A DNA stretch of 41,489 nt from Allofournierella massiliensis (lineage in GTDB: Bacteria > Bacillota > Clostridia > Oscillospirales > Ruminococcaceae), in contig NZ_SLUM01000030.1 in assembly GCF_004345265.1 (NCBI RefSeq), positions 1 to 41,489 of the forward strand, given 5' to 3'. Positions 1 through 41,489 of the stretch are shown one piece after another. Under the pieces are notes generated by a model. It did not search any database, had not been told where the DNA came from, and saw nothing but the letters and a program-made list of their open reading frames with translations. Numbering within the stretch: position 1 is the stretch's first letter; each line of letters opens with the position of its first letter. The position numbers were made by a program, and so were the translations under genes.

Positions 1-141
1 CCAAGACACTCTCATTCTAACAGCTTAGGCAACGATACGGAAAAGACACGGCTGGCTGCCGTGCCTTAAACCGTAAATATATTGTAATAGGAGGAAGGGA
101 ACTTCACTCCGGAAGAGATCGAGGAGCTGAATGAGATCTAT

Positions 142-744
142 GTGTATGTGGCCAACGCCTACAAGAACTTCAAAAAGTACGAGCAGGTAAAAATCGTTAC
201 CAACATTCAGAACAAGATCATTGCATCGGGAGAAAAGGCGTACCTGATTACCGATGATTTTATGCATGTGATGAGCTGCAACCAACCTGCGCTGGATTGC
301 TTGAAGGATATTCTGGGGTCTGCTGCGGTCAAACAGATCAGCAGTGAAACACCGTGCAACTGGCTTCCGTTTCTGCTGGGAAGCGATGCAGAGGAAACAG
401 GCGAAAACGAAGTGCTGACCCGCGTGATCAAACAGTATACCTTTCACATTTACACCTACGACCAGACCTATTCCAACGGCATTGTGGACCGGTATCACTG
501 GATCACCATCTCGCACAGCAGGAAAGGGCAGTCGGAGGAGTGGCTGGAAGCCAGCGGTACGCTGACCCCCACCGAACAGAAGGTGGCAGAGCTGATGCAT
601 CAGGGGCTCACCTATCAAAAGATTGCAGACGAGCTGGTGGTAAGTTATCATACCATCAAAAAACATGTACAGAACATATACAGCAAGTGCGGTGTGAACA
701 GCCGGTTCGAGCTGTACAAATGGCTGGAAAACAGGGAAAAATAA
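142..744 (+). CDS. LuxR-type transcriptional regulator, 5' end missing or unclear
   Basis: The C-terminal third is a clear LuxR/GerE helix-turn-helix: TPTEQKVAELMHQGLT then YQKIADELVVSYHTIKKHVQN. It is a DNA-binding activator or repressor. The N-terminal part has no recognised motif and looks like the end of a sensory domain. The given start is a GTG inside continuous open frame; the frame stays open back to base 91 (FTPEEIEELNEIY...) and is then closed by TAA TAG at 85-90. No ATG with a good ribosome binding site exists in that stretch, and the AGGAGG at 91-96 has no in-frame start at normal spacing. I infer a 5'-truncated gene or an altered junction just upstream. It ends before a strong terminator and lies upstream of the glycyl-radical operon, so it is the natural candidate for that operon's regulator. 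Family certain, integrity doubtful. Confidence 0.6.
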   Translation: MYVANAYKNFKKYEQVKIVTNIQNKIIASGEKAYLITDDFMHVMSCNQPALDCLKDILGSAAVKQISSETPCNWLPFLLGSDAEETGENEVLTRVIKQYTFHIYTYDQTYSNGIVDRYHWITISHSRKGQSEEWLEASGTLTPTEQKVAELMHQGLTYQKIADELVVSYHTIKKHVQNIYSKCGVNSRFELYKWLENREK

Positions 745-771
745 AAACAAAATTCACACAAGACACCAGAG

Positions 772-828
772 AAACACCATCCGCCTCCGTTCAGCAGGAG
801 TAAGGCGGACGGTGTTTCTTTTTCTTTG
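772..828 (+). terminator. Rho-independent terminator after the LuxR gene
   Basis: A 14-bp stem (AAACACCATCCGCC at 772-785 with 804-817, one G-U type mismatch) is followed by a T-rich run. It separates the regulator from the downstream operon. Confidence 0.85.
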
Positions 829-863
829 CCTGAGAATTGTTTAACAAATACGGAAGAGCTTTG

Positions 864-880
864 TTGTGCACTGTGTACAA
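864..880. promoter_or_regulatory. Imperfect inverted repeat, candidate operator
   Basis: TTGTGCAC-T-GTGTACAA: 8-bp arms with 7 of 8 positions matching. It lies about 85 bp upstream of the -10 box of the glycyl-radical operon. An activator site for the adjacent LuxR-type regulator is an inference. Confidence 0.35.
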
Positions 881-901
881 TAAAAATTCAGAAAAAATAA
901 A

Positions 902-923
902 ATATAGGGAATGTTCCCTATAT
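902..923. promoter_or_regulatory. Perfect 10-bp-arm palindrome, candidate operator
   Basis: ATATAGGGAA-TG-TTCCCTATAT is a perfect 22-bp dyad. No T-run follows, so it is not a terminator. It ends 42 bp upstream of a consensus -10 box, the normal place for an activator site. The LuxR-type protein upstream is the obvious candidate ligand. Confidence 0.6.
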
Positions 924-965
924 AGAATAATCCTTTTGTCTACTTTTAAAAAAAGCTGGCCTTGA

Positions 966-971
966 TATAAT
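966..971 (+). promoter_or_regulatory. -10 box of the glycyl-radical operon promoter
   Basis: A perfect TATAAT lies 52 bp upstream of the activase ATG. No convincing -35 hexamer sits 16-18 bp upstream (the sequence there is ACTTTT-like), which fits an activator-dependent promoter. Confidence 0.5.
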
Positions 972-1023
972 TCTAACGAACGGTGAAACTCACACGAAAA
1001 ACGATACCGAAAGAGGTGAGCCG

Positions 1024-1974
1024 ATGGGTCAAAAGGGAATGGTTTTTAACATTCAGCGATTCACGATTCATGATGGCCCCGGGCTGAGAACAGAGATCTT
1101 TCTGAAGGGATGCCCGCTGCGATGCAGATGGTGCAGTAATCCGGAAAGCTGGATGCTCCAGATGCAACCCGGTGTGTACCGGTCAAAATGTATTTCTCAG
1201 AAAAAGTGCGGTGCCTGCCTGGATGCCTGCCCCGGCGGCGACGTTCTCAAATTTTATCGAGGCAAGCTGGCCGCGATCGACCGGGAAAAATGCCTGCACT
1301 GCCTGGCGTGCGCAAGGGAATGCCCCTCCGAGGCGGTAAAGCAGTGGGGCGAATGGATGACCGTGGAGCAGTGCATGAAGATCATCCTGAAAGACCGGGG
1401 ATATTATGAACGCTCCGGAGGAGGCGTTACGGTTTCCGGCGGCGATCCCATGGTCCAGAGTGACTTCGTGGAAGAGCTGTTCAAGGCCTGTAAGGAAGAA
1501 GGCATCCAGACCTGCCTGGAGTCCACCTTTCATGCTAACTGGAAGGACATTGAAAAGGTTCTCCCGTATGCCGATATCATCATATCGGACATCAAGCACA
1601 TGGACCCGGAGATCCACAAACAGTATACGGGCGTGGACAACGCAAAGATCCTCGAGAATCTGAAGCGGCTTTCCGAAACAGGTAAGGAACTGATTCTCCG
1701 AATTCCGGTTATCCCGAACGTAAACGACGATATGGACAACATCGCCGCCACGGCCGATTTCATTCTGAACGAGATGAACGGAAACGTGAGAACGTTGCAG
1801 CTGCTGAGCTTTATGCGTCTGGGCGAGGAAAAATACGATTCGCTGGGCATCCCCTACGGGATGGAGGGCGTGAAGCTCAACCGCAAATCCTTCCAGAAAC
1901 ACGTTGAAAAAATCGCCGAGTATTGCAACGGCCGGGGCATTCATTGCCTGGTCGGAACAAAAGAAAAAGAGTAA
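1024..1974 (+). CDS. Glycyl-radical enzyme activating enzyme (radical SAM)
   Basis: This 316-residue cytosolic enzyme installs the glycyl radical on its partner GRE by reductive cleavage of S-adenosylmethionine. The radical-SAM cluster motif CPLRCRWC gives Cys30, Cys34 and Cys37. It is followed by an inserted ferredoxin-like domain at about residues 55-110 with two further Cys sets (CGACLDACPGG; CLHCLACARECP). That insert is typical of activases serving the dehydratase/lyase GREs rather than pyruvate formate-lyase. GGDPM and the C-terminal TIM-barrel strands are present. The ATG at 1024 has AGAGGTGAG just upstream. The gene precedes the GRE by 38 bp and is probably co-transcribed with it, so its substrate is that protein. 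Confidence 0.92.
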   Translation: MGQKGMVFNIQRFTIHDGPGLRTEIFLKGCPLRCRWCSNPESWMLQMQPGVYRSKCISQKKCGACLDACPGGDVLKFYRGKLAAIDREKCLHCLACARECPSEAVKQWGEWMTVEQCMKIILKDRGYYERSGGGVTVSGGDPMVQSDFVEELFKACKEEGIQTCLESTFHANWKDIEKVLPYADIIISDIKHMDPEIHKQYTGVDNAKILENLKRLSETGKELILRIPVIPNVNDDMDNIAATADFILNEMNGNVRTLQLLSFMRLGEEKYDSLGIPYGMEGVKLNRKSFQKHVEKIAEYCNGRGIHCLVGTKEKE

Positions 1975-2012
1975 GCAATTCACTTTACATACAATATTCA
2001 GGAGGAATCAAA

Positions 2013-4493
2013 ATGAGCGAGAAGCACACCACTGCATGTGGCACCGAGCCTTTTGACAAGACTTACAGCCTGGGTTACCAGGTTCATCACGAGGACTGGT
2101 CTCCGTACCCCCGGGTCAACCGCCTGCGCCAGACCTTCCTTGACCGCCCCTACGAGATCGACGTGGAGCGTCTGCGTCTGGTCACCGAAGCCTATCAGAA
2201 GCACGCCCGTGCACCCCGCAAGCTGCAGTGCGCATACGCGTTCGAAAATGTCTTGCTGAACACCAGCCTTTACGTGTATGATGAAGATCTGATCCTGGGC
2301 GAGATTGCTGCTCCCGCAAAGGCGTCTCCCATCTACCCGGAATTCTCCGTGGCCTGGATCATCGACGAGATTCTGCATTCTCCCTTTGAGGAGCGCGAGC
2401 ACGACCAGTTCTACATCCGCAACGACAAGGAGCGGCAGGAGATTCTGGATCTGTGCGCCTGGTGGCAGGGCCGCACCGTTGCCGACCGCATCGAAGGCCG
2501 CCTTTCCTACGACCAGGAGAAGGGCTCCGAGGTGGGCGAGAAGATCTTCCAGACCAACCTGTACCACTATGCGGGCACCGGCCATCTGGCCATCGACTAC
2601 GCCAAGCTGATGCGCGTTGGTTACGACGGACTGATCAACGAGGCCAAGGCCCGTCTTTCCGAGCTGAGCATGCGTGACCCGGAATACGCCGACAAGCGCG
2701 ATTTCTACGAGGCCATGATCATCATGCACGAGGCTGCGAAGAAGTACATCGAGCGTTACGCAAAGCTCTGCGAAGAGAAGGCAGCAGAGGAGAAGGACGA
2801 AAAGCGCAAGGCGGAGCTGGAGACCATGGCGGCAAACTGCCATCAGGTTGCAGGCGGCGTACCCCAGACCTTCTGGCAGGCTATGCAGCTGTTCAACTTT
2901 GCCACCACCCTGATTCAGGTGGAGAGCAACGGCCACTCCATTTCCTACGGTCGTATGGACCAGTGGCTGTACCCCTACTATGAGAAGGACATCAAGAACG
3001 GCACCCTGACCAAGGAATTCGCTCTGGAGCTGATCGAGGTCGAGTACGTGAAGATGAACAACCCCACCAAGCTGAAGGACAAGGGCAGCATGGCCGTGCG
3101 CAACGGCCGCGGCTTCGGCGGCGAGAGCCTGACCATCGGCGGTGTGGACAAGGACGGCAACGACGCCACCAACGACCTGACCATGCTGATGCTGGAAGGC
3201 TCTGCCCATACCCGTATGATGAATCCCTGGGTATGCGTCCGTATGCACAAGGACACCCCCTATGAGCTGAAGGTCAAGGCTGTGGAGTGCATCCGCGCCG
3301 GCTACGGCCATCCCAAGCTGTTCAACGACGAGCCCGCCATCAAGGGTATGATGCGCAAGGGCATGACTCTGGAAGAGGCCCGCGACTACTGTGTGGTTGG
3401 CTGCGTGGAAATCAGCCTGCCCGGCAAGGAGTACGGCTGGCACGACGCCGCTTATGTGAACACTCCCAAGATGATGGAGATGGTGCTGAACGGCGGCCGT
3501 TCCATGAACACCGGCGCACAGCTGGGCCCCGATCTGGGCAGCCTGGATACCTACCAGAGCTTCGAAGAGATTCTGGAGAGCGTGGACAAGCAGTTCGAGT
3601 ACTGGACCGATCAGATGTGCAGCAGCCTGAACATCATCGACAACGCCCACCGGGAACTGAAACCCCTACCTTACCTGTCCGGCTTCTATCAGGACTGCAT
3701 GGACTCCGGCAAGGACGTGACCGAGGGTGGCGCCAAGTACAACGGCACCGGCCCCCAGGCCTCCGGTATGGCCACCTGCGCCGACGAGCTGTCCACCATC
3801 AAGCAGCTGGTATTCGATGAGAAGCGCGTAACCGGCGCCGAGCTGCTGCAGGCCATCCGTGACAACTGGGAAGGCCACGAGAAGCTGTATGCTCTGGTAA
3901 ACAGCTCCAAGGTGCATCACTACGGCAATGACGACGACTACGCCGACGAGCTGTTCAAGTTCATGTTCGAGTGCTACTGCCGTCACATCAGCGGCCGCAA
4001 GAATCCCCGCGGCGGCATCTTCAGCCCCGGCGTATACTCCGTAAATGCGAACGTTGCCATGGGCCTGAACACCAACGCTTCCGTTGACGGCCGCAAGAAG
4101 GGCGAAGCCATTTCCGACAACATGGGCCCCGTACATACCGATGCAGGCTCCCATGACGTGAGCGGCCCCACTGCCCTGACCAACTCCCTGACCAAGGTCG
4201 ACCACAGCCTGGCCACCAACGGCACCCTGATGAACATGCGCTTCCCCCAGGAAGCCGTTGCAGGCATCGAAGGCCGTGACAATCTGATCAGCTTCATCGA
4301 CGAGTATATGGCGAAGAAGGCCATGCACGTTCAGTTCAACATCATGAGCTCCGAAACCATGCGTGCCGCGCAGAAGAAGCCCGAGGATTACAAGGACATG
4401 CTGGTTCGTGTGGCAGGTTACAGCGCCTACTTCGTTGAACTGGGCAAGCCGCTGCAGAAGGACCTGATCCAGCGCACTGAGCTTCACTTCTAA
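2013..4493 (+). CDS. Glycyl radical enzyme (dehydratase / C-S lyase class)
   Basis: An 826-residue glycyl radical enzyme. The radical motif RVAGYSAYF near the C-terminus places the radical on Gly802. The thiyl cysteine is Cys464 in VVGCVEISLPGKEYGW, with the general base Glu466 two residues on. This GCVE arrangement is shared by glycerol/propanediol and hydroxyproline dehydratases, choline lyase, and the isethionate and DHPS enzymes (IslA, HpsG, HpfG). It rules out pyruvate formate-lyase. The start at 2013 is preceded by AGGAGG; an upstream in-frame ATG at 1923 lies inside the activase gene and is not used. Neighbours are a TauE/SafE exporter, an aldehyde-reducing alcohol dehydrogenase and an anion importer, which favours a sulfonate substrate. 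DHPS dehydratase (HpfG-like) or isethionate lyase are the leading options, from context only. Codon use is strongly biased to C/G-ending codons, suggesting high expression. Confidence 0.9.
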   Translation: MSEKHTTACGTEPFDKTYSLGYQVHHEDWSPYPRVNRLRQTFLDRPYEIDVERLRLVTEAYQKHARAPRKLQCAYAFENVLLNTSLYVYDEDLILGEIAAPAKASPIYPEFSVAWIIDEILHSPFEEREHDQFYIRNDKERQEILDLCAWWQGRTVADRIEGRLSYDQEKGSEVGEKIFQTNLYHYAGTGHLAIDYAKLMRVGYDGLINEAKARLSELSMRDPEYADKRDFYEAMIIMHEAAKKYIERYAKLCEEKAAEEKDEKRKAELETMAANCHQVAGGVPQTFWQAMQLFNFATTLIQVESNGHSISYGRMDQWLYPYYEKDIKNGTLTKEFALELIEVEYVKMNNPTKLKDKGSMAVRNGRGFGGESLTIGGVDKDGNDATNDLTMLMLEGSAHTRMMNPWVCVRMHKDTPYELKVKAVECIRAGYGHPKLFNDEPAIKGMMRKGMTLEEARDYCVVGCVEISLPGKEYGWHDAAYVNTPKMMEMVLNGGRSMNTGAQLGPDLGSLDTYQSFEEILESVDKQFEYWTDQMCSSLNIIDNAHRELKPLPYLSGFYQDCMDSGKDVTEGGAKYNGTGPQASGMATCADELSTIKQLVFDEKRVTGAELLQAIRDNWEGHEKLYALVNSSKVHHYGNDDDYADELFKFMFECYCRHISGRKNPRGGIFSPGVYSVNANVAMGLNTNASVDGRKKGEAISDNMGPVHTDAGSHDVSGPTALTNSLTKVDHSLATNGTLMNMRFPQEAVAGIEGRDNLISFIDEYMAKKAMHVQFNIMSSETMRAAQKKPEDYKDMLVRVAGYSAYFVELGKPLQKDLIQRTELHF

Positions 4494-4519
4494 TTAAACA
4501 ATAAAAAGCAGGAACGGCC

Positions 4520-4558
4520 GCCGCCTCTCTGTACGGCGGGTATCGGCAGAGAGGCGGC
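4520..4558 (+). other. Intercistronic hairpin without U-tract
   Basis: A perfect 11-bp stem (GCCGCCTCTCT with AGAGAGGCGGC) and 17-nt loop lies between the GRE and the exporter gene. No T-run follows. It probably stabilises the 3' end of the highly expressed GRE message or lowers downstream expression. Confidence 0.6.
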
Positions 4559-4584
4559 CCGGACTATGAATTTTGGGGGATATT

Positions 4585-5367
4585 ATGACGTTCGAATTTA
4601 ATTTTATTCTTGTGGGCTTAATGCAGATCATCGGATTCTTCGTACAGGGCTGTACGGGATTCGGCTGCACGGTAATTGCGGCTGCTGTGACCAATGGTCT
4701 GCTGGGCACCACCGCCGGTGTGCCCTACGGCACCCTGCTGACCCTCCCGTTCATGTATTTTCTGGCGATCAAGGCTCGGAAGGAAGTGGCCTGGAAGGAT
4801 CTGGGCAAGATCATCCTGATGTGCCTGCCCGGCATCATCATCGGTAACTTCCTGTTCTATGTGATCAGTCCCGACGTTGCCAAGATCTGCATCGGTGCAA
4901 TGGTAACCCTGATTGCCCTGATGAACATCTACAAGTGCATCATCAAGCCTCTGGTTCTGAAGGTGGAGGAAGAGGAAGAAGTCGATACTCCCGTGAAGAA
5001 GGCTCTGCGCTATGGCTGCCTGGCTCTGGGCGGCGTGGTTCACGGCGCATTCAACATCGGCGGCCCGCTGATCACTGTGTACACCATTTCCGCTGTAAAG
5101 GAAAAGGAGAAGTTCCGCAACACCATGAACATGGTGTGGGTTATTCTGAATACCTGGAACGCCATTTCCCAGTTCCGCAGCGGTGTGGTTACCCCTTACG
5201 TTCTGAGCGCCCTGGCTGTGGGTCTGCCCATGGCGGCCATCGGTTTCTTCCTGGGCATGGCGTTCCTGAAGAAGATCAACCGGGAGCAGTTCCTGCGTAT
5301 CGTTTACTGTGTGCTGCTGTTTGTGGGCGGCAATATGCTGTTCACCAGCTTGATGGCAGTTCTTTAA
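4585..5367 (+). CDS. TauE/SafE-family anion (sulfite/sulfonate) exporter
   Basis: A 260-residue membrane protein with about eight hydrophobic segments in two halves, joined by an acidic cytoplasmic loop (VEEEEEVDTP) near residue 130. The glycine-rich motifs QGCTGFGCTV in the first half and HGAFNIGGPLITVY in the second are the internal repeat typical of TauE/SafE (DUF81) permeases. Members export sulfite, sulfoacetate or other small organosulfur anions across the cytoplasmic membrane. GGGGG lies upstream of the ATG at 4585. Being locked between the GRE and the alcohol dehydrogenase, it probably exports the acidic end product of the pathway: sulfite if C-S cleavage occurs, 3-hydroxypropanesulfonate if the GRE is a DHPS dehydratase. 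Family confident, substrate inferred. Confidence 0.82.
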   Translation: MTFEFNFILVGLMQIIGFFVQGCTGFGCTVIAAAVTNGLLGTTAGVPYGTLLTLPFMYFLAIKARKEVAWKDLGKIILMCLPGIIIGNFLFYVISPDVAKICIGAMVTLIALMNIYKCIIKPLVLKVEEEEEVDTPVKKALRYGCLALGGVVHGAFNIGGPLITVYTISAVKEKEKFRNTMNMVWVILNTWNAISQFRSGVVTPYVLSALAVGLPMAAIGFFLGMAFLKKINREQFLRIVYCVLLFVGGNMLFTSLMAVL

Positions 5368-5392
5368 TTCGTTCAGAGAGAAGGCAAAGCAA

Positions 5393-6541
5393 ATGAATGA
5401 TTTCCGTTTTAAAGTACCTCAGGTAATTGAATTTGGCGTGGGCAGCCTGAAGAAGCTCCCCGAAATTCTGAAAGAGAGCAAGTCCGAGCATGTGTTCCTG
5501 ATTTCCGACCATGGCCTGGAGAGCATCGGCGTTGTGAAAAAGGTGCAGGACATCATTGCTGAGGGTGGCCTGAAATGCACCACCTTCCTAGATGTAATCC
5601 CCAACCCCACCGTGGATGTGGTCAACGACTCCGCGAAGCTGTACAAGGAATCCGGCGCCACCAGCATCATCGCGCTGGGCGGCGGCAGCCCCATGGACGT
5701 GGCCAAGGCCACCGGTGTGCTGGCCACCTACGGCGGCAAGATCACCGATTACGAAGGCCTGTACAAGGTTCCCGGCCCCATCGTGCCGATCATTGCGATC
5801 CCCACCACCGCCGGTACCGGCAGTGAGGTTACTGCTTCCGCGGTAATCACCGACGAGGAAAGAAACTACAAGATGTCCGTGATCAGCTACGAGATGTTGC
5901 CCAAGTATGCCGTGCTGGATCCTGAGCTGATCATGACCGCTCCCGCATCGGTTGCGGCCTCCTGCGGCGTGGATGCTCTGATCCATGCGATGGAAGCCTA
6001 CGTGTCCAACTTTGCCTCTCCCTTCACCGATGCCATGGCAGAGAAGGCCATGGAGCTGATCGGCGCCAACATCCGCCGCTTTGTTGCCAACCGGAAGGAC
6101 GTGGACGCTGCCTGCGCCATGATGACCGGTTCCACCTTTGCCGGCATGGCCTTTGCCTGGGCAAAGCTGGGCAACGTGCATGCCATGAGCCATCCGGTAA
6201 GCGCATACTTCCATGTGGCCCATGGTGTGGCGAACGCTGTGCTGCTGCCCACCGTTGTGGAGTACAACGCACTGGCAGACCACGGCCGCTATAAGAAGAT
6301 TTATAACTTTATCCGTGAGTCGAAAGAGCCCGCAAAGGATTTCAAGCCCCAGATGCTGGTGGATGAGATCAAGAAGCTGAATGCGGATCTGGGCATCCCT
6401 GCTTCGCTGTCCGAGGTCGGTGTGACCGAGGATAAGATCGAGGCCATGGCGAAGGATGCTGTGGTGCATCCCAACGTGATGGCCAACCCCCGTCAGACCA
6501 ATCTGAAGGAAATGATCGCTCTGTACAAAAAGGCACTGTAA
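5393..6541 (+). CDS. Iron-containing (group III) alcohol dehydrogenase
   Basis: A 382-residue NAD(P)H-dependent alcohol dehydrogenase of the FucO/DhaT type. The nucleotide motif GGGSPMDVAKA lies near residue 96. The four metal ligands are all present: Asp194 and His198 in CGVDALIHAMEAYVS, His263 in NVHAMSH and His277 in HVAHGVANA. Full length for the family. The start has GAGAGAAGG upstream and follows the exporter by 25 bp. In this operon it most likely reduces the aldehyde made by the GRE (3-sulfopropionaldehyde, acetaldehyde or propionaldehyde depending on substrate), regenerating NAD+ and making the pathway a fermentation. Exact substrate unknown. Confidence 0.9.
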   Translation: MNDFRFKVPQVIEFGVGSLKKLPEILKESKSEHVFLISDHGLESIGVVKKVQDIIAEGGLKCTTFLDVIPNPTVDVVNDSAKLYKESGATSIIALGGGSPMDVAKATGVLATYGGKITDYEGLYKVPGPIVPIIAIPTTAGTGSEVTASAVITDEERNYKMSVISYEMLPKYAVLDPELIMTAPASVAASCGVDALIHAMEAYVSNFASPFTDAMAEKAMELIGANIRRFVANRKDVDAACAMMTGSTFAGMAFAWAKLGNVHAMSHPVSAYFHVAHGVANAVLLPTVVEYNALADHGRYKKIYNFIRESKEPAKDFKPQMLVDEIKKLNADLGIPASLSEVGVTEDKIEAMAKDAVVHPNVMANPRQTNLKEMIALYKKAL

Positions 6542-6554
6542 TGTGAGGGCAGAG

Positions 6555-6599
6555 CCGAACAATTCACGTCGACTGACCAGAGCGGCGTGAATTGTTCGG
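6555..6599 (+). other. Long intercistronic hairpin without U-tract
   Basis: A perfect 14-bp stem (CCGAACAATTCACG with 6586-6599) and 17-nt loop lies between the dehydrogenase and the importer. What follows is TATTATC, not a T-run, so at best it is a weak attenuator or a processing/stability element. Confidence 0.6.
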
Positions 6600-6628
6600 T
6601 ATTATCAAAGGAATATGAGGGAGAAGGA

Positions 6629-8017
6629 ATGTTAAAGAAAAATCATGATCGAGTAGCATTAATCGGATGGATCGTCAGTATTCTGGTACCGGTGATCGTC
6701 TCGCTTCTCCCTGTTTCAGGGATCTTTACCGGGTCGCTGAAAACCTTCTTTGTAATCACTCTGTTTGTAATTCTGATTATTGCCTTTGAGCTGCTGCCCA
6801 AGCTGATTGCGGCAATTCTGCTGCCGTCGCTCTACCTGATCAGCGGGCTTGTGCCGGCAGACATTGCCTTTGCCTCCTGGACAAGCACCACCGTATGGAT
6901 GGTAATGGGCGGCCTGATTCTGAGCAACGTGCTGGAAGACTGCGGACTGCTGAAACGAATCGCGTTTTTTGTGATTCGAAAATGCGGCGGAACCTATACC
7001 GGCGTGGTGTTCGGGAGCTTCATCATCGGCATTATCCTGAACCTGATCACCTTCTGCAATGGCTGGCTGGTGGCCAGTGTGCTGGTTTACGGCATCTGCC
7101 GGGCCATGGATCTGAAACCGTCCAAGGAGTCGGCTCTGGTCTGCTTTGCGGGAACGATCGGTGCAACGGGCTGCACCGTCTGCCTGTTTTATCCGGGCTA
7201 CTTCTCCATTATGGAGGAGTCCATCCGGGAGTTTATTCCCGACTTCACCATGACCATGACCTCCTCCTTCCAGTACAACGGATGGTTTGTGCTGTGGAGT
7301 GTGCTGCTTATCCTCATTATGATGAAGGTCTATCGCATCAAGGACCTGAAAATCAATGTGCACAAAGAATATTTCGAGGAACAGTACGCAGCATTGGGCA
7401 AGGTCAGCACCAAGGAGAAAAAAGCGATTCTGATGATCGTTCTGCTGCTGGCCTACCTGATGACCTGTCGTTTATTCGGCCTTCCGGAAGCCTATGGCTT
7501 TATGGTGATCCCGTTCCTGATGTTCATCCCGGGGATCCGTTTGGGGGATGAAAATACGCTCAAGCGGCTGAACTATTCCACCGTGTTCTTTGTTTCCGCC
7601 TGTCTGGGAATCGGCACGGTAGGAGCCGCCGTGGGCTTCGGTGATTTCCTTACCGCCATTGTCGTTCCGGTTCTGGAAGGGAAGGGGACTCTGGTCGTCT
7701 GCCTGATCTTCCTGACCATGGGTATGATCGCGAACCTCTTCATGACACCGTACGCAATGCTGGGCGGTCTCTCGCTTCCCTTTGCACAGATTGCGGTTTC
7801 GCTGGGAATGAGCCCGGTCGCCGCATGCATGCTGCTGCTTTACTCCTGCGAGCTGCTGTTCTTCCCGTATGAGTCGGCGGGCAACCTGATCATGTACGAA
7901 TTCGGCATGCTTCCCATGAAGGAGTTCATCAAGCAGATGACCCTGAAAACTATCATCATGTATTTGGGTTTTATCTTTGTCATGTACCCCATGTGGCATT
8001 TGCTGGGCTTTATCTGA
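6629..8017 (+). CDS. SLC13/DASS-family anion importer
   Basis: A 462-residue polytopic membrane protein with about 11-12 hydrophobic segments. The two-fold repeat is typical of the divalent anion:sodium symporter (DASS/SLC13, CitT-like) superfamily. Conserved features are TSTTVWMVMGGLILSNVLED in the first half and the related region around FVSACLGIGTVGAAVGFGDFL in the second. These proteins import di- and tricarboxylates, sulfate or related anions with cations. The ATG at 6629 follows GGGAGAAGG; an in-frame GTG at 6587 lies inside the preceding hairpin and is rejected. As last gene of the operon, ending at a strong terminator, it probably brings in the anionic GRE substrate. The substrate is an inference. 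Confidence 0.8.
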   Translation: MLKKNHDRVALIGWIVSILVPVIVSLLPVSGIFTGSLKTFFVITLFVILIIAFELLPKLIAAILLPSLYLISGLVPADIAFASWTSTTVWMVMGGLILSNVLEDCGLLKRIAFFVIRKCGGTYTGVVFGSFIIGIILNLITFCNGWLVASVLVYGICRAMDLKPSKESALVCFAGTIGATGCTVCLFYPGYFSIMEESIREFIPDFTMTMTSSFQYNGWFVLWSVLLILIMMKVYRIKDLKINVHKEYFEEQYAALGKVSTKEKKAILMIVLLLAYLMTCRLFGLPEAYGFMVIPFLMFIPGIRLGDENTLKRLNYSTVFFVSACLGIGTVGAAVGFGDFLTAIVVPVLEGKGTLVVCLIFLTMGMIANLFMTPYAMLGGLSLPFAQIAVSLGMSPVAACMLLLYSCELLFFPYESAGNLIMYEFGMLPMKEFIKQMTLKTIIMYLGFIFVMYPMWHLLGFI

Positions 8018-8057
8018 TAGAGGTAAGCACAAGGCAGGATACGGGAACCAAAAATGA

Positions 8058-8115
8058 AAAACACCCCACAGGGTGCTGCCAGCAGCGGCATCCTGTGGGG
8101 TGTTTTGTTCGTTTT
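8058..8115. terminator. Bidirectional rho-independent terminator
   Basis: A 15-bp perfect stem (AAAACACCCCACAGG with 8092-8106), with A-run before and T-rich stretch after. It ends the glycyl-radical operon on the plus strand and can also end the XRE gene on the minus strand. Confidence 0.88.
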
Positions 8116-8136
8116 ACATGCGACCATGGTGCAGGA

Positions 8137-8349
8137 TCAGACGTCGGAAATATCTGGGCGATAGATCACAACATCAGAAAGCTCACAGGCCAGAATTTTG
8201 CATAATGCATCCAATGTGTTGGTGGAAACCGACTCGTTTGCCTTCAGGCGGCGAATGGTGGAACTGCTAATTCCGCCCTTTACCTGCAGGGTATAGGTGG
8301 TGGCACCTTTCCGCCGCATTGTCTCCCATAGTGGATCATAGGAAATCAT
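8137..8349 (-). CDS. Small XRE/Cro-type helix-turn-helix regulator
   Basis: A 70-residue one-domain DNA-binding protein (MISYDPLWETMRRKGATTYTL...). It has the compact HTH of the small Firmicute XRE family: KGATTYTLQVKGGISSSTIRRLKANESVSTNTLDALCKILACELSDVV. Start ATG at 8349, with AAAGGAGG about 9 bp upstream. It is divergent from the SLOG-fold gene at 8471, and the space between them is filled with two palindromes overlapping the divergent promoters. I infer autoregulation and control of the SLOG gene. Confidence 0.85.
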   Translation of the reverse strand: MISYDPLWETMRRKGATTYTLQVKGGISSSTIRRLKANESVSTNTLDALCKILACELSDVVIYRPDISDV

Positions 8350-8370
8350 GTTCGCCGCCTCCTTTCCATC

Positions 8371-8430
8371 TTGCTATATCTCCATTATTGTCTATAATGA
8401 AGATATAGTGTGATAGGCAATATTGCCTAT
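8371..8430. promoter_or_regulatory. Divergent promoters with two operator palindromes
   Basis: Plus-strand promoter: TTGCTA (8371-8376), 16 bp, perfect TATAAT (8393-8398). A 15-bp-arm inverted repeat with one mismatch (8374-8388 with 8394-8408) overlaps it. A perfect 18-bp palindrome, ATAGGCAATATTGCCTAT, follows at 8413-8430. On the minus strand TTGCCT, 18 bp, TATAGA can serve the XRE gene. Binding by the XRE protein is an inference. Confidence 0.65.
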
Positions 8431-8470
8431 GATGAAAGGGCCGTGTTTTGGATTGGGCGGGAGGTATACC

Positions 8471-8932
8471 ATGCGGCGAAAAACGTGTTGTGTGATTGGC
8501 GGAAAAAATGTGCCGTTTGAGCGGATGGACACGCTTCAAAGAGCATTGGAACAGGAGCTGGAGAGGGCATTGAAGGATGGATGCAGTCGTATGGTTTGTG
8601 GGTTTTCCGGGCCGGGGGATATGCTGTTTGCGCGGCTGGTCAGAAAACGAAAGACACAGCGGCCCAGGCTGTTTCTGGAGGCTTTCCTGATTAGTGACAG
8701 CGAGATAATCGGAACAGATGGAAAACTCCGAACAGAACTTACCTGGTGCAATGGCATACGGATCTTCTCACATACCATGTGCGCAGATGGTTCACGTCTG
8801 CGGGATGAGGAGATGGTTTTAAAATCCGATCGAATCATTGCAATTCTGAATGGGCCGACACAGCGGGAGACTTACCTGTGTTCCATCGCTCAATCAGCAG
8901 GGAAGGATGTTGGGGTAATTCGGATGGACTAA
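8471..8932 (+). CDS. SLOG-fold (YpsA/DUF1273-like) protein
   Basis: A 153-residue soluble protein. It begins MRRKTCCVIGG and continues with a Rossmann-like pattern, including MVCGFSGPGDMLFARLVRK at about residue 45 and SDRIIAILNG near the end. This matches the SLOG superfamily (YpsA/DUF1273 type), whose members bind nucleotide-derived ligands. The usual CCFTGHR motif is altered here to CCVIGGK. The start at 8471 has GGGAGG just upstream and is preferred over an in-frame ATG at 8429 that lies in the operator. The function is not known. Pairing with a divergent XRE regulator is consistent with a stress or defence accessory role but does not prove it. Confidence 0.6.
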   Translation: MRRKTCCVIGGKNVPFERMDTLQRALEQELERALKDGCSRMVCGFSGPGDMLFARLVRKRKTQRPRLFLEAFLISDSEIIGTDGKLRTELTWCNGIRIFSHTMCADGSRLRDEEMVLKSDRIIAILNGPTQRETYLCSIAQSAGKDVGVIRMD

Positions 8933-8980
8933 AAGGCTTTTCGAGTTTTGGCATCCTGCAATCAACGAAATCAATTGCAG

Positions 8981-9028
8981 CAAAAAACCAGGCATAGATT
9001 TCCCGGAAAGGAAGTTCTATGCCTGGTT
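8981..9028 (-). terminator. Terminator of the ABC transporter operon
   Basis: A perfect 13-bp stem (AACCAGGCATAGA with 9016-9028). On the minus strand the second arm is followed by TTTTTTG. It lies 27 bp beyond the permease stop codon. Confidence 0.85.
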
Positions 9029-9054
9029 ATTGCAGCGATATTTTGAATGCCATT

Positions 9055-11616
9055 TCAATCGGTTGCCCGCAGCCGTTCCACGATACTCTGCTTTTCCAGA
9101 TTTTTAAAGCAGATGTAGGGGATAACAATTGCAAACAAAATCAGAATCGGCGTGCAGATGGCAAGTGGCAGCAGTGTGAAATGGAAGGTTGCCGTCCAGT
9201 CATCGGCCACCATCATGCGTACACCGATTCCGACGGCTACCGCACCCAAAGCATAGGATGCCAGCAAGGTGATTCCGGCGTAATATAAGCCCTCGTCGAT
9301 CAGCATGCGCCGAAGCTGACGTTTTGTCATGCCGATGCTCTGAATCATGGCAAATTCCTTCTGGCGGGAAACAATCGCCGTTACCATGGAATTGATGAAA
9401 TTCAGAATCCCTACAAAGGCAATGATCAGACTGATGGCAAAGCCCATCACGGTGTTTGCCCGGGTCTGCTCCTGATAATGCGCGATCAACGTGGATTTTG
9501 CCGTGTAATTCAGGCTCTTGTCCACGTCATGCCGGTATTGAATCAGTATTTCTTCCGCCTGCGGATGGTATTCCTCGGCCACATCAAAGAACAGCTTGCG
9601 CAGGGTGTTGTCCGGGTACATGGCCCGGAAGGTATCGGCAGGAAGATAGAATGAAAGAAAGTCCTGTGTGCTGCTGTTCACGCCCTCGGTAATGGTGGGA
9701 ATATCCGCCACAATCGCCATGACCTCGTATTGCTGCCCGTTCAACTCAACCGTATCTCCAACAGAATAAGTCGGCTGTGTTTCTTTCTCGCTGTCCTCCG
9801 CGCCGGTGGCTGCTTCCATTACCACATAGCCCCCGGACAGAAATTTCTTCTTGTCAAAGGTGCCGTCCAATATCCTGCCGTCCTGTGTAAAGGTGTCCAG
9901 AATCAGGCCGTCAATGCCGTACAGAATGGAAGTACATTCGCCGCTGTGGATCATCTCGTGATAGGCTTCTGCCAGGCTAGTATCGGTTGCCTCTATATAG
10001 GCCAGCCGATCATCTGCGTTATAGTAGGTCTGAATGTTTCGAAGTGCAGATGCCCCGATCTTATGCGTGAACACCTGCGAATACAAACACCCGGTTGCTC
10101 CCAGTCCGGGAAGTCCCTCAATGTTTTGTACCAGCTCCGGGGAAATGGTGGTACCGTAGGGATTGTATGTGCCAAAGGTGGAAGAAATCGAACTGTCCTC
10201 TACCTCAAAATCACTGATCACCATCTGGCTCATGTACTTATCGATATCGAAGCTGGCATTTTTCGCATAGACACAGGAAAGCAGCACAAGCCCCAGTGTC
10301 AGGGAGCAGATTACCGTAACGGTGCGTTTTTTGTTCCGGCCCAGGTTCGCCAGAGCCATTTTCGGAATGCTGGCTCCGCCGGTGCTTTTCTTTGTTTTCC
10401 GTTTGCTGTTCGTCCCGGCGTCGGTGTAGCGCAGAGCTTCCATCGGGGAAACCTTCCCTGCGATTTTCGCAGGCTTCTTGCAGGAGATCAGGACCGTCAG
10501 ATAGGCAAACAGCGCGGAGCCGATGAAGAGATAGGGGTTGACCGCTGTTTTGGCTTTTCCCGCTGTGCCGGTTATCATGACCGGCACCAGCACAACCCCC
10601 AGCAGATACCCGATCACAAGCCCGACAGGAATGCCAATCAGCGACAGGCGATTGGCCTGCCCGTAAATCAGCTTTTTCAACTGCCGTTTGGTTGCGCCCA
10701 GAGTTTTCAGCCGGCCATAAAAGCGGATGTCGCTGGCAACGGAGATCTGAAAGATGTTATAGATGATCAGATAACCGCTGGCAAATACCAGAACCATGCA
10801 AATTGCCATAGGCAGAACTTCACGGATGATATTCTGGTTCATGGTGGAATCATAAGCGGCATTGGGAGAAAGGGACACATGAGACAGGCCGGTGTCGGCT
10901 AAAATCTGCTCCGCAGTCCCTTCCAGATTGCTGTCACTGTACAGATCGAGATGAAGCATCACCGTTCCCAATACCTGCCCGTTTGCCAGCTGTTCCGCCT
11001 GATCGATACCTGCACACTGGCTTTGCACAAAGGCTTCGGAAACCCACGCCATACTTGCCATGGCAGCGGAGTTTCCGTCCCAGTAGCCGGAGAGGGTAAA
11101 AGTGCTGGCGGTGGTTTCTTCACTGTTTAAGTCCTTCCGCCATTGCAGGGTGATTTCCTGCCCCAATTCATAAGGCAGGCCCAGCTTATCAAGGGTGATG
11201 GTATCCAAAGCAATTTCATTTTCCTGCACCGGCATGGTCCCTTCGGTGGGATAGGAAAAGCTGGAACGGGCATAGGTTTCATCCGCAGAGCGGATTTCCA
11301 CCTGCCGTCCGGTCAATTCCTTGTTTTCAGCAATTCCAACCACAATGCTTTTTCCAAAATCCCGGACGGCTTCATGGGTGGTGATCTTCTCCGCATCCGC
11401 GTCCGTCATGATGCCGGAACTCAAGTGGCTGTTGTATCCGGCCTGCTGAAAATTCATGTTCCGCAGGTTTTCCACCATGCTCTGGGACAATACAAACAGG
11501 GAGGTAAACATTACCGTTGTCAGAACAATGGCTGCAACGGCAACCAGATTGCGGGTTTCGTTTGCCTTGAAACTGCGGTTTGTCAAGGTGCGTATCATTG
11601 ATTTCTGCCGTTTCAT
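9055..11616 (-). CDS. FtsX-family ABC transporter permease
   Basis: An 853-residue membrane protein. The first transmembrane segment is at about residues 23-45 (NLVAVAAIVLTTVMFTSLFVLSQ) and is followed by a large extracytoplasmic domain. Next come a three-helix FtsX domain near 270-390 (FQISVASDIRFYGRLKTLGATKRQLKKLI) and a second transmembrane/large-domain half. A C-terminal FtsX domain (SRQKEFAMIQSIGMTKRQLRRML) completes it. The two coupling motifs 'RLKTLGATKRQ' and 'MIQSIGMTKRQ' are diagnostic of MacB/LolE/BceB-like permeases, which act mechanically on lipoproteins or antimicrobial peptides rather than as channels. It starts 12 bp after the ATPase gene with AAGGCGGTG upstream, so the two form one operon. 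Proximity to a LytTR two-component system suggests peptide-responsive control; the substrate is unknown. Confidence 0.85.
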   Translation of the reverse strand: MKRQKSMIRTLTNRSFKANETRNLVAVAAIVLTTVMFTSLFVLSQSMVENLRNMNFQQAGYNSHLSSGIMTDADAEKITTHEAVRDFGKSIVVGIAENKELTGRQVEIRSADETYARSSFSYPTEGTMPVQENEIALDTITLDKLGLPYELGQEITLQWRKDLNSEETTASTFTLSGYWDGNSAAMASMAWVSEAFVQSQCAGIDQAEQLANGQVLGTVMLHLDLYSDSNLEGTAEQILADTGLSHVSLSPNAAYDSTMNQNIIREVLPMAICMVLVFASGYLIIYNIFQISVASDIRFYGRLKTLGATKRQLKKLIYGQANRLSLIGIPVGLVIGYLLGVVLVPVMITGTAGKAKTAVNPYLFIGSALFAYLTVLISCKKPAKIAGKVSPMEALRYTDAGTNSKRKTKKSTGGASIPKMALANLGRNKKRTVTVICSLTLGLVLLSCVYAKNASFDIDKYMSQMVISDFEVEDSSISSTFGTYNPYGTTISPELVQNIEGLPGLGATGCLYSQVFTHKIGASALRNIQTYYNADDRLAYIEATDTSLAEAYHEMIHSGECTSILYGIDGLILDTFTQDGRILDGTFDKKKFLSGGYVVMEAATGAEDSEKETQPTYSVGDTVELNGQQYEVMAIVADIPTITEGVNSSTQDFLSFYLPADTFRAMYPDNTLRKLFFDVAEEYHPQAEEILIQYRHDVDKSLNYTAKSTLIAHYQEQTRANTVMGFAISLIIAFVGILNFINSMVTAIVSRQKEFAMIQSIGMTKRQLRRMLIDEGLYYAGITLLASYALGAVAVGIGVRMMVADDWTATFHFTLLPLAICTPILILFAIVIPYICFKNLEKQSIVERLRATD

Positions 11617-11628
11617 GGAATCACCGCC

Positions 11629-12294
11629 TTACTCTGCAATCCGGCCATCTTCAATGCGGATGGTGCGGTCTGCCTGTGCTGCAATTTCCGGGTTATGGGT
11701 AATCATGACGATGGTCTGGTGAAATTTCCGGCTGGTGACCTTCAAACGTGCAATCACCTCATCGCTGGTCTTGCTGTCCAGATTGCCGGTCGGCTCGTCG
11801 GCAAGGATGATCGCCGGTTTGCTGGCCAATGCTCTGGCAATGGCGACGCGCTGCTGCTGGCCGCCGGAAAGGGTATTGGGCATATTGTAGAGTTTCTTTT
11901 CCAGACCCAGCAAAGCCACGATCTCTTTGATGAATTTTCGATCTGGCTTCTTGCCGTCCAGCTGGATGGGCATAACAATGTTTTCATACACATTCAAGAC
12001 GGGAACCAGATTGTAGTTCTGAAAGATAAAACCGATCCGCTGGCGGCGGAACACAGTCAGATCCTCGTCCTTCAGCTTGCCCAGCTCGTAATTGTCCACC
12101 TTGACCGAGCCGGAAGTGGGGCGATCCAATCCACCCAGCATGTTCAACAGGGTGGACTTGCCGCTGCCGGAGGTGCCGATGATGGCAACAAATTCGCCCG
12201 CTTCAATGGAAATGCTCACGCCGTCCAGCGCTTTCACGATATTCGGTTCGGTGCCGTATTGCTTGGTCAGTTGATTGGTGCTTAGAATGCTCAT
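11629..12294 (-). CDS. ABC transporter ATP-binding protein (LolD/MacB type)
   Basis: A 221-residue cytoplasmic ATPase partner of the FtsX-type permease. It has Walker [10 protein letters not shown] near residue 40, the Q-loop in [14 protein letters not shown], signature [15 protein letters not shown], Walker [15 protein letters not shown], and the switch His in MITHN. These features are standard for the MacB/LolD/BceA subfamily. I place the start at the ATG at 12294 ([14 protein letters not shown]), with GAGGG 8 bp upstream. A GTG at 12309 would add only five residues and overlaps the ribosome binding site. It has its own promoter and is separated from the kinase gene by a terminator. Confidence 0.9.
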
Positions 12295-12326
12295 GCTCCA
12301 TGCCCTCACTTTGCTGTTTTTTCTTC

Positions 12327-12354
12327 ATTGTATCCGGGCACAGAAAAGGCACAA
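12327..12354 (-). promoter_or_regulatory. Promoter of the ABC transporter operon
   Basis: On the minus strand: TTGTGC, 16 bp, TACAAT. The 10-mer TACAATGAAG also occurs at the two-component promoter, so shared control is possible but weakly supported. Confidence 0.55.
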
Positions 12355-12400
12355 TGAAAAATGCGTAATCTAATATCCACAGCGAAAAAACTAACACGGC

Positions 12401-12437
12401 ACAAAAAGAAACGCCGCTTCCTGCGAAGAAGCGGCGT
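12401..12437 (-). terminator. Terminator after the sensor kinase gene
   Basis: Minus-strand stem ACGCCGCTTC with GAAGCGGCGT (12428-12437 and 12411-12420) and a 7-nt loop, followed by TTCTTTTTG. It begins 9 bp past the ancestral kinase stop codon. Confidence 0.85.
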
Positions 12438-12468
12438 AAATCCCATCAGGGAATGGGAATCAGAATTT

Positions 12469-13728
12469 TCAGCAGATAGGTTCCGTCTTTTGGGCGGAAG
12501 CTGCACTGGCCGTCGTATTTCTCAACGGCCTTTTGATGTTGGGGATACCGAATCCGTGAACAAAACGGTCGCTTTTGGTGGTTCCTCCGGTTGACTGGGT
12601 TCCCGGTGGGGTGTTGTTTTCCACGGTGATGAGCAGCATATCCCGTACGCGCTCTGCTTTCACGGTGACCAGCCGATCTTCCTCCGGCAGCTGCTCGCTG
12701 GCCTCCATTGCGTTGTCGATGGCATTGCCGAATATGGTGCTGATGTCCAGCGGCTCCAGAAAGTCCATCCCCTTAAAATCAACCAGGGCAGAGAAGTCGA
12801 TCTTTTTTTCACGGGCTCTGGCAGCCTTATCCTTCAGGATGATGTCCAGAAACTCGTTGCCGGTATGCACATAGTCCTCATAGTCTGCAATCTGAGAGCG
12901 CAGCGTCTGGGCCATCTGCCGGGTCTCGGCGGTGTTCTGCCTGCTTTCCATCACAAGCAGATGGTTTTTCAGGTCGTGGTAGATGGCGCGCACCCGTTCC
13001 TCTTCGGCAATGCGTTCCTTGTAGTAATCCCGCTGAATCTCCATCTGCTGCACCCGGTATGCAGTCTGCATGGAATCGTAGATGTAGGCCGCCAGATACA
13101 TACAGCCAAAGCTGGAAAAGACGGAGGCCCCGCAGATGGGGTAAACGATTGCGGTCTGTTCGGGCATAAAATAGATGATGGTGAAGATTGCCACGAAAGA
13201 GGAAAGAATCAGCATGTCAATGATCAGCCAGGTTTTCGTGTTCAGGTGGGACGGAATCTTTTCCAGAAACCGCCGCAGAACCAGCCATGCGCCAATCCAG
13301 AACAGCAGACGCAGCAAAAGCGATGCCGTGTGAATGGCGGTGCTGATGAGCGCCAGCTTTGGAGACTGTAACGTATCCTCATAGCTTGCCCCGGTCACCA
13401 GCTTAAACAGGCGTCCGCCGATATCCAGCATCAGGTAGTTGATGGCGATGAGTGCCGGATAAAACACCAGCAGCACAGACAGCTTTTCCATAAACGTTCC
13501 GCGGTAAAACAGCAGCACAAAAAGGAAGAACAAAAGCATGGTGCCGAACAGGCTTCCCGGGTCATTGGAGTATATAATGGAGTCGGCCAGAAAACCACAA
13601 ACCAGAAACGTAATCACTTTCAGAATCAGAGGCTCCCGAAGGGGAAGAAAGGACTTTAAAATCAGGAAGAAAACCGCCGTATACCCCCATGCCAGCAGAA
13701 AAGAGAGGGCCTCGAAAAGGTGTATCAC
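12469..13728 (-). CDS. GHKL sensor histidine kinase (AgrC-like), frameshifted near its C-terminus
   Basis: A 419-residue membrane kinase of the LytTR two-component type. The N-terminal half has about six transmembrane segments. The phospho-acceptor His is in RAIYHDLKNHLLVMES, the N box is NAIDNAMEAS, and the HGFGIPN box is present. Immediately after HGFGIPNIKR the frame is lost. The next frame encodes the family's normal ending (AVEKYDGQCSFRPKDGTYLLKILIP as two parts, stop at 12446-12448), and a single missing G in the GGCC at 12527-12530 would restore it. The gene as read ends with a 19-residue unrelated tail. The GTG start at 13728 overlaps the regulator stop (GTGA), implying translational coupling. 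The likely signal is a peptide, by family. Confidence 0.8.
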   Translation of the reverse strand: MIHLFEALSFLLAWGYTAVFFLILKSFLPLREPLILKVITFLVCGFLADSIIYSNDPGSLFGTMLLFFLFVLLFYRGTFMEKLSVLLVFYPALIAINYLMLDIGGRLFKLVTGASYEDTLQSPKLALISTAIHTASLLLRLLFWIGAWLVLRRFLEKIPSHLNTKTWLIIDMLILSSFVAIFTIIYFMPEQTAIVYPICGASVFSSFGCMYLAAYIYDSMQTAYRVQQMEIQRDYYKERIAEEERVRAIYHDLKNHLLVMESRQNTAETRQMAQTLRSQIADYEDYVHTGNEFLDIILKDKAARAREKKIDFSALVDFKGMDFLEPLDISTIFGNAIDNAMEASEQLPEEDRLVTVKAERVRDMLLITVENNTPPGTQSTGGTTKSDRFVHGFGIPNIKRPLRNTTASAASAQKTEPIC

Positions 13729-14435
13729 AAAAAACCCCCCCAATAATCGGTCAGCCGCTCCATGAATTCCTTTCGCTTTGGCTGGCTGATGGGAATGATT
13801 TCGCCGGTAATCAGCTCGATCTCCAGCTTTTTGATGCCCTTCACATAAAACAGATTCACAATATAGCTGGTATGGCAGCGTGCAAAGTCTCTGTCGCAAA
13901 GCGCCCGTTCCATCTCTTTCATGCTTTTGTAGCAGATGATGTTTTCCTGCTCGGTATGAACCATCAGATTGCGGTTAAAGGTTTCGATATAACGGATGGA
14001 TTTCAGGGGGACCTTGTATTTGCCGGTATCGTTGGCAATCACCAGAGAGGGGGCATCTTCTTTCTGGCTTCGTTCAATGAAGTGGTCCAGCTCCGATTTG
14101 AGCCGGGCATATTTCATGGGCTTGATGATGTAGTTGGTGGCGTGATATTTATACCCTTCAAGCCCGTATTGAGTGAGTGTAGTCAGGAAAATAATGCCCA
14201 CGGTTTCATCCATCTGCCGGATTCGTTCCGCCGCATGGAGACCATCCATCAGCTTCATCTGGATGTCCAGAAAAATCAGGTCAATGGTCGGATCGTATTT
14301 CTCGATCAGCTCCATGCCGTCATAATACGGGGTGATTTTTATATCCCGCCCGGTCTCCCTGCTGTATTGGTTCAGCAAGCCGGTCAGATATTGAACGAAG
14401 TCCTTTTCGTCATCACAAATTGCCAGATGCAGCAC
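13725..14435 (-). CDS. LytTR-family response regulator
   Basis: A 236-residue cytoplasmic regulator with an N-terminal receiver domain (acidic pair in ICDDEKD, phospho-acceptor Asp57 in DLIFLDIQM, switch Thr/Lys in FLTTL and YIIKP). The C-terminal LytTR DNA-binding domain spans about residues 135-232 (IRYIETFNRNLMVHT; FARCHTSYIVNLFYVKGI). The start is a GTG at 14435 preceded by AGGTGAG. It is first gene of the operon and is coupled to the kinase by a 4-bp overlap. The neighbouring ABC transporter and its own promoter are the expected targets; no clear LytTR direct repeats were identified. Confidence 0.9.
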   Translation of the reverse strand: MLHLAICDDEKDFVQYLTGLLNQYSRETGRDIKITPYYDGMELIEKYDPTIDLIFLDIQMKLMDGLHAAERIRQMDETVGIIFLTTLTQYGLEGYKYHATNYIIKPMKYARLKSELDHFIERSQKEDAPSLVIANDTGKYKVPLKSIRYIETFNRNLMVHTEQENIICYKSMKEMERALCDRDFARCHTSYIVNLFYVKGIKKLEIELITGEIIPISQPKRKEFMERLTDYWGGFL

Positions 14436-14486
14436 TGGCTCACCTGCTTTCGCTGTACCTGTCTGTGAACAGGCTTAATCTACTTC

Positions 14487-14515
14487 ATTGTATTTCATTT
14501 GCCAAAAGAATACAA
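14487..14515 (-). promoter_or_regulatory. Promoter of the two-component operon
   Basis: Minus strand: TTGTAT (14515-14510), 17 bp, TACAAT (14492-14487), about 50 bp from the GTG start of the response regulator. Confidence 0.6.
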
Positions 14516-14630
14516 GAAATTGGAAAAGACGGGTTTCTAAAACTGCATCAGGCGAAGAATAGAAAACACCCCGGCGGCAGGAAATTGTCGTGCTGAAAAC
14601 CTCCCTGACTGAGATTTCAGCGCGTTTTTA

Positions 14631-14639
14631 TGCTACAAT
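14631..14639 (+). promoter_or_regulatory. Extended -10 promoter of the WG-repeat lipoprotein gene
   Basis: TGCTACAAT is an extended -10 (TGn plus TACAAT). No good -35 is seen, as is common for extended -10 promoters. It is divergent from the two-component promoter. Confidence 0.5.
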
Positions 14640-14722
14640 AAAACCAGAAAAATTCAGTATCCTTGATTGCAGCAAAGCGCAGCCGATTCCAAAGCTTTGC
14701 CCCGAAAAGGAGGAACGAACCC

Positions 14723-15787
14723 ATGAAAACCGTTCAAAAAATCCTGTTGCTGGCAGCAATGCTGGTCGCCGTGCAGCTTACCGGGTGCGCACAGACACCA
14801 GAAACTTCGCAGCCGACATCGGAGCAGGAAGCGGCATCCGCTTCCTCTTCGTTGCCGGAATCGGAGCCTGCACCCGCAGAGGATGTGGTTCTGGACTATG
14901 ACGAAATCCGAACCATAGCCGTTTACAGCGCGTCGCCTGCGGTTCCCTGTGAGGGCTACTTCACCATGTCGAAAGATGGACTGTGGGGTCTGATGCGTGC
15001 AGACGGAACAGAACTGCTTCCCTGTGTGTCGGCAGCGCCGGTTTCCGCATGCGGAATGGAGCAGCACTGGATCTGGGGAAGTGGCGGGAATCCGCTGAGC
15101 TGGGAAGAAATCGAGAAGCTGTCCGAACAACTGACTGCGTCCGGCGACGGCTCTATCTGCCCGGGGCATGGCGGCGGGGGAGACATGTTCTTTTATAATC
15201 TGGATTCCGAAGGACGTGACCCGTATGCGCTGGATGCGTCCGCCCTTCGCTGGTATCGGATGGGAACCCCCGGCGATGTGTTTCCCATGGAGGAAGAATT
15301 GTGGGACAAATACGGCCTGATTTTGCCGGTGTTCTCGGCTCATGAGGAAGGTGAGGAGGGCGATCCTGCCTATCCCTCGGAGCCGGTCGAGGACGAAAAT
15401 GGTGCACTCTACTGGTACTTCTGCAAGGATGGCAGCGGTCTGCTGATTCCCGGGGCAAAACAGGCACTCTGGTTTTTGGATGAGGAACTGGCACCCGTCC
15501 AGATGGAAGAGAAGTGGGCCTATGTGAACCGAAAAGGGGAGATTGTGGCGAAAGCACAATATTCCCCCACATGGGAATCGGATTCCTTTATGGAAGATAC
15601 CGGCCCACGCTATGCGGCCTGCCTGCAGAACGGTTATGCAGCCGTTTGCCGGGATGGCCAGTGGGGACTGCTGAATTACAGCGGAAAAGAAGTGATCCCC
15701 TGTGAAAAGCAGGGCGTTGCCTGGGAAGGAACGAACCTCTGGATCAAGGAACAGGATGGCTGGCACCGTAGTCCGTTGCCGGAATAA
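14723..15787 (+). CDS. WG-repeat lipoprotein
   Basis: A 354-residue protein with a lipoprotein signal peptide: MKTVQKILLLAAMLVAVQ then lipobox LTGC, lipidated at Cys22. A Ser/Glu/Pro-rich linker follows. The mature part contains WG-type beta repeats such as DGLWGLMRADGTELLPC, KWAYVNRKGEIVAKAQYS and DGQWGLLNYSGKEVIPC, a fold common in secreted Firmicute proteins of unknown function. The ATG at 14723 has AGGAGG at good spacing; an in-frame ATT upstream is not used. It is divergently transcribed from the two-component system and ends at its own terminator. Role unknown; probably tethered to the outer face of the membrane. Confidence 0.8.
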   Translation: MKTVQKILLLAAMLVAVQLTGCAQTPETSQPTSEQEAASASSSLPESEPAPAEDVVLDYDEIRTIAVYSASPAVPCEGYFTMSKDGLWGLMRADGTELLPCVSAAPVSACGMEQHWIWGSGGNPLSWEEIEKLSEQLTASGDGSICPGHGGGGDMFFYNLDSEGRDPYALDASALRWYRMGTPGDVFPMEEELWDKYGLILPVFSAHEEGEEGDPAYPSEPVEDENGALYWYFCKDGSGLLIPGAKQALWFLDEELAPVQMEEKWAYVNRKGEIVAKAQYSPTWESDSFMEDTGPRYAACLQNGYAAVCRDGQWGLLNYSGKEVIPCEKQGVAWEGTNLWIKEQDGWHRSPLPE

Positions 15788-15849
15788 GCGACTGGAGCAA
15801 TAATAGAGGGGGATCGATCAAATTTAGCCAAAAGAGAATTTAAAATGCA

Positions 15850-15881
15850 AAAATCCCCCCAGACACATCTGGGGGGATTTT
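15850..15881. terminator. Strong bidirectional terminator
   Basis: A perfect 14-bp stem, AAAATCCCCCCAGA with TCTGGGGGGATTTT, and 4-nt loop CACA. It ends the lipoprotein gene on the plus strand and the regulator/partner operon on the minus strand. Confidence 0.9.
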
Positions 15882-15911
15882 CTGGCTAAAGGTTGGATGT
15901 GAAAAAGGGAA

Positions 15912-16352
15912 TCACAGCGAGGGGGAGGCAGAAATTTTCCTCTTTTTAAATGCACAGGTAGATTGAATCAACATCATCAGCTCTAACTCACTCCGAAAAC
16001 ACACGGTCTTGGTGTTTCCAAGATTGGTATAGATAGTAGCTTTTCCCTGCATGCTGCTATGCTGTCGATACATGATGTCCGTCAGAACGCTGCAAATATC
16101 ACCACGGCGGGGCTTGACGGGGATGGGCTGCAGGATCTTTTCAGGCGGAATATTTAAGATGGAACATTCCTTGAGAGGCCAGTTGGCTGTTTCGCACAGA
16201 GCATCCAGAGAAAGAATCATGTGTGACAGAGAATTGAACCAGTAATAGCGCTGTTCTACAGGATCGAAAATCGTTCCTGTACACGAAAACTCTATGCAGT
16301 CTTTGATATGAATCAGATATGTGGTTTTTCGCAGAAATTGAGTGGATTTCAT
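15912..16352 (-). CDS. Small protein of the surface locus (paralog of the protein at 32135)
   Basis: A 146-residue protein with no signal peptide or membrane segment, of a family I cannot name. It shares two motifs with the protein at 32135-32581. The first is WFNSLSHMILSLDALCETANWP (partner: MFQNLDDLIFQINELCNQIGVP). The second is the C-terminal pattern YRQHSSMQGKATI...FRSELELMMLI (partner: RRQFNTWQGEVFW...FNSITELMVLL). The start at 16352 has TAGGAGA upstream; the longer open frame starting at 16466 would overlap the SARP gene and is rejected. It follows the SARP-type regulator by 71 bp and probably shares its transcript. Accessory or regulatory role in the surface locus is inferred. Confidence 0.65.
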   Translation of the reverse strand: MKSTQFLRKTTYLIHIKDCIEFSCTGTIFDPVEQRYYWFNSLSHMILSLDALCETANWPLKECSILNIPPEKILQPIPVKPRRGDICSVLTDIMYRQHSSMQGKATIYTNLGNTKTVCFRSELELMMLIQSTCAFKKRKISASPSL

Positions 16353-16423
16353 GATGAATCTCCTATATAAAGTAGACATCCGAGGCAGAATATAAAAGGT
16401 GATTACAGGAAACGAGAACACGA

Positions 16424-17623
16424 TCAGGACTGGAAAAAAGAAGAATTTACATTTTTCTGGATACAACGCAGATGGACACCACGGACAGGATGGTTGTGGT
16501 AATATTCGCAGATGCGTTTATGAACAATAAAAAATCCGTTGCTACTTGTGTTCGTCAGTAATACGATATATTGTCCACTTCTATATTGTGTGAAAGTATC
16601 ACCGCGACGCAGACAGTTTTGCAGTGCTTCTCGCAATGAACTGCCGGCAAGAGAGATTTTACTGGAGTCAGCGATTGAACGTCCCTGGAAATCGGAAAAA
16701 CTGTACAGCATGAGACAGGCGCTGGTATTAGAGCGTTCAGCCATACGGCAGACCATGCGGAACACATCCACAAAGCTGGATGGGCTGCAATAGTAGGGAC
16801 CGTGCGCCTGTTCAGTCTCACACAGGCGTTGTTGTAAATCATGAATTGTCTCATGACCGTCCAGAAGCAACTGATCGATTTGATTTGCGTGATCCAAAAG
16901 AGCCTGACTGGGGGCAACAGATAGCTCATCCCGCAAAACGTGGGTTGCTTTCAGATAAAGTTGTTTTGCATCCCGGTACTGATTTTGTGCCAGCAGGCAG
17001 TCGATCCCGACGCAATAAAAATATTCCATAGGGTGCATGTTACAGGCTTTTAATACAACAGGGTATAGCGTTGCCCACTGTTCCTTCTTCCTCAGCAGGT
17101 GAATCAGGTTGTCCACACAGGACAAATATTTTTGCTGGAGTGAGGCTTGAACGCTTTGGATCCAGTTATTGACAGCAGAAAAGCGAAGGAAGTCGTCCAA
17201 ATATAGTTTTTCTGCTTCCTGAAATAAAGAAAGTCCGGCAGAGGATTCTTCTGATTGACAGGCCTGAACATATAGCCTTTGAAAATCAATGGCATCAACG
17301 AAAAGAGGAACGGTACATTCAAGCCAGCGGTAATTTGCGTTGCCACAAATGGTAAAATAATTATGCAGAGGTGTGTTCTTCAGAAACTGTTTTAGCCGAA
17401 ACATGATTACTCTCAGATTTGCGCTTGGATCTGCAGACTCTCCATCGGAAAAGAGAATCTCCAAAAGCAAATCACGGGAAACCTTGTGGGGATAATGGTA
17501 AATCAACACCTGTAAGGCCAGGATGATTTTTGAATTACGACCTTCTCCAAGCACAACGGGCTGGCCGCATACATCAACTTGAAAATTGCCAAACATCTGA
17601 ACACGGATGTCTGTATCAGACAT
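16424..17623 (-). CDS. SARP/BTAD-type transcriptional regulator with C-terminal degenerate GGDEF-like region
   Basis: A 399-residue protein. Residues 1-100 form an OmpR/SARP-like winged helix (IRVQMFGNFQVDVCGQPVVLGEG; SANLRVIMFRLKQFLKN). Residues about 105-245 are a bacterial transcriptional activation (BTAD/TPR) domain (NNWIQSVQASLQQKYLSCVDNLIHLL; YRDAKQLYLKATHVLRDELSVAPS). Residues about 290-399 resemble a degenerate nucleotide-cyclase fold (LRRGDTFTQYRSGQYIVLLTN) with no GGDEF active site. SARPs activate transcription by binding direct repeats next to poor -35 regions, and two such promoters exist at 18889 and 32074. The start at 17623 has AAAGGGG upstream. The upstream region is an apparently invertible segment next to a tyrosine recombinase, so expression is probably phase variable. 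Confidence 0.78.
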   Translation of the reverse strand: MSDTDIRVQMFGNFQVDVCGQPVVLGEGRNSKIILALQVLIYHYPHKVSRDLLLEILFSDGESADPSANLRVIMFRLKQFLKNTPLHNYFTICGNANYRWLECTVPLFVDAIDFQRLYVQACQSEESSAGLSLFQEAEKLYLDDFLRFSAVNNWIQSVQASLQQKYLSCVDNLIHLLRKKEQWATLYPVVLKACNMHPMEYFYCVGIDCLLAQNQYRDAKQLYLKATHVLRDELSVAPSQALLDHANQIDQLLLDGHETIHDLQQRLCETEQAHGPYYCSPSSFVDVFRMVCRMAERSNTSACLMLYSFSDFQGRSIADSSKISLAGSSLREALQNCLRRGDTFTQYRSGQYIVLLTNTSSNGFFIVHKRICEYYHNHPVRGVHLRCIQKNVNSSFFQS

Positions 17624-17672
17624 GACGGAGGAAATCCCCTTTCTTTGACAGGAGAATCAGATGCAGAAACAG

Positions 17673-17690
17673 AATAATAATTTTGTTGCA
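17673..17690 (+). repeat. Left inverted repeat of the putative switch
   Basis: AATAATAATTTTGTTGCA, an exact inverted match to 17908-17925. It lies 50 bp upstream of the SARP start codon. Confidence 0.85.
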
Positions 17691-17907
17691 TTTATTTAAA
17701 GGCGTCATTGAAAAAAAATGGACACTGATTGGACAATTTTCATAAAATTATATTAAATCACGCAAAAAAGGTAGCATTAAATACGCTGATGACACGAACA
17801 CAGTGGTCATCGGCTTGCTTTGCTTTGTATTAATATAGAAGAAACTCTTGAAAAAAGCAAAAACATGCGATATATTGAAAATATAGCACAGGCAGAAAGA
17901 GAAAAAG

Positions 17908-17925
17908 TGCAACAAAATTATTATT
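17908..17925 (-). repeat. Right inverted repeat of the putative switch
   Basis: TGCAACAAAATTATTATT on the plus strand. It contains the TAA stop codon of the recombinase (17923-17921), so the recombinase reading frame is unchanged by inversion. Confidence 0.85.
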
Positions 17926-18823
17926 TTGTTGTGTATATTGGTTTGAATCTGAACTGAGTGCATGTGGTTTGGACAAGAAGATTCAGGCGATCCACCTGTT
18001 GCGCATGTGTGATTCCGCTTTCGATGGTGTAAATGCGGGTGGTATTTGTATCGCTGTGGCCAAGGATATCCGCAAGATATCCCAAGTTGTGATGCACGGC
18101 ATAATGCGTGCGTGCGAACAAATGGCGCAGGTTATGGGGGAACACCTTGCTGCAGGCTATCCCTGCCTTGCTGCACAGCTTTTTCATGCTCTTCCAGATA
18201 TTGATTCGATGAATTGGCCGACCGGTCCGTGTGGTGAACACGGGACCGGTCTTTTTTTTGTGCTGTTTCAGGTAACGGGTTAAAAGTTGGCAAAGTTGTT
18301 TCGGAAGAAACACATATCGGATTTTTCCCTTGTTTCGAATTTGGGCATAGCTGAGTTTAACGGCTTCCGCAGTGATGAACTGTAGTTCTGATACCCGGAT
18401 TCCGGTGGAACAGATCGTCTGGATAATGAGGGCAGTCTGTATGTCGTTCTGCCGCATGGCTTGCTTTACAAGCTGGGTATATTCGTTTCGTGTCAGTTCA
18501 CGTTCCGGTTTGCAAAAAAGGCTGCGCTGGATGCGCAGAGGCTTAAGCTGGAGCTGGAATGCACCGATATATTTCAAAAAACCATTCACAGCAGCAAGAA
18601 TGGTGTTTACGGTGGCAGGAGCATAGCGCAGAATGAGAGTTTCTTTCCACTGAACCAGCAGAGACTTGGTCAGGACGCCGTCAGGGGAAAATCCCATAAG
18701 GCGGATCAGATCCCGGCGATACTTTTTGGCGGTTTGCGCGCAGCGTTCCTGTTCAAGTAATGTCTGGATATACTCATTGATGATTTCGTTGCTGATGTGT
18801 GCAAAAGCTGGCGACTGATTCAT
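17921..18823 (-). CDS. Tyrosine recombinase (XerC/D-like integrase)
   Basis: A 300-residue site-specific recombinase. It has an N-terminal SAM-like core-binding domain (residues about 10-90) and a C-terminal catalytic domain. All catalytic residues are present: Arg143 in STGIRVSEL, Lys in NKGKIRYVFLP, His230 and Arg233 in HNLRH, His256 in LGHSD, and the nucleophile Tyr265 in TRIYT. Start ATG at 18823 with AAAGGAG upstream. There is no other mobile-element gene nearby, and it is small and XerC-like, which fits a dedicated inversion enzyme rather than a phage or ICE integrase. Its stop codon lies inside the right inverted repeat of the putative switch at 17668-17930. It is divergent from the giant adhesin operon. 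Confidence 0.9.
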   Translation of the reverse strand: MNQSPAFAHISNEIINEYIQTLLEQERCAQTAKKYRRDLIRLMGFSPDGVLTKSLLVQWKETLILRYAPATVNTILAAVNGFLKYIGAFQLQLKPLRIQRSLFCKPERELTRNEYTQLVKQAMRQNDIQTALIIQTICSTGIRVSELQFITAEAVKLSYAQIRNKGKIRYVFLPKQLCQLLTRYLKQHKKKTGPVFTTRTGRPIHRINIWKSMKKLCSKAGIACSKVFPHNLRHLFARTHYAVHHNLGYLADILGHSDTNTTRIYTIESGITHAQQVDRLNLLVQTTCTQFRFKPIYTTK

Positions 18824-18888
18824 GAAGGCTCCTTTGTGATTGCGTGGAAAACGAAAACGCTCTGAAAAATAAAAAAGAAATCCGTTTT

Positions 18889-18922
18889 GTTACGCTTATG
18901 TAACGGTGAATATGTAATAATA
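18889..18922 (+). promoter_or_regulatory. SARP-type promoter of the giant adhesin/pilus operon
   Basis: GTTACGCTTATGTAACG contains GTTACG and GTAACG as direct repeats with an 11-bp period (one helical turn), and it also reads as a partial palindrome. Ten bp later comes the -10 box AATAAT (18916-18921). No -35 hexamer is present. The identical arrangement occurs at 32074. Direct repeats at an 11-bp period just upstream of the -10 are the known layout of SARP-activated promoters. Confidence 0.7.
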
Positions 18923-18927
18923 GACAG

Positions 18928-19120
18928 CGTTGTAATAGCCGGTAAACAATATGATGTGTAGCGCTGTTGGTTTGCTTCGAAAGATGCGCCCCAAAAGGGC
19001 TGCCTAAAAATTATACAGCGAATAAACTACGGAATCCATTCTGTTCCATAATTTTTATATGTGAAAAACGTGTGGAAGGAAAGGACAGTCCAGAGGTAGT
19101 GAGCTAAGGGGAAGTTGCGT
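18928..19120 (+). other. Long untranslated leader of the adhesin operon
   Basis: About 190 nt lie between the predicted transcription start and the adhesin ATG. CGCTGT (18962-18967) can pair with ACAGCG (19015-19020) around an inner GCCC/GGGC hairpin with loop CAAAA. I could not match it to a known riboswitch class. No open frame or other gene is seen here. Confidence 0.35.
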
Positions 19121-22100
19121 ATGCGAAAGGAATATCGAATCATAGCGGCAGGTTTGGCAGCAGTTCTTGCAGTGAATATATATGCGCCGATTCATGTAAA
19201 GGCGTCACTGTTTCCCATTCCTGTTGTTATGAGTGCAGAGGAAACACTGGATGGAAGTATTGAGCGGATAGAAAGCGCCGATGATATAACAGATTCTTCC
19301 GTGACCACGCTGGAGCCGGAAGCCAGTGCGCAACCGGAAGCCAGCGCGCAACCGGAGGCCAGCGCTCAACCGGAAGCCAGCGCGCAACCGGAGGCCAGCG
19401 CTCAACCGGAAGTCAGCGCGCAACCGGAGGCCAGCGCTCAACCGGAAGCCAGCGCGCAGCCGGAAGTCAGCGCGCAACCGGAAACCAGCGCGCAGCCGGA
19501 AGTCAGCGCGCAGCCGGAAATCAGTGCGCAGCCGGAAGTCAGCGCACAGCCAGAAGCTAGCACACAGCCGGAAGCCAGCACACAGCCGGAAGCAACAACC
19601 CGGCCAGAAGAGAATTCAGAGGGGTATGCAGTTTATCAGAACGGTGTGATCCTTCTGTATACTTACGAGCAGCTGTGTGCAGTGGGCAGCGGCCAGCCAG
19701 TAATGACTGGTGATGGTACAGAGCTGGGTAGCGGCGAACCGGTCTTGGATGAGCAGGGCCAGCCGGTCCTGTATGCACTGGATGCTGACTATCAGATCAT
19801 GGAGGACATCCCGCTGGAGAGCGTCTGGACGCTGCCGGCAGACTTTACCGGGCATTTTCTTTCCGACGAAGTAGCACAGGATGCTCCGCTGTATGACAGA
19901 GAGACAGATACCATTTACATTTACCACAACTATCAGCTGCTCACCATCGCTTCGGAAAATGCAGCCCAAGAGCCGGTGATGAGCAACGATATCTGGCCGG
20001 AGCAGTTTGGTACAGGTCAGTTTGTGTATCCAGACGGACAGCCGGAGGACGAAGAAGGGGCCCAGGCGTATGTGACCTATGACCCTGACCATCACTATGT
20101 ACTTTCCCGCTCCTTTACCGAGCAGATGCCCCAGATGATTGCGAGTCTGGTGGAAGCCCGTGAGGCAGACCCGGCTCAGCTGGGTGGTCGTGAGCATATC
20201 GGTCAGGTGTATGTGGAAATTGACGGGACCAAATATATTCTGATTGGCAATGAACATCAGCTTGCGGCCATCGGCACTGACGCCCAGGTGGCGCCGATGC
20301 TGTTTGTGCGGACAGAAGTGAAATTTCTGGTTGGACTTTTCCGTAAAGTAACACTGATTCCTTATTATCCGGGCGATGCGGATCTCAAAGCAACCAGTGT
20401 TTCGGATACAGGTATTACATACAAGGATATTGAAGAGGATACGCTTGATTTCCAATATTTAAAGAGCGAGGAATCGGACGGATTATGGAATCCGAATTTT
20501 GATGATCCCGGTCTGGTTGGAGCTGTGGTAGGAATTTTGGGAGATCTTCTGAAAGGTATTCTTTCCATTGTGAGCAGTAATAATGCCGAAATTGTGGGCC
20601 TCAAAGGAGAAAATACTGCCACACCCAGCATTGGTGCAGATGACGGTGGATTGTTAGGGAAGCCGGAGTACATGCCGTTTAACGAGGTAAAGTCCACCTA
20701 TCAGGACCTAAAATACACCTCGGACGGCAACTACATCATCTTCCGGGATATCGATCTGAATAAGCTGAACGGCGATACCAGTCAGTCCAACTGGGTGCCG
20801 CTTACCTTTTCCGGCACCATGATTGGCGCAAAAGCGATAAATGGGGAAACGCTGACGAACGGAACTACGATCACAGCCACCGGTCGGCCTGTGATTTCCA
20901 ATGTAAGAGTACTTCAGAATACCCCTTTGGATGTGGGGAAACGTATGGGAGTTGGTTTCTTCGCCACACTGCACAGCGAAACTGGTGAAGTAGAGGGAGA
21001 AGGCGGCTCATCCTTTGGCAGCACCGGCGCAACGGTAGTATCCAATTTGAGTTTTGCAAATCCGACGATTCACACCACCACGAGTGAGACCACGACAGAG
21101 GATACCCTCATCAACGACCTGACATCAGGACTAGGTTGGATTGTCGGCGTCATATTGGATGAGATTTTGGGGATGTTGGGAGCAGACGTCAGTTTGAAAG
21201 ATATTCTGACTGATTTGTTGGATGCCCGTAAAAGTGACCCCACGGCACTGGCGACCGGTGCATTGGCTGGTCGTATAGTGGGGAATGTACAGATTACGGG
21301 GTGCGATGTAATAAGTCCTGATCTGTACAATCTCAACTCTGTCACAGGCGGTTTTGTGGGCTATTCTGAAGGTGCAACGAGCTATGCGACGGAGAATCTT
21401 GGCGTCCTCGTGAAATTGCTGTCTGGAGTTCTGAATTTGATCCCCGGCCTTGGCTTGGGAGATGTGATTACAATTCTGCTGGGAAATGCGCTGCCGTTGG
21501 ATAAGCTGGTTCCCACTGGATATGAAAGCCCTGTACTGACGGACTGCACCGTCACCGGCCTGTCGGGTACCGTTGGAGTGTCTGATACCAAATATAACGG
21601 TGGTTTTACCGGTCAGATCATCGGCACCCAGATGATCGACTGTGATGTTATAAATAGCGATTACACCGTACAGGCGGAAAGCTACGGCGGCGGCTTTGTG
21701 GGTCTGGCCCGCGACGCTGAGATCAAGGGTATGCTGCAGGAAGGCCTGGGGATTCTGGATGCCGGAACCACCGGCACCCTGATGCTGGACTGCGATGTGA
21801 ATGGCTGGACGCCTAAAAGAGGGGATGCCGTATCCGGCGGCAGCTATCTGGGCGGTTTCGCCGGTGCGCTGGCCAACAGCTATACCGTAGATTGCAGCCT
21901 TTCGGTGACGGGCGCTATTACAGGCAGTGGCAGCCATGTGGGCGGCTGGGCTGGCGTAGGCGCAATTGGCTGGGCCACCGACCTGGGCAAAGATAATACC
22001 AATGACACCACTTTGCTGGGCGGTGTGACCGACCTGCTGGGCAGCCTGTTGAGCAGCGGCGGTGATACAACCGCATTGCTCTCTCTGGCGGGTGTTTCTC

Positions 22101-25100
22101 CCTCTGCCATTATGGGGTGCCAGATTAATAGTGTTAGTCTTACCGTCCATGCCGATGGTGACTATGCAGGCGGTTTTGTGGGAAATGGCAATGGTCTGTT
22201 GTTAACGCCGGCTACCGCAGAATATCTGAACAAGTTGACCTATTGGAAATCGAACACCATTACCGGTAGCCCCTCTGAGGGTTCCAACAAACTGGCAGGG
22301 CTTTCGGCGGTTACAGCCAATGGCAACTATGCCGGCGGTATTGCCGGCTCGCTGGGTGGTGCCAGCGTGGGTGGCCTGCTCAACGATACCGTGGGTCTGG
22401 GTGAGTTCCTGGGCTTTACGGTGGATGGCGTAGTGCTGGCCGAGCCATATACTGTGGTTGCCAAGGAGTATGCCGGCGGCGCAGTGGGCCTGGCAGTAGG
22501 CGGTACTGTAAAAAATGTGGATCTGCAGGCATTAGAGAAAGTGTCTGCGGAAAACATGGCTGGCGGCTTTGTGGGCGCTGGTGGCCCCGGTAGTCTGGCC
22601 GATACAAATGGACTGAGTCTGAACCTGTTGGGCCTCGATCATCTGCTTACGGTGGGAGGTCTCCTGAATGTCATTCCTGGCATCAAGCTGGAACTGGAGA
22701 ACTGCACGGTTTCCGGAGCAGGTGAAGGGTATATCGTGGAAGCCATAGGCCACGATACCCCGACTGTGGAATATGTGGCGGGTGGATTTATTGCTCGTTC
22801 CAACAGTACAAACATGACCAATTGCCACGCTGATAAACTGAAGAGCGTGACCGCGGATAACGCCCAAGGTTATGCCGGCGGTTTTGTGGGAATCTCCCGT
22901 ACCGGAGATTTGGCAGACCTGGGTGATTTAAGGGATTCGGAAGGCGCATTGATTGCGGTCAATGACCTGCTGGGTACCATCGGCACCATGGTTCCCGATT
23001 ACACCAACTGCACCGTCACTTATACGAATGGCGGCTATGTCCAGGCCGATGTGGCCGGCGGATTTGCCGGCGACTTCCAGAGCGGCAAGGTGAATAACCA
23101 GAGCCGTGGTGAGGAAAATTATTACGCCGTCTACAACATCGCCTCTGTAAATGGCCAGACCTATGCTGGCGGCTTCGGCGGCAAGGTATATTCCGGCGCG
23201 CTGGCCGATGTCGGCGGCGGTATCTCCATCCTGGGCGGCAGCGGTTTGGACATCAATCTGACCAATCTGCTGAATGTTATCGAGGCTTATGTGCCTTATG
23301 TGTCCTATGCGGGCGTCTATTCAGAGAACGGCTTCACCGTCACTGCCACCGAGCTGGGCGAGAACGATGTCTATGCCGGCAGTGCCGGCGGTTTTATCGG
23401 CTATGCCAGCGGTGCACAGATCTCCACCTGCGATGTGACCTATCTGAAACATACCAAGGTCACTCCGCCCGATGATCTGGAAGCGGTGAATGCGCCCAGC
23501 TACTTTGATAACAACAGCGCCTACGCCGTCACCGGCGGGCGGTATGCCGGCGGGTTCATCGGATGTATGGACATCGGCAGTGCGGCCTCGGTGGGCAGCG
23601 GTCTGAGCGTGCTGGGGGATCTTCTCAACCTGGACAATCTGCTCAGCGCCCTCAACGTGGTGGTCACCACCATTGAGCAGTCCGATGTCACGGGCGGTCC
23701 CGGCGGTTACTCCGTTCTGGCAACCGCCAGCGCTGCGTCCGGTGCGCTGGGTATGGCCGGCGGTTTCGCCGGAGCCATCAACGGCGGCCACATCCAGGAC
23801 TCCAACGCCCACAACTTCGAGTACATCATCGGCCAGATCGCGGCCGGCGGTTATGTGGGTGAAATGAAGCCCGGCGATGTGACCCGGGTCATGGAAGATG
23901 CCAGCATTCTGAATGGATTGATCAGCGTGGATACCTCGCTGGCTTCTCTGCTGCAGACCTTTGTGCCGACCATCCGCAACAGCAGCACCGACGCGGTGCC
24001 CTGCGGCGGCGTGGTGCGCGCCCAGGCGGCCTCGGATGAAAGCATCCAGCGCGGCATGGCCGGCGGTTATGTGGGCCACAACATGGGCGGCAGCATCTGG
24101 GGACTGAATACAGACCCCTGGAAAACCGCTCTGAACCCGTACACGGGTCCCACCAGCATCTGCAAGGCGGAACGCATCCGCTCGGTTTACGGTGCGGAAT
24201 ACGCCGGCGGCTTTACCGGCTTTATGGAGGCTGCTGACACCGCCAGTGTGGGCGGACTGAATATCCTGGGCAATCTGATCAGTGTGAACAATATTCTGGG
24301 AGCCCTCAGCGTGGTGTATCCCACCCAGGAGAACACCGCAGTGTACGGCCCCCTGGCCAATCTGGATGTGAATACCTGGAACAAGTGGGTGGAATACGTC
24401 GGCCAGCACGGTGGCTACGGCTTTGAGCTGGCCCAGGCCGGTACGGTGACGAGCCCGGAAGAACTGAACCAAAAGCTGGCCAACTATATTTATGGTTTCA
24501 ACGTGGTGGCCGGGCGCAGCGCGCAGGAAACGCTGCTGCCCAATCCCGGCGGTGACGCCGGTGGCTATGTGGGCCTGATGCGCAGCGGCACGCTGACCAA
24601 CTGCATGGCTTACGATGTGAAGCTGGTCAGCGCCCGGGGCGCGGCAGGTGGCTTTGGCGGCCGGATGGAAACCGGCGGTGCGGCCGACTTCGGCGGTGTG
24701 GATATTATCGGTTTGAAATTGGAAATCGATAAGCTGCTGCAAGTAGTGGAAGTCTTTGTTCCCGCAGTCCGCAATTCCTCGGCGCAGGGCTATACCTCCG
24801 GCATGACGATAACGGCCACCGGTACCCCCGCTGCGGGGGATGACGTGGGCTATGCCGGCGGCTTCGTCGGTGCGGCTTACGGTGCACAGATCCAGCTCAA
24901 CGATAACGACCTGCCCAACGCAGGCAAAGACTCCGCCACTTGGGTGGGCACCGGCAAATACCCTGCCCCCACCGCCAGCTGCGATGTGACTGGCCTGCGC
25001 CGGGTCACCGGACGCAATGCCGTTGGCGGCTATGTGGGCGTTGCCTCGTCTTCTTCCCTGGCCAGCGTCAACACCAACGCCTCCAGCGGCATTCTCCAGG

Positions 25101-27556
25101 GTATTCTGAACAGCCTGATCGATAAAGCGGGTGACCTGGTCGATCTGCTGCCCGCCACCTACACCACCATCCATAAGGCATCCGTCTCTCCGGCGGACAG
25201 CCAGTGGGGCTTCGTGGTGGATGGCACCTACCAAGAGGGTTCCACAACCCGGTACGCCCCCTATGCAGGAGGGTTTGCCGGATTCGTCCAGGCGGCCTCC
25301 ATCGGGGAGAAAGCAGATGCCGGAACCACGGAAGAACAGCAAACAACCTATCGCGTGACGGTCAACGGTCTGCGCAGCGTGCAGGGCGGCCTGTACGCCG
25401 GCGGCTTCTTCGGCATGGCTGATGTGGCCGGTGTGGCCGAAGTGGGCGGCACCGGTTCCGATGGCGGCACCACAGATGTGATCGGCCCACTGATCCAGCT
25501 GGGCAGAATCGACGCCATGGACGTACTGCGCTGCTACATCAACAATGCGGCAGTTCACGGCGTTGCCGAGGGCTTTGCCATTCAGGCTTACAGCACAAAC
25601 GCTGGCGAAGGTATTTATGAAGAAACCCGCCAGACCGGCTGTGCCGGCGGCTTTGGCGGCGGCCTGATGAACGGCACTGTCCAGAATGGCGCTGTGACCA
25701 GTCTCTCCAGCGTTCAGGCGCTCAACTATACCGGTGGCTTTATCGGCCACATGGGTAAGAGCGGCGTGGTGGACGTGGACAGCGTGGAGCTTCTTAACAA
25801 ATTCCTGGCCCTGGGAGCCGGCGTGAGCGATCTCTTTGGTTCCCAGGTGTTTGACAGCATCGTGGCGGGCATTCCGGAAGGTGCTACCATTCAGGCTATG
25901 GGCGGCAAGGAACCCATTGCTGGCGGCTTCGTGGGTTACAGCGACCTGGGACGCATCAAAAATGACCATGTCACCGATCTGAAAAAGGTCACCAGCGACC
26001 AGATCGCCGGCGGCTTCATCGGAAAAACCGACATGGCCTATCTGGTCAGCGTGGGGGCGGATTCGCCTTTGCTGAACGGTGTGCTGTATGTGGTCAACGA
26101 GCTGGTGAAGGCCCTGTATCTGGATAGCGACCGCCTGCAAAGTATCAATCTTGCACATTTCAATCTTGGTATTGTAAGTGTGGATGTCCTGCGGGAGGGC
26201 AATGTTGCCAAAGTCAATCTTTTGGGCATACAGATTTCGGTGGCCCTGTCGAAACAATCGGATAACCCCAACCAGCAGACCGACGTGGCCATCATCACCA
26301 TCGGCGATTCCGCGATTCGCCTGCCCTGCACGGAAGATGGCGTGAACGAGGACGATCTGAAAAACGTGGAGATCAACCTCATCAAGGGCAACCGCACCGA
26401 GCTGGACAACTGCTCCGTCACCGGTGTGGCCAATGGCTACGACGTGTTTGCCGGCGGCGCCACCCAGGATACAGACGGCACCCATGCAAACGGCATGGCC
26501 GGCGGCTTTGTGGGCTACAACCACGAGGGCAAGATCAGCAACTCGGAGATGGTGCTGTGCGATACGGTGCGCGGAACAGCCCAAAAGGTAGGGCCGTTTA
26601 CCGGTTACAACGATCTGAAATCCGTGTATTGGTTCAACACCATTGCCTCTATCGAAGGTGAAGGAAATACGTACTCCATCTATCGTCCGCTGGAAGCGGC
26701 ACTGACCAACATCAACACAAACGGCGGCAATCCGATCGGTGCTGCTGCAGTGGAATATCCGCAAGAAGCCCCGGTCTACAACCGTTATGTGATCCAGCAC
26801 ATCAACTCCTTTGAAGATGTGCTGGATACCGGTAAGGAGCTGAGCGTCTACGACATGTTCAAGGCGCTGGAAGGTGCCGATGAGGTCGGCGAAAATGACG
26901 AAGGTGAAACCACCGCCACACGGGAGCTGAATGCCTATATCAGCGACGCTCAGGCGGTGCTGATGCGGAATGCTGCTTCCCCGGACAACCCGCCCACCCT
27001 TGTGCCGGAGCCCGGCGTAAACGCCGACCCCTGCTACGAGAATGTGGACCTGACCATCCACAAGGTCTGGGACGACTGGTTCAACTTCGGCCAGACCCGT
27101 CCGGACAGCATCACCCTTACCATCTGCCGGCAAGAATATAATGCCGATGGCACGCCAATCGGCGCAACAGAAACCTATAAATCGGTCACCTTGACTTCTG
27201 CGGACCAGGATGGCCCCTGGTCTGCGGTTTGGAGTACTGTGCTGAAGAATGTGCCCCTGTATAAGTACGAGGATGCCAATGGAAACGGTGTACTGGACTA
27301 CGAAGAAACCATCACAGCCTACTACGTCTACACGGTGAAGGAAGAGAACGTGCCGGCCGGATACACGGTCAGCTACGAATTCTACGACCCCAACCATGCA
27401 GGCGATTATGAACTGACCGTCACCAACAAGCTGAACATTCCGCTGCCGGACACCGGCGGTGCGGGCGACAGCCTGTTTGTGGTGGTCGGGGTAGGAATCC
27501 TCCTGCTGGGGGTGGCGCTGGGTAAGCGCCGTACCCGTAGAAGGGGGGCGCAGTAG
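19121..27556 (+). CDS. Giant LPDTG cell-wall-anchored adhesin with AGGFVG (GLUG-like) repeats
   Basis: 2811 residues. An N-terminal signal peptide (MRKEYRIIAAGLAAVLAVNIYAPIHVKA) is followed near residue 66 by sixteen six-residue PE(A/V)SAQ repeats, a likely wall-spanning stalk. A very long body (about 520-2540) has the recurring signature YAGGFVG/MAGGFVG followed by short SVG-hydrophobic stretches and NC-type turns, resembling GLUG-motif beta-solenoid surface proteins. A C-terminal CnaB-like domain (VDLTIHKVWDDW; E-box YTVKEENVPAGY) probably forms an isopeptide bond. The end is the sorting signal LPDTG at 2775-2779, a hydrophobic segment and KRRTRRR. Start ATG at 19121 with AAGGGG upstream; a TTG at 19115 is less well placed. 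First gene of the pilus operon. Ligand unknown. Confidence 0.88.
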   Translation: MRKEYRIIAAGLAAVLAVNIYAPIHVKASLFPIPVVMSAEETLDGSIERIESADDITDSSVTTLEPEASAQPEASAQPEASAQPEASAQPEASAQPEVSAQPEASAQPEASAQPEVSAQPETSAQPEVSAQPEISAQPEVSAQPEASTQPEASTQPEATTRPEENSEGYAVYQNGVILLYTYEQLCAVGSGQPVMTGDGTELGSGEPVLDEQGQPVLYALDADYQIMEDIPLESVWTLPADFTGHFLSDEVAQDAPLYDRETDTIYIYHNYQLLTIASENAAQEPVMSNDIWPEQFGTGQFVYPDGQPEDEEGAQAYVTYDPDHHYVLSRSFTEQMPQMIASLVEAREADPAQLGGREHIGQVYVEIDGTKYILIGNEHQLAAIGTDAQVAPMLFVRTEVKFLVGLFRKVTLIPYYPGDADLKATSVSDTGITYKDIEEDTLDFQYLKSEESDGLWNPNFDDPGLVGAVVGILGDLLKGILSIVSSNNAEIVGLKGENTATPSIGADDGGLLGKPEYMPFNEVKSTYQDLKYTSDGNYIIFRDIDLNKLNGDTSQSNWVPLTFSGTMIGAKAINGETLTNGTTITATGRPVISNVRVLQNTPLDVGKRMGVGFFATLHSETGEVEGEGGSSFGSTGATVVSNLSFANPTIHTTTSETTTEDTLINDLTSGLGWIVGVILDEILGMLGADVSLKDILTDLLDARKSDPTALATGALAGRIVGNVQITGCDVISPDLYNLNSVTGGFVGYSEGATSYATENLGVLVKLLSGVLNLIPGLGLGDVITILLGNALPLDKLVPTGYESPVLTDCTVTGLSGTVGVSDTKYNGGFTGQIIGTQMIDCDVINSDYTVQAESYGGGFVGLARDAEIKGMLQEGLGILDAGTTGTLMLDCDVNGWTPKRGDAVSGGSYLGGFAGALANSYTVDCSLSVTGAITGSGSHVGGWAGVGAIGWATDLGKDNTNDTTLLGGVTDLLGSLLSSGGDTTALLSLAGVSPSAIMGCQINSVSLTVHADGDYAGGFVGNGNGLLLTPATAEYLNKLTYWKSNTITGSPSEGSNKLAGLSAVTANGNYAGGIAGSLGGASVGGLLNDTVGLGEFLGFTVDGVVLAEPYTVVAKEYAGGAVGLAVGGTVKNVDLQALEKVSAENMAGGFVGAGGPGSLADTNGLSLNLLGLDHLLTVGGLLNVIPGIKLELENCTVSGAGEGYIVEAIGHDTPTVEYVAGGFIARSNSTNMTNCHADKLKSVTADNAQGYAGGFVGISRTGDLADLGDLRDSEGALIAVNDLLGTIGTMVPDYTNCTVTYTNGGYVQADVAGGFAGDFQSGKVNNQSRGEENYYAVYNIASVNGQTYAGGFGGKVYSGALADVGGGISILGGSGLDINLTNLLNVIEAYVPYVSYAGVYSENGFTVTATELGENDVYAGSAGGFIGYASGAQISTCDVTYLKHTKVTPPDDLEAVNAPSYFDNNSAYAVTGGRYAGGFIGCMDIGSAASVGSGLSVLGDLLNLDNLLSALNVVVTTIEQSDVTGGPGGYSVLATASAASGALGMAGGFAGAINGGHIQDSNAHNFEYIIGQIAAGGYVGEMKPGDVTRVMEDASILNGLISVDTSLASLLQTFVPTIRNSSTDAVPCGGVVRAQAASDESIQRGMAGGYVGHNMGGSIWGLNTDPWKTALNPYTGPTSICKAERIRSVYGAEYAGGFTGFMEAADTASVGGLNILGNLISVNNILGALSVVYPTQENTAVYGPLANLDVNTWNKWVEYVGQHGGYGFELAQAGTVTSPEELNQKLANYIYGFNVVAGRSAQETLLPNPGGDAGGYVGLMRSGTLTNCMAYDVKLVSARGAAGGFGGRMETGGAADFGGVDIIGLKLEIDKLLQVVEVFVPAVRNSSAQGYTSGMTITATGTPAAGDDVGYAGGFVGAAYGAQIQLNDNDLPNAGKDSATWVGTGKYPAPTASCDVTGLRRVTGRNAVGGYVGVASSSSLASVNTNASSGILQGILNSLIDKAGDLVDLLPATYTTIHKASVSPADSQWGFVVDGTYQEGSTTRYAPYAGGFAGFVQAASIGEKADAGTTEEQQTTYRVTVNGLRSVQGGLYAGGFFGMADVAGVAEVGGTGSDGGTTDVIGPLIQLGRIDAMDVLRCYINNAAVHGVAEGFAIQAYSTNAGEGIYEETRQTGCAGGFGGGLMNGTVQNGAVTSLSSVQALNYTGGFIGHMGKSGVVDVDSVELLNKFLALGAGVSDLFGSQVFDSIVAGIPEGATIQAMGGKEPIAGGFVGYSDLGRIKNDHVTDLKKVTSDQIAGGFIGKTDMAYLVSVGADSPLLNGVLYVVNELVKALYLDSDRLQSINLAHFNLGIVSVDVLREGNVAKVNLLGIQISVALSKQSDNPNQQTDVAIITIGDSAIRLPCTEDGVNEDDLKNVEINLIKGNRTELDNCSVTGVANGYDVFAGGATQDTDGTHANGMAGGFVGYNHEGKISNSEMVLCDTVRGTAQKVGPFTGYNDLKSVYWFNTIASIEGEGNTYSIYRPLEAALTNINTNGGNPIGAAAVEYPQEAPVYNRYVIQHINSFEDVLDTGKELSVYDMFKALEGADEVGENDEGETTATRELNAYISDAQAVLMRNAASPDNPPTLVPEPGVNADPCYENVDLTIHKVWDDWFNFGQTRPDSITLTICRQEYNADGTPIGATETYKSVTLTSADQDGPWSAVWSTVLKNVPLYKYEDANGNGVLDYEETITAYYVYTVKEENVPAGYTVSYEFYDPNHAGDYELTVTNKLNIPLPDTGGAGDSLFVVVGVGILLLGVALGKRRTRRRGAQ
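19316..19603 (+). repeat. 18-bp tandem repeat tract (16 units)
   Basis: Sixteen units of an 18-bp repeat (consensus CCGGAAGCCAGCGCGCAA) encode Pro-Glu-Ala/Val-Ser-Ala-Gln. Adjacent units differ by one or two bases, and some blocks are identical, so copy number is likely variable between strains. Confidence 0.9.
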
Positions 27557-27572
27557 TTCTTTGACTGTCCGC

Positions 27573-27589
27573 GGCGGTTTTCGACCGCC
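27573..27589 (+). other. Small intercistronic hairpin
   Basis: GGCGGT-TTTCG-ACCGCC in the 84-bp gap between adhesin and pilin, with no T-run. Probably an mRNA processing or stability element rather than a terminator. Confidence 0.45.
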
Positions 27590-27640
27590 ATACACCCTTG
27601 AACCAAAACCCAAAAAAGAAAACGAAAGGAAATGTGAAGA

Positions 27641-29266
27641 ATGAAAAAGCAAATGAAGCGCGCAACAGCGGTTGCACTGGCAACTGCCATGACGATGGGC
27701 ATGAGCTTCCCCGCTTTTGCAGCGGGCAATGGCGGCGACCGCACCCTGGTTGTCACAGGCGACACTCTGGACAATAAGAAGGTTTATGCCGTCCAGATGT
27801 TTGATGCCCGTGTGACCGAAGGCGGCAGCAGCAACACCTTCGATAACTATGAGCTGGTCAATACGGAGAACTGGCTGGAGTTCTTCACCGCTAACACAGA
27901 GGCTGGCGGCATGGGCCTGACCGATCAGGACGATGACAGCGATATCGACGCGGATGATGTGCGCGCTTATCTGGAAGGGATGACTGCCGATAGCGCTGAG
28001 GTGAAAACCCTTGCCGACAAGGCGCAGGCCTGGGTGCGGAATCACAGCACTGACTTTGCCGTGATCACTTCTGATGATGAGACTCCTGCTGTTGCCGACA
28101 AGGAGACTTTCACTCAGCTGAAGGCCGGCTACTACCTGGTGTATCCCGAGGGCGGCTCCACCGGCACCGGCAACCGCGGTACCGACGCCATGCTGGTGAA
28201 CGTGCCCACTGACGCAAATGCCGAGTGGGCCATGAAGAGTACCTTCCCCACGGTGGACAAGAAGGTTGACACCGACGGCGAAGGTGGCAATGGCGCAGCC
28301 GATAACGGCAGCGCCCAGGTTGGCGATGTGGTCACCTTTACCCTGACCTCCGCTGTGCCCGATATGAGCGATTACACCACCTTCTACTTCGCCTTCAACG
28401 ATACCCTGTCCAACGGCCTGAAGGTCGTAGACAACACTGGAGCCGATGTTGTTGATGGTGATAATCTTACGATTGACGGTCTGACCGTCACCATCGACGG
28501 TGAGACCGTCACCGGTTATACTGTTTCTCTCCACAGCAACGTACTGAAGGTGGAGTTTACCAATCTGAAGTCTGTTACCCAGGCCGCCGAGGCTGAAGAC
28601 ATCGGCAAGGCCATCGTGGTCACCTACAAAGCCATGATCACTGAGGGTGCTGTTGTTGGCAATCCCGCTCTGAACACTGTTAAGGTGGAGTACAGCAACG
28701 ATCCCACCACTGGTACCACGGGTGAGTCCACCCCCGACGAAAGCGATGTCTTTACTTACGAGATCGATGTGAATAAGTGGTCCACTGAGGCCGGTGGCAT
28801 TACTGGTAACCTGGCCGGCGCTGAGTTCAAGCTGACCACCGATAAGGCCGGCGAACAGGTTGTCGAACTGATTGCCACAGAGGACGGATACCGCGTGGCC
28901 AAGCCTGACGAGGTTGGTGTCAACTCCTTCACCACCACTGAGGTCGGCGACATCACCATCTCCGGCCTGGAAGCCGGCACCTACTACCTGCACGAGGTGG
29001 CCGCTCCCGAGGGCTACAACAAGCTGAAGGCCCCCATCGAGATTAAGATCGAAATGACCAATGAGGAGACCGGCGAAGCCAAAATCACCGTGGATGGTGA
29101 GGCTGCGACCGGCGATGACGGCACCACCGTGGACGTGGAGAACAAGAAGGGTATCGAGCTGCCCGAGACCGGTAGCATCGGCACCATCAGCCTGACCGCC
29201 GCCGGTGTGGCCATCGTGCTGGCCGGCGTGCTGGCGCCCCGCAAAAAGAAGTCCGAGCAGGAGTAA
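27641..29266 (+). CDS. SpaA-type major pilin (LPETG)
   Basis: A 541-residue secreted pilin subunit. Signal peptide MKKQMKRATAVALATAMTMG ending near AFAAG. The N-terminal domain has the pilin pattern GYYLVYPEGG, and the middle domain starts FPTVDKKVD. The C-terminal CnaB domain contains Lys in EIDVNKWSTE and the E-box YYLHEVAAPEGYN, which together form an isopeptide bond in Spa pilins. The sorting signal LPETG at residues 507-511 is followed by a hydrophobic helix and RKKKSEQE. Class C sortases join such subunits through a lysine, giving a covalent pilus. AAAGGA precedes the ATG. The sortase gene follows 3 bp after the stop. Codon bias is strong, as expected for a major subunit. Confidence 0.92.
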   Translation: MKKQMKRATAVALATAMTMGMSFPAFAAGNGGDRTLVVTGDTLDNKKVYAVQMFDARVTEGGSSNTFDNYELVNTENWLEFFTANTEAGGMGLTDQDDDSDIDADDVRAYLEGMTADSAEVKTLADKAQAWVRNHSTDFAVITSDDETPAVADKETFTQLKAGYYLVYPEGGSTGTGNRGTDAMLVNVPTDANAEWAMKSTFPTVDKKVDTDGEGGNGAADNGSAQVGDVVTFTLTSAVPDMSDYTTFYFAFNDTLSNGLKVVDNTGADVVDGDNLTIDGLTVTIDGETVTGYTVSLHSNVLKVEFTNLKSVTQAAEAEDIGKAIVVTYKAMITEGAVVGNPALNTVKVEYSNDPTTGTTGESTPDESDVFTYEIDVNKWSTEAGGITGNLAGAEFKLTTDKAGEQVVELIATEDGYRVAKPDEVGVNSFTTTEVGDITISGLEAGTYYLHEVAAPEGYNKLKAPIEIKIEMTNEETGEAKITVDGEAATGDDGTTVDVENKKGIELPETGSIGTISLTAAGVAIVLAGVLAPRKKKSEQE

Positions 29267-29269
29267 TCC

Positions 29270-30148
29270 ATGAAAAAAGATACGCTGTGGCGGCTGGTCC
29301 GGGTGCTGGTGATCCTGGTGGGCATTGGCGTTCTGGCCTATCCCTCCCTCAGTGAGTATCTTGCCGAGCGAAATAGCAGCCGGGTCACCTCTTCCTATGA
29401 CGATACGGTCGCTCGTGCCGAGCAGGCCCGGCTGGATCAGCTGCTGGCTCAGGCGCAGGGATACAACCGCCAGCTGGCGGGCGCCAGTGCCGGGCAGGCT
29501 CCGCTCAGCGATGACAATGGAAATCCGATTACCCCGGAGAGCTACTGGGATCTTCTCAATGTGGATTCCACCGGCATGATGGGCTACATCGAGATCCCCA
29601 AATTGAACACCACCATCCCCATCTATCATGGCACTGAGGAGGCAGTTCTGCAGGTTGGCGTGGGCCATCTGCAGAACACCTCCCTGCCGGTAGGGGGCGA
29701 GTCCACCCATGCGGCGCTGTCCGGCCACCGGGGCCTGCCCACCCGCAGCCTGTTCACCGATCTGGACAAGCTGGAAGTGGGCGACATCTTTTATATTCGT
29801 GTGCTGAATCAGACATTGTGTTATACAGTGGATCAGATTCTGACCGTACTCCCTTCGGAGATGGACGCACTGGCCATTGAAGAAGAAAAGGATTATGTGA
29901 CACTGATTACCTGTACACCTTACGGGATCAACTCTCATCGGCTGCTGGTGCGCGGCGTGCGCACACCTTATGATCCGCAGCAATACCAGGAAGAAACGGC
30001 GGAGACGCTTTCTTTCTGGCAGCGTATGCCGATTCAGTATCGGCACATGCTTACCGGAGCCGCTGTGCTTGTGGTGATTTTGCTGCTGCGCTGGATCGTA
30101 ATTGCGCTTGCAGGTTTTGTGAAAAGGAGGAAACAGCAACATGAATAG
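29270..30148 (+). CDS. Class C (pilin-polymerising) sortase
   Basis: A 292-residue membrane-bound transpeptidase. It has an N-terminal membrane anchor (WRLVRVLVILVGIGVLAYPSL), a sortase beta-barrel, and a second C-terminal membrane segment (GAAVLVVILLLRWIVIALAGF) followed by KRRK, the class C layout. Catalytic residues: His153 in LSGHRG, Cys215 in TLITCTPYG, and Arg224 in NSHRLLVRG. The usual class C lid motif (Asp-Pro-Phe/Trp) is not evident; LLNVDSTGMMGYIEIP stands in that region. The gene sits between the major and minor pilins with 3-bp and overlapping junctions, so it polymerises the SpaA-type pilin and probably adds the minor pilin. Confidence 0.92.
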   Translation: MKKDTLWRLVRVLVILVGIGVLAYPSLSEYLAERNSSRVTSSYDDTVARAEQARLDQLLAQAQGYNRQLAGASAGQAPLSDDNGNPITPESYWDLLNVDSTGMMGYIEIPKLNTTIPIYHGTEEAVLQVGVGHLQNTSLPVGGESTHAALSGHRGLPTRSLFTDLDKLEVGDIFYIRVLNQTLCYTVDQILTVLPSEMDALAIEEEKDYVTLITCTPYGINSHRLLVRGVRTPYDPQQYQEETAETLSFWQRMPIQYRHMLTGAAVLVVILLLRWIVIALAGFVKRRKQQHE

Positions 30149-31976
30149 CAACAGGATTTCCTCAAAAAATCGCTGTTGGATCATTCTTCTTCTGATAGTA
30201 ATGCTGTTGGCATCCTTCCAGCGACCGGTGTATGCGCAGCAGCTGATGGGAAGCCTTCAACTGGATTGCCATGTGAATGTGGATGGTAGGTCTATTCCAC
30301 TTGCGAACGACACATATGCCATTGTAAAAATCGCAGATATTACTGTGCAGGAAAGCCCGGCCATACTGACTTACAAAACAACAGAGGAATTTTCTTCCTT
30401 CCAGTACGACTGGGCGAACCTTGACGACAATGCGCGTCGTCAGGCAGCTCAGGAGCTGGCGGCGTTTGCTCAGGAACAGCCAGAGCTGTTGTCCACTACG
30501 AAAATCACAGACAGGAATGGTGACTTGACCTTTTCTCAGCTGGAGCCGGCGTTGTACCTGGTGGTCAGAACGCAGGTCGATGTGGCGAACCGTGCCTGTT
30601 CGCTGGACCCGTTTCTGGTGGATATTCCCACCATTGTGAACGGCAAACTGGAATATACGTTGACCGCAGTACCGAAATTCGATTATCAGAGCATCCGGCT
30701 TCGGCCCTGCAATGTGACCATTTACATGGGCGGCAATGAAGGCTATGACGCGGTTGGCGGTGTGCAAACCACTTCTCTGCCGAAACCGATGTTTGTGATC
30801 GAAGCTCCTGAGGGTGTGGCTGTGGAAGATTTGACATTGCTGTATCATGATGACCCCAACTATACCGGTAACCCCGGCAAGCGATTCGAGTGGACGCCAG
30901 TGGAAATCGGTAAGGATGAAGAGGGAAATGTGTGCTACCGCCTTGACCGCAAGGATGGCACGGATGAAAATTTCCATGTTCAGTATTATGCGGACGGAGA
31001 ACCGGTACAAATGGATGAATTTCAGCCGGAGCTGGAAGAAGAGCTCTATAAAATGTATACCACAGGCATTCCGCTCAGTGAAGGCGAAGTGCTTGTGGCA
31101 TATGTTACCAGTGAAGAGGGGTCTGTTTTTTATCCTATACAGCGTGGGACGGCTGAATTAACGGTTCGAGGTGTGGAAAGAGAATCTATCATCAGCAACC
31201 CGGAAAATCCTGTGACCCGTGTATTTGCGCAGGAGGAAACGATTCCTGAGATTCCAGCAGGAGTAGGTGTTGTGGTTGCTCCGGAAGGAACAACCTACAC
31301 CTTGAATGAAACGGACATTGAATTAGAGAATCTGCACGGCGATTCTACCGAAATGGATGTGGGCCTGCTGTTTGATGACATCATGAATGAAGTGTATGAC
31401 CGGCAGTCGCTGTTGGAAGCACAGGCGGATGAATGTATGCCGGAACTTGAGCCGGGAGCCACGAGGCACTTCCAAAGCCAATATCTGGACTTGGTGGATA
31501 TGAACAACGGCAATGCCTGGGTTATGGCTTCTAATCCGGTTGAAGTTTATTGGGGTTATCCGGAAGGAACCGATGCGAATACATCCTTTACGCTTTGGCA
31601 TTTCCGGGGATTGCACCGGGATGGCACGGATGACGCGATGGAATCTGGCTATAATCTGGAAGATATTATGGCGGTCGAGCCGGAAAAAGTTTTTATTGAG
31701 AATACGCTTCAGGGAATTCGCTTTACTGCTGAACCCGGTGGCTTTTCTCCGTTTGTCCTCGTTTGGGAGGAAAACACAGGCCCGGCCGAAGACTCGGATT
31801 CGCCTGTTCTGCCGCAAACGCCGTCAGATCAAGTGGATAAACCAATTCGAATTCCATTCCTGCCGCAAACAGGCGACACTGCTTTGTATGGCTGGTTGAC
31901 TATTCTGCTTGTGGGCTGTATTGGAATTGTTTCCATCACGATTTACAAGGCATACGAGAAGAAAAAACAGAAGTAG
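30141..31976 (+). CDS. LPQTG-anchored minor or tip pilin
   Basis: A 611-residue surface protein. It has a signal peptide (SKNRCWIILLLIVMLLASFQRPVYAQ) and an N-terminal domain of the short pilin type (GSLQLDCHVNVDGRSIPLANDTYAIVKIADI; LEPALYLVVRTQ). A larger beta-rich region follows, ending VFIENTLQGIRFTAEPGGFSPFVLVWEE. Two LPQT motifs occur near the end: LPQTP at 557 and the proper sorting signal LPQTG at 574-578, then a hydrophobic segment and KAYEKKKQK. The ATG at 30141 overlaps the sortase stop by 8 bp, with AAAGGAGG upstream inside the sortase gene. Last gene of the pilus operon. A tip or anchor subunit is the likely role, from its place next to a class C sortase. Confidence 0.8.
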   Translation: MNSNRISSKNRCWIILLLIVMLLASFQRPVYAQQLMGSLQLDCHVNVDGRSIPLANDTYAIVKIADITVQESPAILTYKTTEEFSSFQYDWANLDDNARRQAAQELAAFAQEQPELLSTTKITDRNGDLTFSQLEPALYLVVRTQVDVANRACSLDPFLVDIPTIVNGKLEYTLTAVPKFDYQSIRLRPCNVTIYMGGNEGYDAVGGVQTTSLPKPMFVIEAPEGVAVEDLTLLYHDDPNYTGNPGKRFEWTPVEIGKDEEGNVCYRLDRKDGTDENFHVQYYADGEPVQMDEFQPELEEELYKMYTTGIPLSEGEVLVAYVTSEEGSVFYPIQRGTAELTVRGVERESIISNPENPVTRVFAQEETIPEIPAGVGVVVAPEGTTYTLNETDIELENLHGDSTEMDVGLLFDDIMNEVYDRQSLLEAQADECMPELEPGATRHFQSQYLDLVDMNNGNAWVMASNPVEVYWGYPEGTDANTSFTLWHFRGLHRDGTDDAMESGYNLEDIMAVEPEKVFIENTLQGIRFTAEPGGFSPFVLVWEENTGPAEDSDSPVLPQTPSDQVDKPIRIPFLPQTGDTALYGWLTILLVGCIGIVSITIYKAYEKKKQK

Positions 31977-31983
31977 CTGTTTG

Positions 31984-32028
31984 ACCAGCAAGAAGCCTGC
32001 CCGGCGGGTTTCTTGCTGGTTTTTGTTT
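31984..32028 (+). terminator. Terminator of the adhesin/pilus operon
   Basis: Stem ACCAGCAAGAA with TTCTTGCTGGT (32010-32020), followed by TTTTGTTTG. It lies 8 bp after the minor pilin stop codon. Confidence 0.9.
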
Positions 32029-32073
32029 GAGAAAAAGTAAGTAGCAGTGAATATTGAAAAAGAAGCGGCAAGT

Positions 32074-32106
32074 GTTACGCTTGTGTAACGCCCCGTGTGG
32101 AATAAT
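32074..32106 (+). promoter_or_regulatory. SARP-type promoter of the VWA/SipW operon
   Basis: GTTACGCTTGTGTAACG, 10 bp, then AATAAT (32101-32106). It matches the promoter at 18889 at 16 of 17 operator positions with identical spacing, while the 10-bp spacer is unrelated. The conservation is therefore functional rather than a simple duplication. No -35 box. Confidence 0.7.
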
Positions 32107-32134
32107 AAAGAAAACAATAGAAGGAGGCACCAAA

Positions 32135-32581
32135 ATGATACCGTGGGAAAGAGCGACGGATTTCTATAGTGTTTGCATGGATAACACGGAGGATGGAGTG
32201 TGTAAAGGAAGACTGTATCATCGGTATCTGAGTGGCCCACTGATGTTTCAAAATCTGGATGATCTGATCTTTCAAATTAACGAACTCTGCAACCAGATTG
32301 GAGTGCCAGAAGCCTGGGAAAGATTCCGCGGAAAAAGAGTATCTGAACGGGTGGGAAATCATCTGGTTGAAGTCCCCAGAAATCATGAAGAGATTCGAAC
32401 CGAGCAAGGCAAGAAGGAAACGTTTTGGATAGTGATTGTACGGCGGCAATTCAACACCTGGCAAGGGGAAGTCTTCTGGAAAGAGAAGCAAAAAGAGGGT
32501 CAGTTTAACAGTATAACAGAGCTTATGGTGTTGCTGGCATCTGCTGCAATGTGCTCAGAAACTGGAGGGGTATCGCAATGA
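32135..32581 (+). CDS. Small protein, paralog of the SARP partner protein
   Basis: A 148-residue soluble protein of unnamed family, with Cys residues in CKGRLYHRYL and ELCNQIG. It shares its central and C-terminal motifs with the protein at 15912-16352 (see there): FQNLDDLIFQINELC and RRQFNTWQG...FNSITELMVLL. The start ATG at 32135 has AAGGAGG at ideal spacing; the longer frame from 32054 runs through the promoter and is rejected. It is the first gene after the second SARP-type promoter, and its TGA overlaps the ATG of the giant VWA protein (ATGA), implying translational coupling. Having one copy beside the regulator and one at the head of a target operon suggests a regulatory or assembly role. 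Confidence 0.7.
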   Translation: MIPWERATDFYSVCMDNTEDGVCKGRLYHRYLSGPLMFQNLDDLIFQINELCNQIGVPEAWERFRGKRVSERVGNHLVEVPRNHEEIRTEQGKKETFWIVIVRRQFNTWQGEVFWKEKQKEGQFNSITELMVLLASAAMCSETGGVSQ

Positions 32582-35500
32582 AACACTGGGTAAAACAATC
32601 CGTTGCCGCATTGTTGACGGGATTGATGTTGACCACATCGGTTCCGATTTCTGCATTTGCGCGGGGAGAAGATCAGCAAGGTGGAGTAGTGAGTCAAGTC
32701 GATTTTGTGCCATCGGTTGAATATGGCTCGACGGAAAGAGAAACCGCGACGGTAACATATCATCGTGATGGTATCGCTCCGCCTGCATATAATGTGATAT
32801 TTTTGGTGGATGTTTCCTGGCAGGGCAGTGGCTCCATGGAGCAGTTCAAGTATCTGGTGGGCAATGAAGCGTTTGAGTCCCTTTTTGAGAATGAGGAAGA
32901 GTTTGCCTCTACGCTGCAGATTATTACCTATCAGCAGGAAGTAACCCAGAATCTTTCGGGAATCAGGACGCGCGAAGGTCTGCTGAATGCGTTGAACAAC
33001 ATCAATGCAGTAGAAGGGCAGGGAACTGCAGATGCCACTAAGGGCTTGAATGCGGCGATTGCTGAAGTGTCGAAGGCCAAAAGCAACAACAATAATCCCA
33101 CTGTGGTGTTTTGGGTGTTGGGCAGCTACTTAGGTTCCGCTGATAAAAGTGCGATAGAAAGCGAGCTGCAGAAGCTGAAGAATACTCTGAATGAGGATGG
33201 CGATGCGCTGATTACCTGGCAATACGGCTGTGATGCGCCCAATGAGCTGCTTGCAGAATATGCAACTGAATATACACCGGCCAACGCAAATCAGCCTGTT
33301 GTGGCGGCTTATTGTGAGACGGATGGTGCGCTGTATCGCCAGGGAGTGGCGGATACACTGGAAGCTGTTTTGCATGAGCACTACAGAGACACAGGATTTA
33401 TCCTTAGCCTGAACAGCAATCAGACCGTGGTAACGGAAATTAAAGGCGCTCGATTTGAAAGCAGCAATCATTCCACAGAGATTGAGTTTGAAATTGCGGA
33501 AGATGGCAAAAGTGTAGGGGTCAAAGTAAATAAGCTGTGCCAGCAGACGGATCTGGATTTGATTCTGGAAGTAGAGCTGGACTGTAATGTCCATAAAGAA
33601 CAAATTGCTGTTGACGCGTCAGAATTGAAAAAGCTGTACAGTGGAACATTTGATGAAACAACGAGTGATGCACCGGTACAAATTCCGTCGGTAACGATTG
33701 ACCGCCAGCTTTATACCATTACCTTTGAAACGGGAAACAGCGGTACGGTGGACTCGATTCAGGCGATGGGAGACCAGATTGTGACCATGCCTGGCAGCGA
33801 CAATCTGACCAACATAGGCAATAGTTTTGGCGGCTGGAATGTGACTGCGGGAGAAGTAAATCTGGAAACTCATTATGATTCCGGCGAGGTGATTCTCATG
33901 CCGGAAGGCAATATGACGCTCACACCTGCCTGGGCGCATGTGGAATTGGAACTGGATCTGGGCGAAGTGTATGTGGATGAGCCTGGCACGAATAATATGA
34001 GTGAAAACGCAAAAGTTGGCAGTGGTAAGTGGTTGAATTTTTCCGGTTGTGAAATTGATGGCCAACTTTTTGACCAGGACAATATTATCAGTGTTCAGGT
34101 AATTGATAAAAATATAAATTATGCATTTGTAAATGAAAAGACCCCTGGAGCAGAGGTTGAAATATATGACCCGGATATTCCGGAGGTTTATGCGCGTCAT
34201 GTGGGTGCTACGCTGGAGGATGATGTCATCGCCTACCTGGTAAAAAATCAGGAAGACAAAGGAAAATACGATTTGATCATTGCAGGACCGGGCGGGGTAA
34301 AAGCGCCGCAAAGTTTGTACCAGTGGTTATATTCGGCCTCTTACTTAAAAACTGTAGATTTGGAGGCACTTGATACCAGCAACACCGTTAGCATGCAGGA
34401 AATGTTTCATGAATGCAAAGGCTTAGAAGAGATTAAATTTGGTGAAAATTTTGACACTGCTAATGTGACAAATATGTCATATATGTTTTATCAATGTCAT
34501 AAGCTGACCGCCATTGATGTGGCGAAGTTTAATACATCGAAAGTGACAACGTTCCACCGGATGTTCTCGAGCTGTCCTAGTCTCACTACTTTGAATTTGA
34601 AGAGTTTCGATACTTCAGCTGCAACGAACGTGTCTTATATGTTCCAGGGGGCAAGTAAACTGATTGACTTGGATTTGTCCGGATTTGACACATCCGGGGT
34701 GACGAATATGAGTTGGATGTTCCAAGAGTGCACTAGTCTGACTTCCATAGAATTTGGCGAAACTTTTGACACATCGCAAGTCACTACCATGAGTTTCATG
34801 TTCCATGAGTGTAAGTCTCTTAAGTCTTTACATTTGGATTTTGATACGGCGAATGTGACGGAGATGAATCAAATGTTTGCCTGGATGAAGAGTCTGGAAA
34901 GCATTACGTTTGGCGACAGGTTCAAAACGCCCAAAGTCACAAATTATTTTGCGATGTTTATCGGCGATGAAAAATTAACGACGGTAGATTTGAGTGGTTT
35001 TGGCAGTTCCAGTTATGAAGAAGGCGCTGTTAACATACCGATGAATAGAATGTTTGAGCAATGCGAAGCATTGGAAATCGTTGTTTTTGGTGATGACTTT
35101 GACACGCAAAATGTAGTGAATATGCAAAATATGTTCTTGGGCTGCTCAAAATTGGAAACCGTTGATTTCGGAAAGAAATTTAACACATCCAGAGTGACCG
35201 ATTTTAGCTCCATGTTTTCGGGATGTCAGTCTCTTACTACCATTACACCGTTCGATCAGCTTGATACGACCAGTGCCACTAATATGGGATATATGTTTAG
35301 TTCCTGCAAATCGCTGACTGAGATCGACTTTGGAGAAAAAGTGGATACATCCAGCGTAACAAATCTGAAGGCCATGTTTAATTACTGTACGGCATTGCAA
35401 AGCGTGAAATTGGGTGAGCACTTTGATGTCTCCAATGCAGAGTCTATTGCAGAACTGTTTTATCATTGCGAAAATCTGGAAACCGTAACTGGAACTATCA

Positions 35501-38403
35501 AATTTTCAACCGAAGAGCCCAATGCAGCCACGACGATGGCGGACATGTTTAATTCCTGCTACAAATTGAAAAGTGTGCCCATTGAACCCGTACCAAGAGG
35601 AGCGAAATATCGGTTTAATAATCTGTCAACAATGCAGAATATGTTCAACAGCTGTATAGCTCTGGAAAATGTGGACTTGGGGAATTGGGAAGTACCAAAC
35701 CTAACCAGCACAGATACCATGTTTTATAATTGCAACCAATTGTCTAAACTGGATCTTTCTTGGAGTGGCATCCAGGCGCTTGAAAATGGTTTTAGCATTA
35801 CAAACATGTTCGGCGTAGCGACTCAAAGTGTAGGTGCTAGTGTAGGGGGCGCGACATTAGAAATTGGTCAGGCGCCCACCGAGAATGATCACTTCATGAA
35901 TGCGGTGGTAAGTGAATTCTTAAAACTGAAAAACTCTGAAATTACAGTAGCTGGCGAGGCTTGGGATCCTTCACAAACATCCGAAGAAGTTTCGGAGAAT
36001 GAAGAAGGCTCTAATACAGAGGAGGAACCGTCCACCCCGGTAACTGGTGAAGAAGATTCTGCTCCCGCAGAGGAGGAACCGTCCACCCCGGTAACTGGTG
36101 AAGAAGATTCTGCTCCCGCAGAGGAGGAACCGTCCACCCCGGTAACTGGTGAAGAAGGTTCTGCTTCCACAGAGGAGGAACCGTCTGCCCCGGTAACCGG
36201 TGAAGAAGGTTCTGCTTCCACAGAGGAGGAACCGTCCGCCCCGGTAACCGGTGAAGAAGATTCTGTTTCCACAGAAGAGGAATTGTCCGCCCCGGTAACC
36301 GGCGAAGAAGGTTCTGCTCCCACAGAGGAGGAGTCGTCCACTCCGGTAGAGGAAGAAGTGCCCGCGCGCTTGATCGACGAAACGGAAAATACATCTGCTG
36401 AGAGCGGAATAATTGCTGCAGCATTGCAAAATGTAACGCAAGTGGCAGGAAAAATAAAGGCCAACATCATTACGTTAGCAGCTGAAAATAATACCGCCAG
36501 AACATTGTCGGCTCCGCAATCTTTTGAAATCTTGGGTGAAACCAATGATGCGAATGAAGAAAATGCGGTTATTAATTCTGCTAATGAAACGATTGTTGTA
36601 CATAAAGATGCAACACCTGCCGGCTCTGTATTTCAGTATCGAATTCATGTGAAATACGTAGGTGATTCCGGAGCTCGAAGCAGCCGCATTGATGTGGAAT
36701 TCCCCATTCCCAATGATGTGAGGGTATTGACCGACGAGGAATTGGAACAGCTGAATCAGCAGAATGGAACGTCTTACACGCTGGTAAATGTTGGAAGTGT
36801 GCAATATATTGACGGGCAGGGCACAGGCCCTATGGGAGGTCGCGTTGTAACGGAACCGTATTACGACACGGAAAGTAAGACCTTGTATGCTTCGTTCAGC
36901 GACCTGTACGCCGGGTGTGAGTTCGAGGTCACGGTTTGGTGCACCAATGAATCGAAGGCCTTCGATAAAGAAACCGGTTATTGTTACTGGGATGGTATTG
37001 CTTACGGCAGCAACAACACCGCTTCGGCGCAATCCAATTACTATCGTCTTTGGGATCACTATAAGGAAGGAGAAGTGCCCGATCCGAAAGAGTATAGTTT
37101 GAGCTATCAATTTGTGGGCGATGTGCCGCCGGATGCCGAGCTGCCTGCTTCGGGTCTTTACGAAGCGGGAGAGATGATTTCCGTTGAGCAGAAACCAGTA
37201 ACGGCGTATGATTATTATACTTTTACTGGTTGGACCTATATTGATAATGAAGGTGGATCGCAGACGGTCGCTCCGGGAGAGGAACTGAAAATGCCGGCTT
37301 CCAATCTGGTACTGGTTGGCACCTGGACATTGGATAAGGATAAGGCACCTTTCATCACCGTGAAATATCAATATGATGGCAAGGTCCCATCTGGAGCGCC
37401 TAAGATTGATGAAGTGAATGCAGCTATTATTTCGCCTAAGTCGGTACTGGTAGGGGAAAATCATATCGTTGCACAAATCCCGGAAAATGCGGTGAAATAT
37501 TATATCTTTACCGGCTGGACGCCGAGCCTGAGTATAGCTGGTCAGAATATTCCGTTGACAGATACTGATGCGGATGGCGTGTATACAAATGCAGAAAACA
37601 ACTGTTCAATCAGCTCCAGTGGACAACTGCTTACCGAACAGTTCCGCGATAAAGAAGAGGTGGTTGTTACCTACACCGGAAGCTGGCAGGCATTTACTGG
37701 TACGATCAAGTTTAATGCCAACGGTGGCTCAGGTACGATGAAAGACATGGAAAATGTGACTGTTGATGATACCAGAACATTGACTGCAAACACATTCACT
37801 GCGCCGGAAGATTGTTCTTTTCTGGGATGGGCCTTGACGCCTGGTGGCAACATAGTAAAGGAGGATCAGGAAAGTGCGGCTGGTCTGATTACAGAAAAGA
37901 ATCAGGTGGTTACGTTGTATGCGGTCTGGAAGTACACAGAGATCCCGCAGGAAGGAACATTGACCATTGAAAAACAAATAGCAGGAGATTCCGGAAGTGG
38001 TGAATTCAATTTCCGCATCACAAATGGAGCCGGAGATGTTTGGTATATGCATGTTGCGGGAAGCGGATCTGCCACATTAGACGGAACGACTGCCTATCTT
38101 ACCCTGCCGGTCGGTGACTATACTGTGACGGAGTTGGATGGTTTGAATTTCAATGCCGACGAAGCGAATATCACAGTGGATGGTGAATCAAAGGGGAAGG
38201 GCTCTGATATACAAATTTGGATTTCAGCTCTAAATACAACAGATATTGTTTTCGAAAATACTGTGGCCAGCAGCAATATCCCCAACGACAGCAGTGCCGT
38301 GATCAATGGTATGCAGAAGAATGATGATAACCAGTTTACTCTGACCTTCGAACAGAAGAAGGAGCTGGGTCAAGAACTTCCCCAAACCACCACCAGCGAC
38401 TAA
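32578..38403 (+). CDS. Giant secreted VWA / BspA-type LRR surface protein without a sorting signal
   Basis: 1941 residues. Signal peptide KQSVAALLTGLMLTTSVPI. A VWA-like domain (about 60-280) opens with NVIFLVDVSWQGSGSMEQFK, where the DxSxS metal motif is split by an insertion. From about 590 to 1075 there are some 17 BspA/DUF285 leucine-rich repeats of the form FDTSxVTxMxxMFxxCxxL. Then come six 17-residue EEEPSTPVTGEEDSAPA repeats, a conserved-repeat (DUF11-like) domain, InlB-type repeats (YSLSYQFVGDVPP; GTIKFNANGGSGTM...LYAVW), and a CnaB-like domain near 1800. The protein ends ELPQTTTSD with no hydrophobic helix or basic tail, so it cannot be sortase-anchored as read. ATG at 32578, preceded by GGAGGGG and overlapping the upstream stop. 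Likely held by partner fibres or secreted. Confidence 0.85.
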   Translation: MKHWVKQSVAALLTGLMLTTSVPISAFARGEDQQGGVVSQVDFVPSVEYGSTERETATVTYHRDGIAPPAYNVIFLVDVSWQGSGSMEQFKYLVGNEAFESLFENEEEFASTLQIITYQQEVTQNLSGIRTREGLLNALNNINAVEGQGTADATKGLNAAIAEVSKAKSNNNNPTVVFWVLGSYLGSADKSAIESELQKLKNTLNEDGDALITWQYGCDAPNELLAEYATEYTPANANQPVVAAYCETDGALYRQGVADTLEAVLHEHYRDTGFILSLNSNQTVVTEIKGARFESSNHSTEIEFEIAEDGKSVGVKVNKLCQQTDLDLILEVELDCNVHKEQIAVDASELKKLYSGTFDETTSDAPVQIPSVTIDRQLYTITFETGNSGTVDSIQAMGDQIVTMPGSDNLTNIGNSFGGWNVTAGEVNLETHYDSGEVILMPEGNMTLTPAWAHVELELDLGEVYVDEPGTNNMSENAKVGSGKWLNFSGCEIDGQLFDQDNIISVQVIDKNINYAFVNEKTPGAEVEIYDPDIPEVYARHVGATLEDDVIAYLVKNQEDKGKYDLIIAGPGGVKAPQSLYQWLYSASYLKTVDLEALDTSNTVSMQEMFHECKGLEEIKFGENFDTANVTNMSYMFYQCHKLTAIDVAKFNTSKVTTFHRMFSSCPSLTTLNLKSFDTSAATNVSYMFQGASKLIDLDLSGFDTSGVTNMSWMFQECTSLTSIEFGETFDTSQVTTMSFMFHECKSLKSLHLDFDTANVTEMNQMFAWMKSLESITFGDRFKTPKVTNYFAMFIGDEKLTTVDLSGFGSSSYEEGAVNIPMNRMFEQCEALEIVVFGDDFDTQNVVNMQNMFLGCSKLETVDFGKKFNTSRVTDFSSMFSGCQSLTTITPFDQLDTTSATNMGYMFSSCKSLTEIDFGEKVDTSSVTNLKAMFNYCTALQSVKLGEHFDVSNAESIAELFYHCENLETVTGTIKFSTEEPNAATTMADMFNSCYKLKSVPIEPVPRGAKYRFNNLSTMQNMFNSCIALENVDLGNWEVPNLTSTDTMFYNCNQLSKLDLSWSGIQALENGFSITNMFGVATQSVGASVGGATLEIGQAPTENDHFMNAVVSEFLKLKNSEITVAGEAWDPSQTSEEVSENEEGSNTEEEPSTPVTGEEDSAPAEEEPSTPVTGEEDSAPAEEEPSTPVTGEEGSASTEEEPSAPVTGEEGSASTEEEPSAPVTGEEDSVSTEEELSAPVTGEEGSAPTEEESSTPVEEEVPARLIDETENTSAESGIIAAALQNVTQVAGKIKANIITLAAENNTARTLSAPQSFEILGETNDANEENAVINSANETIVVHKDATPAGSVFQYRIHVKYVGDSGARSSRIDVEFPIPNDVRVLTDEELEQLNQQNGTSYTLVNVGSVQYIDGQGTGPMGGRVVTEPYYDTESKTLYASFSDLYAGCEFEVTVWCTNESKAFDKETGYCYWDGIAYGSNNTASAQSNYYRLWDHYKEGEVPDPKEYSLSYQFVGDVPPDAELPASGLYEAGEMISVEQKPVTAYDYYTFTGWTYIDNEGGSQTVAPGEELKMPASNLVLVGTWTLDKDKAPFITVKYQYDGKVPSGAPKIDEVNAAIISPKSVLVGENHIVAQIPENAVKYYIFTGWTPSLSIAGQNIPLTDTDADGVYTNAENNCSISSSGQLLTEQFRDKEEVVVTYTGSWQAFTGTIKFNANGGSGTMKDMENVTVDDTRTLTANTFTAPEDCSFLGWALTPGGNIVKEDQESAAGLITEKNQVVTLYAVWKYTEIPQEGTLTIEKQIAGDSGSGEFNFRITNGAGDVWYMHVAGSGSATLDGTTAYLTLPVGDYTVTELDGLNFNADEANITVDGESKGKGSDIQIWISALNTTDIVFENTVASSNIPNDSSAVINGMQKNDDNQFTLTFEQKKELGQELPQTTTSD
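36019..36360 (+). repeat. 51-bp tandem repeat tract (six units plus a partial seventh)
   Basis: Each unit encodes EEEPSTPVTGEEDSAPA or a close variant. The first two are nearly identical at DNA level and later ones drift. It is an acidic, Pro-rich linker between the LRR region and the C-terminal beta domains. Confidence 0.9.
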
Positions 38404-38424
38404 ACCGGAAAGGAGCGATGAAAC

Positions 38425-39042
38425 ATGAAAAAGTTTTTTAAAACCCATGCGAAACTGTGCATCGCCGTTCTGGCTCTGGCGCTGGTCACGGTGGGCGGCA
38501 CTCTGGCTTTGATGGCGGTTTCCTCCAATTCGGTCATCAACAGCTTCACCGCTGCAAGCATCGACACGGAGATTGAAGAAGGCGTTGGTGGTGATGGAAC
38601 AAAACAGGTATCCATCACCAACAAAGGCCCCTCCGATGCCTACGTCCGCGCCCGGATCATGGTATCCGGCGTGGAAAAAGATCAGGTGGGAATTGTTGGC
38701 AGTGTACCTTCTGACGCAGGAATAGCTGCAAACAAGGTCTATCTGGTAATGCCAAACAGCACAACCTGGAAGCAGGCTACAGGAGAAACGGAGAAGGATG
38801 ACTTCTATTACTATCTGGGCGTATTACCCAAAGATGGAGAAACCGATAAGCTATTGACCGAAGTTGTGTTCGGCAGTGAGCTGGCGAACGATCAGAAGTT
38901 CCTTGCCGGGTTCAACATTACCGTCTATCACGAAAGCGTACTGGCCATCAACAAACCGGAACAGCCGAATGGAACGGTTGATTTGAACATGGTAACGAAA
39001 TCTTTCGAGGCGGCCTCTGCAGCAAATGCGGTAACGCCATAA
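38425..39042 (+). CDS. SipW-dependent (TasA/camelysin-like) secreted protein
   Basis: A 205-residue protein with a SipW-type signal peptide: MKKFFKTHAKLCIAVLALAL then TVGGTLALMA, the long hydrophobic core ending in the GGTLA box where SipW cleaves. The mature part begins SSNSVINSFTAASIDTEIEE and is beta-rich (KQVSITNKGPSDAYVRARIMV), as in TasA and camelysin. AGGAG lies 10 bp upstream of the ATG at 38425. It follows the giant VWA protein by 21 bp and precedes the SipW peptidase by 36 bp. Likely a matrix-fibre or accessory (TapA-like) subunit outside the cell. Confidence 0.78.
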   Translation: MKKFFKTHAKLCIAVLALALVTVGGTLALMAVSSNSVINSFTAASIDTEIEEGVGGDGTKQVSITNKGPSDAYVRARIMVSGVEKDQVGIVGSVPSDAGIAANKVYLVMPNSTTWKQATGETEKDDFYYYLGVLPKDGETDKLLTEVVFGSELANDQKFLAGFNITVYHESVLAINKPEQPNGTVDLNMVTKSFEAASAANAVTP

Positions 39043-39078
39043 TATGTGCAAAAAGAAATCGGATAAGGAACTGGTTGC

Positions 39079-39588
39079 ATGCTTCAAAAAATTTGCGGCT
39101 TCTTTTCAACCATCCTGATGGTGGTGCTGCTTGCGCTGGCTGCGGTGCTCATTGTGCCCGTGATTCTGGGCTACACAGAGCTGGCCGTGCTTACCGGCAG
39201 CATGCAGCCCACCATCCCGGTGGGAAGCCTGATCTATGTAAAAGAGGTGGAGCCTTCCACCCTGCAGGTGGGCGATGTGGTCACCTATCAGCTGGAAGGT
39301 GATACCATGGTCACCCACCGGGTGGTGGAAGTCAACCCGGACGAAGGCTATCTGGTTACCCAGGGCGACGCGAACCAAGACCCGGATGGTCAGATCATCT
39401 TCGACCGGATCGTTGGCAAAATGGATTTTCATCTGCCGTATCTTGGATATATCAGCATGAACATCCGCACCCAAACCGGCATTTTTGCCATCTGTGGAAC
39501 GCTGATTGCGATTATTCTGCTTACCTTTATCCCCGAAATTTTCTCCAATGATGAGGAAGAGGAAGAAAAAACCGAACCGGCAAAATAA
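39079..39588 (+). CDS. sipW: SipW-type signal peptidase I
   Basis: A 169-residue membrane peptidase of the ER-type S26B family. N-terminal membrane segment (LMVVLLALAAVLIVPVILG), nucleophile Ser41 in LTGSMQPTIPVGSL, and catalytic His80 in GDTMVTHRVVEV in place of the bacterial Lys. The acidic residue is in GDANQD (Asp97 or Asp102). A second membrane segment (GIFAICGTLIAIILLTFIPEIF) and an acidic tail follow. The Ser/His pair is what separates SipW from ordinary bacterial signal peptidases. It releases the GGTLA-type signal peptides of its neighbours. AAGGAA precedes the ATG. The gene sits inside the run of substrate genes, as sipW does between tapA and tasA in Bacillus subtilis. Confidence 0.9.
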   Translation: MLQKICGFFSTILMVVLLALAAVLIVPVILGYTELAVLTGSMQPTIPVGSLIYVKEVEPSTLQVGDVVTYQLEGDTMVTHRVVEVNPDEGYLVTQGDANQDPDGQIIFDRIVGKMDFHLPYLGYISMNIRTQTGIFAICGTLIAIILLTFIPEIFSNDEEEEEKTEPAK

Positions 39589-39731
39589 CAAAATTGAAGG
39601 GCGGTTTTTTAGGCGGGCTTTAAGTCTTGCATGGTAGGATAGTGGCAGTTTAGAAAACAGCGTTTCTGGAAACAGACAAAGGAAGAACACGGACGCAGCG
39701 GCGCCCGGTATGTACCAAAGGAGGAACGATC

Positions 39732-40469
39732 ATGAAGAAAAAGAAGCTGATGATGGCGGTTGTGTCTGCCTCTCTGGTAGGCGTAGTTGCCATCGGTGGC
39801 ACCCTGGCTTATCTGAGCGATAAGTCCAACACCGTAACCAACACCTTCAACGTGGGCGTTGGTTATACGGAAGATGGCGATCACGTTGGCCTGTGGTTGG
39901 ATGAGAAGAATGTAACAGATCCAGATGGGCCGGAGCGCACTGAGAAAGGCAACCAATATACCGAGCTGATGCCCGGATCTGTTGTGGAAAAAGACCCCAC
40001 CTTCCACCTGACCAAGGGCTCTGCCGACAGCTATGTGTTTGCAGAAGTAAAGGGTCTGGATGCACTAGTAAAGGCAGGCTTTGTGGTGAGCGATACCGAC
40101 CTGAACAATGTTCCGGAGCCGGCATCCAACCTGAGCGACAGCTGGCAGAAGGTTGCCGATTTCGGCGATGATCAGGATGCTGGTCTGGATGGCCTGTACA
40201 TCTACGGTATCAAGGACAGCTGGGCAGAAGGCGGCATTCAGCCCATGACTCCCGGCGGCGGCGAAGACGGCTATACTTACGATGCCATGTTCAACTACGT
40301 GAAGTACAGCAGCACTGTGGAAAACGGCCAGCACAATGAGAATCTGAAGGGTCTGGATGAAGTGACGGTTCGTGGCGTTGCGGTGCAGGAAGCGAACCTG
40401 ACCTGGCAGCAGGCACAGGTAGAAGCCGAAAAGGTACTGGCTGGCCCCACTGCCACTCCCGAGCCGTGA
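39732..40469 (+). CDS. SipW-dependent TasA-like secreted protein
   Basis: A 245-residue protein. The signal peptide (KKLMMAVVSASLVGVVA) ends in the box AIGGTLAYLSDKSNTVTNTF, the classic SipW-dependent type with cleavage after TLA. Mature domain typical of TasA-like proteins: NTFNVGVGYTEDG at the start, PGSVVEKDPTFHL and DSYVFAEVKGLD in the middle. GGAGGAACG lies upstream of the ATG. The 143-bp gap before it has no clear promoter or terminator. Probable extracellular fibre subunit processed by the adjacent SipW. Confidence 0.82.
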   Translation: MKKKKLMMAVVSASLVGVVAIGGTLAYLSDKSNTVTNTFNVGVGYTEDGDHVGLWLDEKNVTDPDGPERTEKGNQYTELMPGSVVEKDPTFHLTKGSADSYVFAEVKGLDALVKAGFVVSDTDLNNVPEPASNLSDSWQKVADFGDDQDAGLDGLYIYGIKDSWAEGGIQPMTPGGGEDGYTYDAMFNYVKYSSTVENGQHNENLKGLDEVTVRGVAVQEANLTWQQAQVEAEKVLAGPTATPEP

Positions 40470-40510
40470 GCGGATACATACGCTGAGAAAATCAAGCAAT
40501 AGTATGGAAC

Positions 40511-40557
40511 AATTCCCCAATAAATCTGCGATGGGTAGCCATCCGGAGGGGATTTAA
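40511..40557 (+). other. Intergenic stem-loop upstream of the third SipW substrate
   Basis: AATTCCCC pairs with GGGGATTT (one mismatch) around an inner hairpin GATGG-GTAG-CCATC. No T-run of terminator type follows. Possibly an mRNA stability element that balances subunit amounts. Confidence 0.3.
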
Positions 40558-40582
40558 AAACAGTGAAAAGGAGTTTTGAACA

Positions 40583-41371
40583 ATGAAACGCAAGAATATG
40601 GCAACGATGGTCACTTGCATTGCCCTGGTAGGCGCAGTAGCAGTAGGTGGCACTCTGGCCCTGCTGAGCCGGGGGTCTAACCCTGTTACCAATACTTTTA
40701 CTGTAGGCAAAGGGTATAAGACTGGTGATGTAATCCTGGATGAGGCTCCTGTAAAGCAGGAGACCAGCGGTGTTAATCTTGGCGATTATGTAGAGATTAC
40801 CTCGAATGATCCAGAGCATCCGGTAGTTCGTGTAAAGGAAAATGACTATAAGAATCTGATCGACACTTCTACTATGGACAAAGACCCTCAGTTCCATATT
40901 TCTGGTGCCTGTGAAGTGAAATATTCTTGGATCGTAGCAAAGGTAGATGGATTTAATACGACTCAGGGAGCCACCACTCTGAAGTTCACTGATGTAATTG
41001 ATGATACACTGGAAAACAACGCGGTCGCTGGTGAGTGGGTCAAAGTAACGAAAAAACCAGAGGGTGGCTATAACTATACTAACGTAACGGACAATACCCA
41101 AATGGGTAATGGCATCTATATTTATAATATGCCGCTGATGGCAGGCCAGAGCACCGAAGATCTTTTCCAGGAATTGGAGATTAATAACTTTGTTGCCGGC
41201 AATAGCCCTTCCACCATTACTGTTACTGGTTATGCAGTAGAAGGTGTATACAGCACTACTGTTGTAGAAGGTGAAGAGACCTATACCCCTGTTGGATACA
41301 ACGACATGCGTGATGCCGTTATGGCGCAGGTTGATACTTGGGCATTCCCCACTGCTGGCGAAGCAGGCTGA
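40583..41371 (+). CDS. SipW-dependent TasA-like secreted protein
   Basis: A 262-residue paralog of the preceding gene. Signal peptide ATMVTCIALVGAVA followed by AVGGTLALLSRGSNPVTNTF. The mature part begins TFTVGKGYKTGDVILDEAPV and contains MDKDPQFHISG, equivalent to EKDPTFHLTKG in the neighbour. AAAAGGAG precedes the ATG. Its third positions are richer in A/T than the two genes before it, so the paralogs are not a recent duplication. Likely a second fibre subunit or fibre-associated protein. Confidence 0.82.
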   Translation: MKRKNMATMVTCIALVGAVAVGGTLALLSRGSNPVTNTFTVGKGYKTGDVILDEAPVKQETSGVNLGDYVEITSNDPEHPVVRVKENDYKNLIDTSTMDKDPQFHISGACEVKYSWIVAKVDGFNTTQGATTLKFTDVIDDTLENNAVAGEWVKVTKKPEGGYNYTNVTDNTQMGNGIYIYNMPLMAGQSTEDLFQELEINNFVAGNSPSTITVTGYAVEGVYSTTVVEGEETYTPVGYNDMRDAVMAQVDTWAFPTAGEAG

Positions 41372-41408
41372 GAGTGTTCCTATTAACTAAAACAAAGAGG
41401 TACATACC

Positions 41409-41489
41409 ATGAAGCATAAAAGATTTTTGACCGGTGCGATCAGTCTGGCGCTGGTTGCCGTGGTCAGCGTGGGTGCTACCTTGGCTTAT
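41409..41489 (+). CDS. SipW-dependent secreted protein (partial, runs off the window)
   Basis: Only 27 codons are visible: a SipW-type signal peptide, KRFLTGAISLALVAVVSVGATLAY, with a variant GATLA box. AAAGAGG precedes the ATG. It shows that the fibre-protein series continues beyond the window. Confidence 0.8.
   Translation, partial: MKHKRFLTGAISLALVAVVSVGATLAY

Follow-up and report, generated by a model that had tools for sequence, protein, structure and literature searches.

Results and Discussion

The stretch of DNA analysed here (the window; 41,489 nucleotides of Allofournierella massiliensis, contig NZ_SLUM01000030.1) contains a tyrosine recombinase gene and a SARP-like regulator gene that are separated by a short segment between inverted repeats. 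This arrangement raises the question of whether the segment is a promoter that is turned around by the recombinase and, if so, in which of its two positions it was captured in the assembly. The comparisons described below led us to a reading that we give a probability of roughly 0.9: the recombinase would invert a promoter segment and thereby switch the BTAD-domain regulator, the assembly would represent the OFF state, and the neighbouring pilus or fibre genes would be the expected target.

Recombinase, regulator and inverted repeats of the window

The recombinase gene (17921–18823, minus strand) codes for a protein of 300 amino acids (Phage_integrase, 1.3e-24), which we assume to be the invertase acting here. 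In an alignment of 93 relatives, the residues R143, K165, H230, R233, H256, and Y265 are invariant in all filled rows (91–93). We take this R-K-H-R-H-Y set to be the catalytic residues of tyrosine recombinases, and a catalytic domain with this set makes the protein a member of that family. The matches in NCBIfam are XerA/XerD-like, albeit below their cut-offs, and the nearest solved structures are XerA/XerC/XerD-type chains. The protein does not belong to the FimB/FimE-type family, as PRK09870 and PRK09871 scored about 19 bits compared to cut-offs of 221–222. In PHROGs, the recombinase matches integrases; a single scan for viral copies yielded 13 stretches that fitted a pattern, none of which was confirmed.

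The regulator gene (16424–17623, minus strand) is the gene presumed to be controlled. Its BTAD domain (2.2e-10) scored 41.5 bits at a cut-off of 22.1 and identifies a SARP-type regulator with respect to this domain; the end of the protein gave a sub-threshold GGDEF-like match. No DNA-binding domain was detected in the window SARP even at E ≤ 1, and no solved structure matched at E ≤ 0.01. Three relatives encoded at the paralogous locus described below match the OmpR-like winged-helix model Trans_reg_C (4.3e-6, 4.3e-6, and 8e-6). The regulator gene is followed by a gene for a small protein (15912–16352, minus strand), and similar proteins occur near other switches. In an alignment of six sequences, R96, Q97, Q102, and G103 are invariant; a longer frame of this gene (15912–16466) had no Pfam match. 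Small proteins with the RQ..QG motif, devoid of a Pfam match where scanned, are encoded twice in the window (15912–16352, minus strand; 32138–32581, plus strand) and at three further loci (L024, L084, and L140).

The two repeats are located on the regulator side (17668–17696) and on the recombinase side (17902–17930); their arms comprise 29 nucleotides each and are 90% complementary. The first-pass annotation had described perfect 18-bp inverted repeats that bracket 217 bp between recombinase and regulator, and these were confirmed at 17673–17690 and 17908–17925, with the invertible segment at 17691–17907. Each repeat contains a dyad with a 4-bp centre. On the regulator side (17669–17686, centre 17676–17679) it reads ACAGAAT-AATA-ATTTTGT on the plus strand, and on the recombinase side (17912–17929, centre 17919–17922) it reads ACAAAAT-AATA-ATTTTGT on the minus strand. 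The same AATA is thus read on opposite strands and the centres are therefore oppositely oriented, in agreement with the earlier description. The recombinase-side repeat contains the stop codon of the recombinase gene (TAA, 17921–17923), and the expectation that the reading frame survives a flip held, as the protein was unchanged in a simulated inversion. In this simulation, the -10 hexamer end of a promoter lands 98 bp before the ATG of the regulator. Inverted repeats around a promoter and an adjoining, presumably controlled gene, which are among the features of an inverton, are both found in the window.

The best inverted-repeat score of the window is 20; the maximum reached in 600 block shuffles of this region was 13. 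When up to one mismatch was tolerated, four places in the 3.73-Mb genome fitted the pattern ACAWAAT-N4-ATTWTGT, namely the two window sites and the two that belong to a paralogous switch, compared to one place for the backward control pattern. Distant targets of the window recombinase were rejected, as no further sites occur in the genome at this threshold. A search for a second strain carrying the window locus found none.

Conservation of arms and centres among relatives

At E ≤ 1e-40, homologs of the recombinase were present in 72 of the 297 family genomes searched, in 111 of 394 at the level of the order, and in 63 of 391 in the class sample; these counts include the own genome. The family sample contained 97 places at this threshold, of which 89 were taken and 8 weaker or partial ones left out; with 4 others added, the family set comprised 93 places. 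Of these, 11 are cut short and 2 are rows of one palindromic locus (L085), such that 80 could be tested. A repeat pair with a score of at least 16 was found at the 3' end of the recombinase gene in 64 of the 80, compared to a null maximum of 15 in 243. A motif-based count gave a pair in 63 of 80 places, fewer than two sites in 16, and no suitable pair in one. The family is thus not always a local invertase, because 16 of the 80 places lack a repeat pair scoring at least 16. Three genomes (G333, G607, and G762) have six matches each to the window recombinase and represent rich sets of possible switches.

Strand exchange by tyrosine recombinases requires near-fixed arms and a centre that is matched between the sites, yet varies. 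The typical site of the relatives is ACATAAT-N4-ATTATGT. When pairs were picked by their arms alone and the centre was ignored, 62 of 63 had identical inverted centres; direct identical centres were absent from the family set except for two palindromic ones. For a second set, the 58 loci with the highest scores were taken from the searches of the order and the class; 53 of them were long enough. Repeats were found in 48 of these 53, and the centres were inverted and identical in 46 of 47 pairs and direct in none. One pair in each set has unmatched centres (L130 and L192). Among the 62 pairs, 42 distinct centres occur. Pairs from the same genome have different centres in 11 of 12 cases; unrelated pairs differ as often (1.6% same overall), and we found no sign beyond chance of a selection for different centres within a genome. 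The segments of the relatives are mostly 200–320 bp long and contain a promoter. At four loci (L027:1582–1927, L059, L072, and L097), an extra copy of the site lies approximately 50–100 bp from another one, which might allow for more than two arrangements.

Promoters, orientation and controlled genes of the relatives

Promoters were scored with a spacer of 17 bp at a distance of 50–90 bp from a repeat, in comparison to a control position. The mean score was 9.86 versus 6.27 for the control in the family set, and 11.85 versus 6.75 in the second set. Of the 64 segments of the family set, 41 have their promoter pointing at the recombinase and 12 at the gene, while 11 gave no clear call; the corresponding numbers for the 48 segments of the second set are 36, 10, and 2. 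These calls agree with blastn comparisons of the segments: the main match was on the minus strand in seven of seven pairs with opposite calls (in one case over only 27 bases) and on the plus strand in 17 of 17 pairs with equal calls; three short secondary matches were contrary, and three pairs with an uncalled member were left out. Homologous switches are therefore found in both orientations when related genomes are compared. On a quick tree of the recombinases, the 12 ON rows require 11 changes.

Terminator-like hairpins with a score of at least 27 were found on the promoter strand in 39 and on the other strand in 43 of 99 segments (shuffles: 2 of 99), mostly behind the promoter (36 of 39 and 41 of 43, respectively).

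Several assemblies contain hints of mixed populations. One contig (G018:C19, L085) is a perfect palindrome with 4844 bases on either side of a 263-base segment within the 10-kb stretch examined, as might be expected if the assembler meets both orientations. Four contigs stop 14–24 bases past the stop codon of the recombinase, at the first repeat, which also hints at mixed populations. In the family set, a contig end lies no more than 300 bp away on the 3' side at 11 of 93 places and on the 5' side at 1 of 93; exceptions are L031, which ends in a broken gene, and L029 and L137, which show no site. In the second set, the 3' side is this short at 5 of 58 loci. One locus (L183) has an unusually long inverted repeat with a score of 68 and is possibly a mixed-orientation assembly.

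The controlled gene was picked mechanically as the longest frame starting within 500 bp, and 59 of 64 such genes were scanned; three with wrong-looking or doubtful picks (L025, L067, and L139) as well as L086 (2467 amino acids) and L123 (130 amino acids) were left out. According to Pfam, the 59 genes include five HA-domain helicases, four SPFH proteins, three each of S26 signal peptidases, BTAD proteins, List_Bact repeats and zinc ribbons, two each of EAL, GGDEF, VWA, FIVAR and Cna_B, and one CheW. On the recombinase tree, which has some weak forks, SPFH and helicase genes are not confined to a single position.

An additional layer of control is conceivable. In the OFF state, the promoter might produce an antisense RNA against the 3' end of the recombinase gene and thus stabilise this state. 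Of the 112 cassettes examined, 99 gave a call, and in 77 of these the promoter points at the recombinase, which is consistent with this idea; this bias may instead stem from growth conditions or from the cost of being ON, and we consider the antisense effect a tentative addition. Similarly speculative is a broader reading, in which a class-wide, portable bistable module has repeatedly been placed in front of unrelated genes and its OFF-state promoter brakes its own recombinase by antisense transcription. Such a module would consist of the recombinase, a private pair of sites with near-fixed arms and a 4-bp centre drifting in step, a promoter, and a hairpin; the unrelated genes would be regulators, SPFH proteins, HA-domain helicases, CheW, and surface proteins.

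A second switch and its relatives in the genus

The own genome contains a paralogous switch (G000:C3) with the same arrangement and its own repeats. Its recombinase and its regulator are 62% and 38% identical to those of the window, respectively, and it adjoins a Cna_B surface protein and an S26 signal peptidase (L024:13756–14274). Orthologs of this second switch exist in G004 and G002. The segment of G002 is inverted in comparison to those of G000 and G004 (L026 versus L024 and L025), as indicated by minus-strand blastn matches with 81% identity over 139 and 85% over 141 bases, and in the G002 copy the promoter TTGAAA-17-TATTAT faces the regulator. In a further relative (G003:C23, L160:4000–4800), the recombinase and the near repeat are absent, one repeat is left, and the same promoter points toward the SARP gene; the flanks are 85–92% identical to L025 and L026. 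This locus looks like a switch that was locked ON through the loss of its invertase. As the promoter of this apparently locked copy faces the SARP gene, it marks the functional direction.

All four adjacent recombinase–SARP pairs seen in the genus possess repeats; among these, no relative that keeps both genes lacks them. Three other recombinases of the genus (L028, L030, and L032) have no repeat pair scoring at least 16 (scores 8–9). Among the loci with SARP homologs retrieved from the genus, six gave no recombinase match; in two of these cases, the contig ends approximately 300 bp upstream.

The apparently locked locus shows that such switches do become locked, and the window copy might likewise be a fossil whose repeats persist although it no longer flips and is locked OFF. 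The regulator-side site indeed deviates by one change in its arm (ACAGAAT). A G at this arm position is, however, also present in 11 of 62 recombinase-side sites, and the frame and the catalytic residues of the window recombinase are intact. We therefore regard a fossil as unlikely; very probably, the window recombinase can flip the window copy.

Orientation of the window switch

The best promoter of the segment, TTGAAA-17-TATATT (17848–17876, plus strand), has a score of 10, is located at a distance of 60 bp to the repeat like the promoters of relatives, and faces the recombinase in the orientation shown. Behind it lies a terminator-like hairpin (17785–17814, plus strand) that has a weak T tail and is borderline (fold -15.7 kcal/mol, z -2.8); it scored 27.5 in one scoring and 25.5 and 27.0 in the scoring of the 99 segments, and a standard terminator scan of 17600–17960 found none. 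The earlier description of a terminator-like hairpin on one side only was not borne out, given this borderline structure and the hairpins that relatives have on either strand.

The first-pass annotation had tentatively considered the orientation shown to be ON. In this variant of the same switch, the regulator would be driven by a perfect TATAAT that points toward it (17747–17752, minus strand) or by a weak element. The TATAAT has a score of 7 at 85 bp and lacks a good -35 box, as the sequence 17 bp before it is GCTACC. Two weak promoter-like matches also point toward the regulator. One of them (8/12) lies within the segment; the other (9/12; 17920–17947, minus strand) spans the recombinase-side repeat and the end of the recombinase gene, which places it largely outside the flipping part. 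In contrast, the element facing the other way has a score of 10 and is placed as in relatives, and the corresponding promoter faces the SARP gene in both L160 and L026. An ON orientation is thus improbable, though the weak matches raise its odds slightly. Since the promoter with a proper -35 box faces the recombinase, the assembly most likely represents the OFF state of the regulator, although this state may be leaky because the weak 8/12 and 9/12 matches face the regulator.

The integrase domain and the PHROGs matches might suggest that the recombinase belongs to a mobile element as its integrase, with the repeats as decayed attachment or accessory sites. This is very hard to reconcile with centres that are inverted in 62/63 and 46/47 pairs, segments of mostly 200–320 bp with a promoter, and the lack of a mobile-element gene among the window proteins scanned.

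Proposed mechanism and presumed target

A promoter segment inverted by a tyrosine recombinase and controlling a SARP-like gene, as originally proposed for this locus, is supported by the comparison with relatives. According to the mechanism we propose, the recombinase would bind the two dyads via the arms ACAWAAT and ATTWTGT, and strand exchange inside the identical 4-bp (perhaps 6-bp) centre would invert the approximately 243 bp between the dyads. The segment carries one good sigma-70-type promoter near one end and a terminator-like hairpin behind it. In the ON state, the promoter would point toward the regulator, and transcription would cross the repeat and enter the BTAD gene, probably continuing into the gene of the small partner; the hairpin may offer protection from read-through. 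In the OFF state, presumably that of this assembly, the promoter would fire into the recombinase gene from its 3' end, and the regulator would be silent or expressed at a low level. Expression of the regulator seems to alternate between ON and OFF.

The regulator would be expected to act on neighbouring pilus or fibre genes. Divergently oriented surface genes (19115–31976, plus strand) are, by their position, a possible target. They code for a 2813-residue repeat protein without a Pfam match, a SpaH/EbpB-like pilin (27641–29266, plus strand), a class C sortase (29270–30148, plus strand), and a protein with a weak pilin-like match (30141–31976, plus strand). Further surface genes (32054–41371, plus strand) encode the second small RQ..QG protein, a 1950-residue DUF285/LRR_5 protein, an S26 signal peptidase that is SipW-like by eye (39079–39588, plus strand), and short secreted proteins. 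Given this proximity, the BTAD regulator may act on the adjoining pilus/SipW-type operon.

Two other features of the window were noted. Direct repeats of 18 bases at 19280–19495 encode PEASAQ-type units of the 2813-residue surface protein, whose length is possibly variable. At 1024–4493, a gene for a radical-SAM activase-like protein is followed by that of an 856-residue protein, which we take by eye to resemble a glycyl radical enzyme.

Relation to known switches and significance

This kind of switch is already known, and the window copy is a well-resolved further member. In the fimE-fimS-fimA system of E. coli, a recombinase gene immediately precedes, in the same direction, an invertible element of a few hundred bp whose promoter serves the following gene. 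The window switch has the same layout; it differs in its XerA/XerD-like recombinase, its sites, which are 18-bp dyads, and its controlled gene, which is a regulator.

A read-based study of hCom2 gut strains (PMC11892184, 2025) describes an inverton group 139, in which 32 of 33 invertons are from Clostridia and nearly all are near a tyrosine-type recombinase (invertase group 35), in a non-regulatable position. The window switch shares with this group, which was found by reads, the clostridial origin and the nearby tyrosine-type recombinase; a SARP target does not appear in the portion of the text that we consulted. The window switch is probably of the group 139 kind, whose repeat motif would then likely be ACATAAT-N4-ATTATGT. 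In Clostridioides difficile, inversion by the tyrosine recombinase RecV is reported to take place upstream of genes, some of which are regulators, and a recombinase adjoins Cdi7 (PMC5903667). The mechanism is close to that of the window switch, as it involves inversion upstream of genes in Clostridia. However, RecV acts in trans on several sites, whereas the genome studied here has sites only beside each recombinase. A publication describing inversion at a SARP/BTAD gene did not turn up in our literature searches.

The locus allows on/off heterogeneity next to clostridial surface-fibre genes to be modelled in detail at the sequence level, and the apparently locked-ON relative can be used for comparison. 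By means of the site rule, such switches can be found without reads. Conserved arms in combination with matched, drifting centres would allow several switches to coexist in one genome, and in related bacteria similar flip switches precede quite different genes.
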